Virus record (IMG/VR): IMGVR_UViG_3300042328_002052
Span: 1 to 57,886 of that record
Direction: 5' to 3' (one strand)
Length of the DNA stretch: 57,886 nucleotides
Source of the DNA: a virus
Below are positions 1 through 57,886 of the stretch, piece by piece. A model generated the notes under the pieces. The model made no database searches. It saw nothing but the letters and a program-made list of their open reading frames with translations, and was not told the origin of the DNA. Both the position numbers and the translations under genes were made by a program. How positions within the stretch are numbered: the stretch's first letter is position 1; each line of letters starts with the position of its first letter.

Positions 1-1024
1 CAAAAATGTTGTTAATAGTGCGATTGACTTTAATCAGTTTACCATTCGAATACAGTTCAGGCAAGTTAAAAGCGCCAACATAAGAGCAAGCCGAGCGCAA
101 ACCACCAAAAATTTCCTGTATCGTATTTCGTACAGATCCGCGATAGGGTACTTCAACTGTTCTTCCTTCCGATGCTCTATAATCGGAAAGCCCGCCATTG
201 TACTTTTCATTTGCAGTCTTGCTGCTCATGCCGTAGTGCAACATTCGGAGCTCTCCATGCTCACCATGTCTAATTTCACCACCACATTCATCGTGACCAG
301 CAAATACGCCACCAGCCATAGCAAAAGCCGAACCAGCAACAAAAGATTTTGCAAAATCGCCGGGGTGCACTATTCCGCCGTCAGCAACGATCCCAATACC
401 TAATGCTTCTGCTATTTGCGCACACTCTAGCACCGCTGAGAGCTGGGGATACCCGACTCCCGCCACTCGCCGGGTCAGACACATCGACCCCGACCCGATT
501 CCCACCTTTACGAGATCTACGCCAACTAGTGACAATGCCTCTACCCCCTCTGGGGTCACGACATTCCCAGCAATTAGAATTGATTTCGGCCATTTTTCTC
601 TAACCTTTCTTGTAAAATTATGAAACTCTGTCATGTAGCCATTTGCCACATCGACACAAACAAAAGTAGGGTCAGCAATACTTGCTGAATCTACAAACAA
701 TTTGCTCTCGGAATCCAAACCAAGAGTCAAAGAAACATATTTTTCTTTATCGGGATAAGTGGATGCAAAGCTTGAATAATAATTACCACCTTTTTTCAAG
801 CAAGTTACAATTTTGTATTCTGACAATACACTTGCCATTTCATGCGTACCGACTGTAGACATATTTGCTGCCATCAGCGGAACACCTCTCCAAGTAACAC
901 CAGACTTAAAAGTTTTTTCAACTTCCAGTGAAACTTCTTTTCTGGATTTTACTTTAGAGGTAGATGGTACAATAAGTACGTCAGAATAATCAAGCTTAGG
1001 CTCGTAATTAACAATCATGTCCAT
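1..1024 (-). CDS. guaC: GMP reductase, 3' end cut by window edge
   Basis: NADPH-dependent reductive deamination of GMP to IMP. I translated this frame by hand; it stays open from ATG 1024 to base 1 (341 residues; E. coli GuaC has 347), so only a short C-terminus is missing. The catalytic loop reads GIGSGSMCLTR near residues 175-185, with the family Cys at about 182 and a Thr two residues on, followed by GVGYPQLSAVLECA. Further on come the phosphate-binding VADGGI and FAMAGGVFAGHDECGG and the C-terminal flap region HYGMSS. The GMP reductase pattern fits better than IMP dehydrogenase because no CBS domain is present. GGAG lies about nine bases upstream of ATG 1024; a second ATG is at 1018. Rare in phages; it could feed purines from GMP toward the A pool of an AT-rich genome (inference). 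Confidence 0.9.
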   Translation of the reverse strand, partial: MDMIVNYEPKLDYSDVLIVPSTSKVKSRKEVSLEVEKTFKSGVTWRGVPLMAANMSTVGTHEMASVLSEYKIVTCLKKGGNYYSSFASTYPDKEKYVSLTLGLDSESKLFVDSASIADPTFVCVDVANGYMTEFHNFTRKVREKWPKSILIAGNVVTPEGVEALSLVGVDLVKVGIGSGSMCLTRRVAGVGYPQLSAVLECAQIAEALGIGIVADGGIVHPGDFAKSFVAGSAFAMAGGVFAGHDECGGEIRHGEHGELRMLHYGMSSKTANEKYNGGLSDYRASEGRTVEVPYRGSVRNTIQEIFGGLRSACSYVGAFNLPELYSNGKLIKVNRTINNIF

Positions 1025-1053
1025 AATATAACACTCCACAATCTTTATGTCAA

Positions 1054-1236
1054 TTATCTCTTTTGATGGTTTTCAATCTTTTCGATTGCATCGCGCAGAT
1101 TCAACATTTTTTGCGCGAGTTCTTTAGAACCAATCTTGTCCCGAAGATAGTCTTCATATTTCGAAAGTATAATCTTCGCTTCTCTGAAAAGAACCGCATG
1201 TAGATGATCAGTGCGTTTGGAATCATGATCGGCCAT
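1054..1236 (-). CDS. Small hypothetical protein (60 aa)
   Basis: A charged, mostly helical small protein that I do not recognise. The ATG at 1236 is preferred over the in-frame TTG at 1239, because AATAAATA (a T4-like late promoter core on the minus strand) lies six bases upstream, which would give a leaderless message. It ends 30 bases before the GMP reductase start and is read in the same direction, so the two may be co-transcribed. Confidence 0.6.
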   Translation of the reverse strand: MADHDSKRTDHLHAVLFREAKIILSKYEDYLRDKIGSKELAQKMLNLRDAIEKIENHQKR

Positions 1237-1242
1237 CAAATA

Positions 1243-1250
1243 TATTTATT
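1243..1250 (-). promoter_or_regulatory. T4-like late promoter (AATAAATA)
   Basis: Minus-strand AATAAATA, six bases before the ATG at 1236. It matches the [A/C]TAAATA core repeated upstream of late genes throughout the window. Confidence 0.55.
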
Positions 1251-1821
1251 CAAGTCCAATTGTGTCATCGCGGACGAATCTTATAGTTTTTGCCATGTAG
1301 AAAGATTTCCATTTCTGTTCATTCAGATCCCATATGCCGATTCTGTCACCGGGCATTGGTGAAAAAAAGCTTGATCTGGTTTGAAGTTCTTTCGTTGGCA
1401 TGTAGCTTCTTTCCAATGTTCCGTTGATTCTTCTTACATTATTTTTAGAATCCACGAAAACAATAGTGCACACTCCACTCAATGCTTCTAGGATAAGTTG
1501 ATCCGGAGAAATGTGATCCGATTTATATGTCGAATCTTCGGTATTGACTGACACATCCATCATATAATGGACATTAGGATCAAAAACCGCAATATTTGTT
1601 TGAATTTTCTTTTGCTGGAGATAATTTTCGTATGATCCGAAATTGTTTGCTATGTATTGTTGGAACAAGACATCTTGTTTTTGTAGTGAAGAGTATGTCT
1701 CTTGTTGCAATGCTGAACCCTGATATTTTCCACGATATGTTTTCTCAAAGGAAGTCTCCTCCATTCCTTTGAGAATTTCTTCGCTAAGAGCGTCATTGTA
1801 ATCGGGTGTTTCTTCGGCCAT
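1246..1821 (-). CDS. Hypothetical protein with possible SH3-like C-terminal domain
   Basis: 191 residues. The N-terminal half is polar and unrecognised. The C-terminal part has a beta-rich pattern (VDSKNNVRRINGTL, then IGIWDLNEQKWKSFYMAK) that resembles the small SH3-like barrel proteins of T4-like phages (DUF2693 type: a basic residue-rich strand followed by a VWD..W+SF motif). The likeness is by eye and weak. The ATG at 1821 shares its A with the TGA of the upstream gene, which points to translational coupling. Confidence 0.6.
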   Translation of the reverse strand: MAEETPDYNDALSEEILKGMEETSFEKTYRGKYQGSALQQETYSSLQKQDVLFQQYIANNFGSYENYLQQKKIQTNIAVFDPNVHYMMDVSVNTEDSTYKSDHISPDQLILEALSGVCTIVFVDSKNNVRRINGTLERSYMPTKELQTRSSFFSPMPGDRIGIWDLNEQKWKSFYMAKTIRFVRDDTIGLE

Positions 1822-2066
1822 CAGAATTTTACCATAAATTTGTCGTGTCTAGTTTCAACCTCTTTGTATTTCAAACTTCCTTCCCACACAAGCTCCATAA
1901 ACTTTTGTGAAAGAAATACGGGCATCTTTACATAGACATCATTAAAAGGTAATTTTTTATCTTCTAAAATTTTTAATATTAGATCTGAAAATTGATTTTT
2001 ATAATCTTTCAAATCTGCCGAAATTACATAAGTCGTTCCGTAAATATTTTGAAATTTATGGATCAT
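1821..2066 (-). CDS. Hypothetical protein (81 aa)
   Basis: Unrecognised, Lys-rich, probably soluble. It lies head to tail between two leftward genes: one-base overlap with the gene that follows at 1821 and seven bases after the gene ending at 2074. No clear Shine-Dalgarno is visible, so it probably belongs to the same transcript as its neighbours. Confidence 0.6.
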   Translation of the reverse strand: MIHKFQNIYGTTYVISADLKDYKNQFSDLILKILEDKKLPFNDVYVKMPVFLSQKFMELVWEGSLKYKEVETRHDKFMVKF

Positions 2067-2073
2067 TTATATT

Positions 2074-2268
2074 TTAACGAAATGTATCTTGTTTTGGCTT
2101 GAATCCCGACAAAAGATTGCTTCTTAGATCTGGGGTCGGGGGTGTTCCCTGCTGTAGTGGTGCCATAGGAAGATCTTTGTTCACAAACAGAAGCGGAGAC
2201 GGTTTATTCTTATGCTGATTGTGGACTGCACGAATTGTATCTTCCAAAGATTTTCTTTGATTTCTCAT
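2074..2268 (-). CDS. Hypothetical protein (64 aa)
   Basis: The start chosen is the internal ATG (protein begins MRNQRKSLEDTIR) rather than the longer frame from 2310, because a late promoter core lies 23 bases upstream of this ATG and the longer frame would run back through the promoter. The C-terminus is Pro- and Gln-rich. It is divergent from the gene at 2309. Function unknown; small late proteins with basic N-termini near head genes are often virion components (inference). Confidence 0.6.
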   Translation of the reverse strand: MRNQRKSLEDTIRAVHNQHKNKPSPLLFVNKDLPMAPLQQGTPPTPDLRSNLLSGFKPKQDTFR

Positions 2269-2291
2269 GATTAAAACTTCCTCAACATTAA

Positions 2292-2303
2292 TATTTATAA
2301 ATA
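2292..2303. promoter_or_regulatory. Overlapping divergent late promoters
   Basis: TATTTATAAATA holds TATAAATA on both strands (plus 2296-2303, minus 2299-2292). The plus copy ends five bases before ATG 2309; the minus copy lies 23 bases from ATG 2268. This is the exact T4 late consensus in both directions. Confidence 0.75.
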
Positions 2304-2308
2304 TTTTC

Positions 2309-2674
2309 ATGAATTATCTTACCAACTATTATAAGAATCTTTGTGAAGATTTGCAAGCAAAAATTGATTTGCTTGAAGCTGGATTAAAGAAAGCTATGAA
2401 AACTAAAGACCCAGAACTTCTCAAAAAGGAAGAATTAAAGGCAGGAGAAAGATGGGAAAGAGCACAAGAAGTAGCTCGCACAGAAGCTGCCAAATCTTTA
2501 GAGGCTACAAGAAGATTTGGTGCAACTAGTAAAGAGGCAGTTGTACCAGCATTCAAATCAGAAATTGCAAGAGGCAAGGCAGAGAGAGTTATGAAAAATA
2601 TTATTGATATCGACCAACAACTAGATGTCGAATCACCGGAAAGAACAATGCACGTCACCCCACAACAATACTGA
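2309..2674 (+). CDS. Putative head-interior protein, shared N-terminal tag
   Basis: 121 residues. The first about 24 residues (MNYLTNYYKNLCEDLQAKI...) are nearly the same as in four other proteins encoded within 5 kb, while the rest differs; here the body is a charged helical segment rich in Lys, Glu and Ala. The ATG at 2309 is chosen because the shared sequence begins there and TATAAATA ends five bases before it. By analogy with T4 internal proteins, whose common N-terminus targets them into the prohead, I infer a packaged or scaffold-associated protein. Nothing in the body identifies an activity. Confidence 0.65.
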   Translation: MNYLTNYYKNLCEDLQAKIDLLEAGLKKAMKTKDPELLKKEELKAGERWERAQEVARTEAAKSLEATRRFGATSKEAVVPAFKSEIARGKAERVMKNIIDIDQQLDVESPERTMHVTPQQY

Positions 2675-2680
2675 GAAAAA

Positions 2681-3268
2681 ATGAATTACCTAACAAACTA
2701 TTATAGAAATCTTTGCGAACAACTTCAAGAAAAAATAAACATTTTGGAAGCACGCATTCGCAGCCCCCAAGAAATGTACCAAATCGGTTCTGCCGAAATG
2801 CAAGGACAAACCGAACCAACAGCAGTAAATTCTGGTTATTCTCCATGGGCAAGAAGAGCCGAAAGAAGACAAGCTTTAATCAATAATGCCATGGCGCAAA
2901 TGGGTGATGTTGCCATGACGGGAGATGTGGAAACCGCCAGACAAGTTGGAGATGTTATGGCAGATATAGCCAAAACCGGTGAGAAGGTAGCCGGGGGACC
3001 TCAGTTTGGCCCACCCGATGAAGAATTTGTAGGAGTGGATCCTACGCGGGATGAGATGGGGTTTGAAATCAAACCAATTGACCATGGGAATAGCGAAAGA
3101 GAAGCAGCAGAAGTGGCCCGTAAAGCAAGGGAATCTGGAAAGGCCGTAGTAGTTCCTGCCGACATTGCCGCCATGAGAAAATTTATTCAAATGGGAAGAG
3201 GTCGGTATCAGGCACCATTCCCCCAACCGCCCACGACCCCACATCATAGTTCAAACGCCACTTACTAA
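2681..3268 (+). CDS. Putative head-interior protein, shared N-terminal tag
   Basis: 195 residues starting MNYLTNYYRNLCEQLQEKI, then EARIRSPQE, a stretch also found in the protein at 4762. The body is low in recognisable motifs; it has an Ala/Met-rich stretch around 65-95 and a Pro/His-rich tail. It follows the previous gene by six bases with GAGAAAA before the ATG, so it is probably translated from the 2309 message. The tag family suggests a virion or prohead protein; the activity is unknown. Confidence 0.65.
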   Translation: MNYLTNYYRNLCEQLQEKINILEARIRSPQEMYQIGSAEMQGQTEPTAVNSGYSPWARRAERRQALINNAMAQMGDVAMTGDVETARQVGDVMADIAKTGEKVAGGPQFGPPDEEFVGVDPTRDEMGFEIKPIDHGNSEREAAEVARKARESGKAVVVPADIAAMRKFIQMGRGRYQAPFPQPPTTPHHSSNATY

Positions 3269-3281
3269 GAAAGAATATTTT

Positions 3282-4730
3282 ATGAATTATCTAACAAACT
3301 ACTATAAAAATCTTTGCGAACAAAGACAAGAACAAATAAAAGTTTTGGAAGAAAATCTTTTACGCAGAGGACTTCAAGGACTTGGTAATGCTATTGCAGG
3401 CGGAATTATTGGCTATGATAAAGCCAAAAATAAATTAGGTGGGGTGGTTGACGAAATCGGAAAAGGAATTGCTGGAGCAGGCCAAGCAGTGAGTGGTTGG
3501 GGTGGAAAAAAGCAAGAAGAAGCCCAAGATCGATTAGAAAGATCCAAGAAATGGGATCCAAAAGAAATCCAAAAAAGACAGCACGAAAAAGCAATAACAG
3601 ATTGGATGCAGGGTGGGGGAAGCGATAACGATCCTCAAAGAAATAATATTATTAGAGTCTTGGAAGATGCTGCCAAACATGTGGAGGGCTTTAGATCACA
3701 AGCAAGATGGAATGCTTATGAGGGTGCAAGAGCAAAACATCCAACCAAAGAACCAAAACAAAGGAAAAAACCATATACAGCGGATGAATTTGCAAAATTA
3801 GATGCCGATAACGCTAAAATAGATCAAAAAAGAAGAAAACTTATTGATGCTGAGGTTGCTGATTTTGATGGAAAACATGCAGCAAATCTTACATTGGGTT
3901 TTATTGCTGCTGAATTGTCCAGAAATTCAGCAAGAATTAATGATGACGAAGCAGAGCACAAAAAAATATTTGGAACCCGAAAAAATCCATATACAGGAGA
4001 AGAGGAAGTTCGTGCTGGCAGAGAGCAACATTCCGGTGGCCACCATGTAGGTCACATAAGAAATGATCCTTACGGTAAACAGTTGAATCCGGCAGAACAT
4101 TCTGATGTTAGTGCATATAGAAAATGGTACGAAGGTGGAGGTCACAGAATTCAAGACGCTATTCATCCTGATGAATTATTTGGTCATCACACGGCTCACG
4201 TTGATAGAGAATTTGAAATTCATATTCCACATTCTGGTCTTAGAGCGGCCAACCAACGAAATCAAAAAGCATTTGAATCTGCCGTTCAACGATCAAGAGA
4301 ATTAATGGCAATACCAGATCCATTTGAAGGACAAATTTCAGCAAGTGGAGGACTAAAAACGGCCACCTTACGTCCAGCATTTGAAAGTTATTCAGGACCT
4401 AGAAATAAATTCTTGAACGACAAGATTAATAGATTAATTGAAGCTAGAAATGTAAGATCGGAAGAAATGTCAAAGTTGGAAGATGTAATAGATCGCGGGT
4501 CACACTATGGTATGAAACAAATATACGATCTTAGCCGACATCCAAAAATTACAGATACACACAAAGCTAGACTAAGTGAATTGGACGAATTGTTGTCAAG
4601 TTTTTCAGGTGTATTGGGTCTATCAGACGTTAGTGAAGAAGACCTTCGTGGAATACATTCCGATCTCAGAGATACCGTAAAAGAAATTCATAGTATTAGA
4701 GATTCTTTAACAACTCCAAAAAACAAATAA
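3282..4730 (+). CDS. Large tagged putative head-interior protein
   Basis: 482 residues, the longest of the upstream tag family. It starts MNYLTNYYKNLCEQRQEQI, followed by a Gly/Ala-rich segment (about 35-75) that could be flexible or membrane-seeking. The long body is charged, with a His-rich patch around 245-310 (several HH and HxH), which could bind metal but matches no nuclease or protease motif I can name. It ends in helical heptad-like sequence. Thirteen bases separate it from the previous gene. Packaged effector or core protein is my inference from the tag. Confidence 0.65.
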   Translation: MNYLTNYYKNLCEQRQEQIKVLEENLLRRGLQGLGNAIAGGIIGYDKAKNKLGGVVDEIGKGIAGAGQAVSGWGGKKQEEAQDRLERSKKWDPKEIQKRQHEKAITDWMQGGGSDNDPQRNNIIRVLEDAAKHVEGFRSQARWNAYEGARAKHPTKEPKQRKKPYTADEFAKLDADNAKIDQKRRKLIDAEVADFDGKHAANLTLGFIAAELSRNSARINDDEAEHKKIFGTRKNPYTGEEEVRAGREQHSGGHHVGHIRNDPYGKQLNPAEHSDVSAYRKWYEGGGHRIQDAIHPDELFGHHTAHVDREFEIHIPHSGLRAANQRNQKAFESAVQRSRELMAIPDPFEGQISASGGLKTATLRPAFESYSGPRNKFLNDKINRLIEARNVRSEEMSKLEDVIDRGSHYGMKQIYDLSRHPKITDTHKARLSELDELLSSFSGVLGLSDVSEEDLRGIHSDLRDTVKEIHSIRDSLTTPKNK

Positions 4731-4761
4731 AAACTATAAATAACCTCATCAAGGAAAAAAA

Positions 4762-5229
4762 ATGGATTACTTGACAAAATATTACAAAAATTTATCCGAA
4801 CAACTTCAAGAACAAATTAATATTCTTGAGGCAAAAATTCGTTCTCCCCAAGAAATAATAGCAGCAGCTAAAGGCAACCCCGCCTTAGAAGCTGGGGCTA
4901 GAAAAAGAGCAGGTGAACGTGCAGATCTTATAGACTTTTTAAAAGGAAATATATCGAATAAAACAGATCCTCAAGTAGATAGAGCTACAGCATTGAGAGT
5001 TTTACAAGATATTGTAAAGGATGGGCAAATAGATGATGTTGAAGATGATTTATTAAATGGGATATACGGCTCTACAGATAGACCAAGTACAACAGATGAT
5101 TTAAAACATATTGCATCAACAGCCCGCAGAGATTTTTATACGGGTTCAGATAAACCCGAAGAAATCAAACTTGATGATGCTAGAGAAAAAACTTATCAAA
5201 AAATTAATGCTGGAAGAAAAATACGTTAA
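4762..5229 (+). CDS. Putative head-interior protein, shared N-terminal tag
   Basis: 155 residues starting MDYLTKYYKNLSEQLQEQI and EAKIRSPQE, closest to the protein at 2681 over the first 35 residues. The rest is acidic and helical without known motifs. Unlike most of the family it has a clear leader: AAGGAAA sits about six bases before the ATG, and TATAAT lies about 20 bases upstream (a TATAATAA string, not the late consensus). Confidence 0.65.
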   Translation: MDYLTKYYKNLSEQLQEQINILEAKIRSPQEIIAAAKGNPALEAGARKRAGERADLIDFLKGNISNKTDPQVDRATALRVLQDIVKDGQIDDVEDDLLNGIYGSTDRPSTTDDLKHIASTARRDFYTGSDKPEEIKLDDAREKTYQKINAGRKIR

Positions 5230-5282
5230 AACAAATAAAAAGGGAATGCAAAAAGCTTTTTATTCGTAATAAGACTTTTACT

Positions 5283-5290
5283 TATAAATA
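5283..5290 (+). promoter_or_regulatory. T4-like late promoter (TATAAATA)
   Basis: Exact consensus TATAAATA, five bases before the ATG at 5296. The predicted transcription start falls at or next to the start codon. Confidence 0.75.
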
Positions 5291-5295
5291 ATTTT

Positions 5296-5742
5296 ATGAA
5301 AAAGTTTAAAAAATTCTTAACAGAATCATACTATTCAGAATTTGATTCTAAATCAAAATCTTCTAAAAAATATCCAGTTCAAGCATACGGAAACGGTGCA
5401 CCAGCACCAATGGCTCCAAAACAACCTGAAGCCGGAAATATTGGCAATACACGGCAACCAAACGATGCAGAACAAGCAAGAATCGCAGAAAGAACAAGAC
5501 GATTTCCTCATCTGGGACCCGGCTATCATTCACACGAAGAGCACCTAGCTGCTTTTAATGCAAGCCCAGACGCCGCTGCAATGCAACACTGGGATATCAC
5601 CCCTGACAACATTCATTTGGCAACTCCTTATGAAATACAAAGTGCACACGACAGTCTAAGTATAGAAATAGACAGCGATTGGGATAATCCAAATAAAAAA
5701 GATTTGGAAAAACTTGAATTCCTTGGAAAACACTTAAGATAA
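5296..5742 (+). CDS. Late protein with capsid-targeting-like N-terminus
   Basis: 148 residues. The N-terminus MKKFKKFLTESYYSE has the pattern Lys-aromatic-x-x-Phe-Leu-x-Glu seen at the start of T4 internal proteins (capsid targeting sequence) and repeated in this window at 19467 and 20009. The middle is Pro/Ala/Gln-rich; the C-terminal half has His, Asp and Glu but no family motif. It has its own late promoter and is followed by a strong terminator. Packaging into the head is inferred. Confidence 0.65.
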   Translation: MKKFKKFLTESYYSEFDSKSKSSKKYPVQAYGNGAPAPMAPKQPEAGNIGNTRQPNDAEQARIAERTRRFPHLGPGYHSHEEHLAAFNASPDAAAMQHWDITPDNIHLATPYEIQSAHDSLSIEIDSDWDNPNKKDLEKLEFLGKHLR

Positions 5743-5768
5743 TAAAATAACTTAAAAATTAATTAAAT

Positions 5769-5800
5769 ATGGGAGCCCAAAAAAGGCTCCCATATTTTTT
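5769..5800 (+). terminator. Rho-independent terminator
   Basis: ATGGGAGCC and GGCTCCCAT form a nine-base-pair stem with an A-rich loop, followed by a run of T. It ends the tagged-protein gene cluster. Confidence 0.9.
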
Positions 5801-5821
5801 TCGCTTCGGGGGTTTTTGTGC

Positions 5822-5827
5822 TACACT
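5822..5827 (+). promoter_or_regulatory. Possible -10 box, leaderless start
   Basis: TACACT, six bases before ATG 5834, the same spacing as the early promoters farther right. No good -35 is visible. Confidence 0.35.
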
Positions 5828-5833
5828 CTCTGC

Positions 5834-6205
5834 ATGCCACTCTCACTATTCGAAGAAGACAACATTACTCAGACTCCTCAAAAAACTTCAACCAAAATAA
5901 AGAGAACTCGCCGGGTCAATGATGTAAAGAAAACCTACAAGGCTATCCGGAGGCAGAGTAAGTGCATCGACTGTGGATGGAAGAGAATTCCAGCAGTATT
6001 GGAATTTCACCATCTAGAAGAGGGTGGCCGAGAACCGACACGGACTCGTAGAAGTCGCACAGTCCAGCCGCATACCCACAAAACCGTTGAAAAGATGGAA
6101 GAAGAAATGACAAAGGGCGATTTTCTGTGCCCGACCTGCCACAAGTGCCGTCATTACAACGAGGAGCTGGATATATTGGATACGGCAAACAAAAATTTGA
6201 GATAA
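5834..6205 (+). CDS. HNH-type endonuclease-like protein
   Basis: 123 residues. A CIDCG zinc knuckle at about 42-46 is followed by LEFHHL (HNH-like His pair at about 58-61) and then LCPTCHKCRH near 103-112: the CxxC...HH...CxxC layout of small HNH proteins. ATG 5834 is chosen over 5816 because TACACT lies six bases upstream. It stands alone between a terminator and a late promoter, as free-standing homing-type genes often do. Whether it cuts DNA cannot be judged. Confidence 0.65.
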   Translation: MPLSLFEEDNITQTPQKTSTKIKRTRRVNDVKKTYKAIRRQSKCIDCGWKRIPAVLEFHHLEEGGREPTRTRRSRTVQPHTHKTVEKMEEEMTKGDFLCPTCHKCRHYNEELDILDTANKNLR

Positions 6206-6211
6206 TAAATA
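6204..6211 (+). promoter_or_regulatory. T4-like late promoter (AATAAATA)
   Basis: AATAAATA ends five bases before ATG 6217. It overlaps the stop region of the HNH gene. Confidence 0.65.
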
Positions 6212-6216
6212 ATCTC

Positions 6217-7167
6217 ATGGACTACTTATCAAATTATTACAAAAATCTTTGCGAAGAACTTCAAGAAAAAATCAATTTAATTGAAGCAGAATTATCTAAA
6301 AAAACAAAAGATGATAGCAAAGCTTTATTGGATGCTATTGCAAAAATGGATGCAGATCGTGCTGCCAGACAAGCTAAAGTAAATCCAACAACTGGAAAGA
6401 GTTATTTGGATGTTGCCAATCAAGCAACAAAAGATTCTTTGGCAAGAGCAGCTTCCAGAGAAAATTATGATGAACTTGCAAAAACTGCACCAAATCTTGC
6501 TGCGAGAGCAAGATTTAATAGCCAATCAATTGCTAGAAGTGGAACACCGGGAGCAGCAAGCGGGGTAGCGGGCCAAGGTGGATCTACACGTTATTCAGAT
6601 ATAAATGCTATGTCCACATTGTCTGCAGAAGATCAGGCAAGAGTCGCCCCAACTCTGAGCACCAAAAGACTAGAAGACATGCGAGCCGCACAATATTCAA
6701 ATAGCCAAGATGCAGTTAGACAAGGAAGAGGAGGTGCTGCTTTGGGAGCTTCAAAGGTAAGTGCTCTCAATACAATCAATTCCACTATTGATTCTAGAAA
6801 AAACAATGCAATGGGTGGTAAGGCTGCAGCTGGTAGTTTTGCCAGAAGTTGGCAAGAAGATCCAACAAGTCTTAGAACACAAAAAAGCATGGCTGTAAGA
6901 ACAGGTAGAGAAAAATTGGCAATGATTGATGCGTTGTATCAAGAAGGTATGAAGCAATTCAAAGAAAAAGGAAAATTGAGCCAAGGTCACATTGATGCGG
7001 TCAATCAATTTTCAAAATTTGGTTCCAAACCAAAGATGCCTCTTCCAGCTCCGGAAGAAAAAGAGACAATGATTCCAATGTCTCTAAAAGGTCTAAGAGA
7101 TGAAATTTCTTTCAATAAGAAACAGTACGGGCTAATACCCCCGACAAGAAAAGACCTAAGATCCTAA
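6217..7167 (+). CDS. Putative head-interior protein, shared N-terminal tag
   Basis: 316 residues, starting MDYLSNYYKNLCEELQEKI. The body is Ala/Ser/Arg-rich with many short polar segments and no catalytic motif I recognise. The ATG at 6217 is fixed by the shared tag and the late promoter five bases upstream; the frame is open back to 6127 but that part overlaps the HNH gene. A rho-independent terminator follows eight bases after the stop. Confidence 0.65.
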   Translation: MDYLSNYYKNLCEELQEKINLIEAELSKKTKDDSKALLDAIAKMDADRAARQAKVNPTTGKSYLDVANQATKDSLARAASRENYDELAKTAPNLAARARFNSQSIARSGTPGAASGVAGQGGSTRYSDINAMSTLSAEDQARVAPTLSTKRLEDMRAAQYSNSQDAVRQGRGGAALGASKVSALNTINSTIDSRKNNAMGGKAAAGSFARSWQEDPTSLRTQKSMAVRTGREKLAMIDALYQEGMKQFKEKGKLSQGHIDAVNQFSKFGSKPKMPLPAPEEKETMIPMSLKGLRDEISFNKKQYGLIPPTRKDLRS

Positions 7168-7175
7168 AAGAATAA

Positions 7176-7204
7176 GGGACCCGTAAAAGGGTCCCAAATT
7201 TTTT
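7176..7204 (+). terminator. Rho-independent terminator
   Basis: GGGACCC(GTAAAA)GGGTCCC stem followed by AAATTTTTT, directly after the tagged-protein gene. Confidence 0.85.
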
Positions 7205-7215
7205 GCTGAACCGAT

Positions 7216-7253
7216 TTTAAAAGCCTCTTCTTAGTTCCACAATGAACAGGGAG
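7216..7253 (-). terminator. Terminator of the 33-aa gene (minus strand)
   Basis: AAAGCCTCT and AGAGGCTTT arms around a loop of about 20 bases. On the minus strand the second arm runs into TTTT. It lies 22 bases after the stop of the small membrane peptide gene. Confidence 0.6.
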
Positions 7254-7275
7254 AGGCTTTAATCCATTCAATGGG

Positions 7276-7377
7276 TCAGAGAGCCAACCAGAGAACCAAA
7301 GCTGCTACGACGACTCCTGCAACGATCCATTGAACCTTAGTAACCTTACTCAAAGCATTTTTAATTTTTGTTAGCAT
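7276..7377 (-). CDS. 33-residue single-pass membrane peptide
   Basis: A small gene read by hand. It starts with a basic stretch (MLTKIKNALSKVTK) and continues into a hydrophobic helix of about 18 residues (IVAGVVVAALVLWLAL) that ends at the stop. A late promoter core (CCTAAATA) lies 17 bases upstream and AAAGGAAA provides a Shine-Dalgarno, so the signals for expression are complete despite the size. A terminator follows. The layout is that of tiny holin-like or lysis-modulating phage peptides, but no sequence family can be claimed. Confidence 0.65.
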   Translation of the reverse strand: MLTKIKNALSKVTKVQWIVAGVVVAALVLWLAL

Positions 7378-7394
7378 AAAAATTTCCTTTAAGG

Positions 7395-7402
7395 TATTTA
7401 GG
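7395..7402 (-). promoter_or_regulatory. T4-like late promoter (CCTAAATA)
   Basis: Minus-strand CCTAAATA, 17 bases before ATG 7377, with a purine-rich Shine-Dalgarno between. This is a late promoter with a leader. Confidence 0.6.
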
Positions 7403-7562
7403 CTTTCTGGGGCCCGGAAATTTTTAAGGCATATCATGTATTTTGAAAAATTTATAGAAAATTTGAGAATCTTGGAGGGGGTGTGGGCTAGCGCGCCCGA
7501 TAACCGGAATCCTAAAGGGGACCCAAATCACTGTTTGGACACGACCACCCCCCCCTCCGAAT

Positions 7563-7597
7563 AAACTCAGAGGCCCCCTTGCGGGGGCCTCTGAGGG
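7563..7597 (-). terminator. Terminator of the 7621-7899 gene
   Basis: CTCAGAGGCCCCC and its complement form a 13-base-pair stem with a TTGC loop; on the minus strand it is followed by TTTATT. The stretch 7403-7562 otherwise holds no gene I can support; base composition changes from AT-rich to GC-rich there. Confidence 0.75.
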
Positions 7598-7620
7598 GCT
7601 GGGAGGTTAGGCGGTGGGCT

Positions 7621-7899
7621 TCACATCTCGCCCCATCCCGCGCTCGCTAGCCAGTCGTTGTCCGCGTCCCAGTCCTCGCGGCTCATCCGGCTAGCCGCGT
7701 CGATGAACGCATCGTTGTCCGCCTCGCGGCTCGCCTCCTCAAGGGAGGGCTCCGCGTGTTCCCCTCCCCTGCGCGCCTCGCGCTCGCGCTCGCGCTCCTC
7801 CTCGCACATCGGGCACAGCGAGTCCGTGTAGGCGTACTCGGGGCGGTGGCAGTCGCAGGGGAAGTGTTCGTGTTCGTGGTTGTGGGTGGTGTTGCACAT
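7621..7899 (-). CDS. Early small acidic protein with Cys/His N-terminus
   Basis: 92 residues. The N-terminal third is rich in His and Cys (HNHEHEHFPCDCHRPE, then LCPMCEEE), which gives possible metal ligands but no standard finger spacing. The middle is a run of Glu-Arg pairs and the C-terminus is Asp/Trp-rich. It is the only leftward gene of the GC-rich island and is divergent from the gene at 8026. The -10 TAGAAT ends six bases before the ATG, so the message should be leaderless. Function unknown. Confidence 0.65.
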   Translation of the reverse strand: MCNTTHNHEHEHFPCDCHRPEYAYTDSLCPMCEEEREREREARRGGEHAEPSLEEASREADNDAFIDAASRMSREDWDADNDWLASAGWGEM

Positions 7900-7905
7900 G
7901 GCGGC

Positions 7906-7934
7906 ATTCTACCATACTCCCGCCTCCCCGTCAG
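7906..7934 (-). promoter_or_regulatory. Early leaderless promoter
   Basis: Minus strand CTGACG, 17-base spacer, TAGAAT, then six bases to ATG 7899. Confidence 0.75.
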
Positions 7935-8003
7935 CAATTGGGCACGGAAGTCTGGTGCGAAACTTCCTGAAATTTTTCCGTGCCCAATTGCTGACGGGGA
8001 GGC
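7922..8003. repeat. 28-bp perfect inverted repeat with divergent promoters
   Basis: Arms 7922-7949 and 7976-8003 are exact reverse complements, separated by 26 bases. Each arm carries the -35 (CTGACG) and flanking sequence of one of two divergent early promoters, so both share identical upstream control sequence. Confidence 0.9.
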
Positions 8004-8019
8004 ATCGGCGTGGTACAAT
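7991..8019 (+). promoter_or_regulatory. Early leaderless promoter
   Basis: CTGACG, 17-base spacer, TACAAT, six bases, ATG 8026. Confidence 0.8.
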
Positions 8020-8025
8020 ACGCCC

Positions 8026-8400
8026 ATGACCACCACCGACTACACCAAGCACATCACGCTCATCCGCCTCGCACACCCCACCAACCTCTCTGTGGTTGAG
8101 TTCGCCTACACCCCGCGCTACATGAGGTGGACGATGCTGAAGTACAACCCCGGCGAGGGGCAGACCGCATCGGATGCTTGGCTGCGTTACTGCGGCGACC
8201 CGATGTTCAAGCCCTCGCGGTTCGACAGCGTCAGCCACGGGGCTTCCGACCTGTACCACAACGACATCCTGAAGATCGTCGGCCACCTCGTCCTGAACGG
8301 GTGGAGCATCACGGAGAATCGCCCGTACACCGGGCCGAGCGGGTACTACGAGTGCAACGCTGCGAACGCAGCGGAGGCCGAAGACCTCGTCCTGTTCTGA
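8026..8400 (+). CDS. Early hypothetical protein (124 aa)
   Basis: The start at 8026 follows TACAAT by six bases; the frame is open farther upstream, but only through the inverted repeat and the antisense of the divergent gene. The protein is soluble, with several Tyr and Trp and a WLRYCGDPMFKPSRF stretch; no motif points to a function. A hairpin at 8409-8435 follows and runs into the next promoter. Confidence 0.65.
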   Translation: MTTTDYTKHITLIRLAHPTNLSVVEFAYTPRYMRWTMLKYNPGEGQTASDAWLRYCGDPMFKPSRFDSVSHGASDLYHNDILKIVGHLVLNGWSITENRPYTGPSGYYECNAANAAEAEDLVLF

Positions 8401-8408
8401 ACCCCACG

Positions 8409-8435
8409 GGGGGAGGGAAAATCTTTCCCTCCCCC
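8409..8435 (+). terminator. Hairpin abutting next -35 box
   Basis: GGGGGAGGGAAA(ATC)TTTCCCTCCCCC, 12 base pairs, directly followed by TTGACA of the next promoter. Probable terminator, without a long T run. Confidence 0.6.
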
Positions 8436-8464
8436 TTGACACCTCGCACCACCTACGGTACAAT
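8436..8464 (+). promoter_or_regulatory. Early leaderless promoter
   Basis: TTGACA, 17-base spacer, TACAAT, six bases, ATG 8471. Confidence 0.85.
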
Positions 8465-8470
8465 GCACGC

Positions 8471-8671
8471 ATGAGCACCACCTTCTACACCATCGTCCGC
8501 GCAACCATGTTCCTCAACGCCATCGTTGCCGCCTTCCTCGCGGGTGGTCTTGCAATGGCAGGTGATCTACTGCACTCCGTTTTCACGCTCGGAGCCTGCG
8601 CCGCCTCGGTTCTAATCCTGCATCTGGCAGGTGCAGCGGAGCGCGAGGAGTGCCCGGAGACCTCCCGCTAA
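8471..8671 (+). CDS. Early small membrane protein (66 aa)
   Basis: Two hydrophobic segments, about residues 7-30 (TIVRATMFLNAIVAAFLAGG) and 33-55, joined by a short polar turn, with a charged tail of Glu and Arg. This predicts a two-helix inner-membrane hairpin. It has its own leaderless promoter and no operon partner. Early phage membrane proteins of this size often act on the host envelope or exclude other phages, but nothing in the sequence specifies that. Confidence 0.6.
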   Translation: MSTTFYTIVRATMFLNAIVAAFLAGGLAMAGDLLHSVFTLGACAASVLILHLAGAAEREECPETSR

Positions 8672-8676
8672 AATAA

Positions 8677-8693
8677 TCAGGAGTAATTCCTGA
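8677..8693 (+). terminator. Short hairpin overlapping the next -35
   Basis: TCAGGA(GTAAT)TCCTGA; the last bases are part of CTGACA, the -35 of the next gene. Small; a possible terminator or operator. Confidence 0.4.
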
Positions 8694-8718
8694 CATCCCG
8701 CACCACCTACGGTACAAT
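8690..8718 (+). promoter_or_regulatory. Early leaderless promoter
   Basis: CTGACA, 17-base spacer nearly the same as the previous promoter, TACAAT, six bases, ATG 8725. Confidence 0.85.
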
Positions 8719-8724
8719 ACAGCC

Positions 8725-9012
8725 ATGAAGCGCACCACCATCGCTGACCTCGTCCTCTCCGTCCGCCACCTGAACTCCGCTATGGGGTTCTCCGATGATG
8801 CGGGAGCCGCCATCGGAGTGAACTCCGTCCCCGGTTCCTACTACCTGCAGGGAGCCTACGGAGGCTGGCAACTGCAGCGCGTTCACCCCTCGGGCGGTTG
8901 CGAGTCTGTGACCTCGGGCTACCGCTCCAAGCGCGAACTGAACGAACTGGTGAACGCGATCCGCTACGGCGTACTGGAGGGGACGGTACGCATGACCGGG
9001 CTAACGATCTAA
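8725..9012 (+). CDS. Early hypothetical protein (95 aa)
   Basis: Begins MKRTTIADLVLSVRHLNSAMG. The middle has a Gly/Tyr-rich beta pattern (SYYLQGAYGGWQLQRV) and the end is the helix SKRELNELVNAIRYGV. Small phage proteins with this helix-strand-helix layout are common and uncharacterised. Leaderless start. Repeat element A (9091-9144) follows. Confidence 0.65.
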   Translation: MKRTTIADLVLSVRHLNSAMGFSDDAGAAIGVNSVPGSYYLQGAYGGWQLQRVHPSGGCESVTSGYRSKRELNELVNAIRYGVLEGTVRMTGLTI

Positions 9013-9090
9013 CGAGGTGGTGCTCGTACCAGCCGAAGAGGATTCGTCCCTGCCCCGATTCGTTCGGGGCTAGGCTGTTTCTAGGGGGCA

Positions 9091-9144
9091 CTACTATCCG
9101 GGGGCCGATGGCCCCCGGACCTCCTCGCTTCGCTCGGATAGTAG
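9091..9144. repeat. CTACTATC hairpin element A
   Basis: CTACTATCC (9091-9099) and GGATAGTAG (9136-9144) ends enclose a GC-rich hairpin (GGGGGCC(GAT)GGCCCCC). It lies 93 bases before the ATG of the next early gene. One of six such elements in the GC-rich island. Confidence 0.8.
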
Positions 9145-9202
9145 TCCCAGCGGACGGCCCGAGGTCCGATAGAATTATTTCTAATATTCTCGCCGCCATT
9201 TA

Positions 9203-9231
9203 CTGATTCGCACGCCCCAGTCTGGTATAAT
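9203..9231 (+). promoter_or_regulatory. Early leaderless promoter
   Basis: CTGATT, 17-base spacer, TATAAT, six bases, ATG 9238; AT-rich sequence upstream of the -35 may act as an UP element. Confidence 0.8.
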
Positions 9232-9237
9232 GCGGGC

Positions 9238-9801
9238 ATGAACAGCACCACCGCCCACCGTTACCTCACCGTCCGCACCCGAGCCACCGAATCCTTCATC
9301 ACGCTCCTCGCGCAGGCTACGCTCTTCGACCTCCACGCTGCCGAGCGTTGGTACGATGAGGCGCAGGCGTTCGCTAACTCGCTGCGTCCGTCCACCGGAT
9401 GGAACATGGAAGTGGCGGCTAGCGTTGTCTCCGCGTTCTCGCCCCGCGTCACTTGGGCGCACAATAAGGCGAAGGCGGCGCAGTACGCGCAGGGGATCGC
9501 CCCGAAGGGTCTGCGCTCCCATGTGGTCGCGGCGGATCGCTGCGTGGCGGAAGGCTTCAACGGACTGCGCGGAGCAAAGACCAACGCATTCGCCCGTGCC
9601 ATCGCCGGGGATCCGAACGCGGTCGTGGTGGATGTGTGGATGTGCCGCGCTGCGGGACTGGGCAAGGACGCGCCGAACGCGACCGAATACCGTGCCATCG
9701 CGGACGCTATCCGCAGCATCGCGGCTACGCGGACGGTGAACATGGCACCCGCCACGCTGCAGGCTCTTCTGTGGATCATCGTTCGGGGCAAGGCGGACTA
9801 A
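9238..9801 (+). CDS. Helix-rich protein resembling phage DUF7178 / HhH-glycosylase-like family
   Basis: 187 residues. The order of motifs, ASVVSAFSPRVTWAHNKAKA, then a GAKTNAFARAIAGDP stretch and VVVDVWMCRAAGL, and a final PATLQALLWIIVRG, is the pattern I recall for a protein family common in actinobacterial phages (DUF7178-type) whose fold resembles helix-hairpin-helix DNA glycosylases; the Asp of VDVW could correspond to the catalytic Asp. This is recognition by memory, not a search. If right, it may act on DNA bases early in infection. Leaderless start six bases after TATAAT. Confidence 0.55.
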   Translation: MNSTTAHRYLTVRTRATESFITLLAQATLFDLHAAERWYDEAQAFANSLRPSTGWNMEVAASVVSAFSPRVTWAHNKAKAAQYAQGIAPKGLRSHVVAADRCVAEGFNGLRGAKTNAFARAIAGDPNAVVVDVWMCRAAGLGKDAPNATEYRAIADAIRSIAATRTVNMAPATLQALLWIIVRGKAD

Positions 9802-9859
9802 TGGGCGGATGGACGGGAAGGGGGCTGGCCCGAGAAGTTTGGGCCAGCTTTCCCTCGGG

Positions 9860-9926
9860 CTACTATCCGGAAGCCCACGGGCTTCCGGATTTTTTATGGA
9901 CTGGATGCCCCCTCGCCGGATAGTAG
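9860..9926. repeat. CTACTATC hairpin element B
   Basis: CTACTATCC and GGATAGTAG ends (9860-9868, 9918-9926) enclose CCGGAAGCCC(ACG)GGGCTTCCGG followed by ATTTTTT, a good rho-independent terminator for the gene ending at 9801. It lies 84 bases before the next ATG. Confidence 0.85.
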
Positions 9927-9976
9927 TCGGCCCCCCGGACGCCTCAAATATTTTAAAATAATCTCGTACCCAATTA

Positions 9977-10004
9977 GTGACTTCCCACGCCAGTCTGGTA
10001 TAAT
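9977..10004 (+). promoter_or_regulatory. Early leaderless promoter
   Basis: GTGACT, 16-base spacer, TATAAT, six bases, ATG 10011. Confidence 0.8.
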
Positions 10005-10010
10005 GCACGC

Positions 10011-10286
10011 ATGAGCACCCCCTCCTCCATCGTCCTTGACACCCCCGCACAGATCAACGCGCTCCGCGCCCACACCCTCCGCATCGGTCTGGAGTCCGAG
10101 ATCAAGCACAAGATGCGCCTGACCGGAAAGGCTCCTTCCTGCTACACGATCATCAAGCGGGAACTGGGCTTCAAGGGCAACAAGGTTCGCGTCTACGCCC
10201 AGTATGTGCTGTGGATGGGCGAGAAGGGTCTTCTGGACATCAGCCCTTCGGATCGGGCGACCCTGATGGCGTGGGCGGTGAAGTAA
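10011..10286 (+). CDS. Early hypothetical protein (91 aa)
   Basis: The core LRIGLESEIKHKMRLTG followed by CYTIIKRELGFKGNKVRV matches a small alpha-helical protein seen in many unrelated phages, where it has no assigned role. Basic enough to bind nucleic acid. Leaderless start. It is followed by a 12-base-pair hairpin (10298-10329) that abuts the next promoter. Confidence 0.65.
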   Translation: MSTPSSIVLDTPAQINALRAHTLRIGLESEIKHKMRLTGKAPSCYTIIKRELGFKGNKVRVYAQYVLWMGEKGLLDISPSDRATLMAWAVK

Positions 10287-10297
10287 CCCCCGGATCG

Positions 10298-10329
10298 GGG
10301 GGAGAGAATTGAAAAATATTCTCTCCCCC
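10298..10329 (+). terminator. Hairpin before next promoter
   Basis: GGGGGAGAGAAT and ATTCTCTCCCCC arms, 12 base pairs, followed by TTTACTGACA, so the following -35 starts four bases later. Confidence 0.6.
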
Positions 10330-10333
10330 TTTA

Positions 10334-10362
10334 CTGACAGACGCACCCGAACCCGGTATAAT
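10334..10362 (+). promoter_or_regulatory. Early leaderless promoter
   Basis: CTGACA, 17-base spacer, TATAAT, six bases, ATG 10369. Confidence 0.85.
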
Positions 10363-10368
10363 ACACCC

Positions 10369-10593
10369 ATGAGCACCACCAAGACCGCCAAGATGATCCC
10401 GAGCGGAGTTTCCGACCGCTACGCCTACGCCTACGGCTACCTCTCCGGCTGCATGAGGAATGTGGAGTACGCCGCGCAGCAGATCCGCCTCCGTGATGAC
10501 CCCGAGTGGGTCGCCTTGTGGGTGCAGGAAATCCGGCGCGAGATCGCCTCCTACAAGGCAATGGACGACGCCCTCCACAACGAACACGACTAA
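10369..10593 (+). CDS. Early hypothetical protein (74 aa)
   Basis: Small helical protein with Tyr- and Ala-rich start (VSDRYAYAYGYLSGCMRNVEY) and an acidic end. The start at 10369 is set by the -10 box six bases upstream. The next gene has no promoter of its own, so the two probably form one unit separated by a hairpin at 10607-10639. Confidence 0.6.
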   Translation: MSTTKTAKMIPSGVSDRYAYAYGYLSGCMRNVEYAAQQIRLRDDPEWVALWVQEIRREIASYKAMDDALHNEHD

Positions 10594-10606
10594 AAGGGTG
10601 GTGCTA

Positions 10607-10639
10607 GGGGGATGGAGGTAATGGGCTCCTCCATCCCCC
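10607..10639 (+). other. Intercistronic hairpin
   Basis: GGGGGATGGAGG and CCTCCATCCCCC, 12 base pairs with a nine-base loop, no T run. It sits between two genes that seem to share a transcript, so it may be an attenuator or mRNA-stabilising structure. Confidence 0.55.
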
Positions 10640-10669
10640 ACCCGACCCCCAACAAGAAAGAAAAAGAAA

Positions 10670-10960
10670 ATGGACGCCAAAGAATCACTCGCCAAACTCA
10701 TTCGCACCGCGCTCTCCAACGGGGAGACTGTGCGAGTCTCGTTCCTCAAGGTGGACGGTACGCTTGCCGTTGACCGTCAGATCACCCGCAACCTGATCGT
10801 CATTCCGAAGGACAAGCACCCGAAGTTTGTCCGTGGTGAGAACCCCGACTACATCACCGGGTTCGACATCAAGAAGGGCGACTGGATTCGCTTTCACAAG
10901 GACAATGTGCGCGGCTGCATGGAATTCAGCCGAGCCGCAGAAAACATGACTTTCGCGTGA
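10670..10960 (+). CDS. SH3-like barrel small protein (DUF2693-like)
   Basis: 96 residues. An N-terminal helix (ESLAKLIRTALSNGETVRV) leads into strands VSFLKVDGTLAVDRQITR and, near the end, FDIKKGDWIRFHKDNV. This follows the layout of the small SH3-like barrel proteins of T4-like phages (an F.K.DG strand early and a W+.F strand late). Role unknown. It has no leaderless promoter; the start is preceded by a purine-rich AAGAAAGAAAAAG tract, so it is an exception to the leaderless rule of this region. Confidence 0.65.
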   Translation: MDAKESLAKLIRTALSNGETVRVSFLKVDGTLAVDRQITRNLIVIPKDKHPKFVRGENPDYITGFDIKKGDWIRFHKDNVRGCMEFSRAAENMTFA

Positions 10961-10967
10961 GGAATTC

Positions 10968-10996
10968 CTGACACTCGCACCCCGATCCGGTACAAT
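10968..10996 (+). promoter_or_regulatory. Early leaderless promoter
   Basis: CTGACA, 17-base spacer, TACAAT, six bases, ATG 11003. Confidence 0.85.
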
Positions 10997-11002
10997 ACAC
11001 CC

Positions 11003-11359
11003 ATGAACAGCACCATCCCCCAACGCACTTCCGCCATCGTCACCCTCGTTGAGAACATCGGCATCTGCGCCACGACCATCGAACAGGTCAAGACCGACCC
11101 GGTTGAGATGAACTGCGCTCTCGCCTTCTGCGAGGTCGCCGTGAGCGTCCCCCCGGCTTGGTTCACCCCCGTTGAGCGTATGCTCATCGTGACCGTGATT
11201 CAGGCTCTCTACGGAGATCCGCGCAAGTTCATCGCAGAGTTGGACGAGGGAACCGTGTCCTTCTACCGCAAGGCTTCCGCCACGGTGGGGGGCGGTGAGG
11301 AACTTCCCACCGTTGTCACCCGGCTCTACCAACTCCATGTTCAGGAGTTCGGGGTCTAG
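11003..11359 (+). CDS. Early hypothetical protein (118 aa)
   Basis: Helical, weakly acidic, with a VSVPPAWFTPVERMLIVTVI central stretch. No membrane segment long enough to be sure and no motif I recognise. Leaderless start at 11003. Element C follows ten bases after the stop and carries a terminator-type hairpin. Confidence 0.6.
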   Translation: MNSTIPQRTSAIVTLVENIGICATTIEQVKTDPVEMNCALAFCEVAVSVPPAWFTPVERMLIVTVIQALYGDPRKFIAELDEGTVSFYRKASATVGGGEELPTVVTRLYQLHVQEFGV

Positions 11360-11368
11360 AACCACAAC

Positions 11369-11437
11369 TACTATCTGCGGCCCTCAGAGGGCCGCAGATT
11401 TTCTTGGAGACCACCGAGTTATGGGACCGGATAGTAG
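11369..11437. repeat. CTACTATC hairpin element C
   Basis: CTACTATC and GGATAGTAG ends enclose ATCTGCGGCCC(TCA)GAGGGCCGCAGAT with TTTCTT after it. It terminates the upstream gene and lies 77 bases before ATG 11515. Confidence 0.85.
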
Positions 11438-11480
11438 CTCGGACACCATCCAAAAAACCAAAATAAATCGCTCCTGATTA

Positions 11481-11508
11481 CTGACTTCCCGAAACCGTTG
11501 GATACAAT
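11481..11508 (+). promoter_or_regulatory. Early leaderless promoter
   Basis: CTGACT, 16-base spacer, TACAAT, six bases, ATG 11515. Confidence 0.8.
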
Positions 11509-11514
11509 ACGCGC

Positions 11515-11754
11515 ATGAGCAACGCCTACGACCCCAACTTCACCGACGACACCAACGATGCCGACCTCATGCCCTACGATGACACCTTCAGCGAGGAGGA
11601 CTATGTCGCTGAACTGATGGCAGAGGGCTACAGCCGTGAAGAAGCCAAGCGCATGGCAGGCGAGTACGAGTACGACGATGACGAGACTTGCTACGGTCAC
11701 GATGACCTTGACCGTGATGTTCCCGACTTCGTTGACCCGGAGGACTTCGAATGA
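11515..11754 (+). CDS. Early very acidic small protein (79 aa)
   Basis: Strongly acidic (many Asp and Glu; YEYDDDETCYGHDDLDRDV near the C-terminus), with a helix VAELMAEGYSREEAKRMAG in the middle. Acidic early phage proteins often mimic DNA to block nucleases or transcription factors, but that is only a charge argument. Its stop overlaps the ATG of the next gene (ATGA). Confidence 0.6.
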   Translation: MSNAYDPNFTDDTNDADLMPYDDTFSEEDYVAELMAEGYSREEAKRMAGEYEYDDDETCYGHDDLDRDVPDFVDPEDFE

Positions 11755-12071
11755 TCTACGCCAAGATCATTCGCCGGGACAAGCCCACCAAGAACTTCGG
11801 GTGGATGCGTAGGAGAGCCAAGCATACTCTTCAGAGCATTCACTTCGGAAGCCTGATGGTCTGTGTCGGACGAGCCGAATATCCGATGTCCTCCCTCAAG
11901 ATCATGGTGGACATTTCGGGTGATGGTTCCCTCATGGAGTTCCACCTCGCCTTCGGAGATGACTGGAAGAGCGAGGACATTCAGAGGTTCTTGGGCTACA
12001 TGAAAACATCAAAAAATGTGGTGAACGCATTTCTGACTTCCTCACCCGAACCGGATACAATACCCGCATGA
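11751..12071 (+). CDS. Early hypothetical protein (106 aa)
   Basis: Four-base overlap with the preceding acidic gene, so probably translated from the same leaderless message. Basic N-terminus (IIRRDKPTKNFGWMRRRAK), mixed core. The promoter of the next gene lies inside its 3' end. Function not recognised. Confidence 0.6.
   Translation: MIYAKIIRRDKPTKNFGWMRRRAKHTLQSIHFGSLMVCVGRAEYPMSSLKIMVDISGDGSLMEFHLAFGDDWKSEDIQRFLGYMKTSKNVVNAFLTSSPEPDTIPA
12033..12061 (+). promoter_or_regulatory. Early leaderless promoter inside an upstream gene
   Basis: CTGACT, 17-base spacer, TACAAT, six bases, ATG 12068. It lies within the last 40 bases of the preceding reading frame. Confidence 0.75.
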
Positions 12072-12304
12072 GCAAGCACCGCCCCGAAACCCCCACGACC
12101 TGCAACATCAGCGATCTCATCAACGAGATTGCCAAGTTCGTCAATGCCAACCCCCTGTGGGCAGAGGATGATTCCGCGATGAGCCGTCTTGCGATGGCTT
12201 ACAGCATCCTCGCCTCCATGAGCAGCCCGCAGATGGTGACTGACGAGGAGTACGAGTTCATCATCGACATTCACACCACCATCAAAGAGAGGATTCAGGG
12301 ATGA
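12068..12304 (+). CDS. Early hypothetical protein (78 aa)
   Basis: Small helical protein. It overlaps the previous gene by four bases yet has its own promoter with the -10 six bases before ATG 12068. It also overlaps the next gene by four bases (ATGA), giving a compact two-gene unit. No known motif. Confidence 0.6.
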   Translation: MSKHRPETPTTCNISDLINEIAKFVNANPLWAEDDSAMSRLAMAYSILASMSSPQMVTDEEYEFIIDIHTTIKERIQG

Positions 12305-12660
12305 GCGACAACAACTTTGAAGGGTTCTTTGAGAACCCGAACCACCCGCAGATCGCCAAGCATGAGCCGTCCCCGCAGCAGATGGTTGAGGCTTTGGCGG
12401 TTATGTGCAGCCAAGTCCACGACTGGTACACCAAGCCCATCATGCGAATGATGGCGCACGGTGTCTCGCAGAAGATCGGCAACAGCCTTCAGGATTCGGT
12501 TCTTCGTGGCGAGCGTCCTGACTTTCACCCCGGTTGGGCAGCGTTCCTGATGCTGATTCAGGAGCGGCTGATGACCTCCTACGACAAGTACGCTGACGAA
12601 ACGGAGCGCGAGATGTACCCGTTCGACAGCAGTTCCGAGATGGATCACCCGGCTGACTAA
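12301..12660 (+). CDS. Early hypothetical protein (119 aa)
   Basis: Helical, Met- and His-containing protein with an acidic tail, coupled to the gene before it by ATGA overlap. No motif I recognise. It is followed by the small hairpin TCAGAAA(TCA)TTTCTGA, whose 3' arm is part of the next -35. Confidence 0.6.
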   Translation: MSDNNFEGFFENPNHPQIAKHEPSPQQMVEALAVMCSQVHDWYTKPIMRMMAHGVSQKIGNSLQDSVLRGERPDFHPGWAAFLMLIQERLMTSYDKYADETEREMYPFDSSSEMDHPAD

Positions 12661-12663
12661 AAA

Positions 12664-12680
12664 TCAGAAATCATTTCTGA
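12664..12680 (+). terminator. Hairpin overlapping next -35
   Basis: TCAGAAA(TCA)TTTCTGA; the final CTGA forms the first four bases of the -35 box CTGACA. Confidence 0.4.
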
Positions 12681-12705
12681 CAAGCCGAGTCCCCCCGGTT
12701 ATAAT
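12677..12705 (+). promoter_or_regulatory. Early promoter with a leader
   Basis: CTGACA, 17-base spacer, TATAAT, then 18 bases including GAGAAGGAGA, a good Shine-Dalgarno, before ATG 12724. It contrasts with the leaderless promoters around it. Confidence 0.8.
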
Positions 12706-12723
12706 AGGGAGAAGGAGACAGCC

Positions 12724-13233
12724 ATGCCAAACTGGTGCAGCAACAAGATCACGATTCGCGCAGGTGCGGAGACTCGCAAGAAGATCAAGAATCTTCTGTT
12801 GGGAACGGAATACTACCGCCCCTTCAATGTGGTGGAGAAGACTCCCCTGACGAGCAACGAGACTCTGTTCTCGTTTCACAATGTGATCCCGCAGCCCGAC
12901 TGCATCCTTGACCCGGAAGATCCCCGGCGCAAGAGCGACATTCCCCAGAGTGATCCGAAGGGAGCCATGCCGGAGTGGTACTCATGGCGAGTCAACAACT
13001 GGGGAACCAAGTGGTCTGTGTCCGAAGTCCACATGAGCGAGACTGACACCTCCCTCACCTACTGGTTTGAGACTGCATGGGCTCCCCCGGAACCCGTCAT
13101 TCGCAGGTTGTCGGAGATGTTCCCGAACGCCTACATCATCCTCTCGTTTGACGAGCCGGGATGCTTGGGCAAGGGAGCGACCCACTACAAGGACGGTGAA
13201 GTTGTGAAGGAAACCGGAGTGGGTGTTTCCTGA
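12724..13233 (+). CDS. Api92-like / DUF1281 family protein
   Basis: 169 residues. The N-terminus MPNWCSNKITI and the C-terminal TYWFETAWAPPEPVIRRLS pattern mark the phage and plasmid family with a ferredoxin-like fold related to Api92 (DUF1281). Members are abundant in mobile elements; their role is not established. It is one of the few early genes here with a Shine-Dalgarno leader, so it may be translated in a different regime from its neighbours. Confidence 0.75.
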   Translation: MPNWCSNKITIRAGAETRKKIKNLLLGTEYYRPFNVVEKTPLTSNETLFSFHNVIPQPDCILDPEDPRRKSDIPQSDPKGAMPEWYSWRVNNWGTKWSVSEVHMSETDTSLTYWFETAWAPPEPVIRRLSEMFPNAYIILSFDEPGCLGKGATHYKDGEVVKETGVGVS

Positions 13234-13258
13234 CAAACCCGCGCCCATCGGGTATAAT
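13230..13258 (+). promoter_or_regulatory. Strong sigma70 promoter for RNA operon
   Basis: CTGACA, 17-base spacer, TATAAT. It overlaps the stop of the preceding gene. Downstream lies no reading frame but a structured RNA and tRNA-Lys. Confidence 0.85.
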
Positions 13259-13265
13259 GGGCAAA

Positions 13266-13421
13266 GCCAATGAGCCTAACCGTAATTCCAGTTGGCGTCC
13301 ATAGGACAATGCTTCCCGCAAGGGAGAAACTGGTAGGCGCGGCGAATAGCAGTCAAGTCCCGACTGCCGTATGCAAAGGGTATGCGGGTGGGAACCCGGC
13401 TTCAACAGGGTTCCCAAATTC
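13266..13421 (+). ncRNA. Structured RNA upstream of tRNA-Lys
   Basis: About 155 bases with many helices visible by eye: GCCTA and CCAGTT (13274-13278, 13288-13293) pair with the contiguous AACTGG-TAGGC (13328-13338) around the hairpin GTCC-ATA-GGAC. Then GGCGAAT (13341-13347) can pair with ATTCGCC (13418-13424), closing three hairpins: GCAGTC/GACTGC (13349-13367), CGTATGC/GTATGCG with two wobbles (13368-13386) and GGGAACCC/GGGTTCCC (13390-13415). This four-way junction is cloverleaf-like but lacks a T-loop and anticodon features. The last three bases of the closing stem belong to tRNA-Lys. No known RNA family recognised. Confidence 0.65.
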
Positions 13422-13493
13422 GCCTTCGTAGCGCAATGGTAGCGCAGTAGACTTTTAATCTATTGGTTGTGGGTTCAAGTCCCGCCGGAGGCA
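13422..13493 (+). tRNA. tRNA-Lys (TTT)
   Basis: Acceptor GCCTTCG/CGGAGGC, anticodon loop CTTTTAA with anticodon TTT, T-arm GTGGG-TTCAAGT-CCCGC. No encoded CCA. Reads AAA/AAG, frequent in the AT-rich late genes. Confidence 0.95.
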
Positions 13494-13495
13494 TT

Positions 13496-13765
13496 ATGAC
13501 AAACGAAGAGACCATCGAACTTCTCACTGGCGCTTGCCAAGCCTACGACAGACTCTCCATCGTGATGGACCAGATGATGGAGTACTGGTTGGAGGGGCAT
13601 GCGAATCCTCCGAAGGAACTGATCAATGCCTACTACGACGCGAAGGATGACGTAGGCGAACACATCAACACGGGCAGGATCCATGAGATGATCGTCCCAC
13701 GGAATGGCGAATTCTATGAAAAAATAGAATCGCAGTTTGGACTTGACAGGCGACCAAACCTGTGA
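13496..13765 (+). CDS. Hypothetical protein between tRNAs (89 aa)
   Basis: Starts at ATG 13496, two bases after tRNA-Lys; the frame is open farther up but only through the tRNA. No Shine-Dalgarno is possible outside the tRNA 3' end, so translation must follow processing of the tRNA or be leaderless after cleavage. The protein is helical (EETIELLTGACQAYDRLSIV) and acidic. The promoter for the next tRNA overlaps its 3' end. Function unknown. Confidence 0.55.
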   Translation: MTNEETIELLTGACQAYDRLSIVMDQMMEYWLEGHANPPKELINAYYDAKDDVGEHINTGRIHEMIVPRNGEFYEKIESQFGLDRRPNL

Positions 13766-13771
13766 TAGAAT
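13743..13771 (+). promoter_or_regulatory. tRNA promoter
   Basis: TTGACA, 17-base spacer, TAGAAT, nine bases before the CAA tRNA. It overlaps the end of the preceding gene. Confidence 0.8.
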
Positions 13772-13780
13772 CCGATTCAC

Positions 13781-13853
13781 GGCATCGTAGACCAACGGCA
13801 GAGTCAGTTGACTCAAAATCAACAAAGTGTGGGTTCGAATCCCACCGATGCTA
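13781..13853 (+). tRNA. tRNA with CAA anticodon, class I shape (Leu?)
   Basis: Acceptor GGCATCG/CGATGCT (first pair G-T), anticodon stem GTTGA/TCAAC with loop CTCAAAA, T-arm GTGGG-TTCGAAT-CCCAC, discriminator A. The anticodon CAA would read Leu UUG, but the variable loop is only five bases, whereas bacterial tRNA-Leu has a long variable arm. The D-stem is weak (three pairs). Identity is therefore uncertain. Confidence 0.8.
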
Positions 13854-13860
13854 TTAGAGA

Positions 13861-13934
13861 GTTCCCGTAGCCCAGCAGGATAGAGCAGCCGCCTTCTAAG
13901 CGGCAGGTCGTTGGTTCGAATCCAACCGGGAACG
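13861..13934 (+). tRNA. tRNA-Arg (TCT)
   Basis: Acceptor GTTCCCG/CGGGAAC, anticodon loop CTTCTAA, T-loop TTCGAAT, discriminator G. Reads AGA/AGG. It lies seven bases after the CAA tRNA, probably on the same transcript. Confidence 0.95.
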
Positions 13935-13935
13935 C

Positions 13936-13963
13936 TTGACAAGAAAGGAATAGGTGCTACAAT
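13936..13963 (+). promoter_or_regulatory. Promoter for second structured RNA and tRNA-Ile
   Basis: TTGACA, 16-base spacer, TACAAT, directly after tRNA-Arg. The next reading frame is far away; an RNA product is implied. Confidence 0.8.
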
Positions 13964-13969
13964 GTGAAC

Positions 13970-14072
13970 CAAGATGATTATATTATAAAAGAGTTTGGTG
14001 GTTTCCGAAGAAACCACACAGAGGCATTCTGTGAATGCACGGTTGGGAACTAGCCGTAAGATTAGCCAATAC
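13970..14072 (+). ncRNA. Second structured RNA, upstream of tRNA-Ile
   Basis: About 100 bases with three successive hairpins: GTGGTTTC-CGAA-GAAACCAC (13998-14017), GCATTC-TGT-GAATGC (14024-14038) and ACGGTT-(GGGAACT)-AGCCGT (14039-14057). The second and third are directly adjacent. It has its own promoter and no convincing reading frame. It could be a processed small RNA or a tRNA leader. Confidence 0.5.
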
Positions 14073-14148
14073 GGAAGGGTGGCTGAATCGTAGTTAGAGC
14101 GCATGCCTTATAAGCGTGAATATGTGGGTGCAACTCCCGCCCCTTCCA
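14073..14148 (+). tRNA. tRNA-Ile (TAT)
   Basis: Acceptor GGAAGGG/CCCTTCC, anticodon stem CATGC/GCGTG with loop CTTATAA, giving TAT, reading the AUA codon directly. The T-loop is TGCAACT instead of TTCGAAT, with T-stem GTGGG/CCCGC. Discriminator A, no encoded CCA. Confidence 0.85.
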
Positions 14149-14195
14149 CTCATTGTACATAGGAGCCTTCCCGCTACTGGGCTCCTAGTTCCCTA

Positions 14196-14230
14196 GAGCC
14201 CTCGCGCAAGCGAGGGCTCTGTTCTTTCTT
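14196..14230 (+). terminator. Terminator of tRNA cluster
   Basis: AGAGCCCTCGC(GCAA)GCGAGGGCTCT followed by GTTCTTTCTTT. A smaller hairpin AGGAGCC/GGCTCCT precedes it. Confidence 0.9.
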
Positions 14231-14234
14231 TGAG

Positions 14235-14302
14235 CTACTATCAAAAATTGCCGCTTAAAGCAATTTTTGAGGATTGGGGGATATTATTATTCCGGATAGT
14301 AG
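14235..14302. repeat. CTACTATC hairpin element D
   Basis: CTACTATC and GGATAGTAG ends enclose TCAAAAATTGC/GCAATTTTTGA. It lies 93 bases before ATG 14396. AT-rich tracts follow it and precede the -35 (CCTCAAAAATATTTC). Confidence 0.8.
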
Positions 14303-14360
14303 CCCGGACAGGACGGCTTATCGGCCCTCAAAAATATTTCAAAATATTCGCCACCAATTT

Positions 14361-14388
14361 TTGACTTCCCAAAAGTTTCTGTTACAAT
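14361..14388 (+). promoter_or_regulatory. Early leaderless promoter
   Basis: TTGACT, 16-base spacer, TACAAT, seven bases, ATG 14396. Confidence 0.8.
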
Positions 14389-14395
14389 GTTCTCC

Positions 14396-15736
14396 ATGAA
14401 CAGCATCGACACTCGCAAGCAGAACTTTCTCAACGCACTCACCCGCGTAGCAGGTAAGCCCTTCAGCATTGGTGATGCAGTCTACAGTCGCCGTGACTGC
14501 CTGACTGCTCTCTCCTCCTCCCTCTCACGGGGCGAGGATTGCTACAAGGTTCTCCCTGCTTGGCTCACCCAAGACCCGACTCGCCGTGCTGATCGGGGAC
14601 ACTACAAGATCCCGGAGATGGTCTCCGTGGAAATCACCCTGACCGACACCGAAGAAAAGATTGAAAACTCTCACGAAGATTTCGTGACTTCCGGTTCCGC
14701 TTCTGATACAATCACCGACATGAACAGCAACACCTACAACCTCACCATGCCGTCCCCGTCCGACCTGAACCTCGTCCCCGTCAAGAACGACACTTTCGTT
14801 CCGTGGGGTCACTACGAGGACATCAGCACGATCCTCGCCTCCAAGCAGTTCGCTCCCGTCTACATCACGGGCATGAGCGGCAACGGCAAGACCACCATGA
14901 TCGAACAGGTCTGCGCCAACAGCGGACGGGAACTCGTCCGCGTCAACATCACCGCCGAAACGGACGAGGACGATCTGCTTGGCGGGTTCCGCCTCATCAA
15001 CGGCGAAACGAAGTTCGTGTTCGGCGGCGTGATTCAGGCGATGCAGCGGGGCGCGATCCTGCTGCTTGACGAGATCGACCTCGGGACGGAGCGCATGATG
15101 TGCCTTCAGCCCGTGCTTGAGGGCAAGGGCGTGTTCCTCAAGAAGATCGGTCTGTATGTCAAGCCCGCTCCCGGCTTCAATGTGGTGGCGACTGCCAACA
15201 CGAAGGGCAAGGGCGAGTCTGATCGGTTCGTGGGTACGCGCTGCCTGAACGAAGCCTACCTTGACCGCTTCTCCTACTGGTTTGAGCAGGACTACGCGGA
15301 CAAGACCGTGGAGGCTCGTATCATCATCCGCAAGATGAAGGCGTTTGGGCGGGAGGACAAGGATTTCGCGCAGTACCTCGTCAAGTGGGCGGAAACGATC
15401 CGCATGGGCTTCAAGGCGGGTGGCTACGATGACATTCTCACGACCCGCCGCTTGGAGGAGATTTGCAAGGCGTTCGCCATCTTCAACAACAAGGAGAAGG
15501 CGATCAAGTTGACGCTCACCCGGTTCGATTCGGCAACGCAGGAGGCGTTCTACAACCTCTACACCAAGATCGACCCGACCATGCTCCCGACCCCGGAGGG
15601 GATGAAGGAGGAGCCGAATCCCTCCGTCGAAGCCGCCAAGCGAGAGATCGACGCGATCCTCAACGACATCGGCACGACCATCCCGGTGAACAACAGCAAC
15701 ACCGTGACCCCGACCACCTACGCAGTTCACGCCTAA
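14396..15736 (+). CDS. MoxR/CobS-like AAA+ ATPase
   Basis: 446 residues from ATG 14396. The AAA+ core has Walker A GMSGNGKTT (about 159-167), the ETDEDDLLGGF segment typical of CobS/MoxR proteins, Walker B ILLLDEID (221-228) and sensor ATANT (265-269). The first 108 residues form a separate domain plus acidic linker. Proteins of this kind are called CobS in marine phages, but the fold is that of a MoxR chaperone working with a VWA partner; such a partner lies at 16205. A second promoter inside the gene would start a 338-residue form at ATG 14720 that lacks the N-terminal domain but keeps the whole ATPase. Confidence 0.85.
   Translation: MNSIDTRKQNFLNALTRVAGKPFSIGDAVYSRRDCLTALSSSLSRGEDCYKVLPAWLTQDPTRRADRGHYKIPEMVSVEITLTDTEEKIENSHEDFVTSGSASDTITDMNSNTYNLTMPSPSDLNLVPVKNDTFVPWGHYEDISTILASKQFAPVYITGMSGNGKTTMIEQVCANSGRELVRVNITAETDEDDLLGGFRLINGETKFVFGGVIQAMQRGAILLLDEIDLGTERMMCLQPVLEGKGVFLKKIGLYVKPAPGFNVVATANTKGKGESDRFVGTRCLNEAYLDRFSYWFEQDYADKTVEARIIIRKMKAFGREDKDFAQYLVKWAETIRMGFKAGGYDDILTTRRLEEICKAFAIFNNKEKAIKLTLTRFDSATQEAFYNLYTKIDPTMLPTPEGMKEEPNPSVEAAKREIDAILNDIGTTIPVNNSNTVTPTTYAVHA
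14684..14712 (+). promoter_or_regulatory. Internal in-frame leaderless promoter
   Basis: GTGACT-TCC, 17-base spacer, TACAAT, seven bases, in-frame ATG 14720 within the AAA+ gene. It shares the TGACTTCC string with other early promoters. Confidence 0.65.
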
Positions 15737-15760
15737 CCAAGAAAGAGAAATAAAAAGAAA

Positions 15761-15982
15761 ATGCCATACCTCAACAAGCGCAATCGTTTCGTCCAAGCCG
15801 CCAAGCATTTCGCGGAAGTCCACAACCGCCCCACCGACTGCTTCACGAAGGCTGACCTTCTTGATGTTGCCAAGTCGATCAACATGAAGGGCATTCCGAC
15901 TTGGGTGCTGAAGGACTACGGCAGCGCAGTCAGCAGAGGGGTCTATGACCTGACCTCGCTCATCAAGCCCGTCACCGTCTGA
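15761..15982 (+). CDS. Small winged-helix-like protein (73 aa)
   Basis: Lies between the AAA+ and VWA genes, 24 bases after the former, with a purine-rich AAGAAAGAGAAATAAAAAG tract before ATG 15761, so it is likely co-transcribed with the ATPase. The pattern TKADLLDVAKSINMKGIPTW followed by VLKDYGSAVSRGVYDL suggests a helix-turn-helix or winged-helix fold. Because of its position it could be an adaptor or regulator of the ATPase/VWA pair (inference only). Confidence 0.6.
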   Translation: MPYLNKRNRFVQAAKHFAEVHNRPTDCFTKADLLDVAKSINMKGIPTWVLKDYGSAVSRGVYDLTSLIKPVTV

Positions 15983-16033
15983 TGCTGTTCATGCCCCGCC
16001 CCCCATTCGGGGGGCGGGGCAGCTGATGGCGGA

Positions 16034-16106
16034 CTACTATCCGAGGCCCCCTTAAGGGCCGAGGACTCGGAGAACTTTATTATTATTTCAGGACGGCGGA
16101 TAGTAG
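16034..16106. repeat. CTACTATC hairpin element E
   Basis: CTACTATCC and GGATAGTAG ends (16034-16042, 16098-16106) enclose GGCCC(CCTTAA)GGGCC and CCGAG/CTCGG pairings, then TTTATTATTATTT. It lies 98 bases before ATG 16205. Confidence 0.8.
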
Positions 16107-16170
16107 TCTGGACGGCCCCGCACGCTTACCGGACCCCCACAAAAAATCGAAAGTTTCTCTCTCCCAATTA

Positions 16171-16198
16171 CTGACTTCCACGCAGACTGTGGTACAAT
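16171..16198 (+). promoter_or_regulatory. Early leaderless promoter
   Basis: CTGACT, 16-base spacer, TACAAT, six bases, ATG 16205. Confidence 0.85.
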
Positions 16199-16204
16199 AC
16201 TGCC

Positions 16205-18358
16205 ATGACCAACTCTCTCTCCATCTTTGCCAACGCCCTTGCCTCCGAGAACCTGTCCTTCTCGTTCGATCAGAACGCGGAGACTGCCTCGTTCGATACC
16301 AAGACGCGCCACCTGACGATGCCCATTTGGGATGTGTCGGAAACGGTGCAGACCATGCTGATCGCCCATGAGATCAGCCACGCCCTGTGGACTCCCTACG
16401 AGCGCAGCGAGGAGTTGCTTGCTGCTGCGGAGCAGGAGGGCTTCAACAAGATGCTCCTTCAGCGGATCGCCAACATGGTGGAGGATGTCCGCATTGAGAA
16501 GATGATGAAGGCGAAGTACCCCGGTACGCGCCGCGACTTCTACTTGGGCTACAAGGAGATCGTGGATCGGGATATGTTCTCTTTCTCCAAGATGGACATT
16601 TCCAAGAGCGGGATCATCAACCGCCTGAACCTCCACTTCAAGTGGGGCGTTCCCGGCTTCCTCGCCGTCAACCTCTCCCCGGAGGAGCAGAAGATCGCGG
16701 ACATGGTGGATGCCGTCAAGACTTTTGAGGAAACCATCGAAGTCGCCAAGTTCCTCTACCGTCACCCGGAGATGCAGGAGGCTATGAAGAAGGTGGAGAT
16801 GCCCGGTGATCCCAACGGGCAGCAGGAGGGCGATCCTGCGGACGGCATCCTCATGGACACCGACATCAAGGGCGGTGGCAAGGAGAAGGACGGGGACACC
16901 TACACCTCCTCCGTCATCACCCTCACCGGGCTGAAGGACTACCGCAAGGCGATCATCAGCACCGATATGCTGCGTGATTCGTTCACCTCCGCGAACCCCT
17001 ACTACCTTGAGGCTTCCCTGACCAAGTACCGGGAGTATGTGCGCCAGTCCGATGCGTTCGTGCGCCAGTTGGTCGCGCAGTTTGAGCGCAAGAAGGCTGC
17101 GGACGAGATCCGCCGGGAGCGTCCCAAGCAGACCGGGATGCTGAACCTTGACCGTCTGCACCAGTACCGCACCCATGACGATATCTTCCTGTCGAAGATC
17201 GTCAAGAAGGACGGCAAGAACCACGGCATCGTGTTCCTGCTTGACTTCAGCGGGTCGATGCAGAGCAGCATCGAAAATTGTTTCCTTCAGGTTCTCCAGT
17301 TGGTGTGGTTCTGCGAGAAGGCGAAGATCCCGTTCGATGTGTTCGGCTTCACCGATGTTCACGGCTACGCCATGTACGGGGATGCGTTCTACAAGTCCTA
17401 CCACGACTTCCACAACAACCCCGCCAACGAGGGCAAGCAGTTCATTCACCCCTTGCAGCCGGAAGTCGCTCGTTCCTGCCCGACCGGGATTCTGTACGAG
17501 AACGCCCGTCTGATCCACCTCGCGTCATCGAAGGACGATGCGAAGAAGCGGGAGCAGTTGCTCTCCATGCTCTACGGGTCGCTCGTTTCTGCCGACCTCC
17601 CCGGCTCCAACCTCCTCACGCTGCACGGCACTCCGACCGTGGAAGCCCTCGCCATTGCCACCGAATACATGAAGGATTGGGTCACGGAGAACAACATTCA
17701 GATCCCGACCCTCATGGTGGTCACGGACGGTGCGCCCAACGGAGTCACCGTCAAGGACGCAGAGACTTCCAACCTCTACCGCTACTGCTCCAACAGCACG
17801 ATCACGGTGGTCAACGAGATGCTTGGCACGGTGGAGCGCGTCCATACGATGGACACCCCCGGACTCTGCATCGGCAACATGGTCATCAGCACCATGCTCA
17901 ACAGCCTCCGCGCCAAGTTGAACGCCCGGTGCATCGGGATGTATGTGGGCGGTCATCGGATGAACGATCAGACCTTCATGGGCTTCTGCATGAGCCACAA
18001 GGAGCGCGAGGACTTCTACGGCGATCACCGCAACCACCGTGTCGAAGTGTCCGACCTCCCCCGGTACGCTGCTGCGGAGGAGGCGTACAAGGACGGCTGC
18101 GTGATGGTTCACCCGGACATCTTCCCCGGCTACGACTCCTACTTCCTCACCAAGACCCCGAAGATCGTCAAGGACGAGGATGCCATTGCGGACGGTGGAA
18201 CCTTCACCAAGATCAAGAACACCTTCATCAAGACGATGGCGAAGCGCAGCGGGAATCGCGTGTTCCTCACCCGGTATGTGGATATCGTGGCGGGTCAGCC
18301 CGTGAAGAAGATGATCGACTCCATGTACGGGGTCGCCCTCTCCTTCCCGAAGAAGTAA
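16205..18358 (+). CDS. CobT/VWA-like protein with HExxH motif
   Basis: 717 residues. The N-terminal part has AHEISHALW with HExxH at about 55-59 and a following VEDVRIE helix (about 92-98) that could give the third zinc ligand, as in gluzincin-type peptidases and in CobT-like proteins. A low-complexity acidic stretch (about 200-235) leads to a VWA domain with the MIDAS motif DFSGS (about 347-351), and TLMVVTDGAPNG near 505 fits the later metal-site strand. It is the natural partner of the AAA+ protein at 14396 (MoxR-VWA type machine). Leaderless start. The substrate is unknown; B12 metabolism is the textbook role of CobS/CobT but not shown for phages. Confidence 0.8.
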   Translation: MTNSLSIFANALASENLSFSFDQNAETASFDTKTRHLTMPIWDVSETVQTMLIAHEISHALWTPYERSEELLAAAEQEGFNKMLLQRIANMVEDVRIEKMMKAKYPGTRRDFYLGYKEIVDRDMFSFSKMDISKSGIINRLNLHFKWGVPGFLAVNLSPEEQKIADMVDAVKTFEETIEVAKFLYRHPEMQEAMKKVEMPGDPNGQQEGDPADGILMDTDIKGGGKEKDGDTYTSSVITLTGLKDYRKAIISTDMLRDSFTSANPYYLEASLTKYREYVRQSDAFVRQLVAQFERKKAADEIRRERPKQTGMLNLDRLHQYRTHDDIFLSKIVKKDGKNHGIVFLLDFSGSMQSSIENCFLQVLQLVWFCEKAKIPFDVFGFTDVHGYAMYGDAFYKSYHDFHNNPANEGKQFIHPLQPEVARSCPTGILYENARLIHLASSKDDAKKREQLLSMLYGSLVSADLPGSNLLTLHGTPTVEALAIATEYMKDWVTENNIQIPTLMVVTDGAPNGVTVKDAETSNLYRYCSNSTITVVNEMLGTVERVHTMDTPGLCIGNMVISTMLNSLRAKLNARCIGMYVGGHRMNDQTFMGFCMSHKEREDFYGDHRNHRVEVSDLPRYAAAEEAYKDGCVMVHPDIFPGYDSYFLTKTPKIVKDEDAIADGGTFTKIKNTFIKTMAKRSGNRVFLTRYVDIVAGQPVKKMIDSMYGVALSFPKK

Positions 18359-18373
18359 AAGATTCTTTGCATA

Positions 18374-18411
18374 GTTCCCCCGGACTGGAAGGAGAGAGCC
18401 AGTCCGGGGGC
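18374..18411 (+). terminator. Terminator after VWA gene
   Basis: CCCCCGGACTGG and CCAGTCCGGGGG, a 12-base-pair stem, followed by CTATGTCTTT. It lies 15 bases after the stop. Confidence 0.75.
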
Positions 18412-18423
18412 TATGTCTTTGAG

Positions 18424-18489
18424 CTACTATCAGAGAATTTGGTGTTTTTCCAAATTCTCTGATTTTATTTGAGGGGCGGCGGATAGTAG
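18424..18489. repeat. CTACTATC hairpin element F
   Basis: CTACTATC and GGATAGTAG ends enclose TCAGAGAATTTG/CAAATTCTCTGA with TTTTATTT after it. It is followed by an AT-rich CCTCAAAAATTTTTC tract like that after element D. Confidence 0.8.
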
Positions 18490-18592
18490 TTCGGACGGGA
18501 CGCGGGCCAGACCCCCTCAAAAATTTTTCAAAATCTTTCAAAGTATTTGCTGACTTCCCCAGAATTACTTCTGGGACTTGTGGTCGCATTGC

Positions 18593-18620
18593 TGGACAAC
18601 CCCCATATCTAGGCTATACT
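18593..18620 (+). promoter_or_regulatory. Probable early promoter
   Basis: TGGACA, 16-base spacer, TATACT. An ATG follows directly at 18621 and another 12 bases on at 18633; the latter fits the expected transcription start better. Confidence 0.5.
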
Positions 18621-18632
18621 ATGGGACTGTTC

Positions 18633-18944
18633 ATGCGACCGATAACCCCCTCGTCCATGTTGGGTGTCTACCATAATCTTCGCAGGGATTATAGGACGGG
18701 GGGTTATCGGGCGTTACTTGTGGGTCTTTTGATTATGGGGCTCTGCCTTATCGGGCTATACTACGGTCTCATAAACTTTACAAAAATTTGTAATAATATT
18801 GGCGGACAGGATCCAGCTGGACAGGACCCAGAAACTTTAAATAAAATTGAGAGCTACTATCCGGGGGAGCTGGAGGGGGGTCTTCTGGGAATGTTGCGGA
18901 TGGCACGCAGACCCCCTCAGAGCTCTGGACGGGATGTAGAATGA
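18633..18944 (+). CDS. Single-pass membrane protein (103 aa)
   Basis: A basic N-terminal region is followed by a clear hydrophobic helix (ALLVGLLIMGLCLIGLYYGL, about residues 31-50) and a polar, Gly/Pro-rich tail. I chose ATG 18633; ATG 18621 is in frame but touches the -10 box. The tail is encoded partly by a half copy of the CTACTATCC element (18852-18860) and by repeated GGACAGGA strings, so it may be a young or drifting gene. It overlaps the next small gene by ATGA. Confidence 0.5.
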   Translation: MRPITPSSMLGVYHNLRRDYRTGGYRALLVGLLIMGLCLIGLYYGLINFTKICNNIGGQDPAGQDPETLNKIESYYPGELEGGLLGMLRMARRPPQSSGRDVE

Positions 18945-19072
18945 CGGACAGGAAGAAAAATTATAAATTGTCGGACAGGATACGCAAAGCCTATGAGAAT
19001 GTCGTTCGAAAGTACGGACGAGCTCTGGAAAGGCTAGCTAGAGGGGATGAGAGACCCCCTAGGCACAAATAA
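18941..19072 (+). CDS. Small basic protein (43 aa)
   Basis: Read by hand. ATGA overlap with the membrane protein gene. Very basic: MTDRKKNYKLSDRIRKAYEN followed by VVRKYGRALERLARG, a predicted amphipathic helix rich in Arg and Lys that could bind RNA or DNA. No family recognised. Confidence 0.5.
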   Translation: MTDRKKNYKLSDRIRKAYENVVRKYGRALERLARGDERPPRHK

Positions 19073-19314
19073 TTGTCAAAATTCTCAAAAATTTGTCAAA
19101 ATTTATAAGTATTTGCTTGACAGCCTAGGATCGTTTATAGGCTCTTTGTCGTTTAGAGGCCCGGGGAGGGCTAAAAGACGTTCGGACGGCTCCTAGGGGG
19201 TGGGAAATACGATTAAATGGGGTTATATGAGGGGTCTCTAACTCAATCTTTCTCAAATATTCTTAAAAATTTTCTACCCCACTCGCTCCCACTCTCCCCC
19301 ACATTTACCCCCCA
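19073..19314. other. Non-coding stretch
   Basis: No gene seen. It holds AT-rich tracts (TCAAAATTCTCAAAAATTTG), an inverted repeat AGCCTA/TAGGCT next to a TTGACA at about 19123 without a convincing -10, and a pyrimidine-rich stretch on the plus strand up to the convergent gene. GC content drops here, marking the right edge of the GC-rich island. Confidence 0.5.
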
Positions 19315-19467
19315 TCACTTCACTACCTGATTAGCACTCTCCTCTTGTCTTTCATCCTCTGTATCAGTTACTTCTTCTGAGTCTACTTCGGGTTCTGCCT
19401 TCTTGAATCCCATAGGCTTGTCAATGTAAACATCATAACTTTCTAAAAATTCTTTGAAATTTTTCAT
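19315..19467 (-). CDS. Small acidic protein with capsid-targeting-like N-terminus (50 aa)
   Basis: Read by hand. It starts MKNFKEFLESYDVY, the same Lys-x-Phe-Lys-x-Phe-Leu-x-Glu pattern as the protein at 5296, then becomes very acidic (EVDSEEVTDTEDERQEE). It overlaps the methyltransferase gene by ATGA, so both come from the late promoter at 20015-20022. A short acidic peptide carrying the tag alone resembles the small core or internal peptides of T4-like heads (inference). Confidence 0.6.
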   Translation of the reverse strand: MKNFKEFLESYDVYIDKPMGFKKAEPEVDSEEVTDTEDERQEESANQVVK

Positions 19468-20009
19468 TCTTTTGTTCCGTGTATGATTCCATGCTGTAGT
19501 TTGGCATTTGGGAAAATTTTCTGAACTTCAGGGAGATGGGCTGCTGTTGCCATATTGTTCTGCCATGAGTCTGCCTTGGTTCTCTTGCCGACTCCTGTCT
19601 TATCCCCTTCGTAAATGGAAATGAATACTTTTCCACCGGGCTTCAGGGCTTGATGGGCTGTGCGGAGGGCTTCCTGTCTGTATTCCGGCTCCTTGATGAC
19701 ATTCAGCACATTAAAGAGCGATGCGGAGTCTGCCTTGCCCTTGCCTACTCGTTCCATTACTTCCTGATTGTGTTCGGGGGTTCGGTTGTAAGGATCAAAG
19801 ACATGGGCTTCGACTCCCAAATTTCCTAAAAAATCTTTGGCATTGTCAAACTTTCCACCACCAATATCAATATGGGTAGTTCCCTTCTGCCACCCCATTC
19901 TCTTGTGAATGGTTGAGTATGCTTCCGGGAGTTTGTTCTTGTTGATGCTGGTTGCCGCAGATGTAAACTCTTGGGCATCCTCATTCAAAAATTTGAGAAA
20001 ACTTTTCAT
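19464..20009 (-). CDS. SAM-dependent methyltransferase with packaging-type N-terminus
   Basis: 181 residues. THIDIGGGKFDNAKDFL is motif I of class I methyltransferases, HVFDPYNR the motif II acidic strand, ASLFNVLNVIKEP motif IV-like and LKPGGKVFISIYEGD motif VI-like. The start MKSFLKFLNEDAQEF carries the capsid-targeting-like pattern seen at 5296 and 19467, so the enzyme may enter the head and be injected. The ATG at 20009 is chosen because CCTAAATA ends five bases upstream. The substrate (DNA, RNA, protein or small molecule) cannot be read from the sequence. Confidence 0.8.
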   Translation of the reverse strand: MKSFLKFLNEDAQEFTSAATSINKNKLPEAYSTIHKRMGWQKGTTHIDIGGGKFDNAKDFLGNLGVEAHVFDPYNRTPEHNQEVMERVGKGKADSASLFNVLNVIKEPEYRQEALRTAHQALKPGGKVFISIYEGDKTGVGKRTKADSWQNNMATAAHLPEVQKIFPNAKLQHGIIHGTKE

Positions 20010-20014
20010 CAATC

Positions 20015-20022
20015 TATTTAGG
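20015..20022 (-). promoter_or_regulatory. T4-like late promoter (CCTAAATA)
   Basis: Minus-strand CCTAAATA, five bases before ATG 20009: leaderless late geometry. Confidence 0.7.
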
Positions 20023-20030
20023 GTTGTTGC

Positions 20031-20058
20031 TTGCAAGAGTGCTGGGTAAGGCTATATT
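20031..20058 (+). promoter_or_regulatory. Early leaderless promoter
   Basis: TTGCAA, 16-base spacer, TATATT, six bases, ATG 20065. Confidence 0.65.
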
Positions 20059-20064
20059 GTGGGT

Positions 20065-20295
20065 ATGAACAACAACGACGATATCAACGAACTCAAGGCT
20101 GAGATTGTCCGCCTCAATGACAAGATCAATGTCATGAGAAGGATTCTGTGGGAGTGGAACGCATCATCCGGGCCTGTGTGGGAGTATTACAAACTCAAGC
20201 AGATGGGCGAGCGTGATCTTGACTACTGCTTCGATCAGGACTACGAAGTAGACATGCCCCTCTTTGACGATGGCAGCAACCCCTTTGGAGAATGA
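20065..20295 (+). CDS. Early hypothetical protein (76 aa)
   Basis: An N-terminal heptad-like helix (INELKAEIVRLNDKINVMRR) suggests a coiled coil; the C-terminus is acidic and aromatic. Start at 20065 by the leaderless rule. First gene of a tight five-gene run of small proteins up to 21245. Confidence 0.6.
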   Translation: MNNNDDINELKAEIVRLNDKINVMRRILWEWNASSGPVWEYYKLKQMGERDLDYCFDQDYEVDMPLFDDGSNPFGE

Positions 20296-20296
20296 T

Positions 20297-20530
20297 ATGG
20301 ACGATAATGATCTCATTACTCTGTCATTTACCGAAGAACAAATTTTTAATCTTTATGATATTATTAATTCTGTCTTGGATGAAGATATAGAATTTATCGA
20401 CAATCCTTCAGAACCATTCAAAAGTTTGCTTTCTAGAGAAACCCTGATAGAATCAGCAAACGAGACAATGCAATTATTTGATATCGTGAACAATAAAATT
20501 GAAGAACTTTACAAAGAAGAAAATAGCTGA
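20297..20530 (+). CDS. Hypothetical acidic protein (77 aa)
   Basis: ATG 20297 lies one base after the TGA of the previous gene; the longer frame starts inside that gene. Acidic and helical (LSFTEEQIFNLYDIINSVLD). More AT-rich than its neighbours on both sides, which suggests a separate origin. No known motif. Confidence 0.55.
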   Translation: MDDNDLITLSFTEEQIFNLYDIINSVLDEDIEFIDNPSEPFKSLLSRETLIESANETMQLFDIVNNKIEELYKEENS

Positions 20531-20531
20531 C

Positions 20532-20720
20532 ATGGCTACCAAGAACAAGACCAAGATCGAAAAAACTCCCCTCACCCTCCATGACCGTATGGATAAGATT
20601 CAGGAGATGGTTGAGATGTTGAATAGCGACATCTTTGAGGGTAACATCACCACCAACGAGATCACCGATCAGTTGGAGCAGATCAGCGTCAAGATTGAGA
20701 ACTTCAAGGACTTACTCTGA
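20532..20720 (+). CDS. Hypothetical coiled-coil-like protein (62 aa)
   Basis: Starts at ATG 20532, one base after the preceding stop. Lys-rich N-terminus, then heptad-like MDKIQEMVEMLNSDIFEG. Coupled to the next gene by TGATG. Function unknown. Confidence 0.55.
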   Translation: MATKNKTKIEKTPLTLHDRMDKIQEMVEMLNSDIFEGNITTNEITDQLEQISVKIENFKDLL

Positions 20721-20971
20721 TGCCCGAGTACGAGCCCCTAGACTACCGCCTACGCTGCCATAGCAAGCGCACCGATCTCCCCCCTGATGTTCTGCGGGAT
20801 ATCTGTGAGGCTTATGTGAGGCTTCTCAACTTGGAGGAAGAACGTAATGAGGCTAGAAGGGATCTCTGTGATCTGTATGTGAAGGGCCAGCCAAGTGCAA
20901 GCAGCATGACAGCCCAAGATTACGCCGCTGAACTTGGCTGGGACTGCTTCAAGGAGGAAAGCAATGTTTGA
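20720..20971 (+). CDS. Hypothetical protein (83 aa)
   Basis: Helical, Glu/Arg-rich (RLLNLEEERNEARRDLCDLY). It overlaps its upstream neighbour by one base and its downstream neighbour by eight bases. An AGGAGG Shine-Dalgarno for the next gene lies in its 3' end. No motif recognised. Confidence 0.55.
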   Translation: MPEYEPLDYRLRCHSKRTDLPPDVLRDICEAYVRLLNLEEERNEARRDLCDLYVKGQPSASSMTAQDYAAELGWDCFKEESNV

Positions 20972-21245
20972 TAGACACGGAATGTCTCAGGAGCGTTGGA
21001 ATTACCTCATGCAGCCTTTTGATGGCAACGAAGATGTCATGTTGACCGGAGAGGAAGTTGCGAATGGATGGCATTGGTGCGATGAATGGGACGGGCTTCT
21101 TATTCACAAGGACGACCGTGAGTTTGAGCATTGCAAGTGTTCCTTTATGGAGAAGTTTAGAACACCCGAGAGACTTCAGAGAATGAAGCAGGAACAGGCA
21201 ATGGACAGACTCTCAGACCTTGATGAAGAACTTGGATTGCACTAA
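20964..21245 (+). CDS. Hypothetical protein (93 aa)
   Basis: ATG 20964 is preceded by AGGAGGAAAGC, the strongest Shine-Dalgarno in this region. Trp- and Cys-containing (NGWHWCDEWDGLLIHKDDRE, then HCKCSF), with a helical Glu-rich end. The His/Cys pairs could bind metal. No family recognised. Confidence 0.6.
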   Translation: MFDRHGMSQERWNYLMQPFDGNEDVMLTGEEVANGWHWCDEWDGLLIHKDDREFEHCKCSFMEKFRTPERLQRMKQEQAMDRLSDLDEELGLH

Positions 21246-21251
21246 TAAATA
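21244..21251 (+). promoter_or_regulatory. T4-like late promoter (AATAAATA)
   Basis: AATAAATA, six bases before ATG 21258, overlapping the stop of the preceding gene. Confidence 0.6.
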
Positions 21252-21257
21252 TTCTAA

Positions 21258-22016
21258 ATGCACTATACAACAGTCTTTTTGTCAGACTTTCACCTTGCCT
21301 CCAAAAAAGCAAAGTACAAGCCTCTCACAGACTTCCTGAAGTCCAATACCTTTGATAACATCTACTTGGTAGGTGACATCATAGACATTTGGAGATTCAA
21401 GGACGCATTCTCCATGAAACATGAGAAGCAAATTGGACAGGTTGAAGTCGTAGAAAGACTGTTGAAACTTTCTCGTAAGGGAACCAAAATTCATTACATC
21501 TATGGAAACCATGACGAGTTCATGGCAAAGTTTATAGGACATGAAATATTTGGAAATATTTCTCTCTACGAAAGAATGGATTATACCACGAAGAACGGAA
21601 AGAAGTTTCTTGTTCTTCATGGACACCAGTTTGATTTGCTAACCAAGTATCCAATCAGTTCTTCTCTGTACAAACTAGGAGACATAGGATACGAAATTAT
21701 GCTTGATCTAAATGAAATTTTTAATTGGTGCCGTAGAGCATTGGGAATGCGATACTGGTCTTTGTCCAAGTATGTAAAGATTAAAGTCAAGAGGGCAGCA
21801 CAGTTCATCGAAAGTTTTGAAGATGTTATATGCAGATATGCAAAAGATAAAAAGTATGATGGTGTGATCTGCGGTCATCTTCACAATCCAAAAATTGCGG
21901 AAGTGCATGGGACAATATACGCAAACTGTGGATGCTGGACTGAAAAAGATAACTGCACTTTTCTCTACGAAGATGATTCGGGAGAATTGAGGATCGGAAC
22001 TTATGCAACAGACTGA
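21258..22016 (+). CDS. LpxH-like calcineurin-type metallophosphoesterase
   Basis: 252 residues. The full metallophosphoesterase set is present in order: SDFHLA (about 9-14), GDIIDIWRF (about 39-47), YGNHDEF (about 83-89), VLHGHQFD (about 118-125) and CGHLHNPK (about 199-206). The DIW-type second block and overall length match UDP-2,3-diacylglucosamine pyrophosphatase relatives (LpxH/YbbF) more than nucleases. In a phage it may alter lipid A precursors, or act on another phosphodiester. Lipid A chemistry would imply a Gram-negative host, but the family is broad. Confidence 0.8.
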   Translation: MHYTTVFLSDFHLASKKAKYKPLTDFLKSNTFDNIYLVGDIIDIWRFKDAFSMKHEKQIGQVEVVERLLKLSRKGTKIHYIYGNHDEFMAKFIGHEIFGNISLYERMDYTTKNGKKFLVLHGHQFDLLTKYPISSSLYKLGDIGYEIMLDLNEIFNWCRRALGMRYWSLSKYVKIKVKRAAQFIESFEDVICRYAKDKKYDGVICGHLHNPKIAEVHGTIYANCGCWTEKDNCTFLYEDDSGELRIGTYATD

Positions 22017-22191
22017 ATGGAAAGATCCCAATTACAGACCGACAAAGTTTTTTGATCCGTTTGTGGTGTTTCTTTGTGTTTGTTTCTTGCTCCCGATCAT
22101 ATGCTATGGTATATTTGTAGGGTACTGCAAACAACTTTTTACAAAAAAGAAAAATCCAGTAAAAACCTGCACAAACTCTGGCGAACAGTAA
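22003..22191 (+). CDS. Small membrane protein (62 aa)
   Basis: Overlaps the phosphoesterase by 14 bases. One strong hydrophobic segment (DPFVVFLCVCFLLPIICYGI, about residues 18-37), then a basic tail with KKK. Predicted single-pass inner-membrane protein. Translational coupling with the phosphoesterase suggests the two act together, perhaps at the membrane. Confidence 0.55.
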   Translation: MQQTEWKDPNYRPTKFFDPFVVFLCVCFLLPIICYGIFVGYCKQLFTKKKNPVKTCTNSGEQ

Positions 22192-22200
22192 TAATTAAAA

Positions 22201-22800
22201 ATGATTATGCTCAAAGCAGACTATCCCCAGTTCAAGCCAAAGCGCGAGATGAATGGTATTCTCATTTATGAGTTTGCCAAGCTCAAATATTATCTTGGTA
22301 AGAGTGATGATGATGGATTTGGTGGAGCCAGCTGCATCTTCCTTGAGAATAATGCTGCAATCAATGTCAAAGATCAATTTGGTCTGAAAGTGTTTTGGAG
22401 CGAGAAAGAAGCGAAGAACGCATGGATTCGTCAGAAGAAAGCAGCAAAGATCGGACTGGCTCCTCCTGTTGGTAAGAGAATTGTTCTTGTCGATAAGTTT
22501 GGACAGGCTGAGAGATGGGGATATCAGACTTGCTGTGCTGACATGGTTCAGTCAATAAAGAACCTTGAAAAGGTTTGCAAGGCAATGAAGATTTTGCTTT
22601 CCAAGATTTCGGTTCCTACTGACGATCTTCCTACGCAGTATGCCACGAATCTTCCCTGTGTGATGGGCGGCGATCTTCACTGCGATAATATTGGAGTTTG
22701 GTGCGGACGGTATGTGTGCGTAGACTTCGGACACCATACGATCATTCACAAGAATGGACGCGCTCTGCGCGGCAGACCTTGGACAGCATTCGGTGAGTGA
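22201..22800 (+). CDS. Protein-kinase-fold protein
   Basis: 199 residues. The C-terminal part has GGDLHCDNIGVW (about 156-167) and YVCVDFGHH (about 171-179), the catalytic loop (Asp of DLHxxN) and DFG-type metal-binding motif of protein-kinase-like enzymes. A Lys in GLKVFWSEKEA (about 63) could be the beta-3 lysine. The lobe sizes are small, as in other phage kinase-like proteins. Substrate unknown: it may phosphorylate host proteins or small molecules. The ATG at 22207 (third codon) is an alternative start. Confidence 0.65.
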   Translation: MIMLKADYPQFKPKREMNGILIYEFAKLKYYLGKSDDDGFGGASCIFLENNAAINVKDQFGLKVFWSEKEAKNAWIRQKKAAKIGLAPPVGKRIVLVDKFGQAERWGYQTCCADMVQSIKNLEKVCKAMKILLSKISVPTDDLPTQYATNLPCVMGGDLHCDNIGVWCGRYVCVDFGHHTIIHKNGRALRGRPWTAFGE

Positions 22801-22909
22801 AGGAAAAATAACATTTTATTGGTTTGCTTTGTTTACTTTTATGCCCATAATAGCAATGGGTATCGCTGAGATCTTAATTTATATTAACAACAAAAGAAAG
22901 GAATATTGA
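22793..22909 (+). CDS. 38-residue membrane peptide, GTG start
   Basis: Read by hand. GTG 22793 lies inside the last codons of the kinase-like gene; the frame runs to TGA 22907-22909, one base before the next ATG. It contains one hydrophobic segment (FYWFALFTFMPIIAMGIAEI) and a basic end. Low certainty because of its size and GTG start, but the tight fit between neighbours supports it. Confidence 0.4.
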   Translation: MSEGKITFYWFALFTFMPIIAMGIAEILIYINNKRKEY

Positions 22910-22910
22910 A

Positions 22911-23093
22911 ATGACTAAGAAGATTGCATCGAAGAAGGTTGAAACCAAGACACTTAACATTCTCCCTGTCAAGGGATTCCTCGGACTGCTTGCTGATGCT
23001 GCCATGGTGACCACGCTTATTACGGCTACCATTTCTCTGTTGCTTTTGTGTCTAACTATGGCACAGAAAATTACCATTACGGTTGGTAAGTAA
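22911..23093 (+). CDS. Small membrane protein (60 aa)
   Basis: Basic N-terminus (MTKKIASKKVETKTLN) followed by a long hydrophobic stretch (LADAAMVTTLITATISLLLL, about residues 27-46). AAAGAAAGGAA lies before the start. Predicted single-pass membrane protein. No family recognised. Confidence 0.55.
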   Translation: MTKKIASKKVETKTLNILPVKGFLGLLADAAMVTTLITATISLLLLCLTMAQKITITVGK

Positions 23094-23099
23094 TTCATA

Positions 23100-23107
23100 T
23101 ATAAATA
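23100..23107 (+). promoter_or_regulatory. T4-like late promoter before tRNA-Pro
   Basis: Exact TATAAATA ending seven bases before the first base of tRNA-Pro, so transcription could begin at the mature 5' end of the tRNA. Confidence 0.6.
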
Positions 23108-23114
23108 AACCGTA

Positions 23115-23188
23115 CAGGCATTAACTCAGCTTGGTAGAGTGCTTGCTTTGGGAGCAAGATGTCGTTGGTTCAAATCCAGCATGCCTGA
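23115..23188 (+). tRNA. tRNA-Pro (TGG)
   Basis: Acceptor CAGGCAT/ATGCCTG, anticodon stem CTTGC/GCAAG with loop TTTGGGA, T-arm GTTGG-TTCAAAT-CCAGC, discriminator A. Confidence 0.95.
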
Positions 23189-23192
23189 TTGC

Positions 23193-23220
23193 TTGACTTT
23201 ACACTAGGATGGAGTACAAT
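23193..23220 (+). promoter_or_regulatory. Early leaderless promoter
   Basis: TTGACT, 16-base spacer, TACAAT, six bases, ATG 23227; starts five bases after tRNA-Pro. Confidence 0.75.
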
Positions 23221-23226
23221 AAACAT

Positions 23227-23391
23227 ATGAAAACTCTTTTGAACAAGTTAATGATGCCTTTCGCAATTCTGATTCTCATCAATATGGTTGGCCTTTTGTT
23301 CCACAAGAACTACGAAGGTGCAGTAATGGGAAGCGTAATTGGAATGCTTGTTGGATTTCTGATTCTTGAGATCCGCGCAAAGTTTGAATAA
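23227..23391 (+). CDS. Small membrane protein (54 aa)
   Basis: Start at 23227 (MKTLLNKLMMPFAIL) set by the leaderless promoter, rather than the in-frame ATG at 23209 that lies between -35 and -10. Two hydrophobic helices (PFAILILINMVGLLF and GAVMGSVIGMLVGFLILEI) around a short charged turn give a membrane hairpin. A half copy of the repeat element (GGATAGTAG, 23393-23401) touches its stop. Confidence 0.6.
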   Translation: MKTLLNKLMMPFAILILINMVGLLFHKNYEGAVMGSVIGMLVGFLILEIRAKFE

Positions 23392-23392
23392 C

Positions 23393-23401
23393 GGATAGTA
23401 G
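23393..23401. repeat. Half copy of the CTACTATC element
   Basis: GGATAGTAG directly after the stop of the membrane protein gene and ten bases before tRNA-Glu. No CTACTATC partner nearby. Confidence 0.5.
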
Positions 23402-23410
23402 TTTTCCCCC

Positions 23411-23484
23411 GGCCCTTTCGTCTAGTCGGTCTAGGACACGGCCCTTTCAAGGCCATAACATGGGTTCGAATCCCGTAAGGGTCA
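23411..23484 (+). tRNA. tRNA-Glu (TTC)
   Basis: Acceptor GGCCCTT/AAGGGTC with a G-T pair, anticodon loop CTTTCAA, T-loop TTCGAAT, discriminator A. Confidence 0.93.
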
Positions 23485-23486
23485 TT

Positions 23487-23714
23487 ATGACGCTTCCACA
23501 CGAAGAATACAACAGTCTTGTAAATGCAAAACAATTCTTATTTGATCTTTTGGACCCAAAACTTACACCCGGTGTTCCAAAAGCAATCAGAGAACGAGCA
23601 AGAGCAGTCCTAAAACACTATCCCTTTGATATGACTCTAAAAGAATTTTATAAAGAAAGCATGCATCATCCTGATCGTGGAATTTATGGCTGGGGAAAAG
23701 GAAAAGACGAATGA
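23487..23714 (+). CDS. BPSL0761-like small protein (75 aa)
   Basis: Starts two bases after tRNA-Glu (ATG 23487). The layout, a short polar start, NAKQFLFDLLDPKLTPGVPK and IRERARAVLKHYPFD, resembles the BPSL0761 family of small bacterial and phage proteins, which has no assigned function. Overlaps the next gene by ATGA. As with the gene at 13496, the start abuts a tRNA, so tRNA processing would leave an almost leaderless message. Confidence 0.6.
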   Translation: MTLPHEEYNSLVNAKQFLFDLLDPKLTPGVPKAIRERARAVLKHYPFDMTLKEFYKESMHHPDRGIYGWGKGKDE

Positions 23715-24166
23715 ATCCAAAAGAAATCATTGAAGTAAACGATGAGATTGATGTGTTGGTTGCCAAGTATCCCGTTGTATTCAAGAACATGGATAAGTCG
23801 GCATACTATTCTCTTCCAGCGGGTTGGGTTTCCAGAGTTGACAAACTCTGTGCAGATCTGACTGTTCTTATTGAAGAACACCTAAAAAACAATACTTACA
23901 ATCCTGATGAGTATCCGTTTACTGTTTTTCAAATTAAAGAAAAGTTTGGTGGACTTCGATTCTACTTTACTTCCTTTTGCGAAGATCATGAGTTCCACAA
24001 AGAACTGTGCAAGTTGGTAGATAAAGCAGAAGATGATACATATTCCATTTGTGAAGTAACTGGAAATCCCGGAAAACTTTGCAAACTTGGAAGCCAGTAT
24101 CATACCTTCTGTGAAGAAATCAGAATTGCCAATGGATTTAAGGTAGTTGGAAATGGAAACTCGTAA
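23711..24166 (+). CDS. Conserved phage protein (151 aa), possible Cys/His zinc site
   Basis: Contains FQIKEKFGGLRFYFTSF, a signature of a widespread uncharacterised phage family, followed by a CEVTG...GKLCKLG...HTFCEE end with several Cys and His that probably hold a metal. Coupled by four-base overlap to the gene before it and overlapping the SpoU gene after it. Function unknown. Confidence 0.65.
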   Translation: MNPKEIIEVNDEIDVLVAKYPVVFKNMDKSAYYSLPAGWVSRVDKLCADLTVLIEEHLKNNTYNPDEYPFTVFQIKEKFGGLRFYFTSFCEDHEFHKELCKLVDKAEDDTYSICEVTGNPGKLCKLGSQYHTFCEEIRIANGFKVVGNGNS

Positions 24167-24722
24167 CATTATTGACCATTATCACTATTGGAATGACGAT
24201 GCTATTAGAGCAGACCTTGATGATAAGCGTTTTAATTATTCAGTTGTTTGTTGCAACATTGGCAATGATTTTAATATTGCAACCGTCATTAGAAACGCTA
24301 ATGCGTTTCTTGCGAAAGAAGTTTTAATTTATGGGCATAAAAAATACGACAGGCGGGGGACTGTTGGAACTCATCACTACACCAATTTTCGTCATGTACG
24401 CGATATTGATTCTCTTTCCGTTTTTTTGGATATGCACTCTTCTGGATATGGTGATAAATCCGGAGGAAAAAAAGTCAGAGTAATTGGTATCGATAATGTT
24501 CCTGAAGCTAAAGACGTAAATGCATATGAATTCGATCCTAACATTCATTACATCATGATCTTTGGCCAAGAACAAATTGGGGTTCCAAAAGATGTTCTAA
24601 GTATGTGTGATGATCTTCTTTACATTCCTCAGTATGGTTCTGTGAGAAGCATCAATGTTGGAACGGCATCAGGTATTATAATGAATAATTACTGTGCCAA
24701 AATTTACTCCTCGGTGGTGTAA
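24153..24722 (+). CDS. SpoU/TrmH-family RNA 2'-O-methyltransferase
   Basis: 189 residues. The three SPOUT motifs are clear: NIATVIRNANAF (motif 1), YIMIFGQEQIGVP (motif 2) and IPQYGSVRSINVGTASGIIM (motif 3), which form the trefoil-knot SAM site. Such enzymes methylate ribose 2'-OH in tRNA or rRNA. Its place among tRNA genes, with its last codons inside tRNA-Gln, suggests a phage tRNA as target (inference). ATG 24153 chosen over an upstream TTG. Confidence 0.88.
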   Translation: METRNIIDHYHYWNDDAIRADLDDKRFNYSVVCCNIGNDFNIATVIRNANAFLAKEVLIYGHKKYDRRGTVGTHHYTNFRHVRDIDSLSVFLDMHSSGYGDKSGGKKVRVIGIDNVPEAKDVNAYEFDPNIHYIMIFGQEQIGVPKDVLSMCDDLLYIPQYGSVRSINVGTASGIIMNNYCAKIYSSVV

Positions 24723-24778
24723 AGGTAGCACAAGAGGCTTTGAACCTCTTTGTCTTGGTTCGAATCCAAGCTGAGGAA
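24708..24778 (+). tRNA. tRNA-Gln (TTG)
   Basis: Acceptor TCCTCGG/CTGAGGA, anticodon stem AGAGG/CCTCT with loop CTTTGAA, T-loop TTCGAAT, discriminator A. Its first 15 bases are the end of the SpoU methyltransferase gene, including the stop. Confidence 0.95.
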
Positions 24779-24791
24779 CTAGGAGATTATT

Positions 24792-25043
24792 ATGAAACCA
24801 GTTGGCAAATGGATATTGGCTAAGTCTTTGATCGGTGGTCAAAAGACCACTGATGCAGGAATCATCTACAATGAAAAGTCTACTTCAAAAATTATTCCCG
24901 CAAAGGTAACTGCTGTCGGTGATAAGCTGACAGAAGACATTCAGGTTGGAGATATCGTTTGGTGGGATGTATCCAAGATTAAAGATGGATATGGAGATTG
25001 TCACGTAGTCCATCAAGATTGGGTTTCATTCGTAGAGAGATAA
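24792..25043 (+). CDS. GroES/gp31-like co-chaperonin
   Basis: 83 residues. VGKWILAKSL, then TDAGIIYNE and AKVTAVGDKLTEDIQVGDIV match the Cpn10 beta-barrel pattern (start strand, mobile-loop region, VGD.V strand), with the mobile loop much shortened compared with E. coli GroES (97 aa) or T4 gp31 (111 aa). It would cap host GroEL for folding of phage capsid protein, as gp31 does. Preceded by AGGAG; it follows tRNA-Gln by 13 bases. A hairpin separates it from the convergent gene. Confidence 0.8.
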   Translation: MKPVGKWILAKSLIGGQKTTDAGIIYNEKSTSKIIPAKVTAVGDKLTEDIQVGDIVWWDVSKIKDGYGDCHVVHQDWVSFVER

Positions 25044-25048
25044 AAGAA

Positions 25049-25073
25049 ACAACCCCGAACTTCTCGGGGTTGT
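25049..25073. terminator. Hairpin between convergent genes
   Basis: ACAACCCCGA(ACTTC)TCGGGGTTGT. No long T run on either side; it may terminate both directions. Confidence 0.5.
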
Positions 25074-25102
25074 CGGACCTGAGATGCTATCTCAAGTGGG
25101 GT

Positions 25103-25846
25103 TTATCTTTCTTTACGACCAGATTTTCCGAGATCATAGTCTGTTGGGGGAAGTCTCTTTCCTCCCATATTTAAACCACGCTCTGCAGCAGTATTAATTC
25201 TGCTGAATGCATCTGGTCTTGCTCCTCTTTGTGAGAAGAATCCGGGGCCTTCTGCAGCACGTGCTGCTTGAGCAGCTGCGATTTGAGCTTGAGTTTCTGG
25301 GTGCTGACGAATGCTATCTTGCATAGCGGCAATCTTAGATTTCATTGCTCGTCCAGCCATAGTGCCACTCCAACGTGAATCAGAATCGCTTAAGTCTGAT
25401 TCTGCTTGAGCAAATTCATCTTGCATTTTTTCAAGACTTGCTTGTAGTTCTGCCAAGCTATCTGGTTGTGTTGCAATTTTTTCATCTGCTGGCTTCGAAT
25501 CATCGGAATCATTGAATTGCCCGACTACACCGCCCTCGTTTAATTTGCGGAGAGTCAAAGCAAGGCGAGCTCTCTTTCCTGTCTTACCACCCTTTTCAGC
25601 AGCCTTTTTAAGTTTGGAAACAGGAATGGTCTTGCCTTCCTTGGTCTTCATAGTCTTGCGAAGAGCGCCCTCTTTCTTAATGGCCTTTTGAATCCACTTC
25701 TTCTTCTCAAGAAGAACAGATTCATTTAGCTCATAGTCTTCTCCTTCGACAAGAGCTTCAATAAGGGCTTCAGCGACATCTAATTCTTCTGTAAGAGCTT
25801 CGATGCGTTTTACTAGTTCGTTTAAGTGATTGATATATGGATCCAT
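25103..25846 (-). CDS. Late basic protein with coiled-coil N-terminus
   Basis: 247 residues. It begins MDPYINHLNELVKRIEALTE, a heptad-like segment of the same length and place as the shared tag in other proteins. The middle (KKWIQKAIKKEGALRKTMK, then GKRARLALTLRKL) is a basic stretch I recall from T4-like marine phage proteins; it could bind DNA. The C-terminal half is Gln/Ala-rich and helical. Read leftward after the gene at 25846 with TAATG overlap. Probable head or DNA-associated virion protein. Confidence 0.6.
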   Translation of the reverse strand: MDPYINHLNELVKRIEALTEELDVAEALIEALVEGEDYELNESVLLEKKKWIQKAIKKEGALRKTMKTKEGKTIPVSKLKKAAEKGGKTGKRARLALTLRKLNEGGVVGQFNDSDDSKPADEKIATQPDSLAELQASLEKMQDEFAQAESDLSDSDSRWSGTMAGRAMKSKIAAMQDSIRQHPETQAQIAAAQAARAAEGPGFFSQRGARPDAFSRINTAAERGLNMGGKRLPPTDYDLGKSGRKER

Positions 25847-26274
25847 TATTTGTCCTTACCTAATTTTGGAAAACCACCAAAAGTCAATGATTCAGAAAGT
25901 TGGATCTTTGTTCCACTATCTTTCAGACCTTTAGTTGTATCTGCTTTTTTACCACCAATTACATTGGCGACATTCTCTACGATTGGAGAATTCTTGTTGA
26001 TTGAATTGCTCAAGCATCTGATACCGGGACTGTTGGATGTATAATTTCCCCCAACACGGTCAAGTGCCTCTTCAATCTTCTTGCCCTTCTTCTTTGCGAT
26101 AGCTTTCTTGATGGCCTTGTCTCTTGAACCAAAGTATTCCTCGGTTCCAGATTCAACCTCGCCATCACCATCGTAATCCTTTGCAGCCTTTTTGGATTTC
26201 TTTAGTTCTTTTTCCAAAAGATCTATGCGTTGCAATAGATTTTCTAGGATTTCTTGATAATTTTTGTCGTCCAT
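25846..26274 (-). CDS. Late protein with DYDGDG motif
   Basis: 142 residues. The N-terminus (MDDKNYQEILENLLQRIDLL) is again a short coiled-coil-like segment. It is followed by KDYDGDGEVESGTEEYFGSR and KAIKKAIAKKKGKK, a combination familiar from T4-like marine phages; the DxDxDG loop could bind calcium. A late promoter core lies five bases before ATG 26274. Role unknown; virion core protein is likely by context. Confidence 0.6.
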   Translation of the reverse strand: MDDKNYQEILENLLQRIDLLEKELKKSKKAAKDYDGDGEVESGTEEYFGSRDKAIKKAIAKKKGKKIEEALDRVGGNYTSNSPGIRCLSNSINKNSPIVENVANVIGGKKADTTKGLKDSGTKIQLSESLTFGGFPKLGKDK

Positions 26275-26278
26275 AGTA

Positions 26279-27136
26279 TTATTTAGAGTTTTTTAAGCTC
26301 AATCTTTCGTCCTGTTTTTGTTTGACATAATCGTTAATTTTATCAAAGTAACCCAAATTTCTGAGTTCCTTGAACACTAAATTTTCTACTGAAAACTCTC
26401 CAGACTTCTTAAGTCCAGCGGATCTCATATTCTTGAACTTCTTCTTCATTTTTTCAAAAGATTCATCATTTGCATTTGAACTTATTAAATTTTCAATCTT
26501 TTGAATATAATCGCTTACTTTGACTTTAATCTCCGGGTCATCAAGGTTTACTTCTTCGTGTCTGGGTTCATTCAGCCACTCGTCTCTGGTAAGACTATAA
26601 GAACCTTGATTTGCCGGTGTTGTCTCTGAAATGTCTTGAGCGTAGATTTCTACATCATGATCAAAAATTTTAATATCGTGTGATTGCGCCCACAACTGCT
26701 TTTTATCTTTCAAAAATTCATCAAGAATGTCAGGGCAATCTGCAATCTTATCTTTATCGACAAGAATGTGGAGATCTATGTCTGAAAATGGTGTGTAGTT
26801 ATAGTTTGCGTTTCCGCCAACTACAATAACATCTTCTATTGAATCTGTGGGAATTTTTGCAAATTTGGCCCAAACATCCGCAATCTGTAATAGTTTATTC
26901 TTTACGTCTTCGCGGAGTTTATTATTTTCCCAAAGCTTTGGATTTAATTCGTTGTGGTATTGCAGTGTAAGAGCTGTAGATTCATTGAAATGTTCTTTAA
27001 AGGTTTTTCTTTCCTTCTTTGAAATTTCAACAGCAGCAAGTTGCTTTACCGCATCTTGCTTGGTCTCATGTGTGCCCAAAACTTTTTTGCCAGATGAATC
27101 TCTGACTTCCCATTTATCACCGCGCTTTACGATCAT
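26279..27136 (-). CDS. Nucleotidyltransferase-fold protein with DUF2188-like N-terminus
   Basis: 285 residues. The first 40 (KRGDKWEVRDSSGKKVLGTH) resemble the small DUF2188 domain. Around 105-125, VVGGNANYNYTPFSDIDLHI shows the Gly-rich start and DxD of minimal nucleotidyltransferases, followed by VDKD. The third acidic residue is probably in HDVEIYAQD. A stretch KERKTFKEHFNE before it looks like the packaging-type pattern. The late promoter lies five bases before the ATG. It may transfer NMP groups to host proteins or RNA after injection, or act during assembly (both inference). Confidence 0.65.
   Translation of the reverse strand: MIVKRGDKWEVRDSSGKKVLGTHETKQDAVKQLAAVEISKKERKTFKEHFNESTALTLQYHNELNPKLWENNKLREDVKNKLLQIADVWAKFAKIPTDSIEDVIVVGGNANYNYTPFSDIDLHILVDKDKIADCPDILDEFLKDKKQLWAQSHDIKIFDHDVEIYAQDISETTPANQGSYSLTRDEWLNEPRHEEVNLDDPEIKVKVSDYIQKIENLISSNANDESFEKMKKKFKNMRSAGLKKSGEFSVENLVFKELRNLGYFDKINDYVKQKQDERLSLKNSK
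26280..26287 (-). promoter_or_regulatory. T4-like late promoter (TCTAAATA)
   Basis: Minus strand, five bases before ATG 26274. It spans the stop codon region of the preceding gene. Confidence 0.7.
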
Positions 27137-27141
27137 GAAGA

Positions 27142-27149
27142 TATTTATG
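27142..27149 (-). promoter_or_regulatory. T4-like late promoter (CATAAATA)
   Basis: Minus strand, five bases before ATG 27136, placed just after the tmRNA terminator. Confidence 0.7.
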
Positions 27150-27154
27150 GCAAT

Positions 27155-27189
27155 AAAAAACCCGGTTTTTCAGATGCGGGAAAACCGGG
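27155..27189 (-). terminator. Terminator of the tRNA-Tyr/tmRNA operon
   Basis: Minus strand CCCGGTTTT and AAAACCGGG stem followed by TTTTTT, directly after the tmRNA coding piece. Confidence 0.9.
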
Positions 27190-27475
27190 AAACCCCACTG
27201 CTTTAAGCAGCCATCCGCATTGGTGCGGCTTTTATATTTGCAACTGTTTATTTACGACACTTGTTACCCGTGTCGGGTATCTCCTTCTTCAATACTTTAC
27301 GACAGTCGAAGCCAGTTCAGCCCCTTAATGACCTGAAGCCTAGGACTTCAGGTCGTGCCCCGCTGCTACGAGGACTTGTCTCGCCGTCTCCAGAGGTTGC
27401 AGGGACTCTGGGTTAGGCTAATGGAGCCGAGGGAAATCGAATCCCTGTGTTGCCGTATTTCTATCCAAGATCAAC
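27190..27475 (-). ncRNA. ssrA: Circularly permuted (two-piece) tmRNA
   Basis: On the minus strand the acceptor half comes first: T-arm AGGGA-TTCGATT-TCCCT (27446-27430), then CGGCTCC and discriminator A (27422), with CCA not encoded. After about 97 bases comes GGGGCTG (27324-27318), which pairs with CGGCTCC including G3-U70, the alanyl identity pair, and continues AACTGGCTTCGACTG like normal tmRNA 5' ends. PK1 is visible (ACCC/GGGT interleaved with GACAC/GTGTC, 27278-27256). The resume codon GCA is 27241-27239, giving the tag ANIKAAPMRMAA and a TAA inside the hairpin CTGCT-TAA-AGCAG. A terminator follows, so the later pseudoknots are absent, as in other permuted tmRNAs. It rescues stalled ribosomes and tags products for proteolysis. 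Confidence 0.92.
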
Positions 27476-27493
27476 AATACCAATATTATTTAG

Positions 27494-27575
27494 TGCGAGC
27501 AGGAGGATTCGAACCTTCGTAGGCGATGCCATCTGATTTACAGTCAGACCTCTTTGACCACTTGAGTATACTCGC
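27494..27575 (-). tRNA. tRNA-Tyr (GTA)
   Basis: Class II tRNA of 82 bases on the minus strand: acceptor GCGAG.../...CTCGC, anticodon stem CTGAC with loop TGTAAAT region giving GTA, long variable arm, T-loop TTCGAAT, discriminator A. It is upstream of the tmRNA on the same transcript. Confidence 0.93.
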
Positions 27576-27589
27576 TAAAAACGGGCATT

Positions 27590-27720
27590 GAATCCTTTTT
27601 CCAAGGCCGATCAAGCCTTGGGAAGTATAGTGCTAGCCCTTCGCGTTCTTCTGAGGTATTCGCGCCCCACCTCTGATTGCTGCGGGGTATCAGTTATCCC
27701 TAAGCAGCTTTATAGATTAC
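27590..27720 (-). ncRNA. Structured leader RNA of the tRNA-Tyr/tmRNA operon
   Basis: Between the promoter and tRNA-Tyr. Minus-strand pairings by eye: CTGAT-A-CCCC-GCAGCA-ATCAG-AGGT-GGGG, which can form an H-type pseudoknot; CGCG closing an AATACCTCAGAAGAA loop; and CCAAGGC(TTGATCG)GCCTTGG, a seven-base-pair hairpin. No reading frame. Possible small RNA or processing leader. Confidence 0.45.
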
Positions 27721-27726
27721 AGCCAT

Positions 27727-27786
27727 ACTATATATCACAATACCATGGAGTCAATTAATTGACTTGCTCTTTTTACAGGATATATT
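27727..27786. promoter_or_regulatory. Palindromic divergent promoter pair
   Basis: AGTCAATTAATTGACT (27749-27764) contains TTGACT on both strands. Plus: TTGACT, 16 bases, TATATT, six bases, ATG 27793. Minus: TTGACT, 16 bases, TATAGT (27732-27727), leading into the leader RNA, tRNA-Tyr and tmRNA. Confidence 0.8.
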
Positions 27787-27792
27787 GTTGTC

Positions 27793-28146
27793 ATGGCTAA
27801 GAAGAAAAGAATAAAAACCGTACCATTCATCTTAAATGACTTTGATCTGGTATCATATCTTTTAGATGAAGATGATGAAAAGTTTAATAAGTCTTTAGAA
27901 GAGATGCCTTTTACTTTGCTTCTGCAAAATTATGCAGACTATTGTGAGGCCATTGGGTCTGTTGTCAAGGAAAGAAAATCAAATAACAAAGATCCACGAA
28001 TCAGCAAACTTTATGATCGTAAGTATTTGTTGGCCGATAGACTTAAATTGAAGATGTTTGATACTCAAGAAGAATCAAGTAGAGCAAATTATCATTACGA
28101 TAAAATTGCTGATGAGCACTGGGAATTAAAAAATAAATCAAAATGA
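27793..28146 (+). CDS. Early hypothetical protein (117 aa)
   Basis: Very basic start (MAKKKRIKTVPFILNDFDL), acidic patches and a helical end. Leaderless start six bases after TATATT. Overlaps the next gene by ATGA. No motif recognised. Confidence 0.6.
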   Translation: MAKKKRIKTVPFILNDFDLVSYLLDEDDEKFNKSLEEMPFTLLLQNYADYCEAIGSVVKERKSNNKDPRISKLYDRKYLLADRLKLKMFDTQEESSRANYHYDKIADEHWELKNKSK

Positions 28147-28349
28147 CAAACAAGGATCTTGAAGCTAAAATTTATGAGTTTGGTCAAATTTTGTACCGCC
28201 TTGGTCGCATGGAGACCGACGACAAAGCCAGCACAAAAGAATATAATAAACTTTGTAAAGAGCGAGAGGATTTGACAAAAGAATTTGACGAACACTTCAA
28301 ATCCCCAAACATGAATCGAAAACTGGCAAATGCTATGGGTTTAGTCTAG
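28143..28349 (+). CDS. Hypothetical helical protein (68 aa)
   Basis: Mostly charged helix (EYNKLCKEREDLTKEFDEHF), possibly a coiled coil. Four-base overlap with the preceding gene; its end overlaps the convergent gene by nine bases. Function unknown. Confidence 0.55.
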   Translation: MTNKDLEAKIYEFGQILYRLGRMETDDKASTKEYNKLCKEREDLTKEFDEHFKSPNMNRKLANAMGLV

Positions 28350-28538
28350 AGAATCACCAAAAGTGGCTTTTATGACAGCATCAATATTTTGAATTTTAGA
28401 TCTGCTCAAATAATCCATAAGCTGCTTGCGGATTTCTTCTTTCCAAGAAGCCAGACCATCCTTTGAAGCATTTTGTGATGCACCAAAAGTTGTTTCAACA
28501 TTGTACACATTTCCTTCATTTATCTTATTTGACTTCAT
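28341..28538 (-). CDS. Hypothetical protein (65 aa)
   Basis: Convergent with the previous gene. It starts MKSNKINEGNVYNVETTFGA; the N-terminal KxxxINEG string looks like those at the start of several T4-like virion proteins. Its 5' end overlaps the promoter of tRNA-Gly on the other strand. No clear promoter for itself is seen. Function unknown. Confidence 0.5.
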   Translation of the reverse strand: MKSNKINEGNVYNVETTFGASQNASKDGLASWKEEIRKQLMDYLSRSKIQNIDAVIKATFGDSLD

Positions 28539-28556
28539 TGTTTAGCCTGCTATAAT
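28529..28556 (+). promoter_or_regulatory. Promoter of tRNA-Gly
   Basis: TTGACT, 16-base spacer, TATAAT, nine bases before the mature tRNA-Gly 5' end. Confidence 0.8.
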
Positions 28557-28565
28557 AGTTATATC

Positions 28566-28637
28566 GCGGCTGTAGTATAATGGCCATTACTCTAGCCTTC
28601 CAAGCTTGATATGAGAGTTCGATTCTCTCCAGCCGCA
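28566..28637 (+). tRNA. tRNA-Gly (TCC)
   Basis: Acceptor GCGGCTG/CAGCCGC, anticodon stem CTAGC/GCTTG with loop CTTCCAA, T-arm GAGAG-TTCGATT-CTCTC, discriminator A. Confidence 0.93.
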
Positions 28638-28640
28638 TTT

Positions 28641-28943
28641 ATGCCAAAACCACGTAAAACTTCTACTCAACCAAAGCGCAAGCCAAAAAAGCCCGAACCT
28701 GTAGTGGAAAAGGTTTATCCGGAGTATATTGAAAATTTTAAAAAGGAATTAAAGGAAAAAACTCCTTTTACTTTAAAAGTTGATCAATATTCCAAGGATG
28801 CCGCATACCATATTGGTGTTTTGGCAAAGCAAGGTAGAACACATAGGTGTATTTGGATGGTGGGATTTGCTACTGGCCCAGAATATACTAATCAATTTTG
28901 GACATCTCAGGCATACAAAGAATGGACTCAAAATCATACCTAA
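28641..28943 (+). CDS. Hypothetical protein after tRNA-Gly (100 aa)
   Basis: ATG 28641 lies three bases after the tRNA; the frame upstream lies in the tRNA. The N-terminus is very basic and Pro-rich (MPKPRKTSTQPKRKPKKPEP); the rest has a mixed fold with CIWMVGFATGPEYTNQFW. This is the third gene in the window that starts directly behind a tRNA. Function unknown. Confidence 0.55.
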   Translation: MPKPRKTSTQPKRKPKKPEPVVEKVYPEYIENFKKELKEKTPFTLKVDQYSKDAAYHIGVLAKQGRTHRCIWMVGFATGPEYTNQFWTSQAYKEWTQNHT

Positions 28944-28946
28944 ATA
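28939..28946 (+). promoter_or_regulatory. T4-like late promoter (CCTAAATA)
   Basis: Six bases before ATG 28953, overlapping the stop of the preceding gene. Confidence 0.6.
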
Positions 28947-28952
28947 TTAGGT

Positions 28953-29420
28953 ATGATAATTGATTATAATTATAAAATTGATGCAAAAGGAGTAACCTTC
29001 GATGGTGCTACCTTTTATGTCTATACACCCGAAAAAACAAATAAGGGTTTCATTTATAGTATTAATACTTTTGGTAATTACCAAGATAGTGGTGGGTCTG
29101 ATGGTGTAGCGTATATATCGGAACTTGTATTTACTTCACCGGAAGGAAATGATGTTTCTATAAAAAATATATCCCCTACCACAATATTTTTAACTATAAA
29201 TGATTTTTTTGCTCAATTTTCTTTTCCTCAAACTTTTAATTCTAGTAGTTTTTATAGACAATTTCAATCTACTAGAATGGCGATAAATGCGCAACATGAT
29301 GTTTGTACTGTACCAATACAACTTAAAAAAGCTATAATTTCTACTGATGATACTACAACCTCAACCCCTACTATACCAGTAACTTGGTTATTTCCAGTTC
29401 AAATTTTTCCACTATATTAA
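28953..29420 (+). CDS. Late protein, probable beta-rich virion component (155 aa)
   Basis: Rich in Thr, Ser, Tyr, Phe and Asn with alternating polar/hydrophobic patterning (VTFDGATFYVYTPEK, GFIYSINTFGNYQDS), typical of beta-sheet virion proteins. It is the first of three AT-rich rightward late genes. Late promoter six bases before the ATG. No family recognised. Confidence 0.55.
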   Translation: MIIDYNYKIDAKGVTFDGATFYVYTPEKTNKGFIYSINTFGNYQDSGGSDGVAYISELVFTSPEGNDVSIKNISPTTIFLTINDFFAQFSFPQTFNSSSFYRQFQSTRMAINAQHDVCTVPIQLKKAIISTDDTTTSTPTIPVTWLFPVQIFPLY

Positions 29421-29421
29421 A

Positions 29422-29721
29422 ATGAGATCATATAAAAAAATAAAAAAATATAATGGAGGTTCTTTGTCAAAAAATAACAAAGGGCTATTGTTGATTCATA
29501 TTAGTAACATTAGTTCATCAACCGCATTATCTTTACCGTGCAACATACAAAATCCTGATGGATCTACATCCAATATTATTCCTGTTTTGTATCCGGTTAT
29601 AGATTCAAGCACCAATCTTCCTTTTTCTACACCAGCGGGAAATGGTTGGGCAATAATTCCATTCAATGTTCTTTCAATATCCGGTCTTACTAGCCAAGCA
29701 AACATTTATGAACTTTTTTAA
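29422..29721 (+). CDS. Small late beta-rich protein, paralogue 1 (99 aa)
   Basis: Begins MRSYKKIKKYNGG and ends with SQANIYELF. The gene at 29736 encodes a protein with the same basic start and the same NVYELF end, and similar central text (NPDGSTSN / APDGSLVS), so the two are tandem duplicates. Beta-rich; possibly small head decoration or fibre-linked proteins (inference from context only). Confidence 0.6.
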   Translation: MRSYKKIKKYNGGSLSKNNKGLLLIHISNISSSTALSLPCNIQNPDGSTSNIIPVLYPVIDSSTNLPFSTPAGNGWAIIPFNVLSISGLTSQANIYELF

Positions 29722-29722
29722 G

Positions 29723-29730
29723 GATAAATA
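29723..29730 (+). promoter_or_regulatory. T4-like late promoter (GATAAATA)
   Basis: Five bases before ATG 29736, between the two paralogues. Confidence 0.65.
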
Positions 29731-29735
29731 ATAGT

Positions 29736-29993
29736 ATGAGAACTTTTAGAAAAATGAGAAAACTGGGATCATCTGGAACGGGTGCTACTGGTGGAAAAAA
29801 TAATGAAGCTGTTTTGGTACAAAATCCAACAGGGAGTACACAAACTGTAACATTGCAGTGTTTGGCACCAGATGGAAGTTTAGTTTCTGTTGGTCCATTA
29901 AATCTTCCAACAAATTCGATTACACTTTATCCATTTTTTACTTATGGGTTTACTGGCAGCACTGCTGCTCTAAATGTGTACGAACTATTTTAA
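29736..29993 (+). CDS. Small late beta-rich protein, paralogue 2 (85 aa)
   Basis: Begins MRTFRKMRKLGSSGTG and ends AALNVYELF, mirroring paralogue 1. The middle is VLVQNPTGSTQTVTLQCLAP, a beta-sandwich-like pattern. Own late promoter with leaderless geometry. Function unknown. Confidence 0.6.
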   Translation: MRTFRKMRKLGSSGTGATGGKNNEAVLVQNPTGSTQTVTLQCLAPDGSLVSVGPLNLPTNSITLYPFFTYGFTGSTAALNVYELF

Positions 29994-29996
29994 AGT

Positions 29997-30203
29997 ATGC
30001 AAAGTGAAATTCGTTGTTTGATTACAAACGAAATTTTAAAACCAAAGCAGTGGTATTGGTATTCATGGGAAATGGATGCCGCAGTATCAGAAAAAGGTAT
30101 GGTAGAAATAGAAATTCGTCGTCATGATCCTGACGACGAATTTGCTAAGTTGTTGTGGGAAGAATGGCGTTGGAGTTCCCAAATAGGTCACATAGACCTT
30201 TAA
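29997..30203 (+). CDS. Hypothetical protein (68 aa)
   Basis: Trp-rich small protein (KPKQWYWYSWEMDAAVSEKG and LLWEEWRWSSQIG). Starts four bases after the preceding stop; its stop overlaps the convergent gene by four bases. Function unknown. Confidence 0.55.
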   Translation: MQSEIRCLITNEILKPKQWYWYSWEMDAAVSEKGMVEIEIRRHDPDDEFAKLLWEEWRWSSQIGHIDL

Positions 30204-30793
30204 CGCTTTCCGCGCATCATTCTGTCAACAATACCTTCAATGCCTTCTTGTTCATCTTCTTGACGAGCGTAGTATTCGGCTTCCTGATCTTCTCTGTGTG
30301 CTGTTTCCTTGTCCTCTTCTGTTTCGTAACCAGCTTCTGCTCTGGCTTGTCTTGCAAGCTTTGTTGGTGGACGCATCAAGTTTGGATCAATTGGATTGTC
30401 TTCGTCTTCAATGTTATTATCTTTGGCATCTGCTGCAACGTCTTGAGCATCAACCTTACCATCACCAGTCATGTCTACTTGTGTTGGCATAGAATCCTTG
30501 GCCTTCTTAGCAGCCAAAATTTCTGCATAAATTTGAGCCGAGGTCTTCTTGACATCTCCAGCAAACTTTGGATCGATGTGGGGACCCTTTGGTGGTCTAC
30601 CCGGACCATCGGTGCTAGTCATGAGCTCTTGGTGGGTTTTTTCCAAATCAGCTGGGTTTACGCCAACTGGCTTGCCCTTTCCCAAACCAGATTGCAATGA
30701 TTCTTCAAGCATTGCTCTACCCTTAAAGTGAGCCTCTACAGATGCGGCCTTGAGGCTGTGAATCCACTGATAATAACCTTTATTATTCTTCAT
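30200..30793 (-). CDS. Late protein with dockerin-like calcium motif (197 aa)
   Basis: Start at ATG 30793 (MKNNKGYYQWIHSLKAAS), because TCTAAATA ends five bases upstream; the frame also has an ATG at 30814 that lies in the promoter. Around 105-120, VDMTGDGKVDAQDVAADAKD is an EF-hand or dockerin-like calcium loop. The C-terminus is acidic and Arg-rich. Probable virion protein by promoter class and context. Confidence 0.6.
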   Translation of the reverse strand: MKNNKGYYQWIHSLKAASVEAHFKGRAMLEESLQSGLGKGKPVGVNPADLEKTHQELMTSTDGPGRPPKGPHIDPKFAGDVKKTSAQIYAEILAAKKAKDSMPTQVDMTGDGKVDAQDVAADAKDNNIEDEDNPIDPNLMRPPTKLARQARAEAGYETEEDKETAHREDQEAEYYARQEDEQEGIEGIVDRMMRGKR

Positions 30794-30798
30794 AAAAT

Positions 30799-30806
30799 TA
30801 TTTAGA
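30799..30806 (-). promoter_or_regulatory. T4-like late promoter (TCTAAATA)
   Basis: Minus strand, five bases before ATG 30793. It lies next to the divergent early promoter at 30808. Confidence 0.7.
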
Positions 30807-30807
30807 C

Positions 30808-30835
30808 TTGACATTGCTTCACTTTAAGGTATAAT
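30808..30835 (+). promoter_or_regulatory. Early promoter
   Basis: TTGACA, 16-base spacer, TATAAT, eight bases, ATG 30844. The gap is two bases longer than in the GC-rich island. Confidence 0.75.
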
Positions 30836-30843
30836 TAAATAAT

Positions 30844-30990
30844 ATGGAAGGTATACACGGTGCAGGTAAAGGTGACGCATATCGCCAAGTGAATTATGCA
30901 ACTTATTGTAAAAATTGGGATAAAATTTTTGGAAAGAAAGAAGCCCCCAAAAAGAAAAAAGGGCTTGACAATAACAAAAAAAAGAAGTAA
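30844..30990 (+). CDS. Small basic protein (48 aa)
   Basis: Read by hand. It begins MEGIHGAGKGDAYRQVNYAT and ends with clusters of Lys (KKKKG, then KKKK). It has a near-consensus promoter eight bases upstream. Its 3' end contains a TTGACA (30965) that may serve the next gene. Basic tail suggests nucleic acid binding. Unknown family. Confidence 0.55.
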   Translation: MEGIHGAGKGDAYRQVNYATYCKNWDKIFGKKEAPKKKKGLDNNKKKK

Positions 30991-30998
30991 TATATAAC

Positions 30999-31172
30999 AT
31001 GCCTAATTCGAAACAACGTATTACAGCTCGTCGTCACAAGAAGCGAAAGGACCGTCTTGCACGGAACCGCGCTAATAGCCTCATGGAGGCAAAAGTTGGT
31101 ACACTTCGTGCGCTTGACGCGATTGGCCAACTCCCTAAGTCTGTCAAGCAAAAGAGATTGCCTAATGGCTAA
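30999..31172 (+). CDS. Small very basic protein (57 aa)
   Basis: Read by hand: MPNSKQRITARRHKKRKDRL and then a helical part ending KQKRLPNG. The Arg/Lys-rich start suggests RNA or DNA binding. TTGACA at 30965-30970 with a TAATAT 17 bases later, five bases before the ATG, may be its own promoter. It overlaps the next gene by eight bases. Confidence 0.55.
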   Translation: MPNSKQRITARRHKKRKDRLARNRANSLMEAKVGTLRALDAIGQLPKSVKQKRLPNG

Positions 31173-31464
31173 AACTGTCACTAATATGTCCTTATCCGAT
31201 GTTAGGAGCAAGTATGATAACATCGATTGCTTTTTTACCTACTATGATGGTGAAAAGTCTACGTTTGATTTCTATGGAACTAACGCTTCTGGGAATGAAG
31301 TTCGAATTTCCTTGGGTGGTTGTCCAGCGTGGATTCGTCATCTGTCATTTGGCCCAAACGACTCCTTAAATATCAGTGATGCTATTGAGCGTCATGTTCG
31401 TTACCTTTCCGTAACAGATAATCACGGTAAGGTAGTTTATGAACAATTCTTTGACACTAACTAA
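31165..31464 (+). CDS. Hypothetical protein (99 aa)
   Basis: ATG 31165 within the last codons of the preceding gene (ATGGCTAA overlap); the frame open from 31057 would run through that gene. Beta-rich, with CFFTYYDGEKSTFDFYG and VRISLGGCPAWIRHLSFGP. No family recognised. Confidence 0.55.
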   Translation: MAKTVTNMSLSDVRSKYDNIDCFFTYYDGEKSTFDFYGTNASGNEVRISLGGCPAWIRHLSFGPNDSLNISDAIERHVRYLSVTDNHGKVVYEQFFDTN

Positions 31465-31469
31465 AATAC

Positions 31470-31886
31470 ATGAATAACTCAGACTATAACGATTTTAAAA
31501 ATTGGCAAAACGATGGGGATGATGAAAACAATCCCCATAATCCACATGGATTTTTTTACTATGGGCCTGTCAATGACAAGTTCAAGAAGATGTGGAATCA
31601 AATCAATAACAATGAAGACTACATGGATTACATGAAGGATTATCTCAATATTGACGATATCATGAAGGAGGTCATGAATCCCATGAACAAAATGCCAAAA
31701 CCAAATAAACGAAATGAAAAGCCCAAGACAACTACCGTAAACTTTACACAAGATGAGTATATGAAGCTCATCGAAATTCGTGGTTATCTTGCTATTACCG
31801 AGCAGCATGCTCACGTAAAGGCATTGGATAAGGTCTTAAGCCAAATTACCATGCTTCCCCCAAATGATCCAAGGAGAGCAAAATGA
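31470..31886 (+). CDS. Hypothetical protein (138 aa)
   Basis: Asn- and Asp-rich N-terminus (DFKNWQNDGDDENNPHNPHG), a Met-rich middle, and a helical end (TVNFTQDEYMKLIEIRGYLA) that looks like a folded domain. Four-base overlap with the next gene. Function unknown. Confidence 0.55.
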   Translation: MNNSDYNDFKNWQNDGDDENNPHNPHGFFYYGPVNDKFKKMWNQINNNEDYMDYMKDYLNIDDIMKEVMNPMNKMPKPNKRNEKPKTTTVNFTQDEYMKLIEIRGYLAITEQHAHVKALDKVLSQITMLPPNDPRRAK

Positions 31887-32104
31887 GCAAGTATACTCCC
31901 GGTGAAGGTTATGATAAGGGATTTCAGTGTCGTATGAATGGAGGCCAGAAGCCTATTCAGGCAATGTCAGCAACAGACCCATACTGGCAAGAGTATTCAA
32001 CTGGCTGGAATGATGCTGATACAAAAATTATTAATGAGGCAAGAGATAGAAACTCTTGCACCAAGCCAAAGTGCTGTAAAAAGAAAAACTTTATTCAGGA
32101 CTGA
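31883..32104 (+). CDS. Hypothetical protein (73 aa)
   Basis: Contains YDKGFQCRMNGGQKPIQAM and YSTGWNDADTKI, and a Cys/Lys tail (CTKPKCCKKKNF) that may bind metal. The G.....G..P......Y..GW.D pattern is shared with small phage proteins of the ribosome modulation factor-like type, but the match is too short to claim. Convergent with the late block. Confidence 0.5.
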   Translation: MSKYTPGEGYDKGFQCRMNGGQKPIQAMSATDPYWQEYSTGWNDADTKIINEARDRNSCTKPKCCKKKNFIQD

Positions 32105-32107
32105 TAA

Positions 32108-33835
32108 TTAAGTAGATATAGTTTTAGAGGAAGGTAGCTCCAAAGGATACCTTCCTCTTTCCATATGTGGTGCTAATATCTTAGCAGCATATTCTCTCAA
32201 TGCATCTTTATTGATTCCAGTTTTTCCTACATAAGTATCTGGAATTTGATCGAATAAATGATCTATGGCATCTATTGATACAGACATTGCCTCTTTAGGC
32301 GCATCGCCACCCGGTATGGATCTTATTTCATCATAACCAATGTCACTGCCAACAGAAGGTGAAGATTTTGTTCTTACTCTCAAATCTAAGCTTTTTACAC
32401 CTTGGCGACCGTGTGGTTCATTTTCGGTTGGTTTTCCAGCTGTGGGATTTATTCTGAATAATCTACTTTTAACAATTTGTCTTAATTGTTCGACCGTGTG
32501 CGCTACAAATCCTTTTGCCGAAAGTGGTTTTTTTGTGTCTGTAAATGTTTTGTGTCCTATGATTTGTGGAGTTTGGATCTTAGACTCCATTTCACTTCTC
32601 ATTTGACTCTCAATCTCAGGGCTTTGTATTAAGCCTCTTACTGCTTTTTTAAAAGTAGATCCCTCTGCTGGAAGAGCTACAATTTCTCCTCCGAGCTCAA
32701 GACCTTTTCTTTTTCTAGATAGCTCTGCGACAGGTTTTCTATCTGTTCCGTAATCTACTTTTACTAGCCTGTCTTCAAAACTTTTTGATTTGGCTGTGGG
32801 ATCATATTTAAAACCATCTGGGGCAGCTTCTGGTCCTTCTGAATCATTCTTAGATGCTCTCTTTTGAGCATTTCTTAAACCCAAATCAATCCACTGTTCT
32901 CCATGCCCCTCTTCACCAGAAGTTGAAGCAGCATGGAATCCGTTGACCCAATCAACCATTCTACCGACATATTCTGTTTGGTTTGGGTTTAATTCAGAAA
33001 GATCATAATTTTCTTGCGTTCCAATGTTAGAAATTAGACGTTCAAGTACATGTCCTGCATGATATCCCTGTTTTGTTGTTTTTACATTTTCAAATAATAT
33101 ACTTAATTTACTTAAATCAACATCTTCCATAAAATCTTTGCCCGGATAATTGATCCAGTACAGATCATGGTCTCCACTTATTGGATTTATACTTTTGATA
33201 CCGATCTTTGCTTTTTTATTTCTTCTTTGGAATCTTTGAAGATAATTTTTGGTTTCGCTATCGGGAACATCCTTCCACTGCTTTGCGCTCTTGAAAGAAA
33301 TATATTCCTCTGGGCATACTTCAAACACTTCACAATTATCGAAATACTTTGGCTTCTTCTTTCTCTTTAAACCCATTCCGAGTATGGGATCATATCCTGC
33401 TACACCACCTTGGGAAACTTCTGGAGATGCTGGAACTGATAAACCACCGGGGCCCGGACCAGCTCCTCCACCTGTGGTCATATCTTCTAAAAGCTGAATG
33501 TAGCTAACTTCTTCATTTACATTTGCAGTGATGAACCCCTCCATGAAAAAATTGTATTCTTCAGATGGAAGATTAAACTGCTCACCGAACATATTCAAGG
33601 TTGCCATATAGTTGGACAACTTTGCTTTTGTTGTTCCATATGGAAGTTCTTCAAATATCTTCTTTAATTTTATTACCAAATATTCAAATGAATCTATGCT
33701 GCTTTCTGGTTTTATTATATTTCCATTGGCATCTATCGTGCCAGCACTATATGCTTCAAGTGAGGTGTAGGGAGCACTGATGCCCTGTGCTAACTTGTAG
33801 AAGTAGAATGATGGTACGTAGGAACTAGCTTTCAT
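32108..33835 (-). CDS. Large late protein, probable virion component (575 aa)
   Basis: Last gene of the leftward late block. The N-terminal about 110 residues look globular (YVPSFYFYKLAQGISAPYTS...), followed by a Gly/Pro-rich linker (GGGAGPGPGGLSVPASPE) and a long charged body. Near 220-245, DHDLYWINYPGKDFMED is distinctive but unknown to me. The late promoter lies seven bases before the ATG. Position after the two adhesins suggests a structural or fibre-linked role. Confidence 0.6.
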   Translation of the reverse strand: MKASSYVPSFYFYKLAQGISAPYTSLEAYSAGTIDANGNIIKPESSIDSFEYLVIKLKKIFEELPYGTTKAKLSNYMATLNMFGEQFNLPSEEYNFFMEGFITANVNEEVSYIQLLEDMTTGGGAGPGPGGLSVPASPEVSQGGVAGYDPILGMGLKRKKKPKYFDNCEVFEVCPEEYISFKSAKQWKDVPDSETKNYLQRFQRRNKKAKIGIKSINPISGDHDLYWINYPGKDFMEDVDLSKLSILFENVKTTKQGYHAGHVLERLISNIGTQENYDLSELNPNQTEYVGRMVDWVNGFHAASTSGEEGHGEQWIDLGLRNAQKRASKNDSEGPEAAPDGFKYDPTAKSKSFEDRLVKVDYGTDRKPVAELSRKRKGLELGGEIVALPAEGSTFKKAVRGLIQSPEIESQMRSEMESKIQTPQIIGHKTFTDTKKPLSAKGFVAHTVEQLRQIVKSRLFRINPTAGKPTENEPHGRQGVKSLDLRVRTKSSPSVGSDIGYDEIRSIPGGDAPKEAMSVSIDAIDHLFDQIPDTYVGKTGINKDALREYAAKILAPHMERGRYPLELPSSKTIST

Positions 33836-33842
33836 ACATTAA

Positions 33843-33850
33843 TATTTATG
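33843..33850 (-). promoter_or_regulatory. T4-like late promoter (CATAAATA)
   Basis: Minus strand, seven bases before ATG 33835. Confidence 0.6.
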
Positions 33851-36800
33851 TAATATAGGTTGGAGTACCACCATTTGTTGCTCCGCGCAACATTGTAAGA
33901 GGATTGTATGTAATACCGTTTATTGGTAGGTTTAGTACACCAAGTCTTTGGGCTTCTGGAACTGGCGGATTGGTGACCACTGGCAATTCGTATGTATTAG
34001 TGGTCCACCAAACACCAAATTTATTATTTCCATTCTTAATAAAGTTGGTAACTCCAGCAACATTGTATGTTGTAGGTTGTCCTGTTACCGATCCTTGGAT
34101 TGTCACAGAACTTGTTGCTGGGTGAGCAAAAGTTACTCTCCACAGATAGGTTCCGTTTACCAGTTGTGCACCAGACATCAAATATTCTCTTTCATCGAAG
34201 TTTACTGGTGCAAGATACATGGTTTCAGATACAACTCCTCCAGCAATAGTATTGCATTCGTGAACAACATCGTTCACCTTTCTAGCAAGATCCATTGCAA
34301 GTGCACCACATACTCCAAAACTTGTTACTCCGGCAGTAACTCTTGGGAATCTTTGATTTTCCGCTGGTGCAATTGGACCACCTGTATTATAAGCGCAAGT
34401 GTAACTTATAGGATTCCAGTAAGAATACTTCCAAGTTTTATTAATATACTGGTGTCTCATGTTTTCGTAGAACATGGGACCATTTTCACCTTGCAAGAAA
34501 GTAATTCCCTGTGCTACAGTATTTGTAAAGTATGTACCAGCTGTCAATCCAGTTGGAACAAAGTAATAATTTGCCAAGTTCAAATTTGAAGATGGTGTAA
34601 TGCTTTCGCCACTATATTCCTCATCGGATTTCCAATTTTGGATAGCTATCCAAGTGTTAATTGGTTTTTGAATTCCATTCCAACGAGAATTTGCAACTGG
34701 AGGAAGAACATTAGCTCTTTGTGCATTTGCTCTGTACACATTAACAAGAGCAAGATGGCGACCCCAAGAAACATCTGCTAGTAATGCAACGAAACCCATT
34801 GGATACCAGTGAGTCCAGTATTGGTTATATATTGATCCTGCTGGTAATGTGTTTCCCGGCACAGGATAACCACAGTTATCAAAATCATCTCTTGACCAGA
34901 AAGTAAAACCAGATGCACCGCCTCTACTCAAATTTCTACGAACAGTAATCCCACCCATTGTGAGCCCGACAACTATATCTTTTCCTAGTGTTGGAATATG
35001 GTTTGCGGGACCATATGTTACACCAGAATTCCAGTTTAGATTTGTTATATTGAATACTGGATTCAAATACCAAGAAGGTAAGTGTGGAGCTCTATCATAT
35101 CCACATAGTGTTGTAGCACATGCAGTAGAACCAGAGGCACCCGATACATCAAACCTGAACGCAGCACTATTTCCAAGACGCTCGGCACAATAAAGGAATT
35201 CAACTAGTTGTCCAGCTGAAGCTCCTGTATTTCCTAGATAATTTCCGGGTAACCAAGATTTTAAGAATTTTGATTCACCTTTAGCGACAATTGCATTATA
35301 CATGGTGAAGTTAGCAACATGTCTTTTTGCAAATGTATTTCCAGAATTAGCTTGACCAAAAGAATTACCAGAATAATCCAAGTTTCGGTCAATAGATCTT
35401 GGAGAATTGCTTATTTCGTGGAAAGCTGCACCCACTCCACCATATGCGTGAATATCACCAAAGTTTCCTACTTCTCTTGTGTATGTCTTTGGTGAATTTA
35501 AACCACTTACATCGTGTGTATCAAAACCATAATAATATACAACTTGTGCATCTGATGCTGCCCTTGGTATTGGATACTTTAAATAATCTGGTGTGCTTTG
35601 ATTCATGTCTCTATTCATGAATCCAGTATAAGACCAATCTAAACTTGGTGGATTTTTAAAATTAGCAACGCCAACATTTGTTTTATAATATCCATAGTTT
35701 GAAACGGGATAATTATCTGCAGTTAAACCAAAAGCTTGTTTGAAATCATTTGCAGCATCTGTCCAATGGGCGGCTACCCAATCTTTCATAATTGCTGCAT
35801 ATTCTGAAAGCTGCCATTGGAAAGCAGAACCACTTATTACAATATTTCCTGTTATACCCGCACACTGTCCCCTAAATGTCATTCCATCAACATTTTTCCA
35901 ACCAGATCCTGTAGTGTAACCCATAGAAAGCATGAAAGCTCGCATGGAAGTGATGCCTTCGGCAATCAAGCAATCTGGTGCAGCACAAATTCCAGTAAAT
36001 GAAGCCCACCAAGTATTTCCTGTTGGGCTATTATTTGGATACAACCAAACATTTTGTGCGCCCGAGTCGTTATCTATAGACCTAAAATCAAAGAAATTAT
36101 AATATTCATCATCACATTCCCAACCACCCATTGTGAATCCACAAGCACCCATCAAAGCATATACTGTATTCAATTCTTTGCGAACAAAATTCATTTTTCT
36201 TTTCAACCACGGAGTTGGGGTTAATATTCCACCTCTTACTCCGTTAGAGAATACTACAGTATCCGCATTTGCAATTCCTGTGGCTCCAAAACCCGCAATT
36301 CCATCTATAGCTCTCCAATGTCTACTGGGTGCCAAAATTCTTTTCTCTGGTGGAACCCAAGAAAATATTTCCATTATGTTTATTACGTCTTGGTATAATA
36401 TAAATCCAGTAGAACCAAAACTCATTCCAATGTAACCTGTTGGGGTGTTCCATGGAGCTTGGTTCCAGTTTATGTCGAAAGAGCCAACAGGATCACCGAC
36501 ACCGGACCAGTTATTATCTGTTGCACTCATTGATGGAGGAAAATTGCCTAAAGCTAACTGTGCTTTGTCTGGTCCTTTTTTACCAGAAGGCAAAAATACC
36601 GAGTACCACATATAGGTAAGTCCGTTTTGACTTCCCCACTGTTCTGTTTGGTTCCACCAACCATAAGGTGATTGCCACATATCTACAAATGGTTCTATAT
36701 TTGCTGCACTTATAGCTGATCTTCTATCAGTTCCACCATCAGTATCGCTAGAATCCGCCAAACCTTCAAATTCTTGATCAGAATAACCCAAGGAAGCTGC

Positions 36801-37013
36801 AAGAGCCACTGCTTGTGCATAATCCATGGCGTGACCAAATTGGTTCACGAACATATTCAAATCAGGATTAAATGAATAAACTAAACCATTGTAGCTAAAG
36901 CTTGATGGTGCGCTTGAATTCTTAGATTCTTTAATAATTCTATAATCAATTCTGTTAAGTTCATTTCCATAAGAAGCCAAGAACATGTGTAGTGGATTAT
37001 AGTGGTTTAGCAT
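33846..37013 (-). CDS. Giant adhesin/fibre protein, paralogue 1 (1055 aa)
   Basis: Shares its first about 98 residues (HMFLASYGNELNR, SSFSYNGLVYSFNPDLN and EFEGLADS.DTDGGTDRR) and its last about 150 (ETMYLAPVN, SGAQLVNGTYLWRVTF and NPPVPE) with the gene at 37033. The middle is Gly-, Asn-, Trp- and Tyr-rich, as in receptor-binding proteins, and diverges strongly between the two. The conserved N-terminus is probably the virion attachment part, the C-terminus a tip or trimerisation part. Late promoter 16 bases upstream. Which fibre it forms is not known. Confidence 0.7.
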   Translation of the reverse strand: MLNHYNPLHMFLASYGNELNRIDYRIIKESKNSSAPSSFSYNGLVYSFNPDLNMFVNQFGHAMDYAQAVALAASLGYSDQEFEGLADSSDTDGGTDRRSAISAANIEPFVDMWQSPYGWWNQTEQWGSQNGLTYMWYSVFLPSGKKGPDKAQLALGNFPPSMSATDNNWSGVGDPVGSFDINWNQAPWNTPTGYIGMSFGSTGFILYQDVINIMEIFSWVPPEKRILAPSRHWRAIDGIAGFGATGIANADTVVFSNGVRGGILTPTPWLKRKMNFVRKELNTVYALMGACGFTMGGWECDDEYYNFFDFRSIDNDSGAQNVWLYPNNSPTGNTWWASFTGICAAPDCLIAEGITSMRAFMLSMGYTTGSGWKNVDGMTFRGQCAGITGNIVISGSAFQWQLSEYAAIMKDWVAAHWTDAANDFKQAFGLTADNYPVSNYGYYKTNVGVANFKNPPSLDWSYTGFMNRDMNQSTPDYLKYPIPRAASDAQVVYYYGFDTHDVSGLNSPKTYTREVGNFGDIHAYGGVGAAFHEISNSPRSIDRNLDYSGNSFGQANSGNTFAKRHVANFTMYNAIVAKGESKFLKSWLPGNYLGNTGASAGQLVEFLYCAERLGNSAAFRFDVSGASGSTACATTLCGYDRAPHLPSWYLNPVFNITNLNWNSGVTYGPANHIPTLGKDIVVGLTMGGITVRRNLSRGGASGFTFWSRDDFDNCGYPVPGNTLPAGSIYNQYWTHWYPMGFVALLADVSWGRHLALVNVYRANAQRANVLPPVANSRWNGIQKPINTWIAIQNWKSDEEYSGESITPSSNLNLANYYFVPTGLTAGTYFTNTVAQGITFLQGENGPMFYENMRHQYINKTWKYSYWNPISYTCAYNTGGPIAPAENQRFPRVTAGVTSFGVCGALAMDLARKVNDVVHECNTIAGGVVSETMYLAPVNFDEREYLMSGAQLVNGTYLWRVTFAHPATSSVTIQGSVTGQPTTYNVAGVTNFIKNGNNKFGVWWTTNTYELPVVTNPPVPEAQRLGVLNLPINGITYNPLTMLRGATNGGTPTYIT

Positions 37014-37029
37014 GATTTTCTTTGTATAT

Positions 37030-37037
37030 TATTTATG
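37030..37037 (-). promoter_or_regulatory. T4-like late promoter (CATAAATA)
   Basis: Minus strand, 16 bases before ATG 37013, with an A-rich leader. Confidence 0.6.
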
Positions 37038-40000
37038 GGAATGCTGATACACCATTCCAAGTTGTTGTTCCCGCAGGCAATCCCGGATTTATGGGCTGTG
37101 GGGGATTCAAAACTACTGGAATTTCATAGGTACTGGATGACCACCACACTCCTCTATGGTGGTTAGCATTATCTATAAAATTAGTAACTCCAGCTATATT
37201 ATATTGAGTAATCTGATTTGTAACACTTCCTCTGACGTTTATAACTTCGGATGCAGGGTGCAAGAATGTGATGCGCCACATGTAGCTTCCATCCACTAGC
37301 TGTGCACCAGAAATGTGATATTCTTTTTCAGAATTGTTTACTGGAGCCAAGTACATGGTTTCGTTTACCATTCCTTTGCACGTGGTATTACATTCATGCA
37401 ACAATGTATTTACTCGCATACCACCTCTATAAACCAGATCACCACAAACACCACCTAAAGTGAATCCACATACTCCAGTGGGTGCAGCAACTACTTTGTC
37501 ATTTCCAAGAATTCCTCTAACTTCATCTGGATTCAAAACAGGCCATGCCAACACTTTGGTGTTTCTATTCCATTGAGGAACAGGTTCTGTCCTTCCCGGA
37601 TTTACAACACAACTGTATTCCCCACCACCCCAAGTAGTAAATGCATTTGCTTTGTGTAAGAAAGCATGTCTAAAATTTTCTGCCCAGTAATCGTTTATAT
37701 CACCATAGAAGAAAGTTGCTCCTCTTAGTTTATAACCGGAGCCATCCCAATTTTGCCAAGAAACATCGTAGGTAATTCCCTTTGGTTTGAAGTAACCGTA
37801 GTAATAAACACCATTATCTTTCATGTATGCTGTATTGTCATTTGCTAAGTTGAACGTACCCATTATGGCCATATTTGGATCCAAAATCCAATAGTGTGAT
37901 GGGTTTTGTTGAGCAGCTGGATTTCCTGCATTTCTTTCGACAAATGTCTTCAGCATTTCGGTTCTTGCCATGCTTCTCATAGAACATAGATCTGCAACAA
38001 ATGCAAACCAACCCATAGGATACCAGTGAGTATCATAATCTCTGTAAATAGTACCCGGTAAGAAAGTTATTCCGGGATATGGGAATCCACAGCTATCCCA
38101 TAAGAACAAGGCTCCACTGTAACTTGGATTTGTTGTAAGTGCTTCTACTGTATATGCACCTTGTGTTACACCATAAACAGCTGACCACAAATTTGTTGGC
38201 AGCATATTTACTGGGCCATTTCTATCGGTACATTGTGTTATTCCAAAAATATCATGAAAGAACCACGGCATTGATTTTGGAGCTTGACCATTGCAAGTAG
38301 TACAAGTTGCACCCATTCCAGCTGAAACTCCAGAATAATTTCTTGCATATGTTTCCATACACCAGTTATTTGGAATTCCAAAAGATGAATTGTTAAATGT
38401 AAATCCTAGGCCACCGTTAACGCTTACTCCTCTATAATTTCCCGGAACGTGTAGTCTCATCGGTCCAGTATTTTGTCCAGCACTTGAATATGCTGAACCA
38501 ACCATAAATTCATAGTTTGATTTAATACCTAAACTGCTGCCAGCGTAGCCATATGTATTTCCATAATAAATTCTTCCAAAATCAAATAAATTGGTTGTCG
38601 CTGAACCGAAATTGAAACTTCCATTAATTATTCTTGCTCCAATATTTGTAGGAACACCGATATAATTATTTGGGAATGGCCCATACAAATTCATTGAACC
38701 TTGATTTCCATTTTTGGAAAATTCTGGTCCAGAACTTGCTGTTGATATATCTATTCCTGCAAATGCTTTTGTTGCCTTTGGCTCGCTTAAAGATGTGGTT
38801 GGATAAATTTGTGTTTCTACATCCGGAGAAACTAGAGTCAAATTATTTGGAAGTGGGTTATTTCCCAAAAATGTTCCATAAGTTTCTTTGTATGAATAAT
38901 TATTAATAATAGCTGTAGTATTTCCAGTACCAACCATTATTTCTTTGAATGGTTGCACCATAGCATCTTCTACGAAATAACCAACAAATTCTTGTATAAC
39001 GGCATCCCATACACTGCCTTGCCAAATATTACTGGATCCGCCGGGATTTATTGAATCTTTGCTATTATTTTGTGATATATTGAGCAAGTCTACGCAAAAA
39101 GCTTGTGAAGTATTTGTAGTAGAACCACGAAGGATTAACAAATCTCTAAAATTTGTAACACCAGTATTCAAAAATAGGCTTCTAGGTGCGGCAGAGGCTC
39201 CAGTAAAACCTATCCACCAAGTATTTCCAGTAGAAATTCCTGAAGTTCTGAATAGATTTTTTTCAATACCAGACGCAGTAGATGTTCTATTTAATGTATA
39301 CAACGATGAAGCATAGAAAGCTTCGTCATCATTCAACATTCCAGACATCGTAAAGCCTCTATTTTTGAGAGCAGTGAGAATATTTCTCATCTCTCTTTCG
39401 GCATATTGAGTTTTTCTGGCTTTATAGGGAGAAACCCACACATTTCCAAGACCATTCACTACATTTTCGCTGACTGTTGTTGTTGTTGTTGGAATATAAT
39501 TGGTCGCTATTTCATTTTCTTCAATCTGTCCACCCCAAGCAATAATCTGGGAAGCATACGTATTACCAGCACCTATATTTGGTCCTGTTACACCAACAAC
39601 TCTTAACAACATTCCCATAGTTGTGGCCGGAGGCTGAACTATGAATTGGGCTTGATATCTAGTCCAAGCCGTTCCCAGTGAAATAGAACCCCAAGAACCA
39701 CCAGAAGATATAATATTTTGATTTGGTAAAAATTCTACAAATAAACCTGCTGTCAATCCTCTTAACCAAATACTTGAACTATATGTTGCAGAAGGATTAG
39801 ATAAATTTATATTTTGACCAAAATTATAAGAAGTTGTTCCCGGTATATTATTGTAAACAATTCTAGTTGCTGTTAAAGATCCATCTGGTGCAGTATCACC
39901 CAACGATAGTGCTGTTGCGCCATTTGAAGTATTCCAAGGGGTTATATGTAAATTTTGACTTTGGAGAATTAAATTTGTTCTTCGAACATATTCTATTCCA

Positions 40001-40776
40001 GTTATGCCACCGCCGTCTGTAAAGGCAGACCAGAGTTTTCCGGGCATGAACATTCTATGTTCTGGTGGTATCCAACTATATGCATCAATTATATTATCTA
40101 TTTCTAGTGTAAATCCGTGATTAGTTGCACCAAAAGTAAAATCATTTGGAACAGTTGGGCGTTGAACATATTCATACTTATTCCAAAAATATTGATAATC
40201 ATTATTATTTGGGCCTCCGATTCCGGTCCAACCTCCACTGAAACCGTATGGGCTATTAAAAGTCAAATTATCAGCCCAAACACCAGCCAAAGTAAGTCCA
40301 TAATTTCTATTAAAGTACCATATTGCCGGATAACAATATGTCAACCCTTTAGTATCGTTATATGACGAAGGCCATGTAATTCCGTAAGCAGGACCACCTT
40401 TTCCATATATTGGGAATCCATAGAATGAATACCAGCTATAATTGTAAACAAATGGGTTACTTAATGTATTAATGCTAGATCTTCTTCTGTCGGTTCCACC
40501 ATCAGTATCCGTAGAATCTGCTAAACCTTCAAATTCTTGTTCTGAGTAACCTAAAGATGCTGCAAGTGCAACTGCCTGCGCATAATCCATCGCATGGCCA
40601 AATTGGTTCACAAACATGTTCAGATCGGGGTTAAAGGAATAAACTAGACCATTGTAGCTGAAGCTTGATGGAGAGCTTGAGCTCTTGGACTCCTTAATCA
40701 TTCTGAAATCAACACGATTCAATTCATTTCCATAAGAAGCCAAGAACATGTGTAGTGGATTATAACGGTTTAGCAT
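37033..40776 (-). CDS. Giant adhesin/fibre protein, paralogue 2 with CBM-like insertion (1247 aa)
   Basis: Same N- and C-terminal frames as paralogue 1, but longer. Residues about 265-436 form a domain absent from paralogue 1: RRTNLILQSQNL, APDGSLTATRI, TYSSSIWLRG, TAWTRYQAQF and the end WGGQIEENEIATNYIPTT. This is the recurring carbohydrate-binding-like module of phage tail fibres and tailspikes. It replaces a short loop of about 25 residues in the paralogue. Together with the aromatic- and Gly-rich middle this marks a receptor-binding protein for a surface glycan. AAGGAAAA serves as Shine-Dalgarno. Confidence 0.75.
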   Translation of the reverse strand: MLNRYNPLHMFLASYGNELNRVDFRMIKESKSSSSPSSFSYNGLVYSFNPDLNMFVNQFGHAMDYAQAVALAASLGYSEQEFEGLADSTDTDGGTDRRRSSINTLSNPFVYNYSWYSFYGFPIYGKGGPAYGITWPSSYNDTKGLTYCYPAIWYFNRNYGLTLAGVWADNLTFNSPYGFSGGWTGIGGPNNNDYQYFWNKYEYVQRPTVPNDFTFGATNHGFTLEIDNIIDAYSWIPPEHRMFMPGKLWSAFTDGGGITGIEYVRRTNLILQSQNLHITPWNTSNGATALSLGDTAPDGSLTATRIVYNNIPGTTSYNFGQNINLSNPSATYSSSIWLRGLTAGLFVEFLPNQNIISSGGSWGSISLGTAWTRYQAQFIVQPPATTMGMLLRVVGVTGPNIGAGNTYASQIIAWGGQIEENEIATNYIPTTTTTVSENVVNGLGNVWVSPYKARKTQYAEREMRNILTALKNRGFTMSGMLNDDEAFYASSLYTLNRTSTASGIEKNLFRTSGISTGNTWWIGFTGASAAPRSLFLNTGVTNFRDLLILRGSTTNTSQAFCVDLLNISQNNSKDSINPGGSSNIWQGSVWDAVIQEFVGYFVEDAMVQPFKEIMVGTGNTTAIINNYSYKETYGTFLGNNPLPNNLTLVSPDVETQIYPTTSLSEPKATKAFAGIDISTASSGPEFSKNGNQGSMNLYGPFPNNYIGVPTNIGARIINGSFNFGSATTNLFDFGRIYYGNTYGYAGSSLGIKSNYEFMVGSAYSSAGQNTGPMRLHVPGNYRGVSVNGGLGFTFNNSSFGIPNNWCMETYARNYSGVSAGMGATCTTCNGQAPKSMPWFFHDIFGITQCTDRNGPVNMLPTNLWSAVYGVTQGAYTVEALTTNPSYSGALFLWDSCGFPYPGITFLPGTIYRDYDTHWYPMGWFAFVADLCSMRSMARTEMLKTFVERNAGNPAAQQNPSHYWILDPNMAIMGTFNLANDNTAYMKDNGVYYYGYFKPKGITYDVSWQNWDGSGYKLRGATFFYGDINDYWAENFRHAFLHKANAFTTWGGGEYSCVVNPGRTEPVPQWNRNTKVLAWPVLNPDEVRGILGNDKVVAAPTGVCGFTLGGVCGDLVYRGGMRVNTLLHECNTTCKGMVNETMYLAPVNNSEKEYHISGAQLVDGSYMWRITFLHPASEVINVRGSVTNQITQYNIAGVTNFIDNANHHRGVWWSSSTYEIPVVLNPPQPINPGLPAGTTTWNGVSAFP

Positions 40777-40792
40777 GATTTTCCTTGTATAC

Positions 40793-40800
40793 TATTTAGT
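40793..40800 (-). promoter_or_regulatory. T4-like late promoter (ACTAAATA)
   Basis: Minus strand, 16 bases before ATG 40776, with AAGGAAAA in the leader. Confidence 0.6.
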
Positions 40801-41194
40801 TTTCGGTCTGGGAAAGCTTTCTGTCAACCCTAGGATCCGTGTTTAATTGCAAATAATTTACTTCTGGAACATTTTTTACAGAAAAATTTAAAAATGATGT
40901 AAAAGATTTTAAATAGGAATGCAATCTTGGTTCCAATTTAAAAAACAGTATTCTGGCACAATTTTCATCACCGAATACGTTTTTTAAAATTATAAGATGG
41001 TTTATTATAAGTCTTTCCCGTATAGACTTAAGAGTTTTATGTTTATGAATTTTTTGAAGTAATCTTTTAATATATTTGATGCGTTTTAAATCATCAACAA
41101 ATTCATTTTTACCAGAGCACTCTGGATTAAAATAACATCTCTGACAGAATTCTAAAAAATCAGATTCTGTCAGAGGTGTGTATTTTTCTTTCAT
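40796..41194 (-). CDS. Conserved T4-like phage protein (DUF7207-like, 132 aa)
   Basis: Start at ATG 41194 (MKEKYTPLTESDFLEFCQR), four bases after the stop of the upstream gene; the longer frame begins with GTG inside that gene. The core LKSIRERLIINHLIILKNVF and ARILFFKLEPRLH is a pattern I recall in T4-like marine phages near neck and baseplate genes (DUF7207-type), with no assigned role. The Cys-rich stretch CQRCYFNPEC is unusual. Confidence 0.6.
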   Translation of the reverse strand: MKEKYTPLTESDFLEFCQRCYFNPECSGKNEFVDDLKRIKYIKRLLQKIHKHKTLKSIRERLIINHLIILKNVFGDENCARILFFKLEPRLHSYLKSFTSFLNFSVKNVPEVNYLQLNTDPRVDRKLSQTEN

Positions 41195-41198
41195 TTGT

Positions 41199-41753
41199 TC
41201 AGTGCATGCAACCACAGTCAGAGCCTACCGAATCACCGTTATATGAAGAAGTTTCAGTAGGCAAGATAACCATATTGACTTTTCTTAAGCCATTTGGGAG
41301 TCGCACTACATTTACAGATAATTTTAAAGAATGGCCTAGTTTTTCCTTGATGCCGTCACCCTGAGCGAATCCCTTTTGATTGACATCATCATAAGGATTT
41401 TGTCCATACACTCCCAGTTGTGGGCTACCATATTGAACTAGTTCATAACTATTTTCACCGTCTTGAAGCTTACCATTGCACATGAAATCCAAACCAAAGT
41501 GGTTTAGCTTTTGCTTTACGACGCTTGTGATTCCATCCGGATCTATATAATCTCTGCTGGAAAATCCGCTTAATAATGCATTGATGGCATCGATTGAAAA
41601 GGGAAGCTTAACATTAAAGGTTCCCTTGTCTGTTAGAGCTGATGGGCCTTTTGGTGCTTGCGGATCACCGATATAAAGACCTCCACCAAAGGTGTGTTCT
41701 GGTGCATTTTCGACAATTGTATTGATTTTTCCTAGTAGTTGTTTGAATTTCAT
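41199..41753 (-). CDS. Late hypothetical protein (184 aa)
   Basis: Starts MKFKQLLGKINTIVENAPEH, a packaging-type pattern. The body alternates strands and loops (GGGLYIGDPQAPKGPSALT) and ends in SDCGCMH. The late promoter is 11 bases upstream with GAGAGAAG between. Lies in a run of putative virion genes. Function unknown. Confidence 0.6.
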   Translation of the reverse strand: MKFKQLLGKINTIVENAPEHTFGGGLYIGDPQAPKGPSALTDKGTFNVKLPFSIDAINALLSGFSSRDYIDPDGITSVVKQKLNHFGLDFMCNGKLQDGENSYELVQYGSPQLGVYGQNPYDDVNQKGFAQGDGIKEKLGHSLKLSVNVVRLPNGLRKVNMVILPTETSSYNGDSVGSDCGCMH

Positions 41754-41764
41754 GGCTTCTCTCT

Positions 41765-41772
41765 TATTTAGG
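41765..41772 (-). promoter_or_regulatory. T4-like late promoter (CCTAAATA)
   Basis: Minus strand, 11 bases before ATG 41753, with a Shine-Dalgarno-like GAGAGAAG between. Confidence 0.6.
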
Positions 41773-42900
41773 TTAATTTTTTGTGTTTCTGTATTCCATT
41801 AAACCGAACAAATCAGAATTATAAGACTTGCCATGTAAATTTTTCAATGCTCTTTCAGCAATGTCTTCGGACAACTTCTTCCACTTTCCACCCTTGCTCT
41901 TGTAGCACTTTGCAGCCCAAGCATTGGCGTAGGCAGATGGGTAGACATCAAACTTTTTCTTTGCTTGGGCAACGCAAGAACTCCATTGTTTTGGGTTCTT
42001 TGGTTTGTTTTCTTCCTTCAACATTGCGCTTACTGGCTTTGCACTCCAAGTCTTGCAAGCCCAGTAACGAGCCTTCCATCTTGGTCCCGGAGTATCGCAA
42101 TTGTGTCTGGCTCTGAAGTTTCTGCGACGATCGGGATCATCGCGCTTGATTTCCATGTTTGGATCACCAAAGTTTACTTTTACGACATTTCCTTTGTCGT
42201 TCTTTACATAAACTTTGTACTTCTTTACATCCCCACGCATAATTTTGTTTAACTTTACTTTTTTCTTTTCTTCTTCGTAAAGCTCTAAATTCTCACCAAA
42301 TTCATTTAGCTCATAGCCTTCTGATGTGTCTACGAAACCCATAACGGTCTCGGGATCAAAAGACTCATAAACTTCACAGCCCTTTTCATCGGTCAATGTT
42401 AACTTTATCTTGCTTTCATTAACCTCAATTAGGTCAACATTAAAAATTTGACCAGACTCATTTATGATAATATCAAATGGAAGTAACTCTTTAGCTTCTA
42501 TTGTCGCAAAAGATAGTGGAATGAGTTCTGTGTTTTCTATTAAGAAATAGTCAAAAGACTCTTTTAACTTTGTTACACCAGTCTCAACAAATACTGGCTT
42601 TTTGCCTTTTCCCTTTACCGATCCCTTTTTGCCTCTTCCAGCTTTCTTCTGGGCCGATCTCTTTCTTCTTACAAATGAGCCTACTTTTTCTTTGCCGAGT
42701 TTATCTGCTTTTTGTCTGCTCAAGCACGCTGAATAAGGTTCGCCTTCCTTTGCATCACCACACTTACCTATTCTTTCACCTTTTGTGTTGTAGCGATCCC
42801 ATCCCGGTCCACCACCAGCTGATTCTTTGTTGAACCACTTTCCAAGGCCAGAGTTTGCATAAACCTTTTCTGTGATGAACTTTATCTGTTTAGAAATCAT
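41773..42900 (-). CDS. Late basic protein with Cys-rich C-terminal half (375 aa)
   Basis: The first 95 residues have a GGGPGWDRYNTKGERIGKCG and KEGEPYSACLSRQKAD stretch, then very basic KKGSVKGKGKK, a pattern I recall in DNA-associated proteins of T4-like marine phages. The C-terminal part has RARHNCDTPGPRWKARYWAC and NAWAAKCYKSKGGKWKKL, with regularly placed Cys, Trp and basic residues that may bind zinc or DNA. ATGA overlap with the gene before it. Probable packaged, DNA-contacting virion protein (inference). Confidence 0.6.
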   Translation of the reverse strand: MISKQIKFITEKVYANSGLGKWFNKESAGGGPGWDRYNTKGERIGKCGDAKEGEPYSACLSRQKADKLGKEKVGSFVRRKRSAQKKAGRGKKGSVKGKGKKPVFVETGVTKLKESFDYFLIENTELIPLSFATIEAKELLPFDIIINESGQIFNVDLIEVNESKIKLTLTDEKGCEVYESFDPETVMGFVDTSEGYELNEFGENLELYEEEKKKVKLNKIMRGDVKKYKVYVKNDKGNVVKVNFGDPNMEIKRDDPDRRRNFRARHNCDTPGPRWKARYWACKTWSAKPVSAMLKEENKPKNPKQWSSCVAQAKKKFDVYPSAYANAWAAKCYKSKGGKWKKLSEDIAERALKNLHGKSYNSDLFGLMEYRNTKN

Positions 42901-45272
42901 TTCCAGCTTCCCTTATTTTGCTTTTCACCATTTTTGTGTCCATTGTCGGATCTATTTGATGACCGATCTCTGACACGTAGATTATTTATGCCCTTTGAAC
43001 CACCATGTCTTAAAGGCTTTTTGTGATCTATATCTTTCCCGTCGCCCTTTTTAACCTTGCCCTTTTTAATCATCAATTCTCTGGCAGCGGTTCTCGCGGC
43101 TCTTTCTTTTCTTTGCTTTGGTTTGCCGTGGTAATTCTTATATTCTTTTTTGTAATCTCTCTCGTATTCTTCCTCAACCATATCCAAGAAGTTGTGCATT
43201 AGTTCTGGGTTTTCCAAAACTCTTACCATCACTCTTTCATATAGTCTCTTCAATATGGAATCGTAATTGCATTCTTCTGTTTCTTCAAGAAGAACGCTGA
43301 TATCGCCATCGAAAAGGGAAGCTTCATCCTCTGTCAATACCCCGGCCTTTGTCATCGAAGTCAGAACAAAATTGTTTGTCAAAGCCTCAATCAGAATATC
43401 GTTGACGAGTACTTCTGCTTCTCCCAGCATCTGGGTGGTAATTTTTTCATTATTTTCTACTGGGATTTTTACTGTTTTCTTGCCGATTCTAACATAGTTG
43501 TATTGAACGGCATTTAGATCTTTGGGAGAGAATCCCGGTAAAAGGCTAGCGTTAAGACTAAAATCATTGTTTGACATCAAATTACCGATGATTAGTTCCA
43601 TCGGATTTATGGACTTGATATCGACTAAAACATCCTTTAAAGAACCCTTGGTTTCTTTTGCTTCGACAATGGCTGTATACTTTTTCATCTTTTCTGCGGA
43701 TGCTGTGTTATAACTTCCTATATTAGAAGTTGTCATTACATCTTTAGATGGTTTCATTTCTAGATCTGCACTTTGTGCAAGAACATCGAAATATTCATCA
43801 GTCATTGGAAATACACCATTGACTGTTACAAGATGATTAGGTGCCATTTCCGGTGGAACAATGTTGTCTCCTCTGAGCATTGTCTTCAACAATGTTGAAG
43901 CTATCGCAATTTTGAGGGGTGACTTTTCGGAAGATTTAGCACCTTTCAGAAGAGATTTTCCGGCTTCAAGCCATCCCTCCCGATATTTGCTCAACGACGC
44001 AGCTGGATTCAATTCTCCATTTTCATCCAGTACTGGACCAAGATCATTTCCTTGCGAATCCTTTAATTTCATGGATTGCAATTGTTTTGCCATGTTTTCA
44101 TCTTTTAAGATTGCTGGTAGCATTTCATCAGGAATCAAAACTGTAGAAAACTTTGATGTAAGTTCTGTGCCTTGTTGTGCCAGAGCCGACAGTTTAGGAT
44201 CATTTTGTACTATTGCACCATTATTTACGGCCTGCATCAATGCATTGCCCAATAGTCCTTTGAATGATTTATTTGATTGATCAAACTGGCTTGTTGAAAA
44301 TGCAACTTCACCGCCTGCAGATACTCTAAATCTATAATCACCGCATTGCATGTCGGTGGAGCCTTCTGCATTTACACTCTTTGTTCCAGATTCTACATTT
44401 GAAACCAAGTTTTGAATGCATTCGTCTCCAATTTGAGACAAAATTTTCTTGGCTGTAAAGAATGCCTGTCTTGTAAATTCTGTTGCTGCGGGTGCTATAG
44501 CAGAATATGTTTGCATTTCTTGTTCGCCAGCACCAGCTTTGATCTTGGCCAAGAATACCAAGGCATTCAACACCTGTTGGTTATATGGAAGATTTGATAT
44601 GGGGCTAATGTTAAACTTGACGCTTAGAGCTTCATAGCTCATATTATCGAAATCAACATTAGATGGTGGTTGTCGTGTCATCTTGAAATACTCTTGACGC
44701 ATTTCAAGGGGCATCTGTGCTAGCTGTGCACCATCCATCTGTGACATGGCCTTGAAAATGTCTTCCTTAGACATTCTCTTGCCCTTTTTCTTCTTTTCTT
44801 CGCTTTCGTCCTCTGCTTTTTCCTTTTTCTTCCCGCCCTCTTTCTTTTCTTCGCCTTCTTTTTTTCCTTCTTTTTTGCTTGGCTCTTTTGTTTTTACATC
44901 GCCAAATAAAAGCTGAGAAGCACGGGTTTGTTCAAACTTTGGGTCTTTTGTGGCTTGTTGGGCTTCTTCAACGCTCATCTCCTCTTTGCTGATTCTGTCG
45001 TGTCTGTTTTTGTCAAAAGAATCTTTAAAGATTAATTGAACGCGACCCGAGGATGTTCTAACCAAAATTACTTCTTTGATAAGTTCTTGCTTGGACTTCT
45101 TTTCTCTTGGAACTTGTCTTGCTCTTTCTGCACGCTTGCGTGCAGCATCCTTTGCCTTGTTGTCGGAGGCAGTGGATTTTAGTCTGTCCTTGCGCATAGT
45201 TTCACCCGTTTTGGGTGTTTGAGTAGATGCGCGGGCTTCGTCCAATTTTAATATAAGATCAGTGAAGTTCAT
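42897..45272 (-). CDS. Large late protein with HNH-like C-terminus (791 aa)
   Basis: The N-terminal 150 residues are Lys/Glu-rich and low in complexity, starting MNFTDLILKLDEARASTQ (packaging-type). The long middle is Ala/Met-rich and helical. The last about 60 residues carry DIDHKKPLRHGGSKGINNLR and RSSNRS, the metal-finger pattern of HNH nucleases (D.DH..P...GG...NLR....NR). An HNH domain fused to a giant late protein could nick DNA during packaging or after injection. The late promoter is seven bases upstream of the ATG. Confidence 0.7.
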   Translation of the reverse strand: MNFTDLILKLDEARASTQTPKTGETMRKDRLKSTASDNKAKDAARKRAERARQVPREKKSKQELIKEVILVRTSSGRVQLIFKDSFDKNRHDRISKEEMSVEEAQQATKDPKFEQTRASQLLFGDVKTKEPSKKEGKKEGEEKKEGGKKKEKAEDESEEKKKKGKRMSKEDIFKAMSQMDGAQLAQMPLEMRQEYFKMTRQPPSNVDFDNMSYEALSVKFNISPISNLPYNQQVLNALVFLAKIKAGAGEQEMQTYSAIAPAATEFTRQAFFTAKKILSQIGDECIQNLVSNVESGTKSVNAEGSTDMQCGDYRFRVSAGGEVAFSTSQFDQSNKSFKGLLGNALMQAVNNGAIVQNDPKLSALAQQGTELTSKFSTVLIPDEMLPAILKDENMAKQLQSMKLKDSQGNDLGPVLDENGELNPAASLSKYREGWLEAGKSLLKGAKSSEKSPLKIAIASTLLKTMLRGDNIVPPEMAPNHLVTVNGVFPMTDEYFDVLAQSADLEMKPSKDVMTTSNIGSYNTASAEKMKKYTAIVEAKETKGSLKDVLVDIKSINPMELIIGNLMSNNDFSLNASLLPGFSPKDLNAVQYNYVRIGKKTVKIPVENNEKITTQMLGEAEVLVNDILIEALTNNFVLTSMTKAGVLTEDEASLFDGDISVLLEETEECNYDSILKRLYERVMVRVLENPELMHNFLDMVEEEYERDYKKEYKNYHGKPKQRKERAARTAARELMIKKGKVKKGDGKDIDHKKPLRHGGSKGINNLRVRDRSSNRSDNGHKNGEKQNKGSWK

Positions 45273-45279
45273 CTCAAAT

Positions 45280-45287
45280 TATTTAGC
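45280..45287 (-). promoter_or_regulatory. T4-like late promoter (GCTAAATA)
   Basis: Minus strand, seven bases before ATG 45272. Confidence 0.65.
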
Positions 45288-45882
45288 CTTCAGAAGATTC
45301 CTTATATTTTTCCAATGGGTTAAAAAGTTTTAAATTTTTGTAGCTTTTTGCCTTGCCCGTTGCAACTTTTCTTAAGTTTGCGTAATCAAGATTGTTTGTT
45401 TTGGCAAACTCGCTTATATTTGGAACTTGTAAAATTTCATTGGTATTCGTATCAATGAATATAGCTGAGTTCGTAATTGCTATCTTTTTCTTCTTTGGCT
45501 TCTTTTCTTTTACATTTGCACCATTTGTCTCTTTTACAGCCCGGATTTCAACGGCAGTCCAACCTTTGTAAGTCTTTCTTTTTCCGTTTAAAAGTTCGCA
45601 AATCTTTACAGCAGTTAGGCCATGTTGCTTTCCAAACTCTGTCATATTTTCAAAGAATACTTTTTCTCCTGTGTCTGCTCTTTTTAGCCAGTAACCGTTC
45701 TTTTCTTCTATGGGACTCTTCCAGAGCCAATAACGACCCTCTTGAATAAAGAACCCTCCATGTTGCTGAACGAAAGCTGCTCTAAATTTTGCTGCTTTGG
45801 AGTTGTCGTTCATTTGTGTCCAGAGTTTTGAACCTCTGGTATTCACCATATCCTCCAAAGTTTTAATCTCTTGGTAGTGCAT
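45283..45882 (-). CDS. Protein with two NUMOD-like DNA-binding repeats (199 aa)
   Basis: Two similar segments, FENMTEFGKQHGLTAVKICE... with NGKRKTYKGWT, and VPNISEFAKTNNLDYANLRK... with TGKAKSYKNLK, match the NUMOD1-type helix-turn-helix repeats attached to homing endonucleases. A Lys cluster (KEKKPKKKK) lies between. No HNH or GIY-YIG nuclease domain is present, so this may be a remnant or a DNA-binding protein. It overlaps the nuclease gene at 45863 by 20 bases. Confidence 0.65.
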   Translation of the reverse strand: MHYQEIKTLEDMVNTRGSKLWTQMNDNSKAAKFRAAFVQQHGGFFIQEGRYWLWKSPIEEKNGYWLKRADTGEKVFFENMTEFGKQHGLTAVKICELLNGKRKTYKGWTAVEIRAVKETNGANVKEKKPKKKKIAITNSAIFIDTNTNEILQVPNISEFAKTNNLDYANLRKVATGKAKSYKNLKLFNPLEKYKESSEG

Positions 45883-46537
45883 TTGCTTCCTTATATTTTT
45901 TAATCAGATTGAAAAGATGCTTAACGTAGTGTAAAGGCTTTCCTTGGAAGACTTGCATTATTCCATCTTCGCAAGCAATAATAATTGCAAAATTATCCAC
46001 AACAATGCCTGTTCTTTCTTGGAACATGAGTGCATATGCTGTAGCCTGAGCAAAATAGTTATCGATATCTTCTTTGCGTTTTTCCTTGGTGCTTGCTTTG
46101 AAATCTATTATCGAAAGCTTACCATCATATTCTGCGATACAATCTGTTCTTCCAGCAAGACCTAAAGTCTTGGACCAGAGGGGGGTTTCGATTGCAATTA
46201 TGTTATCAATTTTGTCTATTTCTGGCTTTATCAATGAAAACAAAGATTTTTGCATAGAATGCACTTCATCTAAATTTATGTTTTCATTGTTTATGTAATT
46301 TTCTAGGAGAGAATGAAATTTTGTTCCTCTGGAAGTAACTCTTTTACTTTCCTCTGGATTCTTTGCTCTCCATTGCGAGAAAAATTTTTGTTTTTCAAAA
46401 CCAACAACACTCGTTACACTAGGAAAAACACCGTCTGGAGTTTCATAAAATCTCTTTCCATCGGTGTTTACTTCTTTTAAAGAAGCTTCTATTTTTATTG
46501 GTTTATGATTAAATTTTTTAAAATCGGATAAAGACAT
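45863..46537 (-). CDS. PD-(D/E)XK exonuclease-like protein (224 aa)
   Basis: GLAGRTDCIAEYDGKLSIID followed by FKAS gives the D...(D/E)xK core, and GTKFHSLLENYI earlier supplies the helix with the conserved His/Glu. FPSVTSVVG near 38 is the start motif of the MGME1/RecB-like exonucleases found in T4-like marine phages. Expected role: DNA processing in recombination or end trimming. Upstream of the ATG no late core lies close; GTTAAATA is 27 bases away. Confidence 0.75.
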   Translation of the reverse strand: MSLSDFKKFNHKPIKIEASLKEVNTDGKRFYETPDGVFPSVTSVVGFEKQKFFSQWRAKNPEESKRVTSRGTKFHSLLENYINNENINLDEVHSMQKSLFSLIKPEIDKIDNIIAIETPLWSKTLGLAGRTDCIAEYDGKLSIIDFKASTKEKRKEDIDNYFAQATAYALMFQERTGIVVDNFAIIIACEDGIMQVFQGKPLHYVKHLFNLIKKYKEANALPRD

Positions 46538-46581
46538 AATAATTCACTGTATAATGACACATATATTTAACTTTTCCAGAA

Positions 46582-47463
46582 TTATTGTGAAATTCTAAGA
46601 AGTCTTGCCATTCTTGCCATTCCCATCACATCCCCAATGAGATTTACATCTCCTTTAATAAGAGCACCCTGTTCTCCAACTTCTTTTAGATTTTCTTCTT
46701 CGTCTCCACCTCCACCTAGACCAAATCCAATTGGTGGGATTGGCGGAACTTTTGGAGGTAATTTTCGTGGAACTGGAACTCTTGGCGGAACTCTCCGTGG
46801 AGCTCTTTGTTGGGCAGGAGCTGGTCTCGGTGCTGGAGCTGGTCTCGGTGCTGGAGCAGGAGCAGGAGCAGGAGCTGGTGCTGGTCTCGGTGCTGGAGCA
46901 GGAGCAGGAGCTGGAGCTGGTGCTGGTCTCGGTGCTGGAGCTGGAGCAGGAGCTGGTGCTGGTCTCGGTGCTGGAGCAGGAGCAGGAGCAGGAGCTGGTG
47001 CTGGTCTCGGTGCTGGAGCAGGAGCAGGAGCTGGAGCTGGTGCTGGTCTCGGTGCTGGAGCTGGTTTCGGTGTTGGAGCAGGAGCTGGTTTCGGTGTTGC
47101 TGGAGCTGGTGCTGGAGCTGGTTGCACTGGAGCCGTTGGAGCCTGTGCAGGTGCCTGTCCCGGTGGGGGTGTTGTTGGCTTTGGTTGCCCCGGTCTCCAA
47201 AATGGTCTGTTTGGATCAAACTGTGGTGGCGGTTGAACTGGTCTTGCACCGGGAAGAGCTGGCTTTGGTGGTTGATATGGAGAGGGGGTAGGAGCAGGAA
47301 CACTAGGTCTAACAGGTGGTCTTACCGATGGCTTTACTCCCTTTGCTGCGCCCTTTGCAACATTCTTTACTACAGTTTTTACCAATGTTCCAACAAACTC
47401 ATTCAAATTTTGTTGATAACGAGCCTCTAAAATTTGATGAATTATTGGATTTAACTTTTTCAT
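46582..47463 (-). CDS. Late protein with long Pro-Ala repeat (293 aa)
   Basis: Starts MKKLNPIIHQILEARYQQNL (packaging-type), then a hydrophobic/basic segment VGTLVKTVVKNVAKGAAKG, then about 150 residues of Pro, Ala and Arg dominated by PAPAPAPAPRPA units. The C-terminus has a Gly-rich turn and ends in an amphipathic helix. Extended Pro-Ala rods act as spacers. Its start overlaps the stop of the gene at 47463 (TAATG). Probably a virion core or linker protein. Confidence 0.6.
   Translation of the reverse strand: MKKLNPIIHQILEARYQQNLNEFVGTLVKTVVKNVAKGAAKGVKPSVRPPVRPSVPAPTPSPYQPPKPALPGARPVQPPPQFDPNRPFWRPGQPKPTTPPPGQAPAQAPTAPVQPAPAPAPATPKPAPAPTPKPAPAPRPAPAPAPAPAPAPRPAPAPAPAPAPAPRPAPAPAPAPAPRPAPAPAPAPAPAPRPAPAPAPAPAPAPRPAPAPRPAPAQQRAPRRVPPRVPVPRKLPPKVPPIPPIGFGLGGGGDEEENLKEVGEQGALIKGDVNLIGDVMGMARMARLLRISQ
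46813..47110. repeat. Tandem repeat in the Pro-Ala gene
   Basis: Repeating units of GCTGGTCTCGGTGCTGGAGC and GGAGCAGGAGCAGGAGCTGG type in several near-exact copies, encoding Pro-Ala-Arg on the minus strand. It opens frames on both strands; length variation between isolates is expected. Confidence 0.85.
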
Positions 47464-49241
47464 TACATCGATTTTCTTTTGCTTGCTGCTCTGGCAATTC
47501 TTTCTTCCATCTCAGCTTTCTTTTGCTTTTCTTCTTCTGCTTCTTCTGCTGCGTTTTGGGCCATCTTATTTGGATCGCCTCCAGCAACACCTGTTGGCTT
47601 TGTATTTAGTTGCTGTGAAGAAGTTCCCTTTCCGGTCATCTTTCCGTAGATGTCATAAATTCCTTTACCCGCAACATCAGAAACCGTGGTTCCCTTTTCA
47701 TCTACTTCTATATTAGAAATGGCTTCACCAGCTTTATAACCACCATAAGCAGCCAATCCAGCTAATGCACCTGTTCCAGCAGCAGCGCCAGCAGCCTTTA
47801 GACCAATAAGACCACCACCTTTAAGAGCAGTTCCTGCTGCAGCACCAGCTACACCGCCAGCAGCACCACCTATAGCTTCTCCTGTAATATCTTTTGCTAC
47901 CCCATCTTCAACACCAGCAGCACCCAGTGCGGCGTCTGATAAACTTCTTCCGATAAAATAACCACCAAGCCCCGCTCCAAAAGATCCAACACCTTTTCCT
48001 AGACCTTTTGCAACATTTGTAACTTGGGAACCAGTTGAAACTGATTTGGGGGTCGCTGTTGGTTTTGCTGTTTGGGCTGGTTGTGCAGTTCCTGCTGTTG
48101 GTTTCTGTGGGGCAACTGCTTTTTCCTTTGCATCTGCAACGGCCTTTGCAGCCTCTGCTCTTGCTCTCAAAAGATCTCTTCCAACGGCTGCACGATCTGC
48201 GACTGTTCCTTTGCCTTTTGCTACTGGTTTTCCACCAATTGTGGTTTCAGGCGGAAGTGGTTTTTCTGAAATCGTCCCAGTCATTGGAGTTCCAGCAGCA
48301 CGTGAATTAAGTGCTTTTGTAACAGGAGTTTTGCCTGCTTGTGTTTTTGTTGCTTCCGGAGCTTTTGGTGTTGGTTTAGCGGCTTCTCCGGGTTTGGGAG
48401 TTTTGCCTGCTTGTGTTTTTGTTGCTTCCGGAGCTTTTGGTGTTGGTTTAGCGGCTTCTCCGGGTTTAAGAGATTTGCCGCGTTGTCTAGCATATCTATC
48501 GTAAATCGCTTTTCCTGCCAATCCAGCACCAGCAAGACCCAAAACTACAAGTTTTGGGTCAACACCAGAATCACCTTCAGCCTTGCCTGTCGGAACGGTT
48601 GGCTGTGAAGCAGGTTGTGGTCTTTGTCTTCCAGTATCAACCGGACCTTTTGGTTCAGGAAGATCAATTTTTTCATTTTTTGGTTGAGTCATTGATTGTT
48701 TGGGAACACTACCACTGGGAACTTCTGTTCCCGAGGCTTCGCCAGATGAAATGGCTCCAGCCCCCCCTTTGGTCCCGGCTCCATCTGTTGGTTGTGTAGC
48801 CTGCGGTTTTTGTTGACCGCCGCCTTTCTTTGCTGCTTCTCTTGCGGCCTTTCTTCTTTCTAACTCACCTTTCATTTCCATGTATGCTGGTGTTTGCTCG
48901 GTTTGTTCAACACCTTTTCCAAATAAACCACCACCACGGGCGATACCTCTCATTCTATTTTCAATTTCAATATCACCAGCTTCACTATCGGCAACGGCTG
49001 GACCACCAGAACTTGGTGTCCATGCACCACTTTTTTTATCAACATTTCCACCAGTAAAATCAACATCTTCATCGCCTTGGGCGGTTGGTGAACCTCCTAC
49101 AAGACCACTTCTTTTTCCGCGACCATATTTGGGTGCAGTAGTTGGTTCTTCACTCAACAATTGTAGTTTTTTTTCTAGTTGTGCTACTTGTTCTTGAAGT
49201 TGTAGAGCCTTGTAATAATAAAGTTTAGTTATTTGGTCCAT
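47463..49241 (-). CDS. Large tagged late protein with glycine-zipper region (592 aa)
   Basis: The N-terminus MDQITKLYYYKALQLQEQV resembles the shared tag (YY...LQEQ..LE). A long Pro/Gln/Ala/Lys-rich part follows, including two exact copies of a 24-residue unit (KPGEAAKPTPKAPEATKTQA... ; DNA copies near 48330-48475). Residues about 415-530 are a Gly/Ala-rich zipper (AIGGAAGGVAGAAAGTALKG) that could insert in membranes. A packaged protein that forms a channel or crosses the membrane on injection is conceivable but unproven. Confidence 0.6.
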   Translation of the reverse strand: MDQITKLYYYKALQLQEQVAQLEKKLQLLSEEPTTAPKYGRGKRSGLVGGSPTAQGDEDVDFTGGNVDKKSGAWTPSSGGPAVADSEAGDIEIENRMRGIARGGGLFGKGVEQTEQTPAYMEMKGELERRKAAREAAKKGGGQQKPQATQPTDGAGTKGGAGAISSGEASGTEVPSGSVPKQSMTQPKNEKIDLPEPKGPVDTGRQRPQPASQPTVPTGKAEGDSGVDPKLVVLGLAGAGLAGKAIYDRYARQRGKSLKPGEAAKPTPKAPEATKTQAGKTPKPGEAAKPTPKAPEATKTQAGKTPVTKALNSRAAGTPMTGTISEKPLPPETTIGGKPVAKGKGTVADRAAVGRDLLRARAEAAKAVADAKEKAVAPQKPTAGTAQPAQTAKPTATPKSVSTGSQVTNVAKGLGKGVGSFGAGLGGYFIGRSLSDAALGAAGVEDGVAKDITGEAIGGAAGGVAGAAAGTALKGGGLIGLKAAGAAAGTGALAGLAAYGGYKAGEAISNIEVDEKGTTVSDVAGKGIYDIYGKMTGKGTSSQQLNTKPTGVAGGDPNKMAQNAAEEAEEEKQKKAEMEERIARAASKRKSM

Positions 49242-49243
49242 GA

Positions 49244-50575
49244 TTAGATCCTATATGATTTTGGTGCGGTTTGAGATGCTGATTGTGTCTTCGTGCCAGT
49301 TTGTGTTTGGCTTGCCATTTTTGATTCAGCTTCTTTTCTTCTTACTTCATCAGCCTTCTTTGCTAAATCTGCAACAACAGCACGATTTTCCGCTTCCTTT
49401 GCTGCTTTTTGTTCTGGTGTTCTAAATTTAATTTCTGCTTCACGTTCAACCATTCCAGCAATCTTCTCATCAGACATGTCTTTTGAACCTTCTAGTTCTC
49501 TTTGAGCTCTTAGTCTGTTGACTTCAATTGTCCCTCTGCCAGAGGAAGATTGTTTCGACACATCAATTTGGCCCATTCTAGCGAGTTTTTCTTCAGCTTC
49601 TTGTCTTCGTTCTAAGTTTCTTCTCTTCCAGTATTCAGTACGTCCCTTGACAAATTTTTCTCTATCTACATTGGGTGGTGTTGCTTGTGGCTTGTTTTGC
49701 TTATCACCAAAGATTCCGCTTTGACCGCCCCTATTCGGATCGTTCATTGCAGCTATTTGATCCGGGGTTTGTTGAGTTATGTCTTTACCAACAAATTCTC
49801 CAGATTGAGGTTGTTGTTCAGGCTCCTCTACTGGAGTTGGTGCAGGAGTTTCTTCTGCTGCAGCTGCTTGTGTTTCATCTGCGGTTTTTGTTTCTGCATC
49901 GGTAACCATAGCACCAGATGCAGTTTGTTGTGGAGTAGGAGCACCAGTTTCTCTGCGCTCTGCTTCGTCAGCAGCCAATTGCTCTAAGCCTTCTTCGCGC
50001 TTTAATTGTCCAGCAAGTTCACGCATTCTCATTTGCTCTCTTGTGAGAGGTGTACCGGGCTTAACATCCTGTTTGTCAACCTCTCTCATCAATTCATCGG
50101 AAGTTGGCATTGCAACACCAGCTGCACGTTCCATCTCGGATTGTCCTGCGGTCCTTGAAGTGGCTGAACGCATTCTGTTTTTTCTAGCTCTTTCTTGAGA
50201 TTCTGCTGCGGTCATTGCAGGAGCTGGAGCCATAAAGTCTTTAGCTTTTGCTGTTAGCCCGGAAATAAAATCATCCCAGTAACCTTCATTCAAACTTCTG
50301 AATGGATTTGTATCAACATTCTTTGTAAAGGCTTTACATTCTGGCTTAAATCTTTTTTCATTATTTTGAATAAGATCTAATGCTTGACGGATACCGTTTA
50401 CGGTGTTAGAATTTGATCCGTGTATTTGTTGTTTAAATGGCTTATTTTCTTCCAAGATAGTTTTAGCACTGTCAACCAATCTAGATGGTTTCTTGACCTG
50501 CTCATTAATTGGCTTCTTGGAGGTCATAAAGTCTTTAACTTCCCAATAAAATTGTCTATCTGATTTTTTATCCAT
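49244..50575 (-). CDS. Late protein, disordered and helical (443 aa)
   Basis: N-terminus MDKKSDRQFYWEVKDFMTSK; later RSLNEGYWDDFISGL, another packaging-type string. The body is Gln/Glu/Ala-rich and mostly disordered or helical (EKIAGMVEREAEIKFRTPEQ). First gene of the leftward late block 50575-46582; the late promoter is ten bases upstream and divergent from that of the HNH gene. Function unknown, probably virion. Confidence 0.6.
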   Translation of the reverse strand: MDKKSDRQFYWEVKDFMTSKKPINEQVKKPSRLVDSAKTILEENKPFKQQIHGSNSNTVNGIRQALDLIQNNEKRFKPECKAFTKNVDTNPFRSLNEGYWDDFISGLTAKAKDFMAPAPAMTAAESQERARKNRMRSATSRTAGQSEMERAAGVAMPTSDELMREVDKQDVKPGTPLTREQMRMRELAGQLKREEGLEQLAADEAERRETGAPTPQQTASGAMVTDAETKTADETQAAAAEETPAPTPVEEPEQQPQSGEFVGKDITQQTPDQIAAMNDPNRGGQSGIFGDKQNKPQATPPNVDREKFVKGRTEYWKRRNLERRQEAEEKLARMGQIDVSKQSSSGRGTIEVNRLRAQRELEGSKDMSDEKIAGMVEREAEIKFRTPEQKAAKEAENRAVVADLAKKADEVRRKEAESKMASQTQTGTKTQSASQTAPKSYRI

Positions 50576-50585
50576 GGCTGTAAAA

Positions 50586-50593
50586 TATTTAGA
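50586..50593 (-). promoter_or_regulatory. T4-like late promoter (TCTAAATA)
   Basis: Minus strand, ten bases before ATG 50575. The divergent late promoter 50598-50605 follows within five bases. Confidence 0.65.
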
Positions 50594-50597
50594 ATTT

Positions 50598-50605
50598 CAT
50601 AAATA
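50598..50605 (+). promoter_or_regulatory. T4-like late promoter (CATAAATA)
   Basis: Plus strand, ten bases before ATG 50616, with AAAAGGT as Shine-Dalgarno. Confidence 0.65.
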
Positions 50606-50615
50606 CTTAAAAGGT

Positions 50616-51101
50616 ATGAAAAAACAGGTACTCCTGTTAAACCAAGATAATACTCCCCTGAATATTATCACTATCTCTAAAGCTTTTAAGCTTGTAGCCA
50701 AAGATAAAGTTTGGCTAGATGAATCACAAGAATGCTACGAGGTAGTTTCTGTATCAAAAATTGTCAAAATTCCAAAAGTTTTGATACTAAAATATTACGT
50801 AAAATTGCCATTTAAAAAGGTGGCTGCAAATCGTAAAAATATCATGCAACGTGACAAATATTGTTGTCAGTATTGCGGCATCGATCTTTGTGATCGTACT
50901 GCTACAGTTGACCATATTGTTCCTAAATCCAAAGGTGGCGGTTCTACTTGGGACAATCTTGTAACTGCGTGCAAAGATTGCAACTTGTTTAAAGGAAACA
51001 GAACTCCAAAAGAAGCAAAAATGGTTCTCAAATCAAAACCAAAAGAACCATCCTATGGATTTTTGTTTGAGCAAATGCTAATTAGTTTTAGGAAGACTTA
51101 A
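50616..51101 (+). CDS. HNH endonuclease (McrA-like)
   Basis: 161 residues from ATG 50616; the longer frame begins inside the divergent gene and through the promoter. The first 80 residues (VLLLNQDNTPLNIITISKAF...) and then RDKYCCQYCG (zinc knuckle), TVDHIVPKSKGGGSTWDNLV and ACKDCNLFKGNRTP form the complete HNH domain with both CxxC pairs. This is the common phage HNH type encoded near packaging genes. It may cut DNA at packaging or act as a homing enzyme. Confidence 0.85.
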   Translation: MKKQVLLLNQDNTPLNIITISKAFKLVAKDKVWLDESQECYEVVSVSKIVKIPKVLILKYYVKLPFKKVAANRKNIMQRDKYCCQYCGIDLCDRTATVDHIVPKSKGGGSTWDNLVTACKDCNLFKGNRTPKEAKMVLKSKPKEPSYGFLFEQMLISFRKT

Positions 51102-51102
51102 T

Positions 51103-51402
51103 ATGCCAAATTATTCATTCAAGTGCGAGGCATGCGATCATTCATTTGAGTTATTTTTGAAAATGAGTGAATCTGACAATCCTATCAAAGAAAAGTGTCC
51201 AAACTGCAAAAAGAAAAAGATTATTAAAGACTGGAGTCAGCAAAGCAATTCAATTGCAATGGATACGACATTGACTCCAACAAAAGTTAATGGTGGGGCA
51301 TGGAAAGAAGTTATGGATAAACTTAAGGCAAACGTGCCAAAGAGATACCATGACAAATTAGACTATTCTTCAAAATTAAACGGTGGAAGATTTGTACGTT
51401 AA
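51103..51402 (+). CDS. FmdB-type zinc-ribbon protein (99 aa)
   Basis: MPNYSFKCEACDHSFE and EKCPNCKKKKII give the CxxC...CxxC ribbon of the FmdB regulatory family, found in many T4-like phages without a known role. Start one base after the preceding TAA. The C-terminus (KVNGGAWKEVMDKLK) is a helical extension. It may bind nucleic acid. Convergent with the resolvase gene, four-base overlap. Confidence 0.75.
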   Translation: MPNYSFKCEACDHSFELFLKMSESDNPIKEKCPNCKKKKIIKDWSQQSNSIAMDTTLTPTKVNGGAWKEVMDKLKANVPKRYHDKLDYSSKLNGGRFVR

Positions 51403-51938
51403 TTTTTGTTATTGACCAAATATTTTAAAATGTAATAACTGTCTACAATGTCAGTTATTGGATTTGACAAAGTTTTTTGCCCAAAACTTAATAATAAATT
51501 GGTATTGGTTTCTTTGCTGAAGGTCTCGTACATTAGGGCTTTATCAGCGTTACCTTTGCCTGTGGCGTGTTTCTTTGACTTGGACGGCTCTACGACCGTC
51601 AGAGGAACCCCGGCCTTGTAGAGCTTGTGTTTAAAGATTCCCATATTCTCGGCCAAATGGAATACTCTTCCCTGAGAACCATACGAATAGCCTTCTATGG
51701 CTACCTCGGAGGCTCCAATACACAAATTTATAGCCCAGTCTGAAATACTGTCAAATCTATCAACATCGGCCACATATTCCTGAAAACTTTCACCAGTGAT
51801 GTTTGGTAAAATTTTATCTGCGTATTTTTTAGTATTTGTTAGGTAGTAAAAAAAACAGTTATCAAATGTAAATGGCTTTCTCTCGTCATATAGACAGAGA
51901 CACGGGCATGTTATCGAATAATCTACACCTATTAACAT
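51399..51938 (-). CDS. RuvC-like Holliday junction resolvase
   Basis: 179 residues. MLIGVDYSITCPCLC has the first catalytic Asp (GVDYS); SEVAIEGYSYGSQGR the Glu of the second strand; VVEPSKSKKHATGKGNADK a basic DNA-binding stretch; and TDIVDSYYI the C-terminal Asp pair: the RNase H-fold layout of phage resolvases. ATG 51938 preferred over the ATG three codons upstream because AATAAATA is 12 bases from it and only three from the other. It would take the part of T4 gp49 in branched DNA resolution. Confidence 0.75.
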   Translation of the reverse strand: MLIGVDYSITCPCLCLYDERKPFTFDNCFFYYLTNTKKYADKILPNITGESFQEYVADVDRFDSISDWAINLCIGASEVAIEGYSYGSQGRVFHLAENMGIFKHKLYKAGVPLTVVEPSKSKKHATGKGNADKALMYETFSKETNTNLLLSFGQKTLSNPITDIVDSYYILKYLVNNKN

Positions 51939-51950
51939 GTGGAACATAGA

Positions 51951-51958
51951 TATTTATT
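51951..51958 (-). promoter_or_regulatory. T4-like late promoter (AATAAATA)
   Basis: Minus strand, 12 bases before ATG 51938 (three bases before the in-frame ATG 51947). Confidence 0.55.
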
Positions 51959-52751
51959 CTTCGTACCAAGGCCAATCACAGAACCTTTCTTTCATAATAT
52001 TATCTATCCACTCGTAATAGTAACAAACTTTTATGGCTCCATTATCTATTACATTCCCAGAAGATGGATCTACACCGAAGAATGATATTATTCCTGCCAA
52101 TTTTCCAGAGTCTTCAAAAATTCCGCCACCCGAATCACCATAATAAACTGAGCCATTAAGTGCAAGCATTCTCATAACTTGGCCCCCGTCTTCAATAAGA
52201 GAGCCGTAATAGCGCATTAGACCCTTCTCGCTGACCTTTTTGTAGCCAAGGCTCCACCCAACAGTAATAACTTCTTCTCCCGGAATTAGATCCCACGGTA
52301 TTTTTGAAAGTTCTGCTGGAGGTTCATAACAGTCTTCCTCTAAGATGCAAAGAACAATATCGTTCATTGGAAACCCCGGAACATATGGACTTGCTTTGTG
52401 TACTTTACCAATTCTTAAAAATTGTCCTCCATGAGTCCAAAAATATTTTGGAGGATCGTCGGACAATGCAAAACAATGCTGTGCACTAAGTATTGCATTT
52501 CTATGAATAAGAACCGCAGATCCTATTACATCACCTGATTGTGTAACTATAGCACCTACACAGGAGTAGCGGTCATCCTCAGCTAGCCCGATGGAATCGT
52601 ACTTCGAAGAATCCAATAAGAATGCGGGGACTTCCGCTACTCCTTGTGTTTTTTCCTGTTCTGATTCAACTTGTTTTGGAGGAGACGATAGCGAATTGCA
52701 AGCAACGCTTGTCGCCATCACAACTGCGAGGATTAATGGCCTCAGCAACAT
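51954..52751 (-). CDS. Trypsin-like serine protease, predicted lipoprotein
   Basis: 265 residues from ATG 52751. MLLRPLILAVVMATSVACNS is a signal peptide ending in a lipobox-like SVAC (Cys 18). The catalytic triad is visible: His in AILSAQHCFAL, Asp in MNDIVLCIL and Ser in YYGDSGGGIF, spaced as in chymotrypsin-fold enzymes, with further Cys that may form disulfides. An extracytoplasmic protease made from a late promoter (eight bases upstream) could act on the envelope at lysis or on later phages. Secreted proteases are unusual in T4-like phages. Confidence 0.8.
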   Translation of the reverse strand: MLLRPLILAVVMATSVACNSLSSPPKQVESEQEKTQGVAEVPAFLLDSSKYDSIGLAEDDRYSCVGAIVTQSGDVIGSAVLIHRNAILSAQHCFALSDDPPKYFWTHGGQFLRIGKVHKASPYVPGFPMNDIVLCILEEDCYEPPAELSKIPWDLIPGEEVITVGWSLGYKKVSEKGLMRYYGSLIEDGGQVMRMLALNGSVYYGDSGGGIFEDSGKLAGIISFFGVDPSSGNVIDNGAIKVCYYYEWIDNIMKERFCDWPWYEE

Positions 52752-52759
52752 GGCAAAAA

Positions 52760-52767
52760 TATTTAGA
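52760..52767 (-). promoter_or_regulatory. T4-like late promoter (TCTAAATA)
   Basis: Minus strand, eight bases before ATG 52751, right after the tRNA-Asn terminator. Confidence 0.65.
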
Positions 52768-52768
52768 A

Positions 52769-52790
52769 TAAAAAACCCCCTTGCGGGGGT
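52769..52790 (-). terminator. Terminator of tRNA-Asn
   Basis: Minus strand CCCCC(GCAA)GGGGG followed by TTTTTTT. Confidence 0.8.
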
Positions 52791-52811
52791 AAAATCTTTT
52801 GATTTTTTATG

Positions 52812-52885
52812 CTCCTCGGGCTGGAATCGAACCAGCGACATAGAAGTTAACAGCTTCTCGCATCTACCTACTGAGCTACCGAGGA
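52812..52885 (-). tRNA. tRNA-Asn (GTT)
   Basis: Minus strand; acceptor TCCTCGG/CCGAGGA, anticodon GTT within CTGTTAA loop, T-loop TTCGATT, discriminator G. It lies between the NrdJ gene and the protease gene. Confidence 0.95.
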
Positions 52886-52893
52886 GTGAAGAA

Positions 52894-54783
52894 TCAGACT
52901 ATCTGGCAACCACCAGCACTGCAGGCAAATTCCTTTGCCGACTCAGTATTGTCTTCTGCCTCATATTTAGAGAGCTCCTTAAAGTTAACTTTAACCTTCG
53001 GGTGCGCTGCATATGTTGCAGAATCAATTTGCTCAAATGGAGCCTGAGCGTATGTGTGATTGTCACCACCGGGAAGGAACGAGATGCCTGTTGCGACATC
53101 AAAGTTCTCCCAGAGCCAGTTACCGACTTCAAGGAACTCAGAATCCTTGTAGTTGACGGTGATCGATGGCTTGTGATGGCAGTAATGTTCCTGATAAGTC
53201 TTCCACAGATCCAAGTGATCCAATGCACGGAGATCTTCCGTGGTAATTGTGCCTCTTGGGGCCTTCATAGCAAAGGTAAAGACCGCTGTGTTATTAGGAT
53301 TAATCACATCATCTTCGCAAGGAACGCCTTGATCCTTCATAAGATTGTAAATTGGATCCTTCTTGTCAATACGAATTCTACGATAATAGTGTTCAGCATA
53401 ACGTGGGTGGAGACCTGATGCCGAATCAACCAAGCACGAAGTCGTTCCCTCTGGCTTGATGCATGTGATGGACTTGCTTGGATTGATGCCAAGCTTCTCT
53501 GCCCACTTCATGTTAGTTGCCGTCGCATGGTCACGGAGAGTTTCAAGTAGACGCACCAACTTTGGCTTGCCTTCAAGGCCACTGGTTAACTTGTTGTCGT
53601 AGATTCCGGTCATACTGACACCGAGTAGACGCTCCTCTTCGCAATTCTTCTTCCATTCGGGACGAAGGTATGGGAAGTCAGTGAAGGTAGATTGAACCGT
53701 ACCGATGATGGTGGCAATCTCAATCTTCTTCTTCAAAGAAGCAGCAGTGTCGTCAGGACGAACAACGACAGTTGAGAGATTGCAGAACTCAAATGGCTTC
53801 AGGATGATCTCAGAGCATGGATTTGTGCCATACTCACAGTTCTCGTCTCTACCCCACTTGGCTGCTTGCTCCTGCAATGCCTTGCGGTTAATCATACCAC
53901 GCTCACCGCTGTGGCTGTTGTAGAGCGAAGTCCACTCTTCAAGGAACTGGCCCATCGGAGGACGACCACGATAAACAGCAGAGTTGTTTGCGTAGGAACG
54001 GAATCCAGCCTGCTCCCACCATGCACCGCTCTTGCAGAGAGCCATCTCACGATCCGAAAGATCGCTGAGAGAGATCATAGCAGAGCGACGAACGCCACCG
54101 ACGATGACTGCATTTGCAATTGCGCAGCAGATGTCGTGGCATTCCAGAGCAGTGAGTCTGCGTCCTTGTGCGTTGTAGAACACCTTGACGATGAACTTGA
54201 ACAGATTGTCAAGAGGAGCAGGACCACTTGCACGACCACCAAAGGTCTTCAGTCTTGCACCCGCTGGACGAATCTTCGACAGATCCCACTTAACGTGACG
54301 ACCTGCATAAAGGTGATCCATGATAAACTTAACTGCATTGCCCCAACCTTCCTTTGAGTCTTCAACAACATAAGTGATGTTAAAGACCTTTTCAATCTTG
54401 TTTGCAACTTGTGGGAGCTTGTCAGTGTATTGGTGTTCAACAGAATAACCAACACCAGTACCGTTCATGAGAACAACAAAAAGTTCCGCAAACGAATCAA
54501 GACTATCGATTGGCAAGTACGAGCAGTTGTACAAGCAAGTATTATCGTGATCCAATGCAGGACCAGCAGTCATCAAACTGCGCATGGAAGGAAGAACCTC
54601 AAGATTGAGGATTGCTTCCTTCACATCTGGACGCTCTGCAAGTTGCGGAACCTTAGCGGTAAAGTATTTCCACCAACGGTCAACACATTCCTCCCATGAT
54701 TCCCGGCGATTGTAATCGGGCATCCAACGAGAGTAGCGAGAAATAAAAATAAACGATTGAAAAGGTGATAAAGTTTCTGCCAT
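52894..54783 (-). CDS. nrdJ: Class II (B12-dependent) ribonucleotide reductase
   Basis: 629 residues. LPSMRSLMTAGPAL and NGTGVGYSVE are the N-terminal fingerprints of monomeric RTPR-type enzymes; Cys 83/87 (DNTCLYNC) and Cys 334 (FCNLS) fit the redox pair, NPCSEI (Cys 323, Glu 325) the thiyl loop, GGVRRSAMISLSDL the phosphate-binding loop and C-terminal CSAGGC the shuttle Cys pair. Shorter than L. leichmannii RTPR (739 aa). No radical subunit gene is needed because adenosylcobalamin makes the radical. AAAGGAG serves as Shine-Dalgarno. Supplies deoxynucleotides with ThyX next door. Confidence 0.92.
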   Translation of the reverse strand: MAETLSPFQSFIFISRYSRWMPDYNRRESWEECVDRWWKYFTAKVPQLAERPDVKEAILNLEVLPSMRSLMTAGPALDHDNTCLYNCSYLPIDSLDSFAELFVVLMNGTGVGYSVEHQYTDKLPQVANKIEKVFNITYVVEDSKEGWGNAVKFIMDHLYAGRHVKWDLSKIRPAGARLKTFGGRASGPAPLDNLFKFIVKVFYNAQGRRLTALECHDICCAIANAVIVGGVRRSAMISLSDLSDREMALCKSGAWWEQAGFRSYANNSAVYRGRPPMGQFLEEWTSLYNSHSGERGMINRKALQEQAAKWGRDENCEYGTNPCSEIILKPFEFCNLSTVVVRPDDTAASLKKKIEIATIIGTVQSTFTDFPYLRPEWKKNCEEERLLGVSMTGIYDNKLTSGLEGKPKLVRLLETLRDHATATNMKWAEKLGINPSKSITCIKPEGTTSCLVDSASGLHPRYAEHYYRRIRIDKKDPIYNLMKDQGVPCEDDVINPNNTAVFTFAMKAPRGTITTEDLRALDHLDLWKTYQEHYCHHKPSITVNYKDSEFLEVGNWLWENFDVATGISFLPGGDNHTYAQAPFEQIDSATYAAHPKVKVNFKELSKYEAEDNTESAKEFACSAGGCQIV

Positions 54784-54809
54784 ATTTGAGACTCCTTTGG
54801 TGGGTGTCT

Positions 54810-55520
54810 TTATTTAGTTGTTAGAGTTTGCCATGAAACTGGGAAAAGTGGAGCAATAATTTGTCCAATTGCCTCGGCAAATTTTTGAATTTCCCATTGT
54901 GCATGACTGTCAATTCTCAGGTTATAAACGCGGGCAAATGCGTAGAGAGAACCAGTCCACACAAATTCCGTATAAGTTCCTTGTGGCAATATTGAACGTG
55001 CCTGTTCAGGAGCGACACCATCTGCCAAAAGTTTATTGTAAAGATCAAGACATTCATTCAGGACTGTTTGGTATTCCTGCCTGAGTCTAATGCAGAGATC
55101 CATATCTTCAATTGCACCACTGCTTCCTTGCTTTGCTCCATCGGTAGGAGCACCGCGCCACATTGGAACATAAACTTCGGGTTCAAATGTAACATATCTG
55201 CGACTGACCTCGTTCATTACTAGACCAATCTGATGCTTACCAAGTTGTGCACGAACAAAGATCGGGCACTTGATGCGTAGGCTGATCTGCGGATGGCAGA
55301 ACGGAGTAAAGTGGTTATGCTTTGCAAGATACTTAATAAGTTTTGTATCTTTCTCCAGCAACTTTTGTTCTTGATAACCAGTCCAGTTTTTTTCTGAATC
55401 CCAATGGCTTTCCTTGTTAAAGGAAACTCTTGCAGCATTAACAACGCTGAGATCAGACCCCATGTAATCGATCAAGTCAACATGGCCATGATCTAAAACA
55501 AAATACTTAGTCTGCGCCAT
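54810..55520 (-). CDS. thyX: Flavin-dependent thymidylate synthase
   Basis: 236 residues from ATG 55520 (MAQTKYFVLDHGHVDLIDY); the longer frame lies in the upstream gene. The signature region reads GKHQIGLVMNEVSRRY (about 94-109). The canonical motif is RHRxxSxNExSxRY, so His, Asn-Glu, Ser and Arg-Tyr are kept, but the flanking Arg residues are Lys and Gln and the first Ser is Leu. HFTPFCHPQISLRIKCPIFV and the C-terminal RIDSHAQWEIQKFA also fit ThyX. Makes dTMP from dUMP with FAD and folate. It overlaps its upstream neighbour by 14 bases. Confidence 0.9.
   Translation of the reverse strand: MAQTKYFVLDHGHVDLIDYMGSDLSVVNAARVSFNKESHWDSEKNWTGYQEQKLLEKDTKLIKYLAKHNHFTPFCHPQISLRIKCPIFVRAQLGKHQIGLVMNEVSRRYVTFEPEVYVPMWRGAPTDGAKQGSSGAIEDMDLCIRLRQEYQTVLNECLDLYNKLLADGVAPEQARSILPQGTYTEFVWTGSLYAFARVYNLRIDSHAQWEIQKFAEAIGQIIAPLFPVSWQTLTTK
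54811..54818 (-). promoter_or_regulatory. Late-type core upstream of nrdJ (ACTAAATA)
   Basis: Minus strand, 27 bases before ATG 54783 and overlapping the ThyX stop. It may be coincidence, as nucleotide metabolism genes are not usually late. Confidence 0.35.
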
Positions 55521-55743
55521 TTTTATGTTCGGTATCTCTGTCATCTGCTTCCTCGTCATTATCAACCAACTCAATGGTAACACCAGAAATTTTTGTAAAA
55601 TCGGCAGCGTACTCTCTAGCGCGATGCCATAGTTCAGGATTCATTTCCTTTACATATTCGCCAAATCTCTGTACAAATGTTAGATACGCTTCACTTGCTT
55701 TTAAAATGTCTTCTTCAGACATGTCTTCATTATCTTTATTCAT
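55507..55743 (-). CDS. Acidic hypothetical protein (78 aa)
   Basis: Very acidic helical protein (EDMSEEDILKASEAYLTFVQ...), with an acidic tail ending in HKNGAD. It lies between primase and ThyX: one base after the primase stop and overlapping the ThyX start. A DNA-metabolism helper is possible from context; no family recognised. Confidence 0.6.
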   Translation of the reverse strand: MNKDNEDMSEEDILKASEAYLTFVQRFGEYVKEMNPELWHRAREYAADFTKISGVTIELVDNDEEADDRDTEHKNGAD

Positions 55744-56730
55744 TTAAACCTTCTTCCAGTAAGTATACTTTATTTTTGCTTTGAGTCCAGAATAAACATT
55801 ATTGATGATAAGCTTTAACACCATACTTTGGCCGTAAACCTTTACCATGTCATTAATGTCTTTCTTGGATATTTCATCAGGCCAGATTACTACATTTCTT
55901 CCGGCATCAATATATCTTCCCAACAAACTAACGATTTCAGAATTTCTTGGTTCATTATCAAAAATAAAAACTACTTTTGATTTTTGAATTTTGGCAGGAA
56001 GGTCCTCAAGCCATCCAGCCCCCTGCATTGCTATCCCGTTTGGAATAAACATAGAATCAATAGGTCCTTCTGTCACATATACCGTACTATGAGGATCCAC
56101 TTTATCTAAGTTATACCAAAGTCTTTCTTGACCTTCTTCCTTTAGGGTTATGTATCTGAGTGATGGATTTCCATCGTCAAAAGACCGCCCCTGAACACCG
56201 ATGAGTCTGCCTTCTTCATTGTAAAAAGGTATGACGAGTCTGGCCTCTGACCGACCTTCACGGTCAAAGGACGACATGACCTTGCTGAAATCAGGGCAGT
56301 AATAAAAATTACTATATTTTTCTTTCGGTATTTCTCTAGATTCAACATACTTTACTGCCTTGTGCTCATTATTTAGGAGGTCAAGCCGTGTGCCCAATTC
56401 CGTGAATACAGGATGTCTTTTTTCAGGCTTTTGTTCTTTAATTGTTTCTGGTGTTTTATCTTTATAGACCTCAAACGCATATTCCTTGCAGAGTGATGGG
56501 CTAATAGACTCAAGAACACCGTATAAATTACAGGTAAAACCGCAATTGTGACACTTGTATACATAATTTCCTTTATGCTCAAAGAAATATCCCCTTGTCT
56601 TGGACTTATTTTTCTTTGAGTCGCCACACTTAAAACATCTGCATGTAGCTAGTGAATCTTTTTTCCACTTAAACTTCTCAAGGGAACCAGAAACAAGATT
56701 CACATATTTCTTGTCAATATATATGCTCAC
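55744..56730 (-). CDS. DNA primase (T4 gp61-like)
   Basis: 328 residues. An N-terminal zinc finger with CRCFKCGD and KCHNCGF (CxxC pairs, about 31-36 and 59-62), followed by the TOPRIM domain: VTEGPIDSMF (catalytic Glu) and VVFIFDNEPRN (Asp), and DEISKKDINDM later. Size and order match T4 gp61 (342 aa). It makes RNA primers with the helicase encoded four bases upstream by overlap (ATGA-type), as in the T4 primosome. Confidence 0.88.
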   Translation of the reverse strand: MSIYIDKKYVNLVSGSLEKFKWKKDSLATCRCFKCGDSKKNKSKTRGYFFEHKGNYVYKCHNCGFTCNLYGVLESISPSLCKEYAFEVYKDKTPETIKEQKPEKRHPVFTELGTRLDLLNNEHKAVKYVESREIPKEKYSNFYYCPDFSKVMSSFDREGRSEARLVIPFYNEEGRLIGVQGRSFDDGNPSLRYITLKEEGQERLWYNLDKVDPHSTVYVTEGPIDSMFIPNGIAMQGAGWLEDLPAKIQKSKVVFIFDNEPRNSEIVSLLGRYIDAGRNVVIWPDEISKKDINDMVKVYGQSMVLKLIINNVYSGLKAKIKYTYWKKV

Positions 56731-57886
56731 GTAGATTCCTCAAACGTCCAGTTTACGGCCTTGTTCTTTTTCTTTCCAAACTTTGGATTGAATGCCTGAC
56801 CATCAAAACCAGATCCGTAGGCTTCCTCTTCGGTGTTATTTGAATTGACAAGATTGTTGTTTGTATTGTCAACATCATAAAATTTCATCTTAGATTTGTT
56901 GACACCAATCAAAAACTTTCTATTCTTTGTAAGATCGTTACCACGGTTCTTTAGCTGCTTGACCATAAGCTGACCTGCTTCAGCCAGCTCATCATTCTCA
57001 ATGAGCGCAAAGAAGAAGTCTGCGGTCTGAGGCAAGCCAAAGCTTTCCGAAGTATCTGTCATCTCCATGTCGCTACTCTTCGCACCTTCACGGTTAACCT
57101 GAGTGGCTGTCCATAGAGGAACATTGAACTGCTTGGCAAGACCACGGAGCTCTTCTGCGATTCCCTTAACGTAGGTATAGCTATTCATACCATTGCCTAG
57201 CTTGAATCGGGCACATGAGCAGATATTCAAATAATCTACAAAGATCACATCTGGCGCAAACTTCTTCTTGATCTTCAATTCTTCCATAAGATTACGGAAG
57301 TGAGTTACGTTGGCTGCTGCCGTAGGATATTCCTTGATGATAAGCTTTCCACGACAAGTCTTTTTGAGGCTATCAACCTTGCTTTCATACTGTGTCAGAG
57401 GCATTTGCTCAAGGATATGCATATCCGTGTCAAGTAGGTTTGCATCGATTCTCTTTGCAATTTCCTCTTCTGCCATCTCAAGAGTGATATAAAGAACGTT
57501 CAAATTTTGAGAAAGACAAGATGCTGCATGGTGACACAAGAATGCGCTCTTGCCTACACCTGAAGCAGCCATCACTACGTTCAATGTCTTCTTTCGCGTT
57601 CCACCTCTGGTGATCTTGTTAAACATCTCAAGATCAAATCCAATCTTTTCCTCTACACGATGGTAATACTCATAGCGCTCATCGACATCTTCAAGGAAAT
57701 CGTGTCCGACTCTGGTATCGAAAGATACAGACAAAGCCTTTGACATGATCTCTGGAATAGCATTTTGGGTCTTTTCTTTATCCTTGCCCTCAATGATTCC
57801 AATGGATTCCATGATACCATTGTATATGGCTTTTTCTTTGCAGAACTTTTCAGTCTGCTCTACCATCCACTGTGTATCTGACTTCT
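56727..57886 (-). CDS. Replicative helicase (T4 gp41/DnaB-like), 5' end cut by window edge
   Basis: The RecA-like core has MAASGVGKSAFLCHH (Walker A), YITLEMAEEEIAKR (H1a-like Glu), PDVIFVDYLNI (Walker B) and TATQVNREG (motif 3/4). The sequence before Met 57866 (KSDTQW then MVEQTEKFCKEKAIYN) continues the gp41 N-terminal pattern without a stop to the edge, so the true start lies outside the window. T4 gp41 has 475 residues; here about 385 are seen. Unwinds the lagging-strand template at the fork with the primase next door. Confidence 0.9.
   Translation of the reverse strand, partial: KSDTQWMVEQTEKFCKEKAIYNGIMESIGIIEGKDKEKTQNAIPEIMSKALSVSFDTRVGHDFLEDVDERYEYYHRVEEKIGFDLEMFNKITRGGTRKKTLNVVMAASGVGKSAFLCHHAASCLSQNLNVLYITLEMAEEEIAKRIDANLLDTDMHILEQMPLTQYESKVDSLKKTCRGKLIIKEYPTAAANVTHFRNLMEELKIKKKFAPDVIFVDYLNICSCARFKLGNGMNSYTYVKGIAEELRGLAKQFNVPLWTATQVNREGAKSSDMEMTDTSESFGLPQTADFFFALIENDELAEAGQLMVKQLKNRGNDLTKNRKFLIGVNKSKMKFYDVDNTNNNLVNSNNTEEEAYGSGFDGQAFNPKFGKKKNKAVNWTFEEST

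Follow-up and report, generated by a model that had tools for sequence, protein, structure and literature searches.

Early genes in a group of T4-related phages appear to be bordered by a small cassette in which an asymmetric site, present as an inverted pair, surrounds a palindrome. We analysed a stretch of 57,886 nucleotides, hereafter the window (IMG/VR record IMGVR_UViG_3300042328_002052, positions 1 to 57,886), and its relatives. Our best explanation, which we consider about evenly balanced between right and wrong, is that in this phage group the elements serve as boundary cassettes between early transcription units, with a putative reader and a putative role in separating the units. They probably represent a previously undescribed early-gene boundary signal whose reader is a DNA-binding protein.

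Elements in the window

Six inverted pairs of the form CTACTATC...GATAGTAG are present in the window, all on the plus strand. Their positions and their lengths of 54-73 bp agree with the original prediction, except that the third starts at 11368 and not at 11369. Element 1 (9091-9144), before a DUF7178 gene, has its left arm at 9091-9098, a TC..GA palindrome at 9097-9119 and its right arm at 9137-9144. In element 2 (9860-9926) the left arm at 9860-9867 is followed by a palindrome at 9866-9889, then TTTTTT, and the right arm at 9919-9926. Before a small acidic gene lies element 3 (11368-11437), with the left arm at 11368-11375, the palindrome at 11374-11398 followed by TTTTC, and the right arm at 11430-11437. 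Element 4 (14235-14302), before an AAA/CobS-like gene, has arms at 14235-14242 and 14295-14302 and a palindrome at 14241-14270 followed by GGAT. Element 5 (16034-16106) precedes a VWA/CobT-like gene and has arms at 16034-16041 and 16099-16106; its interior, at about 16040-16072, is a bulged hairpin with an imperfect palindrome. Element 6 (18424-18489), before a small membrane-protein ORF, has the left arm at 18424-18431, the palindrome at 18430-18462 followed by TTTTATTT, and the right arm at 18482-18489. Of the six, three (those at 9860, 11368 and 18424) have the T run predicted for several copies directly 3' of the inner stem.

Counting both strands, the window has 14 copies of CTACTATC, whereas 100 dinucleotide shuffles averaged 0.66 and never exceeded 3. 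Other 8-mers of the window form no more than three such inverted pairs each, the ones reaching three being this motif offset by 1-2 bases. An Rfam scan of positions 8000-24500 at the gathering score returned tRNAs only, with no RNA family at the elements.

The order at the boundaries is gene end, a separate terminator-like hairpin (T1), CTACTA, a TC..GA palindrome of 21-33 bp, usually a T-rich spacer, GATAGTAG, an A-rich tract, a sigma70-like promoter and ATG. Each element is thus flanked by a gene end, in most cases followed by a T1 hairpin, and by the A-rich tract and promoter, and in about half of the elements the palindrome resembles a second intrinsic terminator. The distance from element to next ATG is 77-143 bases, as had been predicted. 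T1 hairpins stand on the plus strand at 9052-9070, 9820-9852, 14194-14221 (with a T-rich tail), 15992-16021 and 18377-18410, before elements 1, 2, 4, 5 and 6, respectively; the last has a 10-nt loop, AAGGAGAGAG, that is kept in relatives.

Promoters and terminators were called by their likeness to the consensus alone. Promoter-like sequences follow elements 1 to 6 on the plus strand at 9203-9231 (CTGATT-17-TATAAT), 9977-10004 (GTGACT-16-TATAAT), 11481-11508 (CTGACT-16-TACAAT), 14361-14388 (TTGACT-16-TACAAT), 16171-16198 (CTGACT-16-TACAAT) and 18593-18620 (TGGACA-16-TATACT), and the gene after element 4 likely starts at the codon at 14396 rather than at the ORF start at 14387. A TGACTTCC-type -35 had been proposed for all copies; we see it after four of the six (9860, 11368, 14235 and 16034), but not after the first, which has TGATTCG, or the sixth, where a TGACTTCC at about 18551 has no -10 at proper spacing and the sequence at 18593-18620 is the better promoter. 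The right arm lies 20-168 bases from the -35 with no constant spacing, which leaves it without a set geometry for contacting RNA polymerase, and an activator bound at a fixed distance was rejected.

Conservation of the elements in relatives

We retrieved 15 relatives (L038-L052) through the neighbouring VWA protein, without using the motif. The group is T4-related, its gp41-like helicase being at 53-59% to T4-like cyanophages, and the window phage group has a CobS/CobT-like gene pair, as cyanophages do. The relatives carry elements at the same six gene boundaries as the window, with the exception of L047, which has right-arm sites only. In L047 the VWA gene has no preceding element, suggesting that the cassette is not essential there. 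Rather than ends that change around preserved inner hairpins, we found the reverse: the arms are near-invariant among relatives and the interiors are rewritten. Over whole records the motif outside the elements is at about chance level. The arm counts below cover 68 elements (136 arms), with overall lengths of 44-102 bp and arms of 8-10 bp.

Neither a megablast of the region against INPHARED nor a tblastn with one late protein (47463-49241) found a match there, Pelagibacter phage HTVC008M and Synechococcus phage S-B05 have no CTACTATC in the matching regions, and a literature search found no description of the element. Seven of the first 17 pattern matches (L005, L006, L009, L014, L015, L017 and L019) had no hairpin and promoter context and were taken as chance. 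A direct-repeat search of viral_contigs for further L047-like phages gave 75 stretches; outside open frames, the layout of hairpin, site and promoter was seen only in the L047 contig itself.

Arms as one asymmetric site

Both arms fit one extended site, KGATAGTAGY, with the consensus CCKGATAGTAGYYC. The base on the inside of GATAGTAG is T or G (K) in 135 of the 136 arms, the exception being one left arm in the window, and the base on the outside is C or T (Y), also in 135 of 136. The flanking bases of the two arms are uncoupled within a phage, and no element has a compensating change in both arms. In 15 of the 16 phages the right arms all share one K, while shuffles gave 12.1 mixed phages on average and 7 at the minimum; the left arms follow the K type of the same phage (14/20 vs 1/43, P=1e-8). 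The window and L038 are strongly supported sisters and differ in K at all shared loci, and copying between loci could be an alternative cause of this switching. The right arm is placed mostly 15-33 bases past the stem and occurs without a left arm in L047 (in tandem, at three loci) and once in L040. Together, the arms without covariation, the K/Y rule, the K switching and the lone right arms speak for protein recognition of a site on DNA rather than for an RNA stem. The recognised end sequence, or regulator site pair, of the original prediction is supported by near-invariant arms in relatives chosen independently of the motif, by the K and Y bases on both arms and by the phage-specific switching of K.

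The elements might instead act as RNA, which we consider unlikely: a read-through transcript would pair CUACUAUC with GAUAGUAG, and the long stem would be cut or bound by a double-strand RNase or another RNA-binding factor. Early intergenic sites of T7 are cut by a double-strand RNase. Single-strand folding is strong for all six window elements (z -3.2 to -5.0), with the outer arms pairing wholly or partly in five of the six minimum-energy structures; GGAY motifs near the elements are strongly strand-biased, and a lone GATAGTAG before tRNA-Glu in five phages would be transcribed there. However, such an enzyme would have no need of an invariant sequence with a K/Y rule, and the right arm, which is retained when the left one is missing, stands before the promoter. 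An RNA stem made from the arms was rejected because of the absent covariation and the uncoupled flanks, and these data, with the survival of the right arm alone, disfavour an RNA-processing signal as the main reading.

Fixed loci and module exchange

Promoter early stem-loops (PeSLs) are described in T4-superfamily phages as a stem-loop or terminator with an early promoter between early gene modules (PMC4503421). Our elements are similar to PeSLs, which we compared by description only, in having a promoter-like sequence and a terminator-like stem-loop between genes of a T4-superfamily phage. They differ from that description in that two near-invariant asymmetric sites bracket the stem-loop, the stem-loop may have any sequence that is strictly palindromic, and the loci do not vary. 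A PeSL-like recombination cassette, with a terminator and a promoter at module borders and short conserved ends or structure promoting the exchange of early modules, seems rather improbable to us. It would agree with the T4-type relatives, with the terminator-promoter layout and with elements at block borders, the gene order (g3 and g4 swapped) changing within one block. In L041 two loci have near-identical interiors (38/39 bases), indicating copying between loci, which also fits. But the six loci are constant across phages, ends of 8 bp are too short for general homologous recombination, and the AAA and VWA trees flanking element 5 are without clear conflict (on the AAA data two VWA-like groupings have AU p 0.33-0.57, with one marginal value of 0.048).

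Interior palindrome

The inner hairpins had been described as non-conserved, which is true between loci, but at the same locus in close relatives the interior is often recognisably homologous. G-U pairs are absent from the 728 interior pairs, whereas T1 hairpins have 39 in 594 (P=1e-14), and the palindrome extends through the loop in 33 of 46 short loops, against 1 of 17 for T1. These features are not those of an ordinary terminator hairpin and would be expected of templated arm-copying or a role at the DNA level. A T-rich tail, taken as five or more T in the next nine bases, follows just 34 of the 63 stems and is mostly missing at loci 4 and 5, making termination doubtful at these two loci.

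A double terminator only, with the arms kept by concerted copying among the six loci and no separate reader, is in our opinion quite improbable. The T-rich tails, the paired hairpins in series at most boundaries and the inter-locus copying in L041 are consistent with it, but it leaves unexplained the K/Y rule, the constant arms beside wholly different interiors, and the near-invariant right arm so far past the stem together with its lone survival.

Least probable is a miniature mobile or invertible element with recognised ends (MITE-, REP/RAYT- or recombinase-flip-like), in agreement with which are the short inverted ends, the hairpin interior, the L041 copying and the interiors of loci 1-3, which differ between two phages with 96% identical VWA genes, but against which stand fixed loci and orientation with no movement to new sites and no recombinase tied to the elements. 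The stem adjoins the left arm in 63 of the 68 elements and the right arm in 2, which speaks against an invertible terminator, and the same six boundaries in relatives speak against a mobile one and the dispersed insertion at varied sites that defines REP/RAYT or MITE elements. Of the small mobile insulator once suggested, the insulator-like place (a terminator before a promoter) stands, but ongoing mobility is not supported, because boundaries and orientation are constant in divergent phages.

Proposed mechanism

Under the boundary-cassette explanation, a sequence-specific DNA-binding protein of the phage or the host would read KGATAGTAGY on double-stranded DNA. The bound sites and the terminator would then separate neighbouring early units, acting as a roadblock or as an insulator that keeps read-through out of the next promoter, and might possibly give a timed shut-off of the unit. 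The palindrome arms may be kept identical by template switching in replication, and the interior would be free to turn over because only palindromy matters. A WYL_2-like gene, g3, was considered as a candidate for the reader; it is absent in L047, weak in L040 and not found in several short contigs carrying elements. We would also propose, with low confidence, a new class of regulatory element, in which a dedicated DNA-binding protein reads the asymmetric KGATAGTAGY site in inverted pairs and the palindrome, free in sequence but with Watson-Crick pairs only, serves as a DNA structure (a cruciform or single-strand hairpin) beyond any terminator role. Such a structural boundary would set off each early unit, and its recognition base would be retuned across the whole genome during phage divergence.

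Comparison with known systems

The closest analogues are the PeSLs discussed above and the ESAS of cluster K mycobacteriophages. ESAS are 17-bp imperfect inverted repeats with spacers of mostly 4-13 bp, mostly beside the start-associated sequence GGGATAGGAGCCC, and their function is unknown (PMC3203893, PMC12699233). As in our elements, the inverted repeats have a variable spacer, lie upstream of particular genes and are tied to a gene family, with one or two positions differing by subcluster (PMC3203893, PMC12699233). In contrast, the arms here are 8-10 bp, the elements are 44-102 bp with a palindrome inside, and the neighbour is a promoter instead of a start site. L5-type stoperators are short asymmetric sites. 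They have a role in transcription regulation in cluster A mycobacteriophages (PMC3203893). Their sequence is different, and our sites form inverted pairs around a palindrome, with single sites elsewhere in the genome not enriched. The class I intergenic repeats of halovirus HF2 also lie between early/middle genes with place and orientation conserved among relatives (PMC8707807), but they contain the promoter, which is outside the repeat here. For inverted repeats maintained by template switching, homogenised arms and inverted spacers account for perfect palindromes in which both sides change simultaneously (PMC8794818, PMC8604942). This is a mutation mechanism and not a functional element, and here it would act beside constant arms in most copies.

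The early transcription layout of uncultured T4-related phages is little known, and the cassettes offer a precise, testable signal, made up of six constant loci, a site of ten bases and one retunable base that changes in concert across the loci. The palindrome, whose sequence is free, resembles a record that template-switch editing has naturally left in phage genomes, and it helps to distinguish copying, or selection acting on the DNA, from selection for an RNA terminator. In metagenomes, members of the group can also be recognised by the signal.

Single copies

Half copies had been proposed at 18852 and 23393. The latter is intergenic and recurrent in relatives: a lone right-arm-type GATAGTAG lies at 23394-23401 on the plus strand, between the stop codon at 23391 and tRNA-Glu at 23411, and a copy stands before tRNA-Glu in the window, L038, L042, L045 and L047 but not in the other relatives having this tRNA. 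The former, a CTACTATC copy at 18854-18861 on the plus strand, is coding (residues SYYPG of the 18621-18944 ORF) and is ruled out as a regulatory site, placing it outside the system.

Probable early-unit boundary cassettes in the window and its relatives

The best-supported reading of the six elements is that they are early-unit boundary cassettes carrying a DNA-read site pair, i.e. two inverted copies of one short site (the left and right arms) that bracket a palindrome. All six elements of the original prediction are present in the window, at 9091, 9860, 11368, 14235, 16034 and 18424, the third having been placed one base off, and CTACTATC occurs 14 times versus 0.66 expected. The elements share an anatomy, are conserved in position and follow common sequence rules. 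A binding protein would read the arms, and the cassettes might provide insulation between early units, and shut-off.

The 57.9-kb IMG/VR record comes from an uncultured phage and is apparently a fragment of its genome. It encodes a helicase that shares 53-59% identity with gp41 of T4-like cyanophages, and its AAA/CobS-like and VWA/CobT-like genes lie close together, an arrangement also found in cyanophages. GC content is about 54-62% in the early gene block (8-18.5 kb; window 8001-18500) and about 40% in the remaining sequence. Matching early regions in the relatives are GC-rich too (53-61%).

We retrieved 15 relatives (L038-L052) with the VWA protein, in order to avoid motif-driven selection. 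The boundaries shared with the window lie before the DUF7178 gene, g2, the small acidic gene, the AAA gene and the VWA gene, and after the VWA gene, and elements occupy them almost wherever a contig spans the site. Exceptions are rare: L041 has single-hairpin forms with one arm mutated in each at loci 1-3, and L040 has a lone right arm at one boundary. L047 lacks left arms and has no element before its VWA gene; tandem right arms occur at three of its boundaries (5424-5447, 8240-8270 and 12339-12374) and carry the mini-palindromes CTACTGATAGTAG and GTACTGATAGTAC. The 68 elements were gathered by exact arms, so more divergent arms could escape; searches of the same contigs with up to two arm mismatches gave nothing new except the L041 forms. 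Scanning viral contigs for the inverted pair revealed further contigs whose multiple copies share the hairpin-then-promoter context, and isolated, chance-like single copies elsewhere. Our significance values take pairs and loci as independent although the phages share ancestry, L041/L052 and L044/L051 in particular.

Anatomy and direction

A separate terminator-like hairpin (T1) of at least 7 bp lies upstream of 61 of the 68 elements. Downstream of it the order is CTACTA, the TC..GA palindrome (mostly 23-27 bp), usually a run rich in T, a GGAC-containing spacer and finally the right arm. The palindrome adjoins the left arm in 63/68 elements versus a stem at the right arm in two, hence the element is directional. 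Promoter-like sequence follows, its -35 at a very variable 20-168 bases past the right arm, with promoters and terminators called by consensus match only. The cassette would work like the promoter early stem-loops (PeSLs) of T4-type phages and is a candidate member of that class. It is similar in pattern to the ESAS inverted repeats of cluster K mycobacteriophages but departs from them on the measures that define ESAS.

The spacers between right arm and promoter (9145-9203, 9927-9976, 11438-11480, 14303-14360, 16107-16170 and 18490-18592 in the window) show a strong strand bias, with 161 forward and 20 reverse GGAC/GGAT in the window and the 15 relatives (shuffles, 32). TTAYNGGAC is found in 32/67 spacers and 16/67 element interiors, nearly exclusively on the coding strand. 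At several loci, four further related contigs (L061, L065, L077 and L086) carry TTCTACACA(C/G)ACTCC in place of the early-promoter -35 region, together with an extended -10. This suggests that the promoter class changed in concert.

The interior palindrome

In construction, the interior hairpin differs from the adjacent terminators. None of its 728 internal pairs (62 elements) is G-U, compared with 39/594 in T1 of the same phages and 33/231 in other T-run hairpins of the same contigs. Of 46 loops of three or four bases, 33 continue the palindrome (25% expected); T1 loops, such as GCAA and GAAA, do so in 1 of 17. Between orthologous stems, 1257 compared positions differ on both sides and 13 on one, counts that cover all phage pairs as non-independent events and come from a stem finder demanding unbroken pairing. 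Interiors differ at loci 1-3 between L041 and L052 (VWA gene 96% identical), and the locus 5 stem tip is replaced between L044 and L051 (98.7%). Template switching between inverted-repeat arms is known to produce such changes (PMC8794818, PMC8604942). The neighbouring T1 hairpins lack this pattern, and the palindrome may instead have a role at the DNA level. The exception is locus 5, where five phages (window 16034-16106, L038, L042, L043 and L045) have a bulged, sequence-conserved hairpin with the interior GGGCCGAGGACTCG.AGAACTTTATTATT, the other loci having free palindromes.

The arms as a recognition site

One extended rule covers both arms: GATAGTAG is preceded by K (T or G) and followed by Y, apart from single exceptions. 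The flanks of the two arms are uncoupled within a phage and no compensating change of both arms occurs in any element, so the arms do not resemble paired strands of a stem under selection. The K base is uniform in 15/16 phages, left arms being of the same phage type, and it differs at all shared loci between the window and L038, which the VWA tree joins as sisters with full support. Such a pattern resembles concerted retuning of a recognition site. It could arise instead from copying between loci, which does occur, as seen in L041.

Of the two half copies predicted, the one at 23394, GATAGTAG, directly precedes tRNA-Glu here and in L038, L042, L045 and L047, and is absent from this place in the nine other relatives with tRNA-Glu. 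The other, CTACTATC at 18854, was rejected as coding, lying inside a small membrane-protein-like ORF (18621-18944). This ORF has a repeated GQDP stretch and its frame is kept in several relatives; its start is likely at 18633, because the first ATG directly follows the -10.

Follow-up and report, generated by a model that had tools for sequence, protein, structure and literature searches.

A Circularly Permuted tmRNA Gene with a Conserved Structured Spacer in a Lineage of T4-Like Phages

Introduction

Cutting of two-piece tmRNAs is generally ascribed to RNase P and tRNase Z, and in their usual layout PK1 and PK2 are placed around the tag (PMC3985003). Two-piece tmRNAs of phages have already been published; in a set of 133 unique tmRNA structures from phages, 53 were permuted (PMC9004378). 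The same work deals with the ssrA gene of the Methylophilales phage Melnitz, for which a glutamine riboswitch was also reported (PMC9004378). Here we describe a tmRNA locus on the minus strand of a virus contig of 57,886 bases. This contig is called the window throughout.

Results and Discussion

Phage Context of the Locus

The record is classed as linear and is therefore probably a fragment. It encodes a gp41-like replicative helicase with 54.6% identity to that of Melnitz and 53% identity to that of S-SSM7. Moreover, primase, ThyX, B12-dependent RNR and CobS/CobT-like genes are present. On sequence grounds the virus is a T4-like phage near the Kyanoviridae and related to Melnitz. Between window positions 6001 and 21000 the G+C content is 47-59%, compared to 37-43% elsewhere. 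This shift is sharp, the CobS/CobT-like genes lie inside it, and the region from 6 to 21 kb possibly reflects a mosaic. The minus strand at 33846-40776 encodes two large adjacent proteins, of 1055 and 1247 aa, whose N-termini are almost the same (MLN[HR]YNPLHMFLASYGNELNR). No PHROG match was obtained for the 1055-aa protein; the two are possibly paralogous structural or host-contact proteins.

Identification of the Permuted tmRNA Gene

The merged Rfam model RF04321 (tmRNA_permuted) matched positions 27481-27203 of the minus strand in a search of the whole window. The match reached 63.0 bits (gathering score 47, E value 7.5e-10), and the alignment covered the model in full length (positions 1-213 of 213). 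The region is assigned as a circularly permuted tmRNA gene with the following parts.

27422-27481, minus strand: tRNA 3' half (acceptor piece); the RF04321 alignment starts at 27481, and the GGTATTGTTGAT start is conserved in relatives
27430-27446, minus strand: T-arm of the tRNA-like domain, in the 3' half; AGGGATTCGATTTCCCT, 5/5 pairs, inside the RF04321 match
27429-27423, minus strand: acceptor 3' strand CGGCTCC, pairing with GGGGCTG
27422, minus strand: discriminator A (A73), present in 63/63 relatives
27421-27325, minus strand: spacer (IVS) of 97 nt between the discriminator A and G1
27161-27324, minus strand: tRNA 5' half together with the mRNA-like piece; it starts at G1 (acceptor strand GGGGCTG) and runs through the terminator/PK2 stem
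27255-27278, minus strand: PK1 with S1 ACCC/GGGT and S2 GACAC/GTGTC; compensated S2 pairs in relatives
27198-27210, minus strand: stop-codon hairpin CTGC-TTAAA-GCAG (H5-like), one pair of which is seen as UA, CG and GC

The 3' half is encoded ahead of the 5' half, and the acceptor strands (27429-27423 and 27324-27318) form 7/7 pairs including G3-U70. A preliminary description had read a phage-borne circularly permuted tmRNA from the letters alone, with the discriminator A at 27422, GGGGCTG from 27324, a 97-nt spacer and the G3-U70 pair in the acceptor. All of these positions were upheld. The reading itself, and the assignment as an alanine-type tmRNA, are supported by the RF04321 match, by the G3-U70 pair that all 63 relatives retain and by the T4-like context. 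ARAGORN made no tmRNA call in the window; in L007 and L009, which are close relatives, it calls the same tmRNA gene, and the tag there is identical.

With the older models the window scored 40.1 bits for beta (RF01850, cut-off 84; best relative 58.0), 30.7 bits for cyano (RF01851, cut-off 70) and 14.2 bits for alpha (RF01849, cut-off 50). A covariance search with these three models had been named earlier as a check on the gene. They all stayed below their cut-offs, whereas RF04321 exceeded its gathering score.

Relatives of the Gene and Evidence for Selection

A PK1 pattern detected 78 stretches in IMG/VR, which combined with others gave 63 distinct complete genes. The acceptor with 7/7 pairs and the alanine identity elements G3-U70 and A73, present in the window, were found in 63/63 relatives across eight different acceptor stems. 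Their retention over eight stems indicates that the tmRNA gene is under selection. The T-arm has 5/5 pairs in all relatives except one (4/5), and CCA is encoded in none (0/63).

Among 50 distinct 5' pieces, compensatory changes were observed in PK1, in the stop hairpin and in a hairpin inside the tag frame. Of all cells in this alignment, 92.3% were paired, and the covariation score was 0.122 compared to 0.070 for shuffled data (0/500 shuffles; slid controls all lower). In five relatives two pairs of PK1 S2 are exchanged together (AU to UA and CG to UA); S1 is weakened in five relatives. Thus, both PK1 and the stop hairpin, already recognized in the single sequence, gain the support of compensatory changes.

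The PK1 pattern was absent from 84,980 GTDB bacterial and archaeal species genomes. In a nucleotide search of 50,697 phage records only the tRNA-Tyr region was found among the matches listed, with no tmRNA relative and no cultured member among them. A pattern match in L011 was rejected as a tmRNA, being coding sequence.

A Probable PK2 and the Terminator

27161-27198, minus strand: probable PK2 fused with an intrinsic terminator; GUGGG 27198-27194 x CCCGC 27180-27176, stem CCCGGTTTT/AAAACCGGG

In the window the CCCGC of PK2 sits in the loop of the terminator hairpin. In 50/50 sequences the stop hairpin is followed by GTGGGG and the loop reads CCCGC(AT/GA)CTGA, while the stem bearing this loop occurs in at least six unrelated sequences (CCCGGTTTT, GCTGGTCTT, GGTC, GACCA, TGATCC and TAGCCCT). 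The invariance of GTGGGG and of the loop around changing stems makes an H-type PK2 formed by GUGGG and CCCGC most likely; the pairing itself is invariant in all 50 sequences and hence beyond the reach of covariation. The preliminary description had considered the later pseudoknots missing. This has to be revised, as an H-type PK2 is probably present, and its second stem probably doubles as the terminator in the window. In relatives with a short stem and without the T run a separate terminator-like hairpin follows.

The Upstream Region

27493-27575, minus strand: tRNA-Tyr(GTA), directly upstream of the tmRNA (ARAGORN, Rfam)
27576-27716, minus strand: non-coding leader from the candidate promoter to tRNA-Tyr, 81-98% identity in about 30 relatives
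27727-27754, minus strand: candidate sigma-70-like promoter TTGACT-16-TATAGT, 10/12 consensus matches

Co-transcription of the tmRNA with tRNA-Tyr had been proposed before and is plausible, since tRNA-Tyr is found immediately upstream of the tmRNA in 12 relatives. The two RNAs are probably part of the same transcript. The near-consensus promoter was likewise found as described, but by itself it is not above chance (7 matches this good compared to 3.5 expected). In relatives the conserved block starts just downstream of the candidate promoter, and the conserved leader extends precisely to the tRNA that follows it (Thr or Tyr). Conservation of the promoter block at the sequence level in distant relatives was rejected; it is common only to very close relatives. 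The leader (27716-27576) had no Rfam match, and with a z of no more than -0.78 it was also rejected as a stable fold.

Some relatives carry, immediately before the tmRNA 3' half, a tRNA-like element of ~90-100 nt (GCGTAGT...GAGGTGCAAGTCCTC-ACTACGC; L007, L013, L017, L038, L041, L044, L054, L058, L072, L073, L075, L077, L093 and others). It has a 7-bp acceptor, a T-arm with the loop TGCAAGT and no normal anticodon arm. ARAGORN made no call for it, and no Rfam tRNA match was found among those scanned. A second tRNA-like RNA without an anticodon arm (GGTGAT...ATGGGTTTAAATCCCATATCACC) is located in the tRNA cluster (L042 at ~87-205, L052 at ~1439-1553, L050, L070, L113 and L114) and is homologous to the spacers of 165-173 nt described below.

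The Tag Reading Frame

27203-27241, minus strand: tag frame GCA...TAA of the preliminary description, ANIKAAPMRMAA (12 codons plus stop), open in the window
27203-27229, minus strand: preferred tag frame GCC...TAA, AAPMRMAA (8 codons plus stop), open in all relatives

The window contains two candidate Ala resume codons; the stop-anchored 8-codon frame is conserved, whereas the GCA frame is not. GCA and the Ala codon that follows are 12 nt apart in 39 relatives but 13 nt apart in 24, and this spacing flips 6-7 times on the tmRNA tree. In 24/63 relatives a single base breaks the frame that starts at GCA 27241. Read from GCA, the 13-nt relatives yield AKNNC-stop, ANHDC-stop or continue past the usual stop. 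In contrast, the last 8 codons are free of indels in 63/63 and show mostly synonymous third-position changes (GCC/GCT, GCT/GCC/GCG, TAA/TGA); the first four codons counted from GCA have no coding pattern. RF04321 aligns the window GCA 27241 with the resume codon. For L015 both RF04321 and RF01850 choose the second Ala codon, GCU, for resumption (AAAAAAUAAUUGCUAACGA).

The absence of indels from the 8-codon frame in all members, the non-coding appearance of the codons upstream and the GCA frame broken in 24 relatives favour the shorter tag, which is probably the 8-aa AAPMRMAA. Corresponding tags of relatives are ANELAMAA, ANQLAMAA and ANYMAMAA. The 12-aa tag proposed earlier is indeed open in the window, but it is probably wrong because its upstream ANIK is out of frame in 24/63 relatives. 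The frame flips of one base ahead of the conserved tag offer a natural test of how tmRNAs choose their resume codon.

The Spacer as a Structured RNA

27418-27416 / 27385-27383, minus strand: IVS outer stem GCC/GGC, from the IVS alignment
27411-27390, minus strand: IVS hairpin a with loop CUGCAA 27402-27397, from the IVS alignment
27375-27357, minus strand: IVS hairpin b, whose loop UAGCAG (27368-27363) is a candidate for kissing with loop a, from the IVS alignment
27354-27330, minus strand: IVS hairpin c, from the IVS alignment

In most of the 63 relatives the spacer is 71-99 nt long and alignable. In the structure deduced from 33 distinct sequences, 90.5% of the cells are paired, and for 16 pairs both sides have changed, compared to a mean of 7.7 compensated pairs after shuffling (0/500 shuffles) and at most 5 in slid controls. 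Four core pairs between loop a and loop b (CUGC x GCAG) are kept in 33/33 sequences. Compensation of this contact was seen for one pair only (CG to UA in L040 and L072), and the kissing interaction is regarded as a candidate. The unpaired letters are often invariant or nearly so (TTAGCC, CTGCA, GGCGA and AAGTCCTC). Folding of the window spacer as a single sequence gave a z of -3.25.

A covariance model of the IVS (R1) matched the window spacer at 107 bits. It detected 52 loci, every one in a tmRNA spacer and at most one per record; no match was obtained in the members with 5-6 nt spacers, S-CRM01, S-SSM7 or Melnitz. The module as a free-standing element was not found outside the tmRNA spacer. 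In the GTDB species genomes the most conserved spacer stretch had a single, isolated match to a Streptomyces contig, which was put down to chance, a rough estimate giving about two random matches. Neither the spacer nor its tRNA-like counterpart in L005 gave anything relevant in Rfam searches.

The spacers fall into several types: none (5-6 nt, 13 members), a+b, a+b+c, a 31-nt remnant and a 165-173 nt RNA related to tRNA-like RNA. The type changes at least nine times on the tmRNA tree. Spacers of 165-173 nt occur in six members (L005, L012, L048, L049, L095 and L105) as an anticodon-less tRNA-like RNA and are homologous to a tRNA-like RNA standing alone in related phages. In L086, L091 and L102 the 31-nt spacer equals the L040 spacer minus its middle, a natural deletion of the module.

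The 13 members with 5-6 nt spacers and the one 31-nt remnant indicate that the IVS module is dispensable for the tmRNA. Judged by its pairing and covariation, the spacer is dispensable yet strongly selected where present. The IVS is not filler; it is most likely selected for folding separately from the acceptor stem, which would expose both processing sites, or as a small stable RNA that the same cuts would set free. We consider it unlikely, though worth stating, that the spacer represents a new structured RNA class, a loop-loop module that governs or performs tmRNA maturation (as a switch or by self-cleavage) or yields a phage small RNA with every tmRNA made. Apparently, strong structural selection can act on the discarded spacer of a permuted RNA gene, and the spacers of permuted tmRNAs and tRNAs therefore deserve a search for hidden RNAs.

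Proposed Mechanism and Alternative Explanations

The gene architecture, the pairing and the covariation are read from the sequence, and from them the following course of transcription, cutting, charging and tagging is proposed. A single transcript would comprise the leader, tRNA-Tyr, the tmRNA 3' half, the IVS and the tmRNA 5' half with the mRNA-like piece. Host RNase P would cut at G1 (27324) and tRNase Z at A73 (27422). As no CCA is encoded, it would be added to the 3' end after cutting. The two pieces would be held together by the acceptor stem and the connector helix, would be charged with alanine via G3-U70 and would bind the SmpB of the host. No SmpB was detected in the window or among 20 phage records, related or known, which are fragments, so that the host protein would have to serve. 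The RNA would enter stalled ribosomes, and translation would resume on the tag frame ending in ...MAA-stop. During infection ribosomes would be recycled and nascent chains tagged. Recycling of ribosomes is the natural role of a tmRNA in the infected cell. Rescue on cleaved or leaderless messages and the diversion of products to another protease, both raised in the preliminary description, are conjectural. With good confidence we take the circularly permuted ssrA gene of this T4-like phage to be functional and to follow the processing and tagging scheme given here.

Two parts of this scheme can be read differently. Resumption might occur at GCA 27241 and add the 12-aa ANIKAAPMRMAA, the relatives with one extra base resuming at +1 (CAA) or adding short off-frame tags. 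The AACAGUUGCAA context of this codon is nearly invariant, and the A at -4, the most important position for resumption in E. coli tmRNA (PMC2481249), is kept in 59/63 relatives. GCA also lies 13 nt from PK1, nearer the E. coli spacing, and RF04321 puts the window resume codon there. The broken or overrunning frames in 24/63 relatives (AKNNC-stop, ANHDC-stop), the first four codons without a coding pattern and the choice of GCU in L015 by both models speak against it, and this start is possible but doubtful. We continue to prefer the 8-aa AAPMRMAA. For the spacer, the IVS module could be mobile, or could work as an RNA in its own right, with the tmRNA processing loop serving as its landing and release site. 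At least nine changes of type on the tmRNA tree, the homology of one alternative type to a stand-alone tRNA-like RNA of related phages and the tRNA-Ala gene on record within one IVS (PMC11915505) point in this direction. The 71-99 nt module, however, was never found outside a tmRNA spacer, and we judge this reading improbable.

Other explanations concern the function of the whole RNA. It could be a decoy or inhibitor of host trans-translation which occupies SmpB, AlaRS or ribosomes without providing a useful tag. A CDS-less tmRNA of phage DS6A offers a precedent (PMC11915505), the available phage records, as fragments, yielded no SmpB, and the start of the tag is not fixed, given the 6-7 flips of the upstream frame. 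A decoy would not need the PK1, stop hairpin and PK2 that are kept here, nor 8 last codons plus stop without indels and with mostly synonymous third positions in 63/63; such a role is quite unlikely. Even less credible is a captured and decaying fragment or relic of a host gene carried by chance, although the scores below the cut-offs of all three older permuted-tmRNA models and the weakened PK1 S1 of five relatives would fit it. Selection on every domain across 63 diverse phage variants largely refutes this explanation, and the PK1 pattern occurs in 0/84,980 bacterial and archaeal species genomes. The functional phage tmRNA remains the preferred interpretation.

Comparison with Known Permuted tmRNAs

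The RF01850 match is full-length in the window and in most relatives. By its scores the family is a divergent beta-like lineage, nearest to the betaproteobacterial model and below every subfamily cut-off. It shares with the two-piece tmRNAs of RF04321 and RF01850 the permuted order, the alanine acceptor, the connector helix, PK1, the tag, the stop hairpin and PK2. In contrast to these, the phage lineage has a long, conserved and structured IVS and an extra hairpin inside the tag frame, and in most of its members PK2 doubles as the terminator.

The ssrA gene of Melnitz is similar in being a permuted tmRNA of a T4-like (Kyanoviridae) phage with no SmpB found and a related gp41 helicase (PMC9004378). 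It differs by its alpha type (106.7 bits with RF01849), its tag ANDNYVPVDYALAA and another IVS without the module. The host of Melnitz belongs to the former betaproteobacterial group and the gene is alpha-type; thus, a phage tmRNA may be of another lineage than the host. The cyanophages S-CRM01 and S-SSM7 also are T4-like phages with a permuted tmRNA. Unlike the present lineage, theirs are cyano-type (74 and 109 bits with RF01851, respectively) with long cyano-type tags, and the S-CRM01 spacer is short. Both genes are unannotated (HQ615693.1 88361-88533 for S-CRM01; GU071098.1 21008-21227 for S-SSM7), and the place of the S-SSM7 tmRNA is annotated as the protein SSSM7_025.

The IVS bearing a tRNA-Ala (PMC11915505) resembles the spacers of L005, L012, L048, L049, L095 and L105 in placing a second RNA between the permuted halves. 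That RNA is a normal tRNA in a single sequence, whereas the phage lineage mostly carries a conserved non-tRNA module. With the genes described here a large, uncultured, beta-like lineage joins the few known phage two-piece tmRNAs. A permuted tmRNA in a phage is as such already known; what sets this lineage apart as new is its conserved structured spacer, along with the tRNA-like spacers of some members and the flips of the tag frame.
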